From Burkholderiaceae bacterium (GTDB lineage Bacteria > Pseudomonadota > Gammaproteobacteria > Burkholderiales > Burkholderiaceae_C): a DNA stretch of 41,582 bases. This document shows, in pieces, positions 1 through 41,582 of this stretch. The stretch covers positions 1 to 41,582 of the forward strand of contig JAGOPK010000018.1 of NCBI GenBank assembly GCA_017992055.1, given 5' to 3'. How positions within the stretch are numbered: the first letter of the stretch is position 1; each line of letters begins with the position of its first letter. The position numbers and the translations under genes are program-made. The notes under the pieces were generated by a model. It ran no database searches and was not told where the DNA came from. It worked only from the letters and a program-made list of their open reading frames with translations.

Positions 1-149
1 CGGATGGCCGGCACCGAGGCGCGGATGCGCGTGTCCTCGGTGATGTTCCCGGCATCGTCCTGCGGCACGTTGAGGTCGGCGCGGATGAAGACACGCTTGC
101 CGGTCACCTGGCCCTGGGCCACCAGGTCTTGCAGTCGGAGGATGTTCAT
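1..149 (-). CDS. pgk: Phosphoglycerate kinase, N-terminal fragment (cut by window edge)
   Basis: Only the first 49 codons are present; the rest lies beyond the left edge. The peptide opens MNILRLQDL and then reads [11 protein letters not shown], the N-terminal beta strand and 3-phosphoglycerate-binding stretch of phosphoglycerate kinase. A typical run follows in which a flexible loop leads to [11 protein letters not shown]. The enzyme transfers phosphate between 1,3-bisphosphoglycerate and ADP in cytosolic glycolysis. It lies 72 bases downstream of the azlD-like gene on the same strand, and a 10-base inverted repeat fills that spacer. Identification is firm because this N-terminus is highly characteristic. 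Confidence 0.93.
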
Positions 150-171
150 GGTCTGGGTCGATGGGAGTGGA

Positions 172-216
172 CAAACTTCGCGGACTTCGCTGACTTCCGC
201 CTCAGGGCGAAGTTTG
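172..216. repeat. Inverted repeat enclosing three 9-base tandem repeats, between azlD and pgk
   Basis: CAAACTTCGC (172-181) and GCGAAGTTTG (207-216) form a perfect 10-base inverted repeat with a 25-base interior. From 175 to 201 the same stretch reads as three head-to-tail 9-mers: ACTTCGCGG, ACTTCGCTG, ACTTCCGCC. The element begins 6 bases past the azlD stop in the direction of transcription. It could end the azlCD transcript or act in the pgk leader. There is no T-run after the stem, so a classical intrinsic terminator is doubtful. Confidence 0.5.
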
Positions 217-221
217 GCATG

Positions 222-551
222 TCACCAGCCCAGGCCCAGGCGGCAGATCAACATCGCCGCGGTGCCGGCGACGATGGTGCCCAGCATGTCGCGCCGCCAC
301 AGATACCACAGCGTAGCGGCGGCCACGCCGGCCAGGCGCGGCTCCTGCCAGGTGGCGATCAGCCGGCCCTGGGTGAGCAGGATCTCCGGTGCGATCACCG
401 CCACCAGGGCGCCCACCGGCGCATGGCGCAGGCCTTCCTTCAGCCAGCCGGGCATGGGCAGCTCACGCTCGGGCAGGAGGAAGAAGCCGCGCGTGGCCAG
501 GGTGATCAGCACCAGGCCGGCGATGGTGACGATGACTTCCCAGGTCTCCAT
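222..551 (-). CDS. azlD: AzlD-family branched-chain amino acid transport subunit
   Basis: This is a 109-residue, very hydrophobic protein with about four predicted membrane segments. It contains the AzlD-type signature near residues 17-30 (LITLATRGFF) followed by a short amphipathic stretch with LPMPGWLKEGLRHAP. AzlD is the small inner-membrane partner of AzlC; together they export branched-chain amino acids and some analogues. The start codon lies 9 bases after the azlC stop, so the two genes form an operon. Length and pairing are normal for the family. The substrate cannot be read from sequence. Confidence 0.85.
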   Translation of the reverse strand: METWEVIVTIAGLVLITLATRGFFLLPERELPMPGWLKEGLRHAPVGALVAVIAPEILLTQGRLIATWQEPRLAGVAAATLWYLWRRDMLGTIVAGTAAMLICRLGLGW

Positions 552-560
552 GGCGCGGGC

Positions 561-1358
561 TCAGGCGCTGCGGCGCAGGCCGCGGCTGCTGTGGTCCATG
601 ACCGTGCCGATGACGATGGCCGCGGCAATCGCCACCAGCATGTTCAGCTTCAGCGGCAGCGCATAGGCGGCCACTGCAGCGCCGCCGGCCACCACCGCCG
701 GCAGCCAGGTGGCGCGGTCGGCCAGCATCGAGTAGGTCATGCCCAGCAGGGCCACGGTGCCGGCAAAGCCCAGGCCCCATTCGGTCGGCACGCGGTGGCC
801 CAGCGCAATGCCGACCAGGGACAGCAGGTGCCAGGAGCCGGCATTGATGGTCACGCCGCCCCAGAAATACGGCACCTGGCCCGGGCCGGGCCGCGGCTCG
901 GGAAAGCGGCGCATGAACAGCACGAAGTTCAGGTCGGCGCAGAAGTAGGCCAGCCGCGCCCGCCGGTTGCGCGGCAGGTGGGCGAAATAGGGCCGCCACT
1001 GGGCACTGAAGATGATGAAGCGCAGGTTCAGCGCCAGCGCGGTGGCCCACACCACCCAGATCGGCGCGCCGCTGCCGATCAGCGGCGCCGCGGCCAGCTG
1101 GGCCGTGCCGGCAAACACCGTCAGCGACATCAGCACCGCCTGCCAGGGCTCCAGCCCGCTCTTGACCATGGCCACGCCGGTGACCAGGCCCCAGGCGCCG
1201 ATGCCCAGCGACACGCCGGTCATGTCGCGCAGGCCCTGGCGGTACTCGGGGTGGCGGGTCAGCGCCGCGAGGCGGGCGCGCAGGCCGAAGCGCTTTGCGG
1301 CGGCTGAAGCGGAGAGGGCGGTGCCGGCTGCGGCACCGCCCTCGCGGGAAGGGTCCAT
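561..1358 (-). CDS. azlC: AzlC-family amino acid exporter, large subunit
   Basis: The protein has 265 residues with multiple membrane segments and family-typical stretches: a GLRDMTGVSLGIGAWG-like first helix region, a second helix with LTVFAGTAQLA, and the ALNLRFIIFSA segment. AzlC/YgaZ proteins are the permease half of the AzlCD exporter. I start at the ATG giving MDPSREGG because the reading frame further upstream is arginine-rich low-complexity sequence that runs into the 3' end of the neighbouring DUF2807 gene. A start at 1499 would overlap that gene by about 70 bases. azlD follows directly. Confidence 0.85.
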   Translation of the reverse strand: MDPSREGGAAAGTALSASAAAKRFGLRARLAALTRHPEYRQGLRDMTGVSLGIGAWGLVTGVAMVKSGLEPWQAVLMSLTVFAGTAQLAAAPLIGSGAPIWVVWATALALNLRFIIFSAQWRPYFAHLPRNRRARLAYFCADLNFVLFMRRFPEPRPGPGQVPYFWGGVTINAGSWHLLSLVGIALGHRVPTEWGLGFAGTVALLGMTYSMLADRATWLPAVVAGGAAVAAYALPLKLNMLVAIAAAIVIGTVMDHSSRGLRRSA

Positions 1359-1428
1359 GCCGGGATTGTCGCGGCGAAGCCCTGCATGCGCATGCACAGC
1401 GCCTGTGCAGCGCCGCCCATGGCGTGTT

Positions 1429-2199
1429 TCAGTACTGGCGCACCGAGCCGCTGCCGGCGATCGAGCGCTGCACCGTGGCCGCGCCGGTGTAGCGCACATC
1501 GCCCGAGCCGGCGATCTTCACCGCCAGCGTGCGCTGGGCCTGCAGGTCGGCATCGCCCGAGCCGGCGATGCTGATGCTGACGTCGTCGGCCCGCAGCGCC
1601 GCGGTCTTGATGTCGCCCGAGCCGGCGATGCTGGCCGACAGCCGCGCCGCCTGGCCGCTGGCCACGATGTCGCCCGAGCCGGCCACGGCCAGCGTCAGCG
1701 ACTCGGCCTGCAGGCCGTTCAGGCGCACATCGCCCGAGCCTTCGACCCGTGCGGCCAAGGCACCCAGCTTCAGCTCGTCGGCCACGATGTCGCCCGAGCC
1801 GCTGACCACCAGGGTCTTCAGCTCCACCGCCGTCACCTGCACCAGCGGCGCCACGCGCGGCCGGATGCTGGTGTTGGACTTCCAGCGCAGCACCAGGGTC
1901 TGGCCATGGCGGTTGTTCTCGACCACGGTCTCCAGCAGCGGCAGCAGGTTGGCATCGGCGGTGACCACCACCTGGGCCACCGGGCCCTGGCGCACCTGCA
2001 CCTTCAGGCCCTGGGTCTGCACCGCCGTGAAGGCGGTGACCGGGCGCTGCTCGGTGGCCGCCGTGCCCGAGCCTTCCACGCGCTCGGCGGCCAGGGCCTG
2101 GCCGGGCCAGGCGGTGATCAGGGCCATCAGCAGGGCGCCGGCCAGGGCCAGGCCCAGCAGGCGGTCGAGCCAGGTGCCCACGCGGTGAAAGGTGATCAT
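1429..2199 (-). CDS. Secreted GIN-domain protein (DUF2807), GSGD-repeat beta-solenoid
   Basis: The protein has 256 residues. A signal peptide spans residues 1-38 (hydrophobic LLGLALAGALLMALI, likely cleaved after ALA). The mature part is a right-handed beta-helix of the putative head-GIN/DUF2807 type. The motif GSGD or a close variant recurs about every 19-20 residues from position 120 to the C-terminus, flanked by alternating hydrophobic residues. A purine-rich AGGAGG-like ribosome site lies just upstream of the ATG, supporting the start. The function of the family is unknown; it is expected in the periplasm or on the cell surface. Its repeats are visible in the DNA as near-copies of GATGTCGCCCGAGCCGGC on the plus strand. 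Confidence 0.85.
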   Translation of the reverse strand: MITFHRVGTWLDRLLGLALAGALLMALITAWPGQALAAERVEGSGTAATEQRPVTAFTAVQTQGLKVQVRQGPVAQVVVTADANLLPLLETVVENNRHGQTLVLRWKSNTSIRPRVAPLVQVTAVELKTLVVSGSGDIVADELKLGALAARVEGSGDVRLNGLQAESLTLAVAGSGDIVASGQAARLSASIAGSGDIKTAALRADDVSISIAGSGDADLQAQRTLAVKIAGSGDVRYTGAATVQRSIAGSGSVRQY

Positions 2200-2332
2200 C
2201 GGTGCCTCCTCGTCGATCGGACTGCACGCATCTTCGGCGCCGCCGCGGCGCCGGTCATCCGGTCTGCGACGGAGCGCCGGTTTGGCGCGATCAAGCGTTG
2301 CGCCAGGCGACCGGGTGCAGCCCGGTGGCGGC

Positions 2333-2737
2333 TCAGTGGCCCTTGGCCTCGCCGGCCGGCGCGGACTTGGCGGTCGGGGCCTCGGCCTCCTCGTCGTCGG
2401 CCGGGGCCGAGGCGGGGGGCGGTGGTGGCGGCGGGGCCTTCTTGACCGGCTGGGGCGGCGGCAGAGTGGCCGGCACCGGCTCGATCTTGTTCTCGCGCAT
2501 GTACGCGTCCATCTCGCGCCAGCCGGTGTAGATGGCGGCCTTGTCGGACTTCTGGTACAGCGTGTAGCAGTCCTCGATGGCGCGGCCGGCGTGGCGGCAG
2601 GCGCCGCCGACGGCCTTGCTGTCGGCCTCGCGCTTGGCGGCGGTGGAGGCCGGCGTGTCGATGCCCAGCTGCTCGCAGCCGGACAGCAGCGAGGCCGCGG
2701 CGATCAGGGCAAGGGCGGCGGGCAGGGCGGGGCGCAT
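2333..2737 (-). CDS. Small proline-rich lipoprotein of unknown function
   Basis: The protein has 134 residues. A hydrophobic leader ends in a lipobox (LLSGC, lipidated Cys at residue 21). A short conserved-looking central part contains CRHAGRAIEDCYTLY, whose two cysteines could form a disulfide. A low-complexity tail holds a run of seven prolines and many alanines and acidic residues. This layout suits an envelope lipoprotein with a folded helical part and a flexible end. I do not recognise a named family. It lies in the same orientation as htpX and the GIN-domain gene, with spacers of 62 and 133 bases, so it may have its own promoter. Confidence 0.75.
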   Translation of the reverse strand: MRPALPAALALIAAASLLSGCEQLGIDTPASTAAKREADSKAVGGACRHAGRAIEDCYTLYQKSDKAAIYTGWREMDAYMRENKIEPVPATLPPPQPVKKAPPPPPPPASAPADDEEAEAPTAKSAPAGEAKGH

Positions 2738-2799
2738 GGCTGCATATCGGCCGCCTGCAGCGGCGACTTGAGCCCGGCCCCTGCCCGCCCGACCGGTGC

Positions 2800-3648
2800 T
2801 CAGCGCCCGCCGGCCAGGGCCATCAGGCGCTCCACCCGTTCTTCGGTCGACGGATGGGTGGAGAACAGGCCACGCAGGCCCCCGCCCGACAGCGGATTCA
2901 TGATCATCATCTGCGCCGTCTCGGGGTGGCGCTCGGCGGCTTCCAGCGGGATGCCCTGGGCATAGCGCTGGATCTTCTGCAGCGCCGAGGCCAGGGCCTG
3001 CGGGTCGCCGGAGATCTCGGCGCCGCCGCGGTCGGCCTCGAACTCGCGGGCGCGGCTGATGGCCATCTGGATCAGGCTGGCGGCAATCGGCGCCAGGATG
3101 GCCACCAGGATGCCGACGATGGGATTGGCCGGCCGGCCCTCGCTGTCGCGGCCGCCGAACATCATGCCGAAGTTGGCCAGCATGCCGATGGCGCCGGCCA
3201 TGGTGGCGCTGACGGTGGAGATCAGGATGTCGCGGTGCTTCACATGCGCCAGCTCATGGGCCATCACGCCGCGCAGCTCGCGTGCCGACAGCACGCGCAT
3301 GATGCCGGTGGTGGCGGCCACCGCCGCATGCTCGGGGTTGCGGCCGGTGGCAAAGGCGTTGGGCGCGTCCTCGTCGATGACATAGACCTTGGGCATCGGG
3401 AGGCCGGCCTTGTCGGCCAGCTCGCGCACCATGGCCACGAACTGCGGCGCCGTGCTCTCGTCGACCTGGCGCGCGTTGTACATCTTCAGCACCATCTTGT
3501 CGCTGAACCAGTAGCTGAAGAAGTTCATGCCCAGGGCCAGGGCCAGCGCCAGCATCATGCCGGCCTGGCCGCCGAGCAGGCGTCCCATGGCCATGAACAG
3601 CGCGGTGATGGCCGCCATCAGCACAGCGGTCTTCATCAGGTTGAACAT
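2800..3648 (-). CDS. htpX: Membrane zinc metalloprotease HtpX
   Basis: The protein has 282 residues and belongs to peptidase family M48. Two N-terminal membrane helices (about 7-20 and 28-47) are followed by the catalytic motif HELAH at 131-135, a further hydrophobic hairpin (about 148-195), and REFEAD at 201-206, which supplies the third zinc ligand. HtpX degrades misfolded inner-membrane proteins together with FtsH. The ATG giving MFNLMKT is chosen because AAGAGG precedes it by about 7 bases and homologues begin with this sequence; an earlier in-frame ATG would add 26 non-conserved residues. It follows fmt by 74 bases and may share the heat-shock-like promoter of def. Confidence 0.95.
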
Positions 3649-3722
3649 CGTCGGCCTCTTGGTGCTGCCACGCAGGCAGCGGTGGTTGCGGTGCCCGATA
3701 GATGCGGCCGCGGCGGCGGAGT

Positions 3723-4664
3723 TCAACCGAGCACGGTGCCGGCCGCCAGCGGCAGGGCCTGCAGAAAGGCCGCCGCCTCGACGCGCCGGCCGCCGGGGCG
3801 CTGCAGCGTCAGCAGCTCCAGCGCACCGTCGCCGCAGGCCACCACCAGCCGGCCTTCATCGGCCTGCAGCACGGTGCCGGGCACGCCGGCCAGCTCGGGC
3901 CGCAGCGCCGCGCGCCACAGCTTCACGGTCTCGCCGCCACACTGGAAGCTGGCGCCCGGAAACGGGTCGAAGGCGCGCACGCGGCGTTCGATCTGCGCCG
4001 CCGGCAGCGTCCAGGCGATGGCCGCCTCGTGCTTCTCGATCTTGTGCGCGTAGGTCACGCCGTCGGCCGGCTGCGGCCGGCGTGGCAGCGAGGCGGCGGC
4101 CAGGCCCTGCACGCACAGCGCGCCGCCCAGGGCCGCCAGGCGGTCGTGCAGGCGGGCGGTGGTGTCGTCGGCGCGGATGGCTTCTTCGGCCGTCAGCAGC
4201 ATGTCGCCGGTGTCCAGGCCGGCGTCCATCTGCATCAGCGTGATGCCGGTGACGGCGTCGCCGGCCTCGATGGCGCGGTGGATGGGCGCGGCGCCCCGCC
4301 AGCGTGGCAGCAGCGAGGCATGGATGTTCAGGCAGCCGCGCGGCGGCAGGTCCAGCACCCATTGCGGCAGGATCAGGCCATAGGCGGCCACCACCAGCAG
4401 TTCGATGTTGGCGGCCTGCAGCGCGGCGCGCGCGGCTGCAGCATCCTCGGGGTACTTGCCGTCCAGGCGCAGGCTGCGCGGCTGGGCCACGGCAATGCCC
4501 TGCTGCAGCGCCAGCTGCTTGACCGGCGAGGGCGTCAGCTTCAGGCCGCGGCCGGCCGGGCGGTCGGGCTGGGTCAGCACCAGCGCCACCTGGTGGCCGG
4601 CCGCCAGCAGCTGGCGCAGGGCCTCGGCGGCGAATTCCGGCGTGCCGGCGAAGGCGATGCGCAT
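3723..4664 (-). CDS. fmt: Methionyl-tRNA formyltransferase
   Basis: The protein has 313 residues, the usual length. It transfers a formyl group from 10-formyltetrahydrofolate to initiator methionyl-tRNA. An N-terminal Rossmann-like formyltransferase domain (1-about 205) opens [12 protein letters not shown]. It carries the catalytic Asn113 and His115 within [18 protein letters not shown] and the Asp of [10 protein letters not shown] (Asp151). The C-terminal tRNA-binding barrel covers about residues 206-313. The start overlaps the def stop by one base (TGATG), indicating translational coupling. Pairing with deformylase is the classical arrangement. Confidence 0.97.
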
Positions 4665-5194
4665 CAGCGGCGCGATCCGCGGCCCGGCGCCTGCTCGTCG
4701 CGCGTCTTCTTGACCATCTTGGTCTTGATGCGCTCGCGCTTCAGCGGGCTCAGGTATTCGACGAAGACCTTGCCCAGCAGGTGGTCCATCTCGTGCTGGA
4801 TGCACACCGCGGTCAGGCCCTCGGCCGCGAGGTCGAAGCTCTGGCCGTTGCGGTCCAGCGCACGCACGGTGACGCGGGCATGGCGCTGCACCGGCTCGTA
4901 GATGGTGGGCACCGACAAACAGCCCTCGTCGCCCACATGCATCTCGGCGCTGCGCTCGATCAGCTCGGGGTTGATCAGCACCACCGGCCGGTCGCGGCCG
5001 TCGGAGGTGTCCATCACGATCACGCGCTGGTGCACGTCGACCTGGGTCGCCGCCAGGCCCACACCCTCGGCCTCGTACATGGTCTCGAACATGTCGTCGA
5101 CCAGGCGGCGGATGCCCTCGTCGACCTGGGCCACCGGCTGGGCCACGGTGTGCAGGCGGGGGTCGGGAAAGCGCAGGATGGGAAGCAGGGCCAT
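4664..5194 (-). CDS. def: Peptide deformylase
   Basis: The protein has 176 residues and removes the formyl group from nascent proteins using a bound metal ion. All three motifs are present: GVGLAATQ (44-51), EGCLSVP (90-96, metal-binding Cys92) and HEMDH (134-138, two metal-binding histidines and the catalytic Glu). The ATG giving [14 protein letters not shown] is used because this is the conserved N-terminus. A start at 5254 would lie upstream of the putative promoter. No clear ribosome-binding site precedes this ATG. The gene is first in a def-fmt-(htpX) series. Confidence 0.97.
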
Positions 5195-5223
5195 GGCGGT
5201 GCGGCGTCGGGGCCAGGCCCGAC

Positions 5224-5251
5224 ACTTGGGGTAACAACTGTGGATGTCAAG
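5224..5251 (-). promoter_or_regulatory. Heat-shock (sigma-32-like) promoter upstream of def-fmt-htpX
   Basis: Reading the minus strand, CTTGACA (5251-5245) is followed after exactly 13 bases by CCCCAAGT (5231-5224). The RpoH consensus in enterobacteria is CTTGAAA, 11-16 bases, CCCCATNT, so both boxes match at all but one defined position. The predicted start is about 20 bases before the def ATG. The TTGACA also fits a housekeeping -35 box, but the matching -10 at 17 bases (AAGTGT) is poor. Confidence 0.5.
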
Positions 5252-5305
5252 CAACGCAGCCGGTTCGCCGGGGCCGTGGCCGCAGGGCGGCCGGCTGCAG
5301 TTTTC

Positions 5306-5335
5306 TTGGCGACATCAAGGCTTTAGCGGCAGAAT
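5306..5335 (+). promoter_or_regulatory. Putative sigma-70 promoter for the LysM gene
   Basis: TTGGCG (5306-5311) and CAGAAT (5330-5335) are separated by 18 bases and each match four of six consensus positions. They lie in the AT-richer part of the def/LysM divergent spacer, about 125 bases before the LysM start codon. No stronger pair was seen in this spacer on the plus strand. Confidence 0.35.
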
Positions 5336-5459
5336 CTAGCGTGCAGCATGAGGTTTGCGTGCGTCCAGGCCGCGAAGCGCGGATTGTCGCATCGGCTGTC
5401 ATGCCTTGTTGTCCATGTCCTCGCCCCGGGGCTGGATTGGCCGTTCGGAGACCCTGCCC

Positions 5460-6623
5460 ATGCCCCGTCAAACCCGTCGCATCGCCCGCCCCAGCCCTGG
5501 CGCGTGGGTGGGCGTCGTGGGCATGGCGGTGGCGCTGCTGGCCGGCCCGGCCGGCGCCAACGAGCCGCTGACGCCGGCCTGGCGCGCCACCGCCCAGCAG
5601 GTGGCCGAGGCCGGCGTGCCGCTGTCCGAGCTGGCCGCCGACGCGCCCGATTCGCACACCGTGCAGCGTGGCGACACGCTGTGGGGCATCTCCACGCTGT
5701 TCCTGAAGAGCGCCTGGCGCTGGCCCGAGCTGTGGGGCATGAACCTGCAGCAGATCCGCAATCCGCACCTGATCTACCCGGGCCAGGTGCTGGTGCTGGT
5801 CAAGCGCGATGGCCGCGCACGGCTGGAGCTGGCGCAGAGCCCGCAGGGCCAGGCGCCGACCAACACCGTCAAGCTGTCGCCGCGGGTGCGCAGCCAGCTG
5901 CTGGACAACGGCGCCATCGCCGCGCTGCCGCTGCACCTGATCACGCCCTTCCTCAACGAGGCCGTGGTGCTGAGTGCCGATGCGCTGGCCACCGCGCCGC
6001 GCATCGTCGCCACGCAAGAGGGCCGGGTGATGGTGTCGCGCGGCGAGACCGCCTATGTGCGCGGCGAACTGGCCGGCGCGCGCAGCTTTGCCGTCTACCG
6101 CCAGAGCAAGCCGCTGACCGATCCGGCCACGCGCGAGGTGCTGGGCTACGAGGCCGGCTATGTGGGCACGGCCGACCTGGTGCGCCAGGCCGCCGAGGGC
6201 GTGGCCATGCCCACGCCGGCGACCTTTGTGATGACCAGCGCGCGCCAGGAGGCCGGCGTCGGCGACCGCCTGGCGCCGGTGCCGCCGCACGATGTCGATG
6301 CCTACATGCCGCATCCGCCCAGCGCGCCGGTCGACGGCCAGGTGGTGTCGATCTACGGCGAGGCCATGACCGCCGGCCAGAACCAGATCATTGCGCTGAA
6401 CCGCGGCGCCCGCGACGGCCTCGAGCGTGGCCATGTGCTGGCGCTGTGGCGCGCCGGCGCGATGGTGGTCGACCGCACCGGCGCCAAGCCGCAGCCGCTG
6501 CGCCTGCCCGACGAGCGCAGCGGCCTGCTGTTCGTGTTCCGCGTCTTCGACCGCGTGTCGTATGCGCTGATCGTCTCGGCGCAGGATCCCGTTAAGCCGG
6601 GCGACCGCTTCAGCCAGCCCTGA
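5460..6623 (+). CDS. Secreted LysM-domain peptidoglycan-binding protein
   Basis: The protein has 387 residues. A signal peptide covers residues 1-33 (positively charged start, hydrophobic WVGVVGMAVALLAG, cleavage after AGA). A LysM domain at about 66-114 begins HTVQRGDTLWGIS and ends YPGQVLVL. The remaining C-terminal part of about 270 residues is a beta-rich region conserved in betaproteobacterial LysM proteins found next to dprA. The start is set by GGAG nine bases upstream; an earlier in-frame ATG (5415) lacks this. The protein should bind peptidoglycan in the periplasm. Its enzymatic role, if any, is unknown. dprA follows after 45 bases on the same strand. Confidence 0.88.
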   Translation: MPRQTRRIARPSPGAWVGVVGMAVALLAGPAGANEPLTPAWRATAQQVAEAGVPLSELAADAPDSHTVQRGDTLWGISTLFLKSAWRWPELWGMNLQQIRNPHLIYPGQVLVLVKRDGRARLELAQSPQGQAPTNTVKLSPRVRSQLLDNGAIAALPLHLITPFLNEAVVLSADALATAPRIVATQEGRVMVSRGETAYVRGELAGARSFAVYRQSKPLTDPATREVLGYEAGYVGTADLVRQAAEGVAMPTPATFVMTSARQEAGVGDRLAPVPPHDVDAYMPHPPSAPVDGQVVSIYGEAMTAGQNQIIALNRGARDGLERGHVLALWRAGAMVVDRTGAKPQPLRLPDERSGLLFVFRVFDRVSYALIVSAQDPVKPGDRFSQP

Positions 6624-6627
6624 GCGG

Positions 6628-6659
6628 CACTGTTCGGGGCACTGCGGGGCACTTCGGGG
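6628..6659 (+). repeat. Short decamer repeats ahead of dprA
   Basis: The spacer between the LysM gene and dprA reads as three head-to-tail units: CACTGTTCGGGG, CACTGCGGGG and CACTTCGGGG, followed by a partial CATCGG. They sit just upstream of the GTG start of dprA and occupy most of the spacer. They may be slippage products, or they may take part in ribosome access, since the G-runs are the only purine-rich sequence there. Confidence 0.5.
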
Positions 6660-6668
6660 CATCGGCCT

Positions 6669-7811
6669 GTGTCCGCCACCGGCCCCGACCTGAGCGACGA
6701 CGAACTGGTCGCTTGGCTGCGCCTGCTGGCCACGCCGAGCGTGGGCCGCGACACCGCGCGCCGCCTGCTGGCGGCCTTTGGCGGCCCGGCCCAGGCGCTG
6801 GCCGCCGACGAGACGGCGCGGCGCCGCGTGGCCGGAGCGGCCGTCGCCGCGGCGCTGAACCGGCCGCCCGAGGGCTTCGAGGCCCAGTGCCAGGCCACGC
6901 AGGCCTGGCGCCGGGCGGCTGGCGCCGCGGCGCCGCGCCGGCTGATGGTGCTGGGCGATGCCGACTATCCCGAGGCCTGGCTGAACACCGCCGACCCGCC
7001 GCTGCTGCTGTATCTGGAAGGCCGGGCCGAGCTGCTGCGGTCGGCGCGCACGCTGGCCATCGTCGGCAGCCGCAAGCCCACGCCGCAGGGCCGCGACAAC
7101 GCGCGCCAATTTGCCGCCACGCTGGCGCAGCAGGGCTGGGTCATCGTCTCCGGCCTGGCCGCCGGCATCGACGGCGCGGCCCACGAAGGTGCGCTGCAGG
7201 CCGGCGGCGACACCGTGGCGGTGATCGGCACCGGCATCGACATCGCCTATCCCGCCAGCCACCGCGGCCTGGCCCGGCGCATCGCCGAACACGGCCTGCT
7301 GGTCAGCGAGCTGCCGCTGGGCGCGCCGCCGCTGGCCGCGCACTTTCCGCAGCGCAACCGGCTGATCGCCGGCCTGGCCCGCGGCACCCTGGTGGTGGAG
7401 GCGGCGCTGCGCTCGGGCTCGCTGATCACCGCGCGGCTGGCCGCCGAGGCCGGGCGCGAGGTGTATGCGCTGCCGGGCTCGGTGCTGTCGGCCCAGTCCG
7501 AGGGCTGCCATGAGCTGATCCGCCAGGGCGCCACCCTGGTCGGCTCGGCGGCCCAGCTGCTGCAGGAGCTGGACGGCCTGCCGGCCTGGCCCGAGGGCGC
7601 GGCGCCGGGGCCGGCGCTGCCGCTGGACAGCGCCGAGGCCACCGATCCGGTGCTGCGTGCGCTGGGCCTGGACCCCTGCTCGCTGGATGCGCTGATGGCC
7701 CGCTGCGGCTGGCCGGCGCCACAGCTCTCGGCCCATCTGCTGACCCTGGAATTGAGCGGCCAGATTGCCCGCCTGCCCGGCGGCCTGTTCCAGAGAATCC
7801 ATTCGGGATAA
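6669..7811 (+). CDS. dprA: DNA-processing protein DprA
   Basis: The protein has 380 residues with a GTG start. It binds incoming single-stranded DNA during natural transformation and loads RecA. Three parts are visible: an N-terminal SAM-like helical region (about 10-80), the Rossmann-fold core (about 90-300) with IVGSRKPTPQG (131-141), SGLAAGIDGAAHEGAL and PQRNRLIAGL, and a C-terminal winged-helix domain (about 310-378). The start is weakly supported because no clear Shine-Dalgarno precedes it, but the next in-frame candidates would remove conserved residues. Gene order LysM-dprA-smg is typical of the order. Confidence 0.95.
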   Translation: MSATGPDLSDDELVAWLRLLATPSVGRDTARRLLAAFGGPAQALAADETARRRVAGAAVAAALNRPPEGFEAQCQATQAWRRAAGAAAPRRLMVLGDADYPEAWLNTADPPLLLYLEGRAELLRSARTLAIVGSRKPTPQGRDNARQFAATLAQQGWVIVSGLAAGIDGAAHEGALQAGGDTVAVIGTGIDIAYPASHRGLARRIAEHGLLVSELPLGAPPLAAHFPQRNRLIAGLARGTLVVEAALRSGSLITARLAAEAGREVYALPGSVLSAQSEGCHELIRQGATLVGSAAQLLQELDGLPAWPEGAAPGPALPLDSAEATDPVLRALGLDPCSLDALMARCGWPAPQLSAHLLTLELSGQIARLPGGLFQRIHSG

Positions 7812-7824
7812 GCACTTACAGATC

Positions 7825-7842
7825 AGTGAGCGCATGCTCACT
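7825..7842. promoter_or_regulatory. Perfect inverted repeat between dprA and smg (terminator or operator)
   Basis: AGTGAGC (7825-7831), loop GCAT, GCTCACT (7836-7842). The arms are exact 7-mers, with ATC/GAT flanks pairing further after one bulge. It begins 14 bases after the dprA stop and is followed by TGATTTG, only weakly T-rich. It could be a modest terminator for the LysM-dprA transcript or a protein-binding palindrome upstream of smg. In this GC-rich context its lower GC content stands out. Confidence 0.5.
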
Positions 7843-7906
7843 TGATTTGAAACGGCCTCGACAATCGCCCCGCTTTTCTGCCGCTTCCCCGGCGGAAGGC
7901 CTGGGG

Positions 7907-7912
7907 TATAGT
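7907..7912 (+). promoter_or_regulatory. -10 element abutting the smg start codon
   Basis: TATAGT lies six bases before the ATG of smg. Transcription from it would start at or next to the start codon, giving a leaderless mRNA. No Shine-Dalgarno sequence lies at the usual distance before this ATG; the nearest purine run, GGAAGG, is 20 bases away. The -35 region at 17 bases spacing (CTTCCC) is poor. Confidence 0.4.
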
Positions 7913-7918
7913 GGATTC

Positions 7919-8371
7919 ATGTTCGAGGTCCTGGTCTATCTCTACGAGAACTACTGGCGCCCTGACGCCTGTCCCGACCATGCGCAGCTGACGCGCAAGC
8001 TGTCGGCCGTGGGTTTTGAAAACGACGAGATCCAGGAGGCGCTGAGCTGGCTGGATGGCCTGGCCGAGGCCGCCGCCGCCCACGAGGGCGAGCAGTCGGC
8101 GCAGAGCATGCGCGTCTACGCGCCGGCCGAGATCGACCGCCTGGGCACCGATTCGGTGGCCTTCGTCAGCTTCCTCGAATCCGCCGGCGTGCTGCCGCCG
8201 CCGATGCGCGAGATGGTCATCGACCGCGCCACCGCGGTGGGCGAATCGCCGCTGCCGCTGGAGGATCTGAAGGTCATCGTGCTGATGGTCTTCTGGAGCC
8301 TGGGCGAGGAGCCCGATGCACTGATCCTCGACGAGTTGTTCGTCGCGCCGGAAGAGCGACTGATCCACTGA
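7919..8371 (+). CDS. smg: Smg family protein (DUF494)
   Basis: The protein has 150 residues and opens MFEVLVYLYENYW, the hallmark of the DUF494/Smg family. It is acidic and helical, with a conserved middle (LTRKLSAVGFENDEI) and the C-terminal EDLKVIVLMVFWSL segment. The molecular role of Smg is not settled; it is regularly encoded next to dprA. The frame continues upstream by 31 codons, but those residues are not family-like, so the ATG after TATAGT is used. The neighbouring DUF1631 gene converges on it with only 12 bases between stops. Confidence 0.93.
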   Translation: MFEVLVYLYENYWRPDACPDHAQLTRKLSAVGFENDEIQEALSWLDGLAEAAAAHEGEQSAQSMRVYAPAEIDRLGTDSVAFVSFLESAGVLPPPMREMVIDRATAVGESPLPLEDLKVIVLMVFWSLGEEPDALILDELFVAPEERLIH

Positions 8372-8383
8372 GCCAGCAGGGGC

Positions 8384-10798
8384 TCAGTTCATCAGCCTGG
8401 ACGGATCGGCGTCCAGCTTGGCGAGCGCGCTGCGCGTGGCCTTGACGGTCAGCGCCTCGTCCTGGGCCGGCAGCAACAGGCCGGCCTGCAGATAGGCGGC
8501 CAGGCGCTGCTGCTGGAACAGCATGCAGCGGCCATTGGTGGTGACAAACAGCGACAGTTGGCGCCGCAGGCCGTGCCAGACCAGCTGCACGTTGTCGCGG
8601 CGGTTGCGCCATTCCAGCGTGTACCAGCTGCCCACCAGCAGCTCGCGGGCCCAGGCCAGCATCGGCGCGGTGGGCATGGAGCCGCCCTCGGACACCACTT
8701 CCAGCTCCGAGCTTTCGTGGCCCGACAGGTCCAGCACCATCGATTCGTCGATCTCGATGTCCTCGGCCGCCGGCAGCAGCTCTTCCAGCGAGTCCAGGCG
8801 CTCCACCAGATCCTGCAGGCGCTCGTGCGGGATCACCGCGGCCTTGGCGGTGAAGGCCGCGGCCAGCGCATTGTTCAGCGCATTGATGCGCTCGTCCTGC
8901 TTCTCGGTGCTCATGTTGGCGCTGGCCATGCCGTCGCGCAGGCGCTTGAGTAGCGGCGGCAGGCGGCGGATGACCTCGGCGCGTTCCTCGCGTGTGACCT
9001 TGGCGCCGGCCGACCAGATCAGGTCGGCCGCGGCGCGCTTCATCGCCCGGGTCTCGGGCGCCTGCGGGCCGTAGCGCACGGCCGAGGTGGCCAGCACATC
9101 GGCCCAGACCTGGAACAGGAACTGGCGCACGCCCTCCTGCACCGGCACCTCGTTGAGCATGCGGCGCAGCTCGATAGTGTACTGGATGGCCAGGGTCTCG
9201 CGCTGCTCGACCTGCTGGGCCAGCGACACGCCGCGCCGCGTGGCCTCGTTCTCGTTCTTGAAGTAGTGCTCGAGGAATTTCTCGAACTCCACCAGCACGG
9301 TCTGAAACACGCGCCGGCCGGTGTCGGGATAGGCCTCGACCACCTGCACCACGCGCTTGATCTCCTTTTCCAGCGCATCGCCGACGGCGCCGCTGGCTGA
9401 ATCGAGGCCCATCACGCAGGCGCCCATGCGGTCGATCAATCGGCGCGCCGGATGATCGAGCGTGGCAAAGAAGTCGGGCTCGCTGATCGCCACGCGCAGC
9501 ACCGGCATCTGCAGCCGCGCGAACCACACGCGCATCGCCGCCGGGATGCGCTCCTCGGTGAGGATGCTCTGGAACATCATCGCCACGATCTCGATCGTCG
9601 CGCGTTCGGCCGGCGTGCTGGCGGCCTGCTTCAGCGCCTGCTTGCCCTTGTTCAGCTCGTCGACCAGCATCGGCCCGGTGACCGTGGGCGCATGGGCGAT
9701 GACGGTGCGGCCCTGGCGGTCGCCGCCGGAGGGCGTGCCCGCCGGACTGAGCCGGCGGCGCAGGTTCTGCTGGGCGTTGTTGATGGCCAGCGACAGCGCG
9801 TCGGTGACCGGCCGGGTGATGGCGGTGTCGGAGAAGCCGGGCAGGTGGCGCCCGACCAGGCGGTTGAGCCGGCCCAGCACGGCCTCGGCATGGTCGCTGC
9901 CTCGCGCCAGCGGCGCGGCGCGGGTCATCATGCGGGTTTCTTCGCTAACGCCGCGGGCATCGGCCCGCGTGGCCGGCGCGCTGCTGCGGCGGGCGGGCGG
10001 GCGGCCCGGCGCGGCCGCGGCCCGGCCCTGGCCGAAGCCGGTGCTGTCGTCGAAGAAGTCGCCGCCCGAGCTGGCATGGGCCTCGGCCTGCCGGCTGTCG
10101 GCCGCCGCACCGGAAGCCCCGCCTGCCCCGCCGCCAGGCCGGCTGCGGCGGATGAAGGGCCGCAGGTCCACGTCTGGCATGACCTTTTGCTCGACCAGCC
10201 AGCGGTTGGTCTCGTGGTAGGCCTCCTGAGCCAGCGCGCTGAACTCGTCGTGCAGCAGCGGCTGGGCCTCGCGCCAGTCGTCGGCGCCCAGGCCGGCGGT
10301 GCGCCAGGCATCCAGGGCCACGCGGGCCAGGATGTGGGCACGCAGCATGTCGTGGGTGTCCAGCTCGCCGCGGCGCTCGAGCATGGCCACGCGCGAGCGC
10401 AGGTCGCTGAACTCCCAGCTGGCGCGGTCCATGATGGCCAGGGCCAGGCGCGAGGTCAGGATCTCGCGCTCGATGGTGTCGTTGTCGACCAGGGACAGGC
10501 CGCCGCCGCGGGTGGCGCCGGCCAGCACGTCGCCACCGAACGAGGTGGTGGCGCCATGCTGCAGCACATGGCGCAGGCCGGCGGTGATGGCATGGTGCCA
10601 GGCGCCGGAATGCTTCATCAGCGCCTGCACCAGGTCGCGCCGGCGTTGGGCCGTGCCGTGCTCGGCCGGCTTGTCCAGCAGCACGCGGGCACCGGCGGCC
10701 ACCGCCGACACCAGGCCGGGCAGGCCCTTCAACAGCTCGTCGGCGTAGCGACGGCGGGCCTGGGTGGCGATCTGGGCGTGTTCGGCGGCGGTCGCCAT
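8384..10798 (-). CDS. DUF1631 family protein, large cytosolic protein of unknown function
   Basis: The protein has 804 residues and belongs to the proteobacterial DUF1631 family. It is mostly helical and has a low-complexity Ala/Gly/Arg linker around residues 215-290. The conserved C-terminal part carries LVGSWYTLEWRNRRDNVQL and a LSLFVTTNGRCMLFQQQRLA segment, which resembles a PilZ-like beta barrel in layout; that resemblance is inference. There is no signal peptide or membrane helix. It lies 58 bases downstream of secF on the same strand, and a TAGAGT -10-like box (minus strand, 10848-10843) in that spacer suggests separate transcription. The function is unknown. Confidence 0.88.
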   Translation of the reverse strand: MATAAEHAQIATQARRRYADELLKGLPGLVSAVAAGARVLLDKPAEHGTAQRRRDLVQALMKHSGAWHHAITAGLRHVLQHGATTSFGGDVLAGATRGGGLSLVDNDTIEREILTSRLALAIMDRASWEFSDLRSRVAMLERRGELDTHDMLRAHILARVALDAWRTAGLGADDWREAQPLLHDEFSALAQEAYHETNRWLVEQKVMPDVDLRPFIRRSRPGGGAGGASGAAADSRQAEAHASSGGDFFDDSTGFGQGRAAAAPGRPPARRSSAPATRADARGVSEETRMMTRAAPLARGSDHAEAVLGRLNRLVGRHLPGFSDTAITRPVTDALSLAINNAQQNLRRRLSPAGTPSGGDRQGRTVIAHAPTVTGPMLVDELNKGKQALKQAASTPAERATIEIVAMMFQSILTEERIPAAMRVWFARLQMPVLRVAISEPDFFATLDHPARRLIDRMGACVMGLDSASGAVGDALEKEIKRVVQVVEAYPDTGRRVFQTVLVEFEKFLEHYFKNENEATRRGVSLAQQVEQRETLAIQYTIELRRMLNEVPVQEGVRQFLFQVWADVLATSAVRYGPQAPETRAMKRAAADLIWSAGAKVTREERAEVIRRLPPLLKRLRDGMASANMSTEKQDERINALNNALAAAFTAKAAVIPHERLQDLVERLDSLEELLPAAEDIEIDESMVLDLSGHESSELEVVSEGGSMPTAPMLAWARELLVGSWYTLEWRNRRDNVQLVWHGLRRQLSLFVTTNGRCMLFQQQRLAAYLQAGLLLPAQDEALTVKATRSALAKLDADPSRLMN

Positions 10799-10856
10799 GG
10801 TGGGAAGGGGCAGGGTCGGCGCGAGGTTCTTGTTGTGCCCTGACTCTACCCCAGCG

Positions 10857-11900
10857 TCAGACCACGGCGCCGGCGTTGGGATCGTTGGGGTCCTGGTCCG
10901 GGCCCTTGGCCGGACCGGCCTTGACCAGGTCCTCGCGCTTGACGCCCAGCCACATGGCGATGGCCGCGGCGACGAACACCGACGAGTAGATGCCGAAGCA
11001 GATGCCGATGGTCAGCGCGATGGCGAAGTGGTGCAGCGTCGGGCCGCCGAAGAACAGCATCGCCAGCACCATCATCTGCGTGGAGCCGTGGGTGATGATG
11101 GTGCGGCTGATGGTCGAGGTGATGGCGTGGTCGATGACCTCGGTGGTGCTGAGCTTGCGGTACTTGCGGAAGGCCTCGCGGATGCGGTCGAAGATCACCA
11201 CCGACTCGTTGACCGAGTAGCCCAGCACCGCCAGCACCGCCGCCAGCACCGCCAGCGAGAACTCCCACTGGAAGAAGGCGAAGAAGCCCAGGATGATGAT
11301 CACGTCGTGCAGGTTGGCGATGATGGCCGCCACCGAGAACTTCCACTCGAAGCGGAAGGCCAGGTAGACCATGATGCCGATGATCACGAAGGCCAGCGCC
11401 TTCAGGCCGTCGGCATACAGCTCGGCGCCGACCGCCGGGCCGACGAACTCGGTGCGCGACAGCTTCAGCGGCTCGGTGCCGGCGGCCACGGTGCACGAGG
11501 GCCGGCTGACCTGCTCGCCCTGGGCCGTGGTGTAGGCCTTGGTGCCCACCGTGCCGGCGTCGGCCTTGCACAGCGCGTCGAAGACCTGCTGCGCGACCTC
11601 GCTCTGCTTGACGTCGCCACGCACCGGCAGGCGCACCAGCACGTCGCGCGAGGTGCCGAAGTTCTGCACCTGGACCTCGCCGAACTTCAGCGTGTCCACC
11701 GTGGCGCGCACCTTCTCCAGGTTGGCCGGCTGGGCGTACTCGACCTCGAGCACGGTGCCGCCGGTGAACTCGATCGACAGGTGCAGGCCACGCGTCAGCA
11801 GGAAGAACACCGCCGCGGCGAAGGTGGCGAAGCTGATGATGTTGAACACCAGCGCATGCCGCATGAACGGGATGTCGCGGCGGATGCGGAAGAATTCCAT
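10857..11900 (-). CDS. secF: Protein translocase subunit SecF
   Basis: The protein has 347 residues, longer at the C-terminus than E. coli SecF by an acidic tail rich in Asp, Pro and Asn. Six membrane segments are visible. The first is near residues 16-36 and is followed by the periplasmic P1 head with LSIEFTGGTVLEV. Helices 4-5 contain a typical NESVVIFDRIRE stretch (RND-family fold). SecF pairs with SecD and uses the proton gradient to help pull proteins across the inner membrane. It starts 21 bases after the secD stop, so the two genes are co-transcribed. Confidence 0.97.
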   Translation of the reverse strand: MEFFRIRRDIPFMRHALVFNIISFATFAAAVFFLLTRGLHLSIEFTGGTVLEVEYAQPANLEKVRATVDTLKFGEVQVQNFGTSRDVLVRLPVRGDVKQSEVAQQVFDALCKADAGTVGTKAYTTAQGEQVSRPSCTVAAGTEPLKLSRTEFVGPAVGAELYADGLKALAFVIIGIMVYLAFRFEWKFSVAAIIANLHDVIIILGFFAFFQWEFSLAVLAAVLAVLGYSVNESVVIFDRIREAFRKYRKLSTTEVIDHAITSTISRTIITHGSTQMMVLAMLFFGGPTLHHFAIALTIGICFGIYSSVFVAAAIAMWLGVKREDLVKAGPAKGPDQDPNDPNAGAVV

Positions 11901-11921
11901 GGTCGTGTCTCGCGGTCGGGT

Positions 11922-13811
11922 TCAGGCGTTGCCGGTGGTGTCGCTGCCACCGGGCGTGGCGGCGGGCTTCCACACCTGGCCGATGGACACCGACTTCAGC
12001 TTCTTCTGCCGGCCGTACCAGAGGTTGACCAGGCCGCGCGAGAACATCACCGCCGAGAACATGCTGGTCAGGATGCCCAGGCAGTGCACCACGGCGAAGC
12101 CGCGCACCGGGCCCGAGCCGAAGGCCAGCAGGGCCACGCCGGCGATCAGCGTGGTGATGTTGGAGTCGAGGATGGTGCCCCAGGCGCGCTCGTAGCCGGC
12201 CGAGATCGCCGCCTGCGGGCTGGCGCCGTTGCGCAGCTCTTCGCGCACACGCTCGTTGATCAGCACGTTGGCATCGATGGCCATGCCCAGTGCCAGGGCC
12301 ATGGCGGCCATGCCGGGCAGCGTCAGCGTGGCCTGCAGCATCGACAGCACGGCCACCAGCAGCAGCAGGTTGAAGCCCAGCGCCAGCGTGCTGAACACGC
12401 CGAACAGCAGGTAGTAGCAGCACATGAAGACGGCGATCGCCGCGAAGCCGTAGGCCACGCTGGAGAAGCCCATCTGGATGTTCTCGGCACCCAGGCTGGG
12501 GCCGATGGTGCGCTCCTCGATGATCTCCATCGGCGCGGCCAGCGAGCCGGCGCGCAGCAGCAGGGCCGTGTCGTTGGCTTCCTGGGTGCTCATCTGGCCG
12601 CTGATCTGCACCCGTCCGCCGCCGATCTCGCTGCGGATCACCGGCGCGGTGACGACCTCGCCCTTGCCCTTCTCGAACAGCAGGATGGCCATGCGCTTGC
12701 CGACGTTCTCGCGCGTGACGTCGCGGAAGATGCGCGCGCCCTTGGCGTCCAGCGTCAGGTGCACGGCCGGCTGCTGGTGGTCGTCGAAGCCGGCCTGGGC
12801 ATCGGTGAGGTTCTCGCCGGTCAGGATGACCTGGCGGAACACCACGATGGGCGCGCCGTCCTTCTCCAGATAGCGCTCGCTGCCGAAGGGCACCGGCCCG
12901 CCGCCCGACAGCGCGGCCAGGGCCTCGCTGCTGGTATTGACCAGGCGCACTTCCAGCGTGGCCGTGCGGCCCAGGATGTCCTTGGCGCGCGCCGTGTCCT
13001 GCACGCCGGGCAGCTGCACCACCACGCGGTCGGCGCCCTGCTGCTGGATCACCGGCTCGCTGGTGCCCAGCTCGTTGACGCGGTTGTGCAGCGTGGTGAT
13101 GTTCTGCTTGATGGCCGCGTCCTGCACCGCCTTGGCGGCCTGCGGCTTGAGCGTGCCCAGCAGCTGCGGCTCGGCGGCATCGCCGCCGGCGCTCCACTGC
13201 CAGTCGGGCAGCTGGTCGCCCAGCAGGCCCTGGGCCTGCTGCAGCGTGGCCGCGTCGCGGAAGCGCACCGTCACCTGGTTGCCGTCGCGGTTGATGCCGG
13301 CATGGCGGATGTTCTTGTCGCGCAGCAGGGTGCGCAGGTCGCCGGTCACCGACTCGGCCTTTTTCGTCAGCGCGGCCTTCATGTCGACCTGCATCAGGAA
13401 GTGCACGCCGCCACGCAGGTCCAGGCCCAGGTACATGGGCAGGGCGTGCAGCTTGGTCAGCCAGGTCGGCGAGCGGCTCAGCAGGTTCAGCGCGACGATG
13501 TAGCTGGGGTCGGCCGCATCGGGGTTCAGCGCCTTGGCGATGGCGTCCTTGGCCTTGATCTGGTCGTCGGTGGTGGCGAAGCGCGCCTTCACCGAGTTGC
13601 CGTCGATCTGCACGAAGTCGGCCTTCAGGCCGGCGGCCTGGATCGCCGCGGACACCCGCGGCACCAGGCCGGTATCGACCTTGATCGTGGCCTTGCCCGA
13701 CGACACCTGCACCGCCGGTGCCTCGCCGAACAGGTTGGGCAGCGTGTAGACCAGGCCGATCACCAGCGCCACGGCCAGGATCGCGTATTTCCACCAGGGA
13801 TAGCGGTTCAT
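11922..13811 (-). CDS. secD: Protein translocase subunit SecD
   Basis: The protein has 629 residues. The first membrane helix (about 8-24, MNRYPWWKYAILAVALVIG) is followed by the large periplasmic P1 region, including LGLDLRGGVHFLMQVD, the characteristic SecD motif. Five further helices occupy the C-terminal third, with AMAIDANVLINERVREEL. GAGGAA lies six bases upstream of the ATG giving MNRYPWW, which fixes the start six codons inside the longest frame. It works with SecF and YajC as an accessory of the SecYEG channel. yajC precedes it by 104 bases on the same strand. Confidence 0.97.
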   Translation of the reverse strand: MNRYPWWKYAILAVALVIGLVYTLPNLFGEAPAVQVSSGKATIKVDTGLVPRVSAAIQAAGLKADFVQIDGNSVKARFATTDDQIKAKDAIAKALNPDAADPSYIVALNLLSRSPTWLTKLHALPMYLGLDLRGGVHFLMQVDMKAALTKKAESVTGDLRTLLRDKNIRHAGINRDGNQVTVRFRDAATLQQAQGLLGDQLPDWQWSAGGDAAEPQLLGTLKPQAAKAVQDAAIKQNITTLHNRVNELGTSEPVIQQQGADRVVVQLPGVQDTARAKDILGRTATLEVRLVNTSSEALAALSGGGPVPFGSERYLEKDGAPIVVFRQVILTGENLTDAQAGFDDHQQPAVHLTLDAKGARIFRDVTRENVGKRMAILLFEKGKGEVVTAPVIRSEIGGGRVQISGQMSTQEANDTALLLRAGSLAAPMEIIEERTIGPSLGAENIQMGFSSVAYGFAAIAVFMCCYYLLFGVFSTLALGFNLLLLVAVLSMLQATLTLPGMAAMALALGMAIDANVLINERVREELRNGASPQAAISAGYERAWGTILDSNITTLIAGVALLAFGSGPVRGFAVVHCLGILTSMFSAVMFSRGLVNLWYGRQKKLKSVSIGQVWKPAATPGGSDTTGNA

Positions 13812-13891
13812 GCAGGTTCCTCGTCCCACGCGGCGGGCCGCGTTGCCACGGCGGCCGGGGGGCGGATCAGGGTCGGGTCAGTCGGGGATGG

Positions 13892-13911
13892 CGGCCGGCC
13901 TGCGCCGGCCG
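13892..13911 (-). terminator. GC-rich hairpin between yajC and secD
   Basis: The 8-base arms CGGCCGGC (13892-13899) and GCCGGCCG (13904-13911) enclose a CTGC loop, five bases past the yajC stop. No T-run follows on the minus strand. The hairpin is therefore more likely to pause transcription, partly attenuate it or stabilise the yajC message than to terminate fully. secD and secF lie downstream. Confidence 0.35.
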
Positions 13912-13915
13912 GGGC

Positions 13916-14248
13916 TCACTTGCCGTAGGTGCCCTTGGGCAGCACCTGGACCACGGCGCCGCGCTGCAGCTGCAGTTCCACGCCGCTGGAGACCTCGACG
14001 TTCAGGTAGCTCTCGCCGATCTTGGTGACGCGGCCGATGATGCCGCCGTTGGTGACCACCTCGTCGCCCTTGGCCAGGGCCTCCAGCATGGCCTTGTGCT
14101 CCTTCTGGCGCTTCATCTGCGGGCGGATCATGATGAAGTACAGCACCACGAACATCAGCACCAGGGGCAGCAGGCTCATCAGGCTGCTCTCGGTGCCGCC
14201 GGTGGCAGCGGCCGGCGCGGTCTGGGCAATGGCTTCGGAAATGAACAT
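13916..14248 (-). CDS. yajC: Sec translocon accessory subunit YajC
   Basis: The protein has 110 residues with one N-terminal membrane helix (about 23-41, LMSLLPLVLMFVVLYFIMI) followed by RPQMKRQKEHKAMLEAL, the signature of YajC. A small cytosolic beta domain follows, with GDEVVTNGGIIGRVTKI. AAGGA sits at a good distance from the ATG. YajC associates with SecDF and with the AcrB pump in other bacteria. The yajC-secD-secF order is standard. Confidence 0.97.
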   Translation of the reverse strand: MFISEAIAQTAPAAATGGTESSLMSLLPLVLMFVVLYFIMIRPQMKRQKEHKAMLEALAKGDEVVTNGGIIGRVTKIGESYLNVEVSSGVELQLQRGAVVQVLPKGTYGK

Positions 14249-14282
14249 CTCGGTCCTTGTTGTTCAGGCGGGCAAACCGCCC

Positions 14283-14288
14283 ATTTTA
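14283..14288 (-). promoter_or_regulatory. Putative -10 element for the yajC-secDF operon
   Basis: On the minus strand TAAAAT (14288-14283) lies 35 bases before the yajC ATG, and it matches five of six consensus positions. No convincing -35 box was found at 16-18 bases. A short GGCGG/CCGCC inverted repeat (14267-14281) sits directly downstream, across the predicted transcription start, where an operator could lie. Confidence 0.35.
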
Positions 14289-14316
14289 GGTGTGGGTGGC
14301 GGGGGACTGCCGGGGT

Positions 14317-15276
14317 TCAGAACAGCGCCATGCTCAGCTTGCGGCGGTACTGGTCGATCACCGGGTCGCTGGGTGCGACCGCGGCCTTGCCGGTCAGTTC
14401 CAGCGTGCCTTTGCCGCCGGCGGCGTCGGCACCGCCGGCCGCTTTGTGCGTGGGCTGGGGCTTGGTCATCAGCTCCAAGATGGCCACATAGGTCTTGCGC
14501 GCCAGCTCGCCGTTCCAGGTCTTGTCGCGCAGGATGATCTCCAGCAGCGCATCCATCGCGTCGGTGAAGCGGCCCGTCGCCATCAGCAGCTGGGCCAGCT
14601 CGTAGCGGGCCTCGAAGTCGCGGCGGTTGGCGGCGATGGCCGCGTCCAGCGCCTGCGGGCTGCGTGCGCTGGGTGCCTTTTCGCAGGCCGCCAGCCACAG
14701 GCCCAGCGCGGCCAGGCGGGCGTCGAAGGCGGTCTTGCTGGCCACCGGATCGAAGGCCTGGCGGGCATGCTCGACCTGGCCGGTCTCCAGCAGCAGCTTG
14801 ACGTAGTCGAAGCGCGCCACGTCGTTGGCCGGGTCGACCATCACCGCCTGCTGCAGCTTGGCCAGCGCGGCGTCCAGGTCGCCGTCGGCCTCCAGGGCCT
14901 CGGCCTCGGCGGTGTCGGCCTCGGCCTCCGCCTCGGCGGCGCTGGGCACGTGGCGGTCGAGGAACTCGCGGATCTGCGCCTCGGGCAGGGCGCCGACGAA
15001 GCCGTCCACCGGCTGGCCCTGCGCGAACATCACGCAGAACGGGATCGAGCGCACGCCGAAGGCCTGGCTCAGCTGGCTGGCGATCTCGGGCTGGTCGTCG
15101 CTGTTGAGCTTGGCCAGCTTGAAGCGGCCGGCATAGGCCGTTTCCAGTTTCTCCAGGATCGGGCCCAGCGTGCGGCAGGGGCCGCACCAGGGCGCCCAGA
15201 TGTCCAGCAGCACCGGCTGCTGCATCGAGGCCTGGATCAGCTCGGTTTCGAAGTTCTGGATGGTGATGTCACTCAT
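14317..15276 (-). CDS. Thioredoxin-TPR protein (CnoX/YbbN-like co-chaperone)
   Basis: The protein has 319 residues. An N-terminal thioredoxin domain (about 5-110) contains [13 protein letters not shown] with redox cysteines 31 and 34 and the cis-proline segment IPFCVM. An Ala/Glu-rich linker (about 111-130) leads to tetratricopeptide-type helices (about 130-260) ending with a low-complexity tail. This layout is that of YbbN/CnoX, which protects proteins from oxidative aggregation and hands them to GroEL. E. coli CnoX lacks a complete CXXC, whereas this copy keeps it, so oxidoreductase activity is possible. It is transcribed divergently from purE. Confidence 0.9.
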
Positions 15277-15334
15277 GCGCTTGCAGCCCTGCTGGGTTGA
15301 CGGTGGCCGGCCTGGGGATATGCGGCCGCCCGCC

Positions 15335-15340
15335 TACAAT
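15335..15340 (+). promoter_or_regulatory. -10 element of the purE-purK promoter
   Basis: TACAAT, five of six matches to the consensus, stands 49 bases before the proposed purE start in an otherwise GC-rich divergent spacer. No good -35 box lies at 16-18 bases. A TTGACG at 15297-15302 is 32 bases away and cannot pair with it. Confidence 0.4.
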
Positions 15341-15389
15341 TCAATGTTTCGCCGTCTTGCGGCACTCGGACAGCTTGCGGAGCCCGCCC

Positions 15390-15941
15390 TTGTCTTCAGA
15401 TCCGTCTGGTTCGCCAGTCACCGCGCCCGAATTTTCCTTGCAGCACCACCCGCAAGCCCTGGTCGGCGTGCTGATGGGCTCGTCCAGCGACTGGGAGACG
15501 ATGCGCGAAGCGGCCCGGATTCTCGCCGACTTCGGTGTCGCTTTCGAATGCCGGGTGGTCTCGGCCCACCGCATGCCCGATGCGATGTTCGCCTATGCCG
15601 AGGCGGCCGCCGGCCGCGGCCTGCGCGCCATCATCGCCGGTGCCGGCGGCGCGGCCCACCTGCCGGGCATGCTGGCGGCCAAGACCACGGTGCCGGTGCT
15701 GGGCGTGCCGGTGCAGTCGCGGGCGCTGTCGGGCGTGGATTCGCTGCATTCCATCGTGCAGATGCCCAAGGGCGTGCCGGTGGCCACCTTTGCCATCGGC
15801 GCCGCCGGCGCGGCCAATGCGGCGCTGTTCGCCGTGGCCCAGCTGGCCACGCAGGATGCCGCGCTGCGCGCGCGGCTGGAGGCCTTCCGCGCGCGCCAGA
15901 CCGCCGCGGCCGAGGCCATGAGCGCGGAGCTGAGCCTGTGA
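15390..15941 (+). CDS. purE: N5-carboxyaminoimidazole ribonucleotide mutase
   Basis: This length gives 183 residues. PurE moves the carboxyl group in the two-step bacterial route to CAIR in purine synthesis. The motifs are [12 protein letters not shown] (27-38), VVSAHRMPD with catalytic His60, and [11 protein letters not shown]. No ATG is available near the expected N-terminus. A TTG at 15390 with CGGAG seven bases upstream is the best start, giving [14 protein letters not shown] before the core. A second in-frame TTG at 15375 is the alternative. The stop overlaps the purK start. Confidence 0.93.
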
Positions 15942-17113
15942 GCGCCGGCAAGGTCATCCTGCCCGGGGCCACGCTGGGCGTCATGGGGGGCGGCCAGCTG
16001 GGCCGCATGTTCGTGCAGGCGGCGCAGTCGCTGGGCTACTTCACCGCCGTGCTGGATGCCGATGCGGCCTCGCCGGCCGGCCTGGTGGCGCATTACCACA
16101 TCGAGACCGGCTACCTGGACGAGCAGGGCCTGGCCCAGCTGATGCAGCGTAGCGAGGCCATCACCACCGAGTTCGAGAACGTGCCCGCCGGCGCCCTGGT
16201 GACCCTGGGCGCGCACCGCCCGGTGGCGCCGGCCGCCGATGCCGTGGCCATCTGCCAGGACCGCGCCGCCGAGAAGGCCATGTTCGGCCGCGCCGGCGTG
16301 CCCTGCGCGCCGCATGCGCTGATCGAGACCGAGGCCCAGCTGGCCGCCGTGCCCGAGGCCCTGCTGCCCGGCATCCTGAAGACCGCCCGCCTGGGCTACG
16401 ACGGCAAGGGCCAGGTGCGCGTGGCCGACCGCGCGGCGCTGGCCGCCGCCTGGGCCCAGCTGAAGGGTGTGCCCTGCGTGCTCGAAGCCCTGCTGCCGCT
16501 GGCGCTGGAGCTGTCGGTGGTGGTGGCGCGCAGCGCCCAGGGCCAGGTGGTGCGCCTGCCGGTGCAGCAGAACCTGCACCGCGACGGCATCCTGGCCGTG
16601 ACCCAGGTGCCGGCGCCCGATGCTTCGCCCGAGCTGCAGCAGCAGGCCGCCGATGCCGCCGCCGCGCTGGCCCAGGCCATGGGCTATGTGGGCGTGCTGT
16701 GCGTGGAGTTCTTCGTGCTGCGCGACGGTCGCCTGGTGGCCAACGAGATGGCGCCGCGGCCGCACAACTCGGGCCACTGGTCCATCGATGGTGCCGACGT
16801 CAGCCAGTTCGAGCTGCAGGTGCGCACGCTGGCCGGCCTGCCGCTGGTGGCGCCGCGCCAGCACTCTGCGGCGGTGATGCTCAACCTGCTGGGCGACCTG
16901 TGGTTCAGCGATGCGGCCGACCCGCAGCGCGAGCGCACGCCGCCCTGGGCCCAGGTGCTGGCCCTGCCCGGCGTGCACCTGCACCTGTACGGCAAGGCCA
17001 GCGCCCGCCCCGGGCGCAAGATGGGCCATCTGACCGTGACCGCGGCCGACGCCGGCCAGGCCCGCGCCGTGGCCCTGCAGGCCGCGGCCGTGCTGGGCCT
17101 GCCGGCCTTCTGA
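15938..17113 (+). CDS. purK: 5-(carboxyamino)imidazole ribonucleotide synthase
   Basis: The protein has 391 residues and belongs to the ATP-grasp superfamily; it makes N5-CAIR from AIR, bicarbonate and ATP. It opens with the preATP-grasp Rossmann motif [17 protein letters not shown], then TEFENVPAG. The ATP-grasp core includes [13 protein letters not shown], a [20 protein letters not shown] metal and phosphate loop, and [10 protein letters not shown]. The start is the GTG in the four-base GTGA overlap with the purE stop. PurE and PurK work in sequence, so the coupling makes sense. Confidence 0.96.
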
Positions 17114-17141
17114 GGCCGGCGTCCCGCCCCCGGCCCCGAGC

Positions 17142-18221
17142 ATGCCCGTCCTGTCCGGCGACGATCCCGCCGCGCTGGCCGCCGCCGCCGCCGCGCTGGC
17201 CGCGGGCGAGCTGGTGGCCCTGCCCACCGAGACGGTGTATGGCCTGGGCGCCCGCGCCGACGACGATGCCGCGGTGGCCCGGATCTTTGCTGCCAAGGGC
17301 CGGCCGGCCGACCATCCGCTGATCGTGCACGTGCCCGATGCGGCCGCGGCCCAGGCCTTTGCCGCCGACTGGCCGCCGGCCGCCCAGCGCCTGGCCCAGG
17401 CCTTCTGGCCCGGGCCGCTGACCCTGATCCTGCCGCGCCGGCCGGACATGGCCGCGGCCGCGGCCGCCGGCCAGTCCAGCATCGGCCTGCGCTGCCCGGC
17501 CCATCCGCTGGCCCAGGCCCTGCTGTGCCAGGCCGCGGCCCTGGGCGTGGCCGGCGTGGCCGCGCCCAGCGCCAACCGCTTCGGCCGCGTCAGCCCGACG
17601 CGGGCCGCGCATGTGGCCGGCGAGTTCGGTCCCGGGCTGATGGTGCTGGACGGTGGCGACTGCGCGGTCGGCATCGAGTCGGCCATCGTCGACCTGAGCC
17701 GCGGCTTTGCGGCCCTGCTGCGGCCGGGCGTGCTGACACGCGCGCAGATCGAGGCCGTGCTCGGCGAGCCGCTGCGTGCGCCCGATGCGGCGGCGCCGCG
17801 GGCCTCGGGCACGCTGGCCTCGCACTATGCGCCGGCAGCTCGGGTGCGGCTGCTGCCTCCGGCCGAGCTGGCCGCGGCGCTGGCCGCGCTTCACATGCCG
17901 GACGCGGCCGCGCCACCGGCCGGCAACGCGGCCGCCCGGAGCGTGGCGGTATATTCCCGCCTGGCCTGCCGGCCGCCTGCCGCGGCCCCGGTGCTGTGGC
18001 AGGCCATGCCCGACGACCCGGTCGCCGTGGCGCACCAGTTGTTTGCGGTGCTGCGTTCCTTCGACGACCGCGGCGCTGCCGAAATCTGGGTCGAGCAGCC
18101 ACCGGCCACGCCGGCCTGGGAGGGTGTGCAGGACCGCCTGCGCCGCGCCGCCACCCCGGCCGATGCGGCCTCCGAACCGGCCACCCCTGCTGCCGCCGGC
18201 AGCGCGGGCGGCACCACCTGA
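17142..18221 (+). CDS. tsaC: L-threonylcarbamoyladenylate synthase, Sua5 type
   Basis: The protein has 359 residues and makes threonylcarbamoyl-AMP for the t6A37 modification of tRNAs that read ANN codons. The YrdC domain covers about 1-205: PTETVYGLG (28-36), KGRPADHPL (52-60) with the substrate-binding Lys and Arg, and [13 protein letters not shown]. The linker [10 protein letters not shown] leads into the C-terminal Sua5 domain, which the shorter E. coli TsaC lacks. The C-terminus ends in low-complexity Ala/Pro/Glu. It sits 28 bases after purK, probably in the same transcript. tsaB, another gene of the same modification, lies about 1.5 kb downstream. Confidence 0.95.
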
Positions 18222-18239
18222 TGCGAAATGGATTGTTCG

Positions 18240-19268
18240 ATGACTGTGTTGCGTGAACTGCGTCGCCTGGCCGGCCGCACCCCGCTGACGGCCCTGGCCG
18301 TGGCGGCCTCGACCGCGCTGCTGCTGTCCGCCTGCGGCGGCGGCACCTCGCAGGTGCAGGCCTTCAAGCCCGATCGCATGCTGGCCTTTGGCGACGAGAA
18401 CAGCGTCATCGTCGATGCCACCGACAGCAGCGGCAACCACGATGGCTTCAAGTACACCATCAACGACCGCACTGCCACCACCGGCCTGAAGTGCACGGCC
18501 ACGCCGATCTTCACCCAGTCGGTGGCCGGGCTGTACGGCTTCTCGTTCGCCGAATGCCGCGAGGCGGCCACCGCGATCAAGGCCTACACCCTGGCCAAGG
18601 TCGACGCCAAGGTCGGCGACGCGGTGTCGGGCCTGGCCCAGCAGATGGCCGAGGTGCAGACCGCCACCGGCAAGGCCCTGGGCAGCGGCGACCTGGTGAC
18701 GGTGCTGATCGGCGCCAACGACATGCTGGCGCTGTATGCCGAGGTCAAGGCCGGCACGCGCACCAGCGCCGAGGCGCGCACCGAGGCCAAGGCCCGCGGC
18801 GCGCTGGCCGCCGCCCGCATCAACGAGATCCTGGGCACCGGGGCCCGCGCCCTGGTCATCACGCTGCCCGACATGGGCTTGTCGCCCTATGCGCTGACCG
18901 AGGAGACCACCCGCCCCGGCGCCGTGGCCCTGCTGTCGCAGATGAGCTACGACTACAACGCCGAGATGCGCACGCGCATCGACGCCACCGCCTACGACGG
19001 CCGCAACTACGGCCTGGTGCTGGCCGACGACATCGTCTCGGCCATCGCGCGCTATCCGTCGGCCTATCTGTCGTCGCCGGCGGTGGCCAATGTCGCGGCC
19101 TGCGATGCCACGCTGGCGCCCACCGTCACGCAGTGCACCACCACCACCCTGGTCAGCGGCGCCAGCTCCAGCTCGCACCTGTGGGCCGATGCCACCCACC
19201 TGGGCCCCGAGGGCCACAGCCGCATCGCCTCGCAGGCCCAGTCGCGGGCGCTGAACAACCCGTTCTGA
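18240..19268 (+). CDS. Lipid-anchored SGNH/GDSL hydrolase-like protein
   Basis: With this start the protein has 342 residues; an ATG four codons earlier (18228) is equally possible and neither has a clear ribosome site. The leader ends in lipobox LLSAC (Cys32). The mature part shows SGNH-type blocks: LAFGDENS (block I, about 48-55), GANDM (block III, Asn) and DATHLGPEGH (block V, Asp and His). The usual GDS(L) reads GDEN-S here, so the nucleophilic Ser is displaced by two residues. Substrates could be esters or acylated glycans. The stop is only four bases from the SemiSWEET stop on the other strand. Confidence 0.85.
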   Translation: MTVLRELRRLAGRTPLTALAVAASTALLLSACGGGTSQVQAFKPDRMLAFGDENSVIVDATDSSGNHDGFKYTINDRTATTGLKCTATPIFTQSVAGLYGFSFAECREAATAIKAYTLAKVDAKVGDAVSGLAQQMAEVQTATGKALGSGDLVTVLIGANDMLALYAEVKAGTRTSAEARTEAKARGALAAARINEILGTGARALVITLPDMGLSPYALTEETTRPGAVALLSQMSYDYNAEMRTRIDATAYDGRNYGLVLADDIVSAIARYPSAYLSSPAVANVAACDATLAPTVTQCTTTTLVSGASSSSHLWADATHLGPEGHSRIASQAQSRALNNPF

Positions 19269-19272
19269 AGTT

Positions 19273-19575
19273 TCAGCCCGGCGGCTGCGCCTGGCGCCGC
19301 TGCCACTGCAGCCGCCGCACCAGGATCAGCGCCGCCAGCATCAGGGTGATGAAGTTGGCGACGATGATCGGCCATTCGCCCAGCGACAGGCCGTACAGCA
19401 GCCACATCGCCACGCCCAGCGTGAAGGCGGCGTACATGCCCACCGAGATGCCCGACAGGTCGTGGGCGCGAAAGGTGTGCCAGGCCTGGGGCAGGAACGA
19501 GCCGGTGGTCAGCGTGGCCGCCACATAGCCCAGCCAGGGGGTGAAGGATTCGGCGGTGACGGGATCGAGGTTCAT
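19273..19575 (-). CDS. SemiSWEET-family small sugar transporter
   Basis: The protein has 100 residues with three membrane helices, the size of a SemiSWEET half-transporter that works as a dimer. The PQ-loop signature is visible: TTGSFLPQAWHTFRAHDLSG, where the helix-1 Pro-Gln follows Leu. SISVGMYAAF-like and ANFITL segments mark helices 2 and 3. The start at MNLDPVTAESF is chosen because the longer frame adds 37 basic, non-hydrophobic residues. The transported sugar is unknown. It diverges from tsaB. Confidence 0.88.
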   Translation of the reverse strand: MNLDPVTAESFTPWLGYVAATLTTGSFLPQAWHTFRAHDLSGISVGMYAAFTLGVAMWLLYGLSLGEWPIIVANFITLMLAALILVRRLQWQRRQAQPPG

Positions 19576-19668
19576 GCGCGCGTGGGCCGCCGATTTCGGG
19601 AAAACCCGAATCCTGCCATGGGCTGCCTTGCTTGGCCAGCGCAGGCCCATGCGCTGCAGCGCGCCGGC

Positions 19669-19674
19669 TAAACT
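19669..19674 (+). promoter_or_regulatory. Possible -10 element for tsaB-rimI-udg
   Basis: TAAACT lies 15 bases before the tsaB ATG, in the short divergent spacer with the SemiSWEET gene. It matches four of six consensus positions. No -35 box of quality is present at 16-18 bases, so the call is tentative. The resulting leader would be only a few bases long. Confidence 0.25.
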
Positions 19675-19688
19675 GATTCTTCGCATCC

Positions 19689-20432
19689 ATGTCCACGCCC
19701 CGCCTGCTCGCCCTCGACACCTCGACCGACCAGCTGTCGCTGGCCCTGCTCACGCCGCAGGGCCGCTTCAGCCATGGCGAGGCCGGCGGCGCCCAGGCCT
19801 CGGCGGCACTGCTGCCCAGCCTGCAGGCGCTGCTGCGCTCGGCCGGCCAGGCCATGGCCGGCCCCGCGGCAGCCGACGGCCTGCAGGCCATTGCCTTTGG
19901 CCGCGGCCCCGGGGCCTTCACCGGCCTGCGCACCGCCTGTGCCGTGGCCCAGGGCCTGGGTCTGGGCCTGGACTGCCCGCTGCTGGCCATCGATAGCCTG
20001 CTGATCGTGGCCGACGATGCCCGTGCCCAGGCGCAAGACCAGGGCCTGGCCACCGACGGCCTGTGGTGGGCGGCGGTGGATGCGCGCATGGACGAGGTCT
20101 ATGCCGCGCCCTACGAGCACAGCTCCCAGGGCTGGCAGGCGCTGGCCGAGCCCGCGCTGTACACGCTGTCGGCGCTGGCCGCGGCCTGGCAGGCCGCGCC
20201 GCCGGTGCGTGTGGCCGGCAATGCCAGCCGCGTATTTGCCGGGCGCCTGCCGCTGGGCAGCGCGGCTTGCTGGCCCGAAGCCCGCGACCGCGCCGCCGCC
20301 CTGCTGCGCCTGGCCGAGGCCGCCTGGGCGCGGGGCGAGACCCTGGCCGCCGATGTGGCCCTGCCCAGCTATCTGCGCGACAAGGTGGCGCTGACCACGG
20401 CCGAACGCGCCGCCCAGGCCTTGCTCAAATGA
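19689..20432 (+). CDS. tsaB: tRNA threonylcarbamoyladenosine modification subunit TsaB
   Basis: The protein has 247 residues with an ASKHA-type fold. It opens [15 protein letters not shown] and carries the TsaB hallmark [13 protein letters not shown] (about 73-85), followed by [11 protein letters not shown]. TsaB dimerises with TsaD and is required, with TsaE, for transfer of threonylcarbamoyl to tRNA; it has no catalytic activity alone. The stop overlaps the rimI start by four bases (ATGA). tsaC lies upstream in the same window, so two parts of the pathway are close together. Confidence 0.96.
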
Positions 20433-20932
20433 GTGCGCAGCTGGATCCGGCACTCACGCTGCACCGCGACATGCAGGTGGCCGATGTCGACGCGGTGATG
20501 GCGCTGGAGGTCGGCGCCTACAGCCATCCCTGGTCGCGCGGCAATTTTGTCGATTCGCTGGCCGCCGGCTACGAGGCCGAGCTGCGTCTGGATGGGCGGC
20601 GCGGCGAACTGCTGGGCTACAGCGTGGCCATGCGCGGCCCCGGAGAAACCCATTTGCTGAACCTGACCGTGGCCCCGGCCCGGCAGCACCAGGGCCATGG
20701 CAGTGCGCTGCTGCAGCGCCTGGTGGCGCGTTGCCGCGAGCGCGGCGACGAGGCGCTGTGGCTGGAGGTGCGGCAGAGCAATGCCGGCGCGCGGGCGCTG
20801 TACCGCGCCGCCGGCTTCGACGAGGTCGGCCTGCGCCGGGCCTATTACCCGGCCGAGCAGGGCCGCGAGGATGCGGTGGTGATGCGCCTGGCGCTGCCGG
20901 CCGCCGGAGGGTTGGGTCATGCGCTGGTCTGA
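20429..20932 (+). CDS. rimI: Ribosomal protein S18-alanine N-acetyltransferase
   Basis: The protein has 167 residues and is a GNAT acetyltransferase. Family features are [10 protein letters not shown] near residues 31-40, the acetyl-CoA pyrophosphate loop [12 protein letters not shown], and the C-terminal [20 protein letters not shown] and RAYYP. RimI acetylates the N-terminal alanine of ribosomal protein S18. The start is the ATG overlapping the tsaB stop, a standard arrangement. The C-terminus overlaps the next gene by 14 bases, and the last ten residues are probably non-essential. Confidence 0.95.
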
Positions 20933-21740
20933 GCGGCAGCAGGCCATGCTGCGCGAGATCGGCGTGCGGCTGTGGCTGCCGCCGTCGGCCGAGATCGGGG
21001 CCCAGGCCGAGGCCATGCCTGCGCCGGTGCCCGCTGCAGTGGTCGTGCCGACCGTCGTGCCGGTGGTCGTGCCGGTGGCCGCCCCCGTGGTGGCGCCGCC
21101 GATGCGCAGCCCGGCGCCGGCGGCCGACGGCGCCGTGGCCACGCTGGACTGGCCGGCGCTGCGCGAGGCCGTGGCCGGCTGCCAGGCCTGCGCGCTGTCG
21201 CGCACGCGCAAGAACACCGTCTTCGGCGTCGGCCATCCGCGTGCGCACTGGATGATCGTCGGCGAGGCGCCGGGCGAGCTGGAGGATCGCGAGGGCGAGC
21301 CCTTCGTCGGCGCCGCCGGCCAGCTGCTGGACCGCATGCTGGCCGCGCTGGGCCTGACCCGCGCCGAGGCGCCGGCCGACAAGCAGGTGTTCATCGCCAA
21401 TACGCTGAAGTGCCGGCCGCCACGCAACCGCAATCCCGAGCCCGAGGAGCTGCAGCGCTGCCAGCCCTATCTGGAGCGCCAGGTGGCCCTGGTACAGCCA
21501 CGGGTGATCCTGGCCATGGGCCGCTTTGCGGTGCAAAGCCTGCTGGGCACCGACGAGGCCATCGGCCGGCTGCGTGGCCGCGTGCACCAGTGGCGCGGCG
21601 TGCCCCTGGTGGTGACCTACCACCCGGCCTATCTGCTGCGCCAGCCGGCCGACAAGGCCAAGGCCTGGGAGGATCTCTGCCTCGCGGCAGAGATGGGGCA
21701 CCCGGTCGCCGGGTCCGGCGCCCACCCGCCGGGCGGGTAG
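20919..21740 (+). CDS. Family 4 uracil-DNA glycosylase with [4Fe-4S] cluster
   Basis: The protein has 273 residues and removes uracil from DNA. The core (about 75-255) holds [17 protein letters not shown] (115-131), NTLKCRPP (161-168) and TYHPAYLLR (233-241). Four cysteines sit where the iron-sulfur ligands are expected: Cys88 and Cys91 in CQAC, then Cys165 and Cys181. An unusual Val/Pro/Ala-rich stretch (about 34-68) separates a short N-terminal helix from the core. A similar long N-terminal extension occurs in proteobacterial relatives annotated as related to phage SPO1 DNA polymerase. The start codon lies within rimI. Confidence 0.93.
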
Positions 21741-21765
21741 CCCGGCCGGCTTCGGGCGGCCGGGC
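21740..21765. terminator. Hairpin with UUCG loop between convergent udg and glmU
   Basis: GCCCGGCCG (21740-21748) pairs exactly with CGGCCGGGC (21757-21765). Inside, one G-G mismatch and a C-G pair close a TTCG tetraloop. It starts on the last base of the uracil-DNA glycosylase stop codon and lies 34 bases beyond the glmU stop on the other strand, so it could end transcription from both sides. No T-run follows on either strand, which is common in very GC-rich genomes but lowers certainty. Confidence 0.5.
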
Positions 21766-21798
21766 GCTCGGCCGGGCCCGCTCCGGCAAGAGCTTCGC

Positions 21799-23175
21799 CT
21801 ACTTCTTCGTCTTGACCGGCCGCGTCCAGCCGGCCAGCGACACCTGCTTGGCGCGCGCCACCGTCAGCTGGCCGGCCGGCGTGTCCTTGCTGATGGTGCT
21901 GCCGCCGCCGATGGTGCCACCGGCGCCCAGGCTCACCGGCGCGATCAGCACGCAGTTGCTGCCCACGTGCACGTCGTCGCCGATCACCGTGCGGTGCTTG
22001 TTCGCGCCGTCGTAGTTGGCGGTGATGCTGCCGGCGCCGTAGTTGACGCGCTCGCCCACCGTGGCATCGCCCAGGTAGGCCAGGTGGTTGGCCTTGGCGC
22101 CGCGGGCCAGCGTGGAGTTCTTGACCTCGACGAAGTTGCCGATGTGCACCTCGTCGCCCAGCTCGGCGCCGGGACGCAGCCGCGCATAGGGCCCGACCAG
22201 GGCGCCGGCACCGACCTTGGCGCCCTCGATGTGGCTGAACGGGTGGATCACCGCGCCCGAGGCGATCTGTGCATCGCGGATCACGCAGTGCGCGCCGATG
22301 CGCACCTCGTCGCCCAGCTCCACCCGGCCCTCGAACACGCAGCCCACATCCACCTCGCAGTCGCCGCCATGGCGCAGCGTGCCGCGCAGGTCGAAGCGCG
22401 CCGGATCGGCCAGGCGCAGGCCGGCTTCCATCAGCGCCTCGGCCTGGCGGCGCTGCAGCCGGCGCTCCAGGTCGGCCAGCTGCAGCGGGCTGTTCACGCC
22501 CAGCACCTCGGTCTCGTCGTGGGCATGGCTGGCCACCACCGGCACGCCCTGGGCCACGGCCATGGCCACGATGTCGGTCAGGTAGTACTCGCCCTGGGCA
22601 TTGCGGTTGTCCAGCGCCATCACCCACTGCTTGAGCAGCCGCGTCGGCGCGGCCATCATGCCGGTGTAGACCTCGCGGATCTCGCGCTGCGCCGGCGTGG
22701 CGTCCTTGTGCTCGACGATGCCCAGCACGCGGCCACCGCTGCCATCGCCCGAGCGCAGGATGCGGCCATAGCCCGTGGCATCGGCCAGCTCGATGGTCAG
22801 CAGCGCCAGGCGCTCGCCACCGCAGGCCGCGGCCAGCGCGCGGGCGGTGTCGGCGGCGATCAGCGGCACGTCGCCGTTGAGGATCAGCGTGGTGCCATCG
22901 TCGTGCAGATGCGGCACCACCTGCTGGATGGCATGGCCGGTGCCCAGCTGCGGCATCTGGCGCACCGCCTGCACGCCGCGGGCGGCGATGGCAGACTCGA
23001 CCTCGTCGGCGCCATGGCCGGTGATGACCAGGCTGCGGGCCGCGCCCAGCGACTGCGTGGTGTCCAGCACATGCATCAGCAGCGGCTTGCCGGCCAGCCT
23101 GTGCAGCACCTTGGGCAGGCGCGACTTCATCCGCGTGCCCTTGCCGGCGGCCATGATCACGATGTCCAGAGCCAT
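21799..23175 (-). CDS. glmU: Bifunctional GlcNAc-1-phosphate uridyltransferase / glucosamine-1-phosphate acetyltransferase
   Basis: The protein has 458 residues and makes UDP-GlcNAc for peptidoglycan, lipopolysaccharide and exopolysaccharide. The N-terminal pyrophosphorylase domain opens MALDIVIMAAGKGTRMKSR followed by LPKVLH (the activating-loop signature). The C-terminal left-handed beta-helix of hexapeptide repeats runs from about residue 250 and includes the acetyltransferase region with NYDGANKHRT. The longer frame upstream adds 29 residues and is rejected. Its start codon overlaps that of the divergent lipoprotein gene. Confidence 0.97.
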   Translation of the reverse strand: MALDIVIMAAGKGTRMKSRLPKVLHRLAGKPLLMHVLDTTQSLGAARSLVITGHGADEVESAIAARGVQAVRQMPQLGTGHAIQQVVPHLHDDGTTLILNGDVPLIAADTARALAAACGGERLALLTIELADATGYGRILRSGDGSGGRVLGIVEHKDATPAQREIREVYTGMMAAPTRLLKQWVMALDNRNAQGEYYLTDIVAMAVAQGVPVVASHAHDETEVLGVNSPLQLADLERRLQRRQAEALMEAGLRLADPARFDLRGTLRHGGDCEVDVGCVFEGRVELGDEVRIGAHCVIRDAQIASGAVIHPFSHIEGAKVGAGALVGPYARLRPGAELGDEVHIGNFVEVKNSTLARGAKANHLAYLGDATVGERVNYGAGSITANYDGANKHRTVIGDDVHVGSNCVLIAPVSLGAGGTIGGGSTISKDTPAGQLTVARAKQVSLAGWTRPVKTKK

Positions 23176-24064
23176 GCGACTGTCCCGTTCCCTGTTGAAC
23201 TGCCATTGGTGCAGGCTGGCGATTATCGGCGCCCTGCTGTGGGCGCTGGGCGGCTGCAGCACGGTACAAGTTGGCTACAACCAGGGGCCGATGCTGGCCT
23301 GGTGGTGGCTGGACCGGCAGCTGGACTTCGACAGCGTGCAAAAGCCGCGTGTGCAGCAGGCCCTGGCCGACTGGTTTGCCTGGCACCGCCGCAGCCAGCT
23401 GGCCGACTACCACGACGAGCTGGCCCGGCTGCAGCGCCTGGTCCTGCAGCCCACGCTGGCCCCGGCCGAGCTGTGCGCCCTGGTGCCGGCCTGGCAGCAG
23501 CGGCTGCGCGTGGCGGCCGAGCCGCTGCTGGCGCCGGCCGCCGAGCTGGTGCGCACGCTGACGCCGGCCCAGCTCGACCACCTGCAGCGCCACCTGGCCG
23601 AGGGCCTGGACGATGCGCGCCGCGAGTTCCTGCCCGACGATGCGGCCGAGCGCCAGCAGCGGGCGCTGAAGCGCGCGGTCGAGCGCTACGAGGGCTTCTA
23701 CGGCAGCCTGGACGAGGCCCAGCAGCGCCTGCTGGCCGAGGCCCTGGCGCAATCGCCCTTCGATGCCCAGCGCTGGCTGGCCGAGCGCCGCGCCCGCCAG
23801 CAGGCCCTGCTGCAGAGCCTGCGCCAGTGGCAGGCCGAGCGCGCCGATGCGCAGACCATCGCCGCCGGCCTGCGCCGCCTGCTCGACGAGATGCTGGTCT
23901 CGCCGCGGCCTGACTACCGCGAACTGCAGCGCCGCAATGCCGAGGCCGGCTGCGTGCTGACCGCACGCCTGCATGCCAGCACCAGCCCGGCCCAGCGCCA
24001 GAAGGCCGCCGAGCGCCTGCGCCGCTGGCAGGACGATCTGCGCGCGCTGCAATCGCGCAGCTGA
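23174..24064 (+). CDS. DUF6279 family lipoprotein
   Basis: The protein has 296 residues. A short leader ends in the lipobox LGGC; the mature part opens STVQVGYNQGPMLAWWWLDRQ, typical of DUF6279. The rest is helical and rich in Arg, Gln, Leu and Ala, and presumably periplasmic. The ATG at 23174 overlaps the glmU start codon on the other strand; a TTG at 23195 would also give a complete signal peptide and would relieve that overlap. Neither has a strong ribosome site. The function is unknown. The DUF4136 lipoprotein gene converges on it. Confidence 0.82.
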   Translation: MRLSRSLLNCHWCRLAIIGALLWALGGCSTVQVGYNQGPMLAWWWLDRQLDFDSVQKPRVQQALADWFAWHRRSQLADYHDELARLQRLVLQPTLAPAELCALVPAWQQRLRVAAEPLLAPAAELVRTLTPAQLDHLQRHLAEGLDDARREFLPDDAAERQQRALKRAVERYEGFYGSLDEAQQRLLAEALAQSPFDAQRWLAERRARQQALLQSLRQWQAERADAQTIAAGLRRLLDEMLVSPRPDYRELQRRNAEAGCVLTARLHASTSPAQRQKAAERLRRWQDDLRALQSRS

Positions 24065-24094
24065 GCGGCTCGGCCGGGCGCCGGGTGCGCCTGT

Positions 24095-24718
24095 TCAGGG
24101 CGTGGCCGTCAGCGGCACGCGCACCGAGCGCGGCGTGGGCTGCACCGCCGGAAAGTCGGCCAGCGCGGCGCGCAGCATGGGCTCGGCCAGGCCGGCCGTG
24201 CTGCTGCCAAAGCCGGTGCTGGAGGCGCGCGCCTCGTACAGCGGCTTGCCGCTGGCGCGCTCGCGGATCAGCAGCGCCACCTCGCGGTCGTAGCGGGCCG
24301 GCTCGCGCTGCAGGATCACGCCCCCGTAGCCGTTCCAGTACGGGCCGCGCCAGGGGTTGTAGCGCCAGCGGCCGAAGCCGCCATGCCACCACAGCGGATC
24401 GTCCCAGGGCGAGCGCTCGGCATAGTCGACCCGCGCGCCGAGCTGGATCACCAGGTCGGGCTCGGCGCCGGCGGCCACCGGCGTGAAGCCGGCCTGCGCC
24501 AGCGCCGCGGCGGCGGCGGTCTCCAGCGCCTGCTGCTGTTCGGCGCGCTGCTGCTGCGAGGGCAGGCGCTCGAAGGCATAGCTGCCACGCGCGCCGGGGC
24601 CGCGTGCGGCCGGCCATTCGCCGAAGCTGCTGACATCGACCGACAGCGTCTGCATCGCCGCACAGCCGGACAGCGTCAGCAGGGTGGTCAGCATCAGGGC
24701 GCGTCGTTGCATCTGCAT
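24095..24718 (-). CDS. DUF4136 family lipoprotein
   Basis: The protein has 207 residues with a leader ending in lipobox LSGC. The mature protein follows the DUF4136 pattern: an N-terminal strand with LSVDVSSFGEWP, a paired helix region (about 58-80), PDLVIQLGARVDY, an aromatic Gly/Trp/Tyr-rich insert (WWHGGFGRWRYNPWRG) and the C-terminal YDREVALLIRERASGKPLYEARA. It is expected to be outer-membrane associated. Three ATGs are possible starts within nine codons. It lies 11 bases past the ttcA stop in the same direction, probably in the same transcript. Confidence 0.85.
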   Translation of the reverse strand: MQMQRRALMLTTLLTLSGCAAMQTLSVDVSSFGEWPAARGPGARGSYAFERLPSQQQRAEQQQALETAAAAALAQAGFTPVAAGAEPDLVIQLGARVDYAERSPWDDPLWWHGGFGRWRYNPWRGPYWNGYGGVILQREPARYDREVALLIRERASGKPLYEARASSTGFGSSTAGLAEPMLRAALADFPAVQPTPRSVRVPLTATP

Positions 24719-24729
24719 CTCCCGGGGGT

Positions 24730-25668
24730 TCAGCGCATCAGGCGGATGGTCTGCGGGGCCGGGCTGCCGGTGCCGCAGCCATCGTCCACCGGTTCGTCGT
24801 CGAAGGCCTTGTCACCGGCCGGATCGGGCCGGCCTGTCGGTCGGATCGTCTGGAACGGGAACAGGTTCCGGTCCAGCATGTGCGACGGCGTGATGTGGCC
24901 CATGGCGCGCAGCATGTTGTCGCTGCGGCCCGGGTGCTGGCGCTCCCAGTCGCGCAGCTGGGCCTTGATGGTGGCGCGCTGCAGGTTCTCCTGGCTGCCG
25001 CACAGGCTGCAGGGAATGATCGGGTACTGGCGGTGCGCCGCCCAGGTCTCCAGGTCGGTCTCGGCCACATAGGCCAGTGGGCGGATCACCGTGTGGCGGC
25101 CATCGTCGCTGACCAGCTTGGCCGGCATGCCCTTCATGCGGCCGCCGAAGAACATGTTCATCAGCAGCGTGACGACGATGTCGTCGCGGTGGTGGCCCAG
25201 CGCGATCTTGGTCGCGCCCAGCTCGCCGGCCACGCGGTACAGGATGCCGCGGCGCAGCCGCGAGCACAGGCTGCACATGGTCTGGCCCTCGGGCACATGC
25301 TGCTTGACGATGGAGTAGGTGTCCTGGTTCTCGATGTGGAAGGGCACGCCCACCTTGGCCAGGTACTCGGGCAGCACATGGGCCGGAAAGCCGGGCTGCT
25401 TCTGGTCGAGGTTGACGGCCACCAGGTCGAACTTCACCGGCGCGCGCTGGCGCAGGTTGATCAGGATGTCCAGCAGCGCATAGCTGTCCTTGCCGCCGGA
25501 CAGGCAGACCATGATCTTGTCGCCGTCCTCGATCATGCCGAAGTCGGTGATGGCCTCGCCGACCTGGCGGTGCAGGCGCTTGCTCAGCTTGTTCATCTCG
25601 AAGGCCTGCTTCTTGGCCTTCTGTGCCTCGTTGCGGGCTTCGAGGTGCTCGGTGCTCATGTCGTTCAT
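24730..25668 (-). CDS. ttcA: tRNA 2-thiocytidine(32) synthetase
   Basis: The protein has 312 residues and thiolates cytidine 32 of certain tRNAs using an iron-sulfur cluster. The PP-loop SGGKDS (57-62) binds ATP. Cys132 and Cys135 in [11 protein letters not shown], with Cys220 (and Cys223) in [13 protein letters not shown], fit the family's cluster ligands. The last 25 residues are acidic and Pro/Gly-rich and look like a lineage-specific tail. The start overlaps the folB stop by four bases. Confidence 0.96.
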
Positions 25669-26066
25669 CGGGCGGCTTCCTTCATGCCGAAGACCTCGCA
25701 GCCGACCGCGTCGCAGTCGGGGTAGACATCGGGCTTCTCGGTGGCGACGCGGGCGGCGCGCACCTTGGGATGGGCCAGCATCGTGCGCAGCACGTCGTCG
25801 GCCAGTGTCTCTTGCAGGTGGATGTGGCCCTGCGATACGCGCTCGGCCACGCTGCGGCGGATGAAGTCGTAGTCCACCACCTCGTCCAGACGGTCGTGCT
25901 GCGGCGTGCTCTCGGCCAGCGGCACGTACAGGTCGACATTGATGACCACGCGCTGCTCGCCCTTCTTCTCGAAGTCGTGCACGCCGATGTTGATCCAGAC
26001 CTCGTAGTCGCGCAGGAACAGGCGCCGGCAGTCCATCAGGCTGGGGTTGCTGAGCAGGCTTTGCAT
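25665..26066 (-). CDS. folB: Dihydroneopterin aldolase
   Basis: The protein has 133 residues and converts dihydroneopterin to 6-hydroxymethyl-dihydropterin in folate synthesis. It shows the tunnelling-fold pattern: [42 protein letters not shown] (Glu86) and the catalytic Lys111 in [14 protein letters not shown] lies at a good distance before the first ATG. It is flanked by a pteridine reductase gene seven bases upstream and by ttcA overlapping downstream, so it belongs to a pterin/tRNA operon. Confidence 0.93.
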
Positions 26067-26073
26067 GGAGGCC

Positions 26074-26901
26074 TCAGGTTGGGGCGGTGGACTGGGCCTG
26101 GGCCAGGAACAGCACGTCGCGCGGCTGGCCCCACAGGTGCTGGCCCCCGTCGACCAGCAGGTTGTGGCCGGTGATGGCCGGCGATTGCAGCAGGTAGCGC
26201 ACGGCGCCGGCGATGTCTTCGGGCGTGGACGAGCGCGCCAGCGGCGTCATGCGGTGGGCGGCCTGGAACTCGTCGCCGCTCATCGGCCCCGACAGCAGGG
26301 TCACGCCCGGCGACACGGCATTGACCCGCAGCACCGGCGCCAGCGCCTGGGCCAGCATCACCGTGGCCGACTGCAGCGCCGCCTTGCTCAGCGTGTAGCT
26401 GAAGTAGTCGGGGTTGGGATTGGCCAGCTTCTGGTCCAGCAGATTGACCACCGCGCCGCGGGCCTGGCGCTGCACCAGGTGCTCGTGCAGGGCCTGCGCC
26501 AGCAGCACCGCCGGCGCGGTGTTGGCACGCCAGTGGCGCTCCATCGCCGCCAGCGTGAAGCCGGCGACATCGTCGTACTCGAACAGCGAGGCGTTGTTGA
26601 CCAGCGCATCCAGCCGGCCCAGGCGCAGCAGCACCGCCGGCACCAGGGCCTCCAGGTCGGCGCCATCGGCCAGGTTGGCGGCAAACACCTCGGCGCGTGC
26701 GCCGGCCTGCGCCAGCTCGGCCGCGGTGGCCTCGGCCTCGCTGCGCGAGCGGTGGCAGTGCAGGGCGATGTCCCAGCCGGCGGCGGCCAACTCCAGCGCG
26801 ATGGCGCGGCCGATGCGCCGCGCGCCGCCGGTGACCAGGGCCACGGGGCGACTGGCCGGGTGGGCAGCAGAAGGTGGGGCGGGGGCGCGGGGACTGGACA
26901 T
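26074..26901 (-). CDS. Pteridine reductase-type short-chain dehydrogenase (FolM/PTR1-like)
   Basis: The protein has 275 residues. It has the TGxxxRxG nucleotide motif (TGGARRIG, 24-31), which marks pteridine reductases, in place of the usual TGxxxGIG. Asp156, Tyr169 and Lys173 have exactly the spacing of the Asp-Tyr-Lys triad of Leishmania PTR1 (+13, +17). With folB directly downstream, it most likely reduces dihydropterins or dihydrofolate with NADPH. The start at MSSPRAP is chosen because the longer frame adds 53 basic, low-complexity residues. A general SDR role is the alternative. Confidence 0.9.
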   Translation of the reverse strand: MSSPRAPAPPSAAHPASRPVALVTGGARRIGRAIALELAAAGWDIALHCHRSRSEAEATAAELAQAGARAEVFAANLADGADLEALVPAVLLRLGRLDALVNNASLFEYDDVAGFTLAAMERHWRANTAPAVLLAQALHEHLVQRQARGAVVNLLDQKLANPNPDYFSYTLSKAALQSATVMLAQALAPVLRVNAVSPGVTLLSGPMSGDEFQAAHRMTPLARSSTPEDIAGAVRYLLQSPAITGHNLLVDGGQHLWGQPRDVLFLAQAQSTAPT

Positions 26902-27141
26902 GGCGGGCGGGAGGCGGGGGCGGCCGTGGCGGCGCTGGGCGCGATGCGGGCGCTGCGGCACCGGACTGCGGCGCCTGCTGGCGCAGGCCGCAGTGTATCG
27001 GCCAGGCCCGGTCCGCCGTTGCCGGCGCCGTGCCACCGGCCGTGTTGGGGATGGCGCCACGGCCCCGGCCGCGCAGAATCAAATCGTCACAACAAGGCCG
27101 CCGCGGCCATCGCCGCGGTGCCGGGCTTGGAGGGTCGTGCG

Positions 27142-27663
27142 ATGAAGCAGGCGCTGTGGCTGTGGTCCCTGGTTCTGGTCTTGCTCTTACCCGGGGCGGC
27201 CTCGGCCCTGACCCTCAGCGAGCATCTGCTGGGGCCGCTGGCGCCCGGCGCCACGCCGCTGGGCTCGCAGCTGCCGGCCGACGAGTTCCTCGATGTCTAC
27301 AGCTTCGAGCTGAGCCAGCCGGCCATCGCCATCGGCGTGATCGTGCCGCGGCAGTTGGACAACGAGCTGCTGCCCGGGCCCGAGTTCATCACCGCCATCG
27401 CCTTTGTCGCGCTGCTCGATGCGGCCGACCAGCCGCTGGCCGTGGATGGCGATCCCGTCGACGCCTATGTGGTGCCGGCGCTGCTGCCGGCCGGGGCCTA
27501 CAGGCTGGTGGTGCAGGGGGTGGCGGCCGGCCTGCTGGGCGGGCTGTACGACGGCGTGCTGCTGCTGCAGGCCCAGCCGGTGGCCGAGCCGGCCAGCGCC
27601 GCGCTGTGGCTGGCCGGCGGCCTGCTGCTGCTGTTGCGGGGCGCCCGGCGCAGCCGCCGATGA
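27142..27663 (+). CDS. Small secreted protein with degenerate PEP-CTERM tail
   Basis: The protein has 173 residues. A signal peptide (1-22, SLVLVLLLPGAASA) leads to a beta-rich domain of about 120 residues with acidic clusters and EFLDVYSFELSQPAIAIGVI. A C-terminal sorting-like tail follows: VAEPASAALWLAGG, a hydrophobic helix, then a basic end (RGARRSRR). Canonical exosortase tails begin V-PEP; here the motif is AEP (148-150), so recognition is uncertain. A GGAGGG ribosome site precedes the ATG. The stop overlaps the start of the giant glycosidase gene (ATGA), so the two are translationally coupled. I do not recognise the central domain. Confidence 0.75.
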   Translation: MKQALWLWSLVLVLLLPGAASALTLSEHLLGPLAPGATPLGSQLPADEFLDVYSFELSQPAIAIGVIVPRQLDNELLPGPEFITAIAFVALLDAADQPLAVDGDPVDAYVVPALLPAGAYRLVVQGVAAGLLGGLYDGVLLLQAQPVAEPASAALWLAGGLLLLLRGARRSRR

Positions 27664-30600
27664 ACCCGCTGCGGCGCGGCGTGCGCTGGCTGTGCGCCGC
27701 GCTGCTGGCGGTGCTGTCACCGGCCTGGGCCCTGCCGGCCGGCGTGCCGGCCGATGCGGCGGCCCTGCGTGCCGGCTTTGCCACGCCGCCGCGTGCCGCC
27801 GCGCCCATGCTGCGCTGGTGGTGGCCCGGCGCGGCGGTGCAGCCGGCCGAGCTGGAGCGCGAGCTGGCGCTGATCGCCGAGGCCGGCTTCTCCGGCGTCG
27901 AGATCCAGCCCACGGCCATCGGCCTGCCGCCGGATGCCGATGGCAGCGTGCACCGCGTCGGCACGGCCGCCTGGCTGGAGCAGCTGGCCGGCGTGCTGGC
28001 GGCGGCGCGGCGCCTGGGCCTGGTGGTCGACCTGACGCTGGGCTCGTCCTGGCCGCTGGCCAGCCCGGCCATCGCCGACCAGCATGGCCTGCGCGAGCTG
28101 GTGATGGGCGTGCAGACGCTGCAGGGCGGCCAGCTGTTCGACGGCCCGGTGCCGGCGCCGCCGCTGCCCGACTACCAGCGCCTGGGCGCCGACTGGCTGA
28201 AGCTGCCGGCCACCTTCGACGCCAGCCGCTTCCGCCGCGTGGCGGTGCTGGCGATGCGCGTGGATGCCGCGGCGCCGGCCGGCCTGCCGCAGCCGGGGCG
28301 CGATGCGGCCCTGCCGGCGCTGGCGCCGACGCTGTGGCTGGATGCCAGTGTCGTCGTCGACCACAGCGCCTTTGTCGAGGCCGATGGCCGGCTGCGCTGG
28401 CAGGTGCCCGACAACGGCGAGTGGCGGCTGTTTGCGCTGTACGAGGGCCCCTCGGGCCAGCAGCCGTTTTATGCCGCGATGCCCGGCCAGCCGCGGGTGC
28501 TGGACCCGCTGTCGCGCGAGGCCGTGCAGCGCTTTCTCGATGACTTTGCCGAGCCGCTGCGCGCGCGCCTGGGCACCGAGTTCGGCCACACGCTGCGGGC
28601 CTTGTTCATCGACAGCCTGGAGCTGCGCGCCGAGCTGTTCTGGACCCACGACTTCGCCGACGAGTTTGCGCGCCGCCGTGGCTACCGCATCGAGACCCTG
28701 CTGCCGCTGCTGTTCGTGCCCTATGCCGACGATGCCTATCTGCGCCAGGCCTATCCCGATGCCGGGCCGCGCTACGACATGCGCGAGTTCGGTGCCCGCG
28801 TGCGTGCCGACCACCGGCGCACGGTGTCCGAGCTGATGCAGGAGCGCTTCTTCACGCCGCTGCGCGACTGGGCCGCCGGTGCCGGCCTGCTGCTGCGCGT
28901 GCAGGCCCATGGCGGGCCGGTGGACGACCTGGCCGCCTACCGGCTGGCCGACATCGCCGAAACCGAATCGCTGTATGCAGGCGGCCAGCCGGCGTTTCTC
29001 AAGCGCGCCGCATCCACTGCCCACCAGCGTGGCCAGACCCTGGTGTCCAGCGAGGTCGGCGCGGTCAGGCTGCCGGCCGCGGTGTCGCTGGACCTGCTGC
29101 GCCGCCAGGCCCAGCTGCAGCTGGTCAGCGGCGTCAACCACCTGGTGCTGCATGGCTATCCCTACCGGCTGGATGCGGGCTTTGCCTGGCCGGGCTGGAT
29201 GCCCTTCGACTCGCCCTACCTGCCTGCCGTCGAGGCCATCGGCCGCTACGGCATGCGGCTGACCGAGCGCAGCCCGCTGTGGCGCGACCTGCCGCTGCTG
29301 CAGCAGTACCTGGCGCGGGCCCAGTGGTGGCTGCGCCATGGCCGGCCGCAGGCCGATCTGGCGGTGCTGTCGGCACCGGGCTTTGCGCCCGACCGCAACC
29401 AGGTGGCGCCGACGCTGGCGGCGCTGGAGGCCGCGGGCTATCTGTACGACCTGGTCGACGGCCCGTCCCTGCTCGATGCCGGCAACGGCATGGCCGCCGA
29501 TGGCCGGCTGCGCATCGGCGCCATGCACTATCCGGCGCTGCTGGTCGATGACCTGGCGGCGATCCCGCCGCCGCTGCTGCAGCGCCTGGCCGAGCTGGCG
29601 CTGCAAGGCCTGCGCCTGGTGTTCCGCGGCCAGCTGCCGCAGCGCAGCGCCGGCCTGGCCTTTTATCCGCAGGACGACCAGGCGGTGCGCCAGGTGATGG
29701 CGGCCCTGCTGGGCGGCGAAGGCCCGTCGCCGTCTGCCGCCGACGGCCAGCCGCGGCGTGGCCCGCTGGCGCTGCAGGTGCCGCAGGCGTCGCAGCTGGA
29801 GCGGGCGCTGCGCGAGCAGCTGGGCCTGGCGCCGTTGGTGGAGCTGGGCAGCGGCGCCGGCCAGTTGCTGAGCCAGCTGCGCCGCAGCGACGACGGCCGC
29901 CTGCGCCTGCTGCTGCTGAACACCGGCGAGGGCGAGGTCGATGCGCTGCTGCGCATCCGCGGCGCAGCCGGGCGAACGCCCGAGCTGTGGGATTTCTGGA
30001 CCGGCAGCATCCTGCCGGCCACGCTGTACCGCGACGACGGCGACGACCTGCTGCTGGCCGTGCACCTGCTGGCCGGCGGCCTGCTGGCGGTGGGCATCGA
30101 TGCCGACACGCCACCGGCCCTGCACCTGCAGTCCACCGACCAGCCGATCACGCTGCAGCGCCGTGCCGACGGGTCCATCGAGGCCAGTGCCGAGCAGCCC
30201 GGCCGCGTGGCCGTGACCCTGGCCGATGGCCAGCGCATCGTCGTCGACGTGCCGGGCAGCGCCGCGCCGCCGCTGGACCTGGCGCTGTGGGACCTGGCGC
30301 TGACCTGGGTCGATGCCCAGGGCGTGACGCGGCGGCGCTTCGAGTCGCGCCGGCCGCTGGCCGATCTGGTGGCCAGCGGCCGGCTGCCGCCGGACACGCC
30401 GGCCGAGATCGTCTACACCGGCTACATCGAGCCCAGCGCCGCCCAGCTGGCGCAGCTGGCCGCGGGCGCCAGCCTGGTGCTGGACCTGGGCGCGGTCGAC
30501 GAGACGGTGCAGGTGCGCGTCAACGGCCAGCTGCTGGCTATGGCGCCGGTCCATCCGTACCGGCTGCTGCTCGACGGGCGGCTGCGGCCGGGGCCGAATG

Positions 30601-32708
30601 CCATCGAACTGCGCCTGTCCAGCAGTGGCGGGCGCAGCGTGGGCCTGCGCGGGCCGGTGCAGATCCGCCAGCGCCAGGTGTTCACGCTGGCGCGGCCGCT
30701 GGCGGTGTCGGTGGTGGTCACGCCGCCGAACTTTCCCAACCACACGCACGAGCAGATGATGGCCGCGGTGGCCACCGCGGCCCAGGTCTCGCGCCATGTC
30801 AACTTCCAGTGGTTCTGGCGCACGCCGCCCAGCGCCAGCCAGCCCGAGGGCGGGGCCACGGTGGATTGCGACACCGTGCTGCCCTGGGTGCTGGAGGCGC
30901 GGCGCCTGGGCCTGGCGGTGACGCTGCAGTTCCAGACCTACTATGTGGAGCTGGGCGCGCCGGGCCAGCGCCCGGCCATCCGCATCGCCTCGCCGGTGCT
31001 GCCCTTCACCAGCGCCAGCTTCGGCGATGCGCGGCTGAAGGACCGCTACCTGGAGCAGATCGCCTGCCTGGCGGCGCTGCAGCCCGAGATCCTGGTGCTG
31101 GGCCCGGAGATGAACTTCGTCGTCACCTATGACTGGGCCGAGTTCAACCGTTTCCAGCAGGTGTATGCCGAGGCCTACCGCCTGGTCAAGCGCATCTCGC
31201 CGCGCACCCAGGTCGGCCTGTCCTGGCAGTACGACGGGCTGCGCATGTCGCTGCCGCTGGACGACTGGGGCTATGTGCGCCATGCCGGGCCGCAGGACTT
31301 CTATGCGCTGACCAGCTACTACGGCTTCTCGCAGGAGCGCCACCAGCAGTACCCGCTGGCCCAGGCCATTCCGGCCGACTACTACCACCCGATCAAGACC
31401 CTGCTGGGCGACAAGCCGGTGCTGTTTTCCGAGCTGGGCTGGTCGTCCTACTTCCCGCCCGGGGCCAGCGAGCAGTCGGCCTTTGTGCGCCGCGTGCCCG
31501 AGCTGATGGCCCAGGTGGGGCCGAGCCAGATCACCTGGGCCCTGCTGCACGATGTGCAGTACTTCGAGGGCGCCGGCCAGAGCCTCAATGCCAGCGGCCT
31601 GCGCCGCGCCGACGGTACGCCCAAGCCGGCCTGGGACGAGGTGCTGCGCCTGCGTGGCACCGGCCAGTTCAGCGGCGGCGCCAGCGGGCCGCAGGCGCGG
31701 CAGACGCTGCCGCTGGCCATCACCGTCGGGCCGGCGCAGTTTCCCCAGCGCTATTCGCAGGCGGCGGTGTTCGAGGCCATCGCCACCGCGGCCCAGCTGG
31801 CGCGCCACGTCAGCCTGCAGGTGGCCTGGGTCGACGAGGCCACCGGCAAGGTCTGGGACTGCGCCGCGCTGACGCCGGTGGTGGCCGAGGTGCGGCGCCT
31901 GGGCCTGGCGCTGACCCTGCAATGGAACACCTATGCGACGCGGCCGGTGCCCGGCGCACCGGCCGGCGCCCTGCCCGAGGTGCTGCTGTTCAACCCGGTG
32001 CGCAATGCCCGGCCCGGCATGGCCGATCCACCCAGCCTGGCCGAGCCGGCCATCCGCGAGGCCTGGCTGCGCGAGTTCCAGTGCATTGCCGCGCTGAAGC
32101 CCGAGGTGCTGGTGCTGGGGCCGGAGATCAACTTCGTGCATGCGCTGCGGCCGCTGGAATTTGCCTGGTTCCGCGAGGTCTACCGCGCCGCCCACCGGCT
32201 GGCCCGGCAGATCGCGCCGGCCACCCGCGTCGGCCTGTCCTACCAGTACAAGGTGCTGCGCGACGATTTGCGCGCCGGCCGCGACCTGGGCTGGATCGCC
32301 AGCCTGGGCGCGCAGGACTTCTTCGGCCTGACCATGTACTTCGCCGAGTCCGAGGCCTCGCTGCGCGACATCGCTGCGCCGCTGGACGTGCCCGACGACT
32401 ATTTCGCCGCGGCACGCCAGTGGCTGGGGCCGGACATGCCGGTGATCGTCACCGAGCTGGGCTGGAGCAGCGCCTTCCCCGGCGGCCTGGGCCACCAGGT
32501 GGCGTTCTTGAGCCGCTTGCCGGCGCTGATGGCGCCGCTGCGCCCGGCCCAGGTGACCTGGGCCATGCTGCACGACCTGGGCGACTACTTCCAGGGCGAG
32601 ATCGCGCCGCTCAACCTCAACGGCCTGCGCCTGAACGACGGCAGCGCCAAGCCGCTGTGGGCCCAGGCGCAGCGGCTGCGCGCGCTGGGCATCCTGGTCG
32701 ATCCCTGA
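27660..32708 (+). CDS. Giant secreted glycosidase: GH106-like region plus two tandem TIM-barrel modules
   Basis: The protein has 1682 residues. A signal peptide ends near residue 24 (AWA). Residues about 45-860 resemble GH106 alpha-L-rhamnosidases: MLRWWWPGA (50-58), LFIDSLELRAELFWTHDF with Asp318 and Glu321, the RVQAHGGP region, ADIAETESLY (Glu434, Glu436) and SSEVGAV (Glu465). A galactose-binding-like beta sandwich follows (about 870-1012). Two homologous TIM-barrel-like modules then occupy 1015-1335 and 1347-1682, each with LGPExNF (Glu1150; Glu1489) and ELGWSS (Glu1258; Glu1599), spaced 108 and 110 residues as expected for acid/base and nucleophile of clan GH-A. It should act outside the cytoplasm, possibly on the polymer made by the facing operon. 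Substrate assignment is inference. Confidence 0.8.
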   Translation: MNPLRRGVRWLCAALLAVLSPAWALPAGVPADAAALRAGFATPPRAAAPMLRWWWPGAAVQPAELERELALIAEAGFSGVEIQPTAIGLPPDADGSVHRVGTAAWLEQLAGVLAAARRLGLVVDLTLGSSWPLASPAIADQHGLRELVMGVQTLQGGQLFDGPVPAPPLPDYQRLGADWLKLPATFDASRFRRVAVLAMRVDAAAPAGLPQPGRDAALPALAPTLWLDASVVVDHSAFVEADGRLRWQVPDNGEWRLFALYEGPSGQQPFYAAMPGQPRVLDPLSREAVQRFLDDFAEPLRARLGTEFGHTLRALFIDSLELRAELFWTHDFADEFARRRGYRIETLLPLLFVPYADDAYLRQAYPDAGPRYDMREFGARVRADHRRTVSELMQERFFTPLRDWAAGAGLLLRVQAHGGPVDDLAAYRLADIAETESLYAGGQPAFLKRAASTAHQRGQTLVSSEVGAVRLPAAVSLDLLRRQAQLQLVSGVNHLVLHGYPYRLDAGFAWPGWMPFDSPYLPAVEAIGRYGMRLTERSPLWRDLPLLQQYLARAQWWLRHGRPQADLAVLSAPGFAPDRNQVAPTLAALEAAGYLYDLVDGPSLLDAGNGMAADGRLRIGAMHYPALLVDDLAAIPPPLLQRLAELALQGLRLVFRGQLPQRSAGLAFYPQDDQAVRQVMAALLGGEGPSPSAADGQPRRGPLALQVPQASQLERALREQLGLAPLVELGSGAGQLLSQLRRSDDGRLRLLLLNTGEGEVDALLRIRGAAGRTPELWDFWTGSILPATLYRDDGDDLLLAVHLLAGGLLAVGIDADTPPALHLQSTDQPITLQRRADGSIEASAEQPGRVAVTLADGQRIVVDVPGSAAPPLDLALWDLALTWVDAQGVTRRRFESRRPLADLVASGRLPPDTPAEIVYTGYIEPSAAQLAQLAAGASLVLDLGAVDETVQVRVNGQLLAMAPVHPYRLLLDGRLRPGPNAIELRLSSSGGRSVGLRGPVQIRQRQVFTLARPLAVSVVVTPPNFPNHTHEQMMAAVATAAQVSRHVNFQWFWRTPPSASQPEGGATVDCDTVLPWVLEARRLGLAVTLQFQTYYVELGAPGQRPAIRIASPVLPFTSASFGDARLKDRYLEQIACLAALQPEILVLGPEMNFVVTYDWAEFNRFQQVYAEAYRLVKRISPRTQVGLSWQYDGLRMSLPLDDWGYVRHAGPQDFYALTSYYGFSQERHQQYPLAQAIPADYYHPIKTLLGDKPVLFSELGWSSYFPPGASEQSAFVRRVPELMAQVGPSQITWALLHDVQYFEGAGQSLNASGLRRADGTPKPAWDEVLRLRGTGQFSGGASGPQARQTLPLAITVGPAQFPQRYSQAAVFEAIATAAQLARHVSLQVAWVDEATGKVWDCAALTPVVAEVRRLGLALTLQWNTYATRPVPGAPAGALPEVLLFNPVRNARPGMADPPSLAEPAIREAWLREFQCIAALKPEVLVLGPEINFVHALRPLEFAWFREVYRAAHRLARQIAPATRVGLSYQYKVLRDDLRAGRDLGWIASLGAQDFFGLTMYFAESEASLRDIAAPLDVPDDYFAAARQWLGPDMPVIVTELGWSSAFPGGLGHQVAFLSRLPALMAPLRPAQVTWAMLHDLGDYFQGEIAPLNLNGLRLNDGSAKPLWAQAQRLRALGILVDP

Positions 32709-32713
32709 GCGGC

Positions 32714-33850
32714 TCAGCGCGGCTGCTGGCCGGTGATGTGGATCTGGAACTTCTGCGCCTCGGCCGGCGTGTACTGGCTCAGAAAGACACCGGCCGCGCC
32801 GGCATAGCCGCAGGCGCCGTTGAACGAGCCGGCCGGCCCGGACACGCGCAGCGCCGGCTCGGCCTGCACCTGGGCCGGGTCCAGCGAGCTGATGCGGTAG
32901 AAGGCGCAGCCGTGGTAGGTGTCGCCGGGCTGCTTGGTCGGCGTGGCGACGACGAAGGCCTGGCCGTCGCGCTCGATCAGGTCGGTGCCCGAGAAGCCCG
33001 ACACGCCGCCGCCCAGCTTGCGCGCATCGGCATCGCGCAGCAGCGCGCCACGGTAGTCGCAGCGGCCGAGCTCATGGTCGCAGCGCAGCAGGGCGACCTC
33101 GCCGTTGTCCTTGCGCGTCGGGCAGGTCAGGGCCACGTACAGGCCCTCCTCGCGCGCCAGCATGCCGGGCTCGGTGAAGGCCGGGCACTTGGCCAGGGCC
33201 TTGTGCTGCTGGTCCAGGCGCATCTCCGGCGGGCCGATGGTGTTGTCGTTGTTCTTGTTGTAGACGCTGCCGACAAACAGCTTGCGCGGCTCGCTCCAGG
33301 GGCCGCGCGGCTCGGCCGCGGTGCGCAGCTCGATCCAGCCATGCTCGAACAGCGGCACCGAGTCGGGCCCCTTGCCGTCGTAGACGCGCAGATAGCGGTG
33401 GCTCAGCAGCTTCCAGCGCGTGGCCTCGCTGGCCCAGGGATCGCGCTGCAGCCGCGACACCTCGTATTCCCAGCGCGCGGCCAGCTTGTTGTGCGGCCAG
33501 GGCAGGGCCTGGTCGCGTGCGGCGTTCACCAGGCCCTGGTCCTCCCAGGTCTTGCCGCCATCGCCCGAGACCGCCAGCCGGGTGTTGATCGAATTGAACT
33601 TGATGCCATGGGTCTTGTCGGCGACGACGGTGGAATAGCTCATCCACAGCCGGCCGCGGCCATCGTCGGCAAACGAGGGGTCGAAGATGCCCACCGGCGC
33701 GTCGGCTTCGGCCAGGCGCTGCACGGCCAGGCGCTTGCCACCTTCGGCCGCGGCCGGTGCGGGTGGCAGCAACAGGGCCGAGCAGGCCAGCACCAGGATG
33801 GCCAGGCGGCCCGGGCGTGCAGGGGCAGGGCGGGGAGCGGGAGGAGGCAT
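32714..33850 (-). CDS. Secreted sialidase-like beta-propeller protein
   Basis: The protein has 378 residues. A leader of hydrophobic residues (17-31) ends in APAAA, a likely signal peptidase I site; a lipobox reading at LAC (Cys23) is less likely. The mature protein has one clear Asp-box (SGDGGKTW, 95-102), an IFDPSFADDGRGRLWMSYS strand pair and several other propeller-like strands, and about eight cysteines that could form disulfides. The FRIP arginine motif of true sialidases is not visible, so sialic acid specificity is unlikely. AAGGAG precedes the start by 11 bases. It is last in the exopolysaccharide operon, downstream of the flippase, and its stop is five bases from the giant glycosidase stop. 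Confidence 0.75.
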   Translation of the reverse strand: MPPPAPRPAPARPGRLAILVLACSALLLPPAPAAAEGGKRLAVQRLAEADAPVGIFDPSFADDGRGRLWMSYSTVVADKTHGIKFNSINTRLAVSGDGGKTWEDQGLVNAARDQALPWPHNKLAARWEYEVSRLQRDPWASEATRWKLLSHRYLRVYDGKGPDSVPLFEHGWIELRTAAEPRGPWSEPRKLFVGSVYNKNNDNTIGPPEMRLDQQHKALAKCPAFTEPGMLAREEGLYVALTCPTRKDNGEVALLRCDHELGRCDYRGALLRDADARKLGGGVSGFSGTDLIERDGQAFVVATPTKQPGDTYHGCAFYRISSLDPAQVQAEPALRVSGPAGSFNGACGYAGAAGVFLSQYTPAEAQKFQIHITGQQPR

Positions 33851-33880
33851 GGCAGGGGCTCCTTGTGAGGGTCAATCGGA

Positions 33881-33910
33881 TCGAACAGGGTCGATCAGGA
33901 TCGGTCAGGG
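33881..33910 (+). repeat. Three 10-base tandem repeats between flippase and propeller genes
   Basis: The plus strand reads TCGAACAGGG, TCGATCAGGA, TCGGTCAGGG head to tail, preceded by a weaker copy (GTCAATCGGA). The array covers the last bases of the flippase gene and most of the 54-base spacer before the propeller gene. It may be replication slippage or a binding site. No hairpin terminator was seen here. Confidence 0.5.
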
Positions 33911-35581
33911 CCGGTTGGGATGCACAGGCCCGCTGGACCGTTCGGCCTGGGCCATGCCCGGCTGCAGGCGCAGCCGCGGACACAGGCGCCGCAGCAACGA
34001 CACACGCTCGTCGCGGCGCAGTCCCAGGAACCACAGGCCGGCCACGGCGCAGGCGGCGGTGGTCAGCAGTTGAAGGATCGCCGCAGTGGCTCCGGAGTTC
34101 CCTGGCAGCAGGCTGCGCACCAGCCAGGTGCCGACGGCGGCCAGCGCCAGGCCGCCCGCCAGCAGGCGCAGTTCCTGGCTGCGCACGGCCAGCAGGCCGT
34201 GGTGCCGGCGCAGCTGGTGCAGGCGCAGCAGGTTCAGCGCCAGCAAGGTGCTGGCGCTGGCCAGGGCCGCACCCAGCGGGCCCCAGCGAGGGATCAGCCA
34301 CAGGTTGAGCGCCAGGTTCAGCGCTGCGGCCAGCGCGGCATTGCGCGTCTCCAGGCCCTGGCGGCCGCTCATCACCAGCGCAAAGCCGACGATGCTGAAC
34401 CAGGCGTGCACGAACTGGCCCAGGGCCAGCACGCGCAGCGCATCGGCGGCCGGCACGAAGGCCGGGCCCAGCAGCAGCAGCACCGCGTCGGCCTGCAGCA
34501 GCAGCACCGCCAGCAGCGGCGTGCCCAGCAGCACCAGGCCACGCAGGGCCTGGGCCAGCGGCGCGGCCAGGCCCGGTGCGGCCGCGCCCGCGGCCACCGC
34601 GGCGGCGGCCAGCGCAAAGGCGTTGGCGCTGGCGGCGTTGAAGGCGATGCTGAGCATGTCGAAGGCGATCACCGCCTGGGTGCAGGCGCGGTACAGGCCG
34701 GCCGCCTCGGCCGGCGCCAGCCAGCCCAGCAGCAGCAGGTCGGCCCAGCCGATGGCCAGGTAGAGCAGGCTGTTGGCCCACACCGGCACGGCATAGGCCC
34801 ACAGCCGGCGGCGCCAGTGCGGATCGGCCGCTGCCGGCGCGGTTGCCGGGCCGGTCTCGCGCGCGGCGGGCGGCCTGCTGCGGTCCTGCCGCATCGCCTG
34901 GCGCAGCAGCAGCGCCGCGATCAGGGCCGCGACCAGGCCCGACAGCGCAAAGGCCCAGGCCGCCAGCAGCGGCGCCGGCCAGGGTCCGGCCGGGCTGCCG
35001 GCCAGGGCCCGGCCGGCCAGCAGCAGCAGCAGCAGGCTGAGCTGGGGCGCCAGATGGCGTGCGATCACATAGTGCTGCAGCCGGCCGTAACCGCGGGCGA
35101 TGTTGCCCAGCAGCTCGCACAGCGCGAAGAACGGCACCGCCAGCATGGCCGGGCCGATCAGCGCGGCCAGCGCCGGCTTGCCGAACAGCTGCGTGGCCAG
35201 CGGCTCGGCCAGCCAGGCGCCGGCGCCGGCCAGCAGCACACCGGCGGCGGCGCAGGGCAGGACGGTGGCGCGCAGCAGGCCCGCCAGCGCCGCCTGGTCG
35301 CCGCGCTGGCGGGCCGGGGCGATGAAGCGCAGCGCCGCCACATGCAGGCCCAGCACGGCCAGCTTGTCGCCGATCTTGGCCAGCGCCAGCGCCAGCGCGA
35401 ACAGGCCGTAGCCGGGCAGGCCCAGCCAGCGTGCGGCCAGCCATTCGTTGAGCAGCAGCAGCACACCGCCGACGGCGGTGCCGGCCAGCGTCAGTGCGGC
35501 GCCGGTGCCGATCGAGCCCGCACTGGCCGCGGTGCTGGCACGGTCAGCCGGCGTGTCCGGGCTCGGTGCCGGGCTGGCCAT
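33905..35581 (-). CDS. Wzx-like oligosaccharide flippase
   Basis: The protein has 558 residues and 12-14 membrane helices. It belongs to the MATE/MOP-type polysaccharide exporter superfamily: an opening helix with GTAVGGVLLLLNEWLAARWLG, GYGLFALALALAKIG, and paired later helices including GFALVMSGRQGLETRNAALA. It would flip the undecaprenyl-linked repeat unit to the periplasm. A charged, Pro/Ala-rich cytoplasmic loop near residues 225-252 is longer than usual. The start lies 38 bases inside the upstream glycosyltransferase gene, so the two are coupled. It precedes the secreted propeller gene. Confidence 0.85.
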   Translation of the reverse strand: MASPAPSPDTPADRASTAASAGSIGTGAALTLAGTAVGGVLLLLNEWLAARWLGLPGYGLFALALALAKIGDKLAVLGLHVAALRFIAPARQRGDQAALAGLLRATVLPCAAAGVLLAGAGAWLAEPLATQLFGKPALAALIGPAMLAVPFFALCELLGNIARGYGRLQHYVIARHLAPQLSLLLLLLAGRALAGSPAGPWPAPLLAAWAFALSGLVAALIAALLLRQAMRQDRSRPPAARETGPATAPAAADPHWRRRLWAYAVPVWANSLLYLAIGWADLLLLGWLAPAEAAGLYRACTQAVIAFDMLSIAFNAASANAFALAAAAVAAGAAAPGLAAPLAQALRGLVLLGTPLLAVLLLQADAVLLLLGPAFVPAADALRVLALGQFVHAWFSIVGFALVMSGRQGLETRNAALAAALNLALNLWLIPRWGPLGAALASASTLLALNLLRLHQLRRHHGLLAVRSQELRLLAGGLALAAVGTWLVRSLLPGNSGATAAILQLLTTAACAVAGLWFLGLRRDERVSLLRRLCPRLRLQPGMAQAERSSGPVHPNRP

Positions 35582-36629
35582 ACAGGGCCACGGCGTCGTG
35601 CACGCCCTTGAAGAAATGCCAGGAGATCACGCCGCGGTACAGGTCGCGGTGCACCCAGCGCGCCAGCGCCGGCTGCTGCTCGGCGCGGCGCAGCAGCGGC
35701 AGCCACAGGCCGGGCAGGGTCAGGCGGTTGAACAGCAGGCTGCGCAGCAGGTAGCGCAGCACCAGCAGCAGCGGGTTGCGGTCGGCGCCGATCAGGAAGC
35801 GGCGGCCGGGGCCGGTGAGCGCACGCCAGTGGTCGCCCAGCGTGTCCCAGCCCAGCACGTGGTAGCGCACGACGATCTCGGGCGTGGGCACGCGCTCGCG
35901 GAACTCGCCCCAGTTCAGCCCGCGCTGGTGGGCGCGCTTCATCGCCCCGTCCAGCGTCTCCACATGGTGGTGGTGGCCCAGGCCGTCCATCGCCAGATAG
36001 AGCTGCAGGCCGTGCTGGTGCAGGCGGTAGCCCAGTTCGGCATCCTCGTGGGCGGCGGCGCCGGCGCGGCCGCGGCGGGCGTGGAACATGCCGTGCTGCA
36101 GCATGAAGTCGCGCTTGAAGCTGACGTTGCAGGCCCAGAACAGGTAGTAGGGCAGCTGCTGCAGGCCCTCGAAGCTGTCGAAGCGGAACGGGTCCCAGGT
36201 GCGCAGGAACACGCTCTGCGTCAGCGCCGGCGACTGCAGCACGCGGCCCAGCACCGCGGCACCGGGTTCCGGATGGGCCCGGTGCTGGGCCAGGTGGGCG
36301 GCCAGGGCCTGTGGCGCCAGCAGGATGTCGTCGGCGATCAGCAGCACCAGCGGCGCGGCGGCCTCGGCGATGCCGCGGTTCTGCGTATGGCCGGGGCCGG
36401 CATTGGCATGGCTCATCCAGCGGTAGCGGCAACGCATCCAGGCCGCCGCCTCGGCCAGCACGCGCTGCGTGTCGTCGGGCGAGCCGTCGTCGACGACGAT
36501 GACCTCGAACTCGTGGTCGGCCAGGGTCTGGGCATTCAGCCGGCGCAGCGTCTCGGGAATGATCTCGGCGCGGCCATAGGTGGCCATGACCACGCTGATG
36601 CGTGGCGGCGTGGAGGCGGGCGGGGTCAT
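35544..36629 (-). CDS. Family 2 glycosyltransferase of the exopolysaccharide operon
   Basis: The protein has 361 residues. The GT-A domain opens RISVVMATYGRAEIIPETL and holds VVDDGS (45-50), the DxD-like IADDI (98-102) and HEDAELGYRLHQHG, in which the Glu-Asp pair is the usual catalytic base region. The C-terminal 120 residues are helical and amphipathic. It probably adds one sugar to the lipid-linked repeat unit on the cytoplasmic side. GGAG lies nine bases before the ATG, and the ATG overlaps the Wzy-like gene stop by four bases. Donor and acceptor cannot be deduced. Confidence 0.9.
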   Translation of the reverse strand: MTPPASTPPRISVVMATYGRAEIIPETLRRLNAQTLADHEFEVIVVDDGSPDDTQRVLAEAAAWMRCRYRWMSHANAGPGHTQNRGIAEAAAPLVLLIADDILLAPQALAAHLAQHRAHPEPGAAVLGRVLQSPALTQSVFLRTWDPFRFDSFEGLQQLPYYLFWACNVSFKRDFMLQHGMFHARRGRAGAAAHEDAELGYRLHQHGLQLYLAMDGLGHHHHVETLDGAMKRAHQRGLNWGEFRERVPTPEIVVRYHVLGWDTLGDHWRALTGPGRRFLIGADRNPLLLVLRYLLRSLLFNRLTLPGLWLPLLRRAEQQPALARWVHRDLYRGVISWHFFKGVHDAVALYGQPGTEPGHAG

Positions 36630-38167
36630 CGTGGTGTCTCCGGGGCGGGCGTATCCTGGGCTTCGAGCAGCCGGGGCAGGGCCACGCTGGCGGCCAGCAC
36701 ATGCCACAGCATCATGAACACCACCGGCTCGCGGTACAGCGGATTGGTCAGGCCGTCCAGCAGATAGGCCAGCAGGGCGGCGGCAAAGGCCAGGGCCAGC
36801 TGCGCCGGCAGGCCACCGGGCCGGCGCGCGCAGCGCAGCAGTCGCGCCAGCGCCAGCAAGACCAGCGAGAAGAAGGCCAGCACGCCGAACAGGCCCTGCT
36901 CGGCGCCGATCCACAGCAGCACGTTGTGCACCGGCAGCTCCAGCGCGCTGTTGAAGTTCATCGTGCGCAGCGCCTCCACATAGTTGCCGGCGCCAACGCC
37001 GAACAGCGGATGCTCGGCCCAGATGCTCAGCGCCACCTGCCATTGCTCGAAGCGGGTGGTCATGATCTCGGCCGGCGCCGAGCTGAAGCGCTCGACGATC
37101 TTGCCGGCGGCCCAGGCCGCCAGGCCCAGCAGCGGCAGCGCCGACACCGCCAGCGCCGGCAGCACGCTGCGGTTGCGCCAGCGCAGCTGCAGCCAGCCGG
37201 CCAGGGCCAGCAGCATGATCAGCGCCGACAGCCAGGCCGAGCGCGAATAGGTCAGCACCAGGGCCACCAGGGCCGCCAGCACCAGCGGCAGCAGCCACAG
37301 CCGCTGCTTCCAGGGCCGGGCATCGTCGAGCAGGCGGATCAGCGGCAGCGGCAGCAGCATGGCCATGTACAGGCCCAGCGCATGGCTGTCATAGGCCGTG
37401 CCCTCGGCGCGCCGTGCCGACTCGATGCCCGGCACCTCGTACTGCGACTGGCGGTCGGCCGAGCCGGCGCCTTTGTCGCGGGCCAGGCCCTGCAGCAGGC
37501 CGAACTGGCTTTGCAGCAGCGCCAGCAGCACCTCCAGCACGATGGCCGCATAGATGGCGCGCAGCAGCCAGCGTGCGCTGCGCTCATCGAGATGCCGCGA
37601 GACATAGAAGTAGACGAACAGGTGCTTGGCCAGGTACAGCGTGGAAAACCAGCCCAGCGCCGGCACCAGCGTGCCCCACAGCGAGGCCAGATAGGCTGCC
37701 AGCACCAGCAGCACCGGCAGGTCGGCCGGCTGCAGCGCCGCGGCGCGGCCGGCACCATGGGCCGGCCGGCCGGTGTGCGGCGCGGTCAGCGTGCGCACCA
37801 GCCAGGACAGGGCCAGGCCGGCGATGGCCAGGTCCACCGGCCCCAGGCCCAGCGCGCCGGAATAGACGACATTGCCGTACTGGTCGTCCGAGACCACGTC
37901 GAAGAAGAACCAGCGCTCCAGGCTGGACAGCGGGATGCAGAACATCAGCGCCGGCAGCAGCCACTGCGCATAGCGCCCGGCCGTGGCCATGGCCAGCGCG
38001 GCCAGCGCGATGGCCACGATGCCGACCACGAACCAGCGGGTCTCGGCCTGCCACAGCTGCGACACGCCGAGCGCGAACAGCGCGCCCAGCAGGGCCGCGG
38101 CCCAGGGCGACAGCCGTGGCGGCAGCTCGTGGGCCGGCGTCGGGGAGGGCGTGGACGGCGTGTCCAT
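36626..38167 (-). CDS. Wzy-like polysaccharide polymerase (O-antigen ligase/polymerase family)
   Basis: The protein has 513 residues and about 11-12 membrane helices. The family features are a large periplasmic loop in the middle and the segment VLTYSRSAWLSALIMLLALAG followed by HPLFGVGAGNYVEALR and VHNVLLWIGAEQGL, all typical of the Wzy_C/O-antigen ligase domain. It likely joins repeat units into a polymer in the periplasm. A ligase role cannot be excluded from sequence, but the flippase and Wzz neighbours favour polymerase. The start is four bases after the stop of the small membrane protein. Confidence 0.87.
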   Translation of the reverse strand: MDTPSTPSPTPAHELPPRLSPWAAALLGALFALGVSQLWQAETRWFVVGIVAIALAALAMATAGRYAQWLLPALMFCIPLSSLERWFFFDVVSDDQYGNVVYSGALGLGPVDLAIAGLALSWLVRTLTAPHTGRPAHGAGRAAALQPADLPVLLVLAAYLASLWGTLVPALGWFSTLYLAKHLFVYFYVSRHLDERSARWLLRAIYAAIVLEVLLALLQSQFGLLQGLARDKGAGSADRQSQYEVPGIESARRAEGTAYDSHALGLYMAMLLPLPLIRLLDDARPWKQRLWLLPLVLAALVALVLTYSRSAWLSALIMLLALAGWLQLRWRNRSVLPALAVSALPLLGLAAWAAGKIVERFSSAPAEIMTTRFEQWQVALSIWAEHPLFGVGAGNYVEALRTMNFNSALELPVHNVLLWIGAEQGLFGVLAFFSLVLLALARLLRCARRPGGLPAQLALAFAAALLAYLLDGLTNPLYREPVVFMMLWHVLAASVALPRLLEAQDTPAPETPR

Positions 38168-38171
38168 GGCG

Positions 38172-38378
38172 CTACAGGCCCAGCTTGCGCAGCAGGTAGC
38201 TGGCGCTGGCGCCGATCAGCGCGCCGGCCAGCGCGACCAGCAGCAGGCGCAGCAGGGCCGGCAGATGGCGGCGGCGTTGCAGCGGCAGGGCATGCACCGC
38301 GGCCAGGCCGGCACGCGGCGGCGCCTGCGGCGGTGGCATGTCGACCGACGGGATGTCGGGCTCAGCCGGCATGGGCAT
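38172..38378 (-). CDS. 68-residue single-span membrane protein between Wzz and Wzy genes
   Basis: This is a small gene overlapping the end of the Wzz-like gene by 17 bases and ending four bases before the polymerase start. The product begins MPMPAEPDIPSVDMPPP, a proline-rich soluble part, then a basic stretch (QRRRHLP) and one membrane helix (about 41-62, LLRLLLVALAGALIGASASY) ending in LLRKLGL. The positive residues before the helix would place the N-terminus in the cytoplasm. A second ATG at codon 14 is possible. No family is recognised. Its tight packing in the operon supports a real, coupled gene. Confidence 0.6.
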   Translation of the reverse strand: MPMPAEPDIPSVDMPPPQAPPRAGLAAVHALPLQRRRHLPALLRLLLVALAGALIGASASYLLRKLGL

Positions 38379-39804
38379 GGGGCTCTGCCTGGGCATCGCT
38401 GGCCGCGGGCGCGCTGGCCGCCGCACGCCGCGCGCGCCAGCCGCGCGAGGCGAAGAACACGCGCACGTTGAAGTAGCTGAGCAGGTAGACCAGGCCGATG
38501 CCGACCAGCAGGCCCAGCAGGCCGGCCAGGGCCACGTGGTAGACCTTGATCGGGCCGATGGGCTGCGAGGGCGCGCGCGCCGCATGCAGCAGGTTGACCT
38601 CGGAAAGCACGGCGCCGGCGCGCACGCTGGCCTCGGCCGCGGCATCGGTGTATTGCACATAGTCGCGCTCGGCCGCGGCCAGGCGCATGCGCTGCGCATC
38701 GAGCTGGGTCTGCACGTCGGGCAGCTGGCGCAGGCGCTGCTGCAGGTCTTGCAGCGAGGCCTGCAGCGCCGAGCGCTTGGCCAGCAGGCCGTTCAGCTCG
38801 ACCTCGTCGAACACGCGCTCGCTGGCCAGGCGACGGAAATCGTCCGGCGAGATCGGCAGGCCGCCGGGCTCGGCCGGCGCTGCGGCCGGCGCCGCGGTGG
38901 CCGGTCCGACGGCCGCCAGTCCGCTGGCCAGCTGGCGCTTCTGCGCCTGCTTCTGCGCCACCTGGCTCAGGCGTTCGCGGGCGCGGGCGATGTCGGCGTC
39001 GAGCTTGCTCAGGTCCAGCGCCAGCGCCGATTCACGCTCGGCGCTGCGCTCGATCTCGGTGCTCAGCGACACCAGCTGGTGGCGCCGCAGCAGCGACTCG
39101 ACCGACTGGCGCAGCGCGGCGATCTCGCCGGCCTTGGTCTGCAGCAGCGCGTTCAGCTGGTCGAGCTTGGCCGCGCCGGGCACACGCTCGCTCTGGCGCA
39201 GCTTGTCGATCAGCATCTCGGCAATGCGGTTGGCGATGGCCGCGGCGCGTTCGGGCGACTTGTCGCGCACGCTCAGCGCAAACACGTAGGAATCGCGGTT
39301 GCGCAGCCGCACGTTGTTGCGCAGATCGCCGATCGCGCCTTCGACCGGATCCTGCTCGATCAGCCGGCCGTGCTTGAGCACGGTCCACAGGTCGCCCAGC
39401 TCGTCGCGCAGCCAGTCCTTGGTCTGCGCAAACCACACCCGCCACCAGGGGCCGCTGTACTGGCGCTCGACGCGGGTGAGGTCGAACTCGGCAACGATGC
39501 GCGCCATGATGGCCTCGCTGCCCACCAGTTCCTGCAGCGTCTGGCTGATGACCTTGAACGGCGGCGCCGGCACCGCCGAGCCGAAGGACTGGGCCTCGGG
39601 CGCTCGCAGGCGGATGATCTCCTGCGGCCGGTATTCGATCGCCACCTGGGCCTCGTAGCGCTCGCTGTAGACATAGGTCAGGCCCAGGGCACTGAGCGCG
39701 GCGGCGAGCACGAACACCACGACGAAGGACAGGTTGCGCTGCAGCGGCAGGAAGAAGCCGCTGGGCGCCCGCCAGTCCGGCGAGGGGGGCTGCACCAGGT
39801 TCAT
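38362..39804 (-). CDS. Wzz/GumC-type polysaccharide chain-length protein (no kinase domain)
   Basis: The protein has 480 residues. Membrane helices lie near residues 22-43 and 418-440, enclosing a long periplasmic region. That region holds a Wzz-type N-terminal domain (YEAQVAIEYRPQEIIRL), coiled-coil arms (about 205-300) and a second coiled coil (about 330-400). The C-terminus is short, so there is no BY-kinase domain; a separate kinase may be encoded outside the window. It would set polymer length or support export. The start giving MNLVQPPSP has GAGG six bases upstream; two earlier ATGs lack it. Confidence 0.88.
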   Translation of the reverse strand: MNLVQPPSPDWRAPSGFFLPLQRNLSFVVVFVLAAALSALGLTYVYSERYEAQVAIEYRPQEIIRLRAPEAQSFGSAVPAPPFKVISQTLQELVGSEAIMARIVAEFDLTRVERQYSGPWWRVWFAQTKDWLRDELGDLWTVLKHGRLIEQDPVEGAIGDLRNNVRLRNRDSYVFALSVRDKSPERAAAIANRIAEMLIDKLRQSERVPGAAKLDQLNALLQTKAGEIAALRQSVESLLRRHQLVSLSTEIERSAERESALALDLSKLDADIARARERLSQVAQKQAQKRQLASGLAAVGPATAAPAAAPAEPGGLPISPDDFRRLASERVFDEVELNGLLAKRSALQASLQDLQQRLRQLPDVQTQLDAQRMRLAAAERDYVQYTDAAAEASVRAGAVLSEVNLLHAARAPSQPIGPIKVYHVALAGLLGLLVGIGLVYLLSYFNVRVFFASRGWRARRAAASAPAASDAQAEPHAHAG

Positions 39805-39858
39805 GCGCAGCCTCGGCGACATCTGCATCCGGCAGCAGCGCAACGGGGGTGGTCCACG

Positions 39859-40776
39859 TCAGAAGGCTCCATGCCGCGTCAGCACCAGCACCACGGTGCG
39901 CAGCAGGATGCGCAGGTCGAGTGCGACCGAGCGCGTGCGCACGTACTCCAGATCCCAGGCGATGGTGTCGCGGAAGTTCAGGTTGCCACGGCCGTTGATC
40001 TGTGCCAAGCCCGTGATGCCGGGTCGCACGGCGAACTTGAGCATCTCGTGCGGCTGGTAGTTGACCAGCAGGCCGGGCAGTTCGGGCCGCGGGCCGACCA
40101 GGGCCATGTCACCGGTGAGCACGCACCAGAAGTTGGGCAGCTCGTCCAGCGTGCTGCGGCGCAGCCAGCGGCCGGCGCGGGTGATGCGGGGATCGTCGTC
40201 GCGCTTGAAGCGGTCGGCCAGGAAGTGCTCGCGGTCGCCGTAGCGGTAGCGGTACAGGTGCGGAAAGCGCTGGGCGCTGTCGGCATGCATGGTGCGGAAC
40301 TTGACGAAGCCGAAGTCCTGCGGCACCAGGTAGGGCGCCTGGTCGCCGGCCTGGCCGGGCGCCGGCTCGGCCAGCTGCAGCCCGGGGTGCTGGCGCACCG
40401 CGGCGGCCGGCAGCACCCGGCTGCGCGCCACGCGGCGCTGGCGGAACAGCACCGGCCCCGGCGAGTCCAGGCGGATCCAGGCGGCCTCCAGCAGCATCAG
40501 CGGCAGCAGCAGCAGCAGGGCCAGCGCGGCGGCGATGATCTCGGCACCGCGGTAGGCGATGCGCTGCCAGGCCGGCTCGGCCGACGGCGGCACCAGGGCC
40601 AGCGGCACGGCCCAGACGCGGCCGGGCTGGCGCTCGCCGCTGTCGCGGCTGCGGCGTGCGGCCTGGCGCCGGTCCGGTGCGGCGAAGGGCTGGTGGCTGT
40701 GGCGGCGGTCGGCCTGGCGGCGCTCGCCCCCGTCCCAGGCCCGGCCGGTGGCGGCCAGTTGCAGATCGGGGCTCAT
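39859..40776 (-). CDS. Initiating phosphoglycosyl transferase (bacterial sugar transferase family)
   Basis: The protein has 305 residues. A basic cytoplasmic N-terminus (1-70, RR-rich) is followed by one membrane-inserted hydrophobic helix (about 79-98), as in monotopic enzymes of the PglC/WbaP-core type. The catalytic domain has VKFRTM (158-163), the Asp211-Glu212 pair in STLDELPNFW, GPRPELP and RPGITGLAQINGRG. It starts repeat-unit synthesis by putting a sugar phosphate on undecaprenyl phosphate. About 30 extra Pro/Ala/Gln-rich residues (121-152) separate LFRQRRVARSR from VKFRTM; most relatives have only a short connection there. Its start overlaps the preceding glycosyltransferase gene by four bases. 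Confidence 0.92.
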   Translation of the reverse strand: MSPDLQLAATGRAWDGGERRQADRRHSHQPFAAPDRRQAARRSRDSGERQPGRVWAVPLALVPPSAEPAWQRIAYRGAEIIAAALALLLLLPLMLLEAAWIRLDSPGPVLFRQRRVARSRVLPAAAVRQHPGLQLAEPAPGQAGDQAPYLVPQDFGFVKFRTMHADSAQRFPHLYRYRYGDREHFLADRFKRDDDPRITRAGRWLRRSTLDELPNFWCVLTGDMALVGPRPELPGLLVNYQPHEMLKFAVRPGITGLAQINGRGNLNFRDTIAWDLEYVRTRSVALDLRILLRTVVLVLTRHGAF

Positions 40777-41582
40777 CGCGTCGGGTCCGTCCAGGCCTGA
40801 GCCTGAGCCTGGCCATGAACCGCCGCTGCCGGCCGCGGCCCGTCGGGGCTGCGCAGCTGGTTCAGCCCCAGCTGCAGCAGCGCACGCAGCCCCAGCGCCA
40901 GGCCGGCCAGCAGGGCGCGTGGATCGGCCCAGCCGGCGCAGCGGTGCAGCCGGTAGAAGCGCCAGGCACCGAGGTGGAACATCCAGATGCGCGACGGCGC
41001 GACGCGGCGGCCCGGCCGGTTCTGCTCGTGGTGCACGATCTGCGCCTGCGGCACGCAGGCGATGCCGACGCCGGCGCGGCGCACCCGCGCGCACCAGTCG
41101 GTGTCGACCCAGTAGCCGCGGTAGCCCAGGTCCCAGGGGCCGACGCGGTCGGCATCGAACAGCCGGCGCCGCAGCAGCATGCAGGCGGCCGAGACCTGTT
41201 CGACCGCATGCGGCTGCAGCGAGTCCAGCCGGTCGCTCATCAGGTAGCGGCGCGAGAACGGATTGCCGGGCCAGCAGCGCGTCAGCAGGCTGCGCCGGCC
41301 GAACAGGCCGCTCATCGCCGACGGCAGGGCACGCGCGGTCTGCTGCACGCTGCCGTCGCTGTTGAAGGTGCGTGGCGCGACCACGCCGACCTCGGCATGC
41401 TGCTGCAGGTGCTGGCACAGCCGCATCACCGCGTCGGGCGCCAGCTCGGTGTCGTTGTCCAGCACCAGCACCCACTCGCCGCGGGCCAGGGCCACGCCCT
41501 GGTTGACGCCGGCGGCATGGCCGGCGTTGTGCGCATTGCGCTGCAGGCGCAGCCGCTCGGCCGGCCAGGCCTGGGCCAGCAG
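40773..41582 (-). CDS. Family 2 glycosyltransferase, 5' end missing at window edge
   Basis: The visible 269 residues lack the start. They enter at NAHNAGHAAGVNQG, typical of rhamnosyltransferase-like GT2 enzymes, then the nucleotide-sugar site VLVLDNDTEL. After these come the GxxVxxACMLLRRRLF-type region and YWVDTDWCARVRRAGVG, with the conserved acidic/DW segment, then a basic helical C-terminus ending in low-complexity Ala/Gln. The stop overlaps the start of the phosphoglycosyl transferase gene (ATGA). It is the most upstream gene seen of the exopolysaccharide operon, which continues to the right. Confidence 0.9.
   Translation of the reverse strand: MLAQAWPAERLRLQRNAHNAGHAAGVNQGVALARGEWVLVLDNDTELAPDAVMRLCQHLQQHAEVGVVAPRTFNSDGSVQQTARALPSAMSGLFGRRSLLTRCWPGNPFSRRYLMSDRLDSLQPHAVEQVSAACMLLRRRLFDADRVGPWDLGYRGYWVDTDWCARVRRAGVGIACVPQAQIVHHEQNRPGRRVAPSRIWMFHLGAWRFYRLHRCAGWADPRALLAGLALGLRALLQLGLNQLRSPDGPRPAAAVHGQAQAQAWTDPTR

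Follow-up and report, generated by a model that had tools for sequence, protein, structure and literature searches.

We analyzed a window of 41,582 nucleotides, i.e., the whole stretch of Burkholderiaceae DNA presented here, in which one long gene (27660..32708, + strand; 1682 amino acids plus stop) joins a GH106 module with its jelly roll to two barrels. This fusion gene is a single open frame without internal stop and is internal to one 83-kb contig. Third-position G+C was at least 0.88 in all 21 full 80-codon blocks, both module junctions included. Because codon-position G+C is even across both junctions, a frameshift join is not suggested, and an assembly or frameshift join was ruled out as the origin of the fusion. 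The single 1682-residue chain proposed in the initial annotation was thus confirmed. The N-terminus (residues 1-24; 27660..27731, +) resembles a signal peptide, with a basic start, a hydrophobic core and AWA followed by LP as read from the translation, and the protein may therefore be exported.

Upstream lies a gene for a PEP-CTERM-like protein of 173 amino acids (27142..27663, +), which had no Pfam match and matched NF038126 with E = 4.7e-7 and 30.2 bits, below the cut-off of 50. Its stop overlaps the start of the fusion (ATGA), so the two may be co-translated. The protein at 32714-33850 gave no useful match in profile searches. An exopolysaccharide (EPS) locus of the Wzx/Wzy type follows. 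It comprises a Wzx-like flippase (33905..35581, −; PF01943, E = 6e-14), a GT2 glycosyltransferase (35544..36650, −; PF00535, E = 6e-18) within a long frame of provisional start (35544-37298), a Wzy-type polymerase/ligase (36626..38167, −; PF04932, E = 1.3e-20), a chain-length determinant (GNVR) protein (38362..39843, −; PF13807, E = 2.4e-4, sub-cut-off, with sub-threshold TIGR03007, TIGR01005 and TIGR03017), and a long frame, also of provisional start, with a polyprenyl glycosylphosphotransferase as initiating transferase (39859..41475, −; PF02397, E = 1.8e-50). The upstream part of this last frame overlaps the frame of another GT2 glycosyltransferase, which extends past the frame start (40773..41495, −; PF00535, E = 1.1e-6).

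The fusion might process glycans on the upstream PEP-CTERM-like surface protein and not free EPS. This would fit the ATGA overlap and the match of the Wzy-type protein to TIGR03097, the exosortase-linked O-glycosylation ligase model (E = 2.9e-14). However, the NF038126 and TIGR03097 matches both fall below the curated cut-offs, and the PEP-CTERM-like protein had no match in two pieces of a homologous Rhizobacter locus described below (L019 and L027), which is a weak test for such proteins. We consider this explanation very improbable.

As the initial annotation had it, the fusion neighbours a Wzx/Wzy locus. This locus includes rmlD, a rhamnose gene. With rmlD there and rmlC in the genome, rhamnose can be made; RmlC itself is widespread, occurring in 11 of 14 control genomes. 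The fusion lies on the strand opposite to the EPS genes and is convergent with them, and it is therefore outside the EPS operon. The same locus holds a further single-barrel, lipoprotein-like gene to the right of the window.

The first part of the fusion is a GH106 alpha-L-rhamnosidase catalytic module (27783..30014, +; PF17132 pieces 27783-28271 and 28314-30014). The PF17132 match (E = 5e-48, 164.6 bits vs. a gathering score of 29) places it in GH106, and its PDB relatives are 6q2f (E = 1.2e-22), 5mqm and 5mwk. Alignments with BT0986 (5mqm) and RHA-P (6q2f) cover the fusion piecewise between residue 31 and about residue 990 and include the acid, the base and most calcium ligands. An excerpt of PMC6828813 assigns to BT0986 the general acid E461, the general base E593 and the calcium ligands D458, S459, E538, E561 and E593. 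Our alignment makes Glu321 (28620..28622, +) the counterpart of Glu461 and Glu465 (29052..29054, +) that of Glu593, and Asp318 and Ser319 match Asp458 and Ser459. The acid, base and calcium residues kept are D318, S319, E321, E436 and E465. Four of the five calcium ligands are kept, whereas Glu538 of BT0986 is replaced by Gln415, a position that is likewise Gln in three same-family GH106 relatives. The same excerpt describes Ram106B enzymes without most of the calcium ligands. Because the ligands vary inside GH106, the missing fifth one is no ground for exclusion from the family. The residues kept suggest that the module is an active alpha-L-rhamnosidase.

The jelly roll (residues 928-987; 30441..30620, +) matched NF045579 below the cut-off of 50 (E = 4e-7, 30.1 bits). 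A beta sandwich had been described as a unit of its own between the GH106-like region and the barrels; it is present, but as a separate unit it was ruled out, because its counterpart is found near the C-terminus of 6q2f (aligned residues 1040-1097) and it is an ordinary GH106 component. The solved BT0986 and RHA-P chains (1105 and 1151 amino acids) are too short for two further barrels, whereas the fusion has them.

Both C-terminal modules were predicted as (beta/alpha)8 barrels of clan GH-A type. Barrel 1 spans residues of about 1012-1335 (30693..31664, +; AlphaFold pLDDT 90) and barrel 2 residues of about 1350-1675 (31707..32684, +; pLDDT 87.1, pTM 0.88); the initial annotation had recognized both TIM barrels, but its bounds of 1015-1335 and 1347-1682 differ slightly from these cores. 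The two share 41% identity (E = 4e-77) and are duplicates of one kind. What had been called a three-enzyme fusion accordingly has three modules but two enzyme types, since the barrels are a tandem duplicate by identity and by the tree given below.

The AlphaFold models place Glu1150 (31107..31109, +) and Glu1258 (31431..31433, +) of barrel 1 on strands 4 and 7, as candidate acid/base and nucleophile that the alignment with 6gpa also picks out. Glu1489 (32124..32126, +) and Glu1599 (32454..32456, +) are the corresponding candidates in the model of barrel 2, and all four are the residues originally named. Both barrels thus show the clan GH-A combination of a (beta/alpha)8 fold and glutamates on strands 4 and 7, positions from which the paired glutamates would face each other. 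An Asn before the strand-4 Glu is usual in clan GH-A. The window barrels have Pro there; across 13 rows of the barrel family the residue is Pro in two (the window barrels), Thr in eight, Ile in one and Asn in two.

It could be argued that the barrels serve chiefly for binding or as a scaffold, holding the polymer while GH106 alone is catalytic and removes rhamnose. The strand-7 Glu is lost in 3 of the 13 rows, including a wzx-adjacent Rhizobacter copy (L008) with Asp and Gln at the catalytic positions, and L022/L023 carry Gly for the strand-7 Glu; the Pro before the strand-4 Glu points the same way. However, both glutamates, the strand-6 Tyr and the strand-8 Trp of the family are all kept in both window barrels, and we think a mere binding role improbable.

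No Pfam or NCBIfam family matched the barrels, and their assignment to GH53, GH39, GH5 or any other Pfam family was ruled out by the lack of a Pfam match. PF07745 (GH53) gave no match at E = 1 for the single barrels or E = 10 for the tandem, where HMMER filters drop most matches above 0.1, and its matches to the relatives L011, L012 and L014 (E = 0.0083, 1.6e-4 and 5.1e-5) were all sub-cut-off. The best profile match of the barrels among solved structures was the GH53 endo-beta-1,4-galactanase of Bacteroides (6gpa/6gp5; E = 5.9e-12). In the 13-row profile, both Glu columns fall on motifs of 6gpa, GNE and CEIG, but GH53 has Gly-Asn-Glu at strand 4 where the window barrels have Gly-Pro-Glu.

The barrels also matched the profile of PslG, the GH39 enzyme of the Pseudomonas aeruginosa Psl locus (PDB 5bx9, 9g17), with E = 3e-4. 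In Foldseek, PslG took the first three rows for barrel 2 (TM 0.60, rmsd about 7), whereas for barrel 1 it came fifth and sixth. The best 50 rows of VIA-align were mostly GH1 and GH5_18 and did not include PslG, which excludes nothing. Thus, the barrels stand near GH53 and PslG by profile and fold searches, and their kinship with PslG is at the clan level only (15-17% identity, TM about 0.6). According to an excerpt of PMC11912335, the PslG gene belongs to a cluster whose EPS product contains rhamnose, and the mature protein is likely periplasmic. The fusion resembles it in having (beta/alpha)8 hydrolase modules beside an EPS biosynthesis locus; however, the solved PslG chain is one barrel without GH106.

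A homologous Wzx/Wzy locus was found in a Rhizobacter MAG (G687; contig JANXWV010000097.1, C48), seven further EPS genes of which match the window locus at 37-59% identity. Its barrels belong to the same larger tree branch, but they are encoded by separate genes, one abutting wzy and one abutting wzx, and one carries a PD40 propeller and an altered active site. The initial annotation asked whether the fusion recurs beside Wzx/Wzy operons; related barrel genes do so in this one other genome, but the fusion was not found again. Counting the lipoprotein-like copies, each of the two homologous loci holds three barrels. In the tree, the two window barrels group together (100/98) and then join the wzy-adjacent Rhizobacter barrel L007 (95/93). 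The tree has 15 rows, with 6 of 12 inner branches well supported, a long branch for L055 and unusual composition in L020 and L021; it leaves out L012-L015, L023, L032, L036, L038, L056 and L059-L063, and L057 and L058 were dropped for length. For L020 and L021, a sister branch, we found no EPS gene among the five flanking proteins scanned and no match to the window EPS genes. The five genomes of the lipoprotein branch likewise gave no match to the EPS genes of the window locus.

The barrel searches covered overlapping genome sets and scored at most 2, 5 or 6 candidates per genome, depending on the search; a single-sequence query missed G264, which two other searches found. No second fusion was found among the genomes searched, and viral contigs and plasmids yielded no barrels. 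PF17132 was absent in all four other barrel-bearing genomes tried, the Rhizobacter genome (87% complete) had no GH106 match, and a tblastn search of 33 loci of relatives with the GH106 part as query (without L012, L014, L015, L023 and L038; L013 and L036 included via L050 and L049) detected no GH106. In G409 (L025), the contig ends within the GH106 gene, so the C-terminal extent of that gene cannot be judged. Among the papers listed in literature searches (titles and abstract openings; few subscription journals), we found no GH106 fusion and no link between GH106 and exopolysaccharide.

Because it adjoins slime polysaccharide genes, the fusion may serve to trim or degrade that slime. We give slightly better than even weight to a glycoside hydrolase that is exported, has three active sites and is dedicated to the EPS of the neighbouring locus. 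By analogy, the best reading is that it acts like PslG plus a debranching rhamnosidase. Once exported, its GH106 module would take alpha-L-rhamnose off the polymer and the barrels would cleave beta-linked backbone bonds by double displacement, i.e., a retaining mechanism; in the joined form, both could hit the same chain. The combined exo and endo attack on a rhamnose polymer suggested in the initial annotation is plausible, with the barrels as possible endo-acting units. The purpose may be trimming, clearing the periplasm of stray polymer, or matrix remodelling. This EPS role is supported by the GH106 catalytic residues, the Glu pairs of both barrels, the PslG fold matches, the Rhizobacter barrels beside wzy and wzx, the tree, rmlD/rmlC and the lipoprotein-like barrel gene in the locus. 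Against it count the position outside the EPS operon, the occurrence in one genome only, the absence of a Rhizobacter GH106 match, the commonness of RmlC, the L020/L021 and lipoprotein branches elsewhere, and the rows without the strand-7 Glu.

More tentatively, the barrels could represent a clan GH-A family that has yet to be described. One of its branches would have settled in Wzx/Wzy EPS loci, with two copies fused here to a debranching rhamnosidase. The result would be a self-directed, three-site depolymerase fitted to the repeat unit of the EPS that the cell itself makes, its modules mirroring the bonds of the polymer. This is possible but rather doubtful, and we lowered our estimate a little because L020/L021 and the lipoprotein branch stand outside such loci. 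Hydrolases from EPS loci, PslG among them, are useful for dissolving biofilm and reading polymer structure. Here, barrels outside Pfam and NCBIfam are joined to an enzyme for rhamnose, a sugar that agrees with a biosynthesis gene in the locus, and this gives a testable prediction on the bonds of the neighbouring polymer. The fusion is also a natural design for an enzyme cutting several bonds of one chain.

The fusion could instead be a nutritional enzyme against a foreign rhamnose glycan (a pectin side chain, a plant glycoside or the EPS of another microbe), its proximity to the EPS locus being incidental. GH106 relatives in its own genome (C10) and in G587 adjoin GH1, MFS sugar transporter and FAD hydroxylase genes, which suggests rhamnoside use and counts against the EPS role. 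For BT0986, the excerpt of PMC6828813 suggests as substrate an oligosaccharide derived from rhamnogalacturonan II of pectin. The GH53 galactanase as best sequence-profile match, the position outside the operon and the lack of EPS context for L020/L021 also agree with a nutritional function. We nevertheless hold it to be unlikely: no uptake transporter was found among the flanking genes scanned around the fusion, and L007, which the tree places closest to the window barrels, lies directly beside wzy in the homologous EPS locus.

We found that positions 27660-32708 on the forward strand form one open frame of 1682 residues, and its translation contained no stops. Third-position G+C was at least 0.88 in all 21 full 80-codon blocks, and a signal-like stretch was read by eye at the N-terminus. 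A PEP-CTERM-like gene of 173 aa (27142-27663, forward strand; NF038126, E = 4.7 × 10−7, under the cut-off) precedes this GH106-barrel fusion. The stop of the former and the start of the latter overlap in ATGA; thus, the two genes may be co-translated. The genes to the left encode, among other products, proteins with FolB, PP-loop and short-chain dehydrogenase domains.

The GH106 part matched PF17132 (E = 5 × 10−48) and NCBIfam AlphaRhamBT4145 (E = 1.5 × 10−60, well under the equivalog cut-off). A PDB search and alignment gave RHA-P (6q2f) and BT0986 (5mqm; 5mwk) as solved relatives; in 5mwk, the general acid is replaced by Gln. According to PMC6828813, E461 of BT0986 is the acid, E593 is the base, and D458, S459, E538 and E561 bind calcium. 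In our alignment, the acid and base correspond to Glu321 and Glu465, and D458, S459 and E561 to Asp318, Ser319 and Glu436. E538 is replaced by Gln415, and Gln also occupies this position in 3/3 aligned same-family relatives. Because residues 928-987 align with 6q2f 1040-1097, the jelly-roll piece is part of the GH106 enzyme.

Of 21 genomes of the genus, two contain GH106, and a profile search found none in four other barrel-bearing genomes. The second GH106 locus of the window's own genome (G000:C10:18000-37000, L026) and that of G587 (G587:C3:44000-63000, L024) differ in context from the fusion: in each, GH106 lies close to one frame with both GH1 and amidohydrolase domains, a sugar transporter of the MFS type and an FAD hydroxylase. 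These two loci look like systems for using aromatic rhamnosides, e.g., flavonoid rutinosides.

With barrel alignments as queries and the window's genome included in the counts, barrel relatives occurred in 6/369 genomes of the class and 1/21 of the genus (both E 1e-5), 13/399 of the family (E 1e-8), and 3/398 of the phylum and 2/10 of the genus of the Rhizobacter MAG G687 (both E 1e-10); a single-barrel query found 1/300 in the order (E 1e-5). A pattern scan of genome contigs matched 31 stretches, five of them relatives. Among 13 aligned barrel rows, the strand-4 residue was Glu in 12 and Asp in one, and the strand-7 residue was Glu in 10, Gly in two and Gln in one. Two relatives from Chloroflexi MAGs (L022, L023) carry Gly for the strand-7 Glu.

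To the right of the fusion, the opposite strand encodes Wzx, GT2, Wzy, a chain-length protein, a polyprenyl glycosylphosphotransferase and then RmlD (PF04321, 3.5e-66, above the cut-off; TIGR01214, 1.8e-63, 214.3 bits, slightly under the 224.05 cut-off). RmlC is encoded elsewhere in the genome; 11 of the 14 control genomes have it too. Between the fusion and wzx lies a secreted-looking 378-aa protein (32714-33850, reverse strand) with weak DUF4185 likeness; a search for solved-structure relatives found none, and it is possibly another polysaccharide-acting protein. Just to the right of the window, a lipoprotein-like gene carries a third, single barrel (G000:C19:47771-48958; L018:6778-7962). 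A B12-binding radical SAM gene (L018:2823-4658) sits between it and rmlD.

A homologous locus was found on Rhizobacter contig JANXWV010000097.1 (G687:C48); the stretches L019 and L027 belong to this one contig, as they are identical where they overlap. Identities were 37% for Wzx, 39% for Wzy, 43% for the chain-length protein, 59% for RmlD, 56% and 50% for two GT2 proteins, 52% for the glycosylphosphotransferase and 55% for the lipoprotein-like barrel. By eye, the frame adjoining this last barrel (L039) looks radical-SAM; it showed no likeness to the L018 gene at E 1e-6. One barrel gene directly adjoins wzy (Wzy_C), and a barrel plus PD40 propeller gene (about 25180-27216; L008:1381-3405) directly adjoins wzx on the same strand. 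Both catalytic Glu of this barrel-propeller protein are substituted (Asp, Gln), and it is possibly a dead-enzyme sugar-binding protein of the EPS locus. In a 15-barrel tree, the two fused barrels pair at 100/98, and the wzy-adjacent barrel joins them at 95/93. The simplest history is that this EPS-locus barrel was duplicated and joined to a GH106 gene in the lineage of the window.

Multi-hydrolase-module enzymes are known in general, and each module here has a chemistry of a known kind. The novelty lies in the GH106-barrel combination, in its location and in barrels outside Pfam and NCBIfam. No second such fusion appeared in any other locus examined, and our literature searches found no published description.

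Most likely, the fusion protein is exported and works on the EPS of the adjacent locus. The GH106 module would release alpha-L-rhamnose with calcium assistance, and the barrels would cleave beta-linked backbone bonds through double displacement; the export, the activity and the substrate are inferred, as are endo action and the protein's role. The best functional model is PslG, described in PMC11912335 as a retaining endo-beta-glucosidase that is encoded in the gene cluster for Psl, an EPS containing rhamnose, and is probably periplasmic in its mature form. However, the fusion gene is not part of the EPS operon, the closest GH106 genes sit in a different locus type, some barrel relatives have lost catalytic residues, and others exist outside EPS loci. 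For L020 (from a Gammaproteobacteria MAG) and L021, both in the sister branch, no EPS gene was seen in five flanking proteins scanned, with zero matches to the EPS genes of the window's locus. The branch of the lipoprotein-like barrel also appears as single genes in five other genomes of the family (G264, G392, G564, G627 and G685), and the flanks retrieved there likewise lacked such matches. Thus, the EPS link concerns the window's and Rhizobacter loci and not the whole barrel family. In G466, a genome that looks complete, 16 kb separates two distant barrel relatives (L064, L065; G466:C1:5722000-5760000); their flanks carry a GT2-like and a glycosylphosphotransferase-like gene, and this stretch is possibly another EPS locus with barrels.
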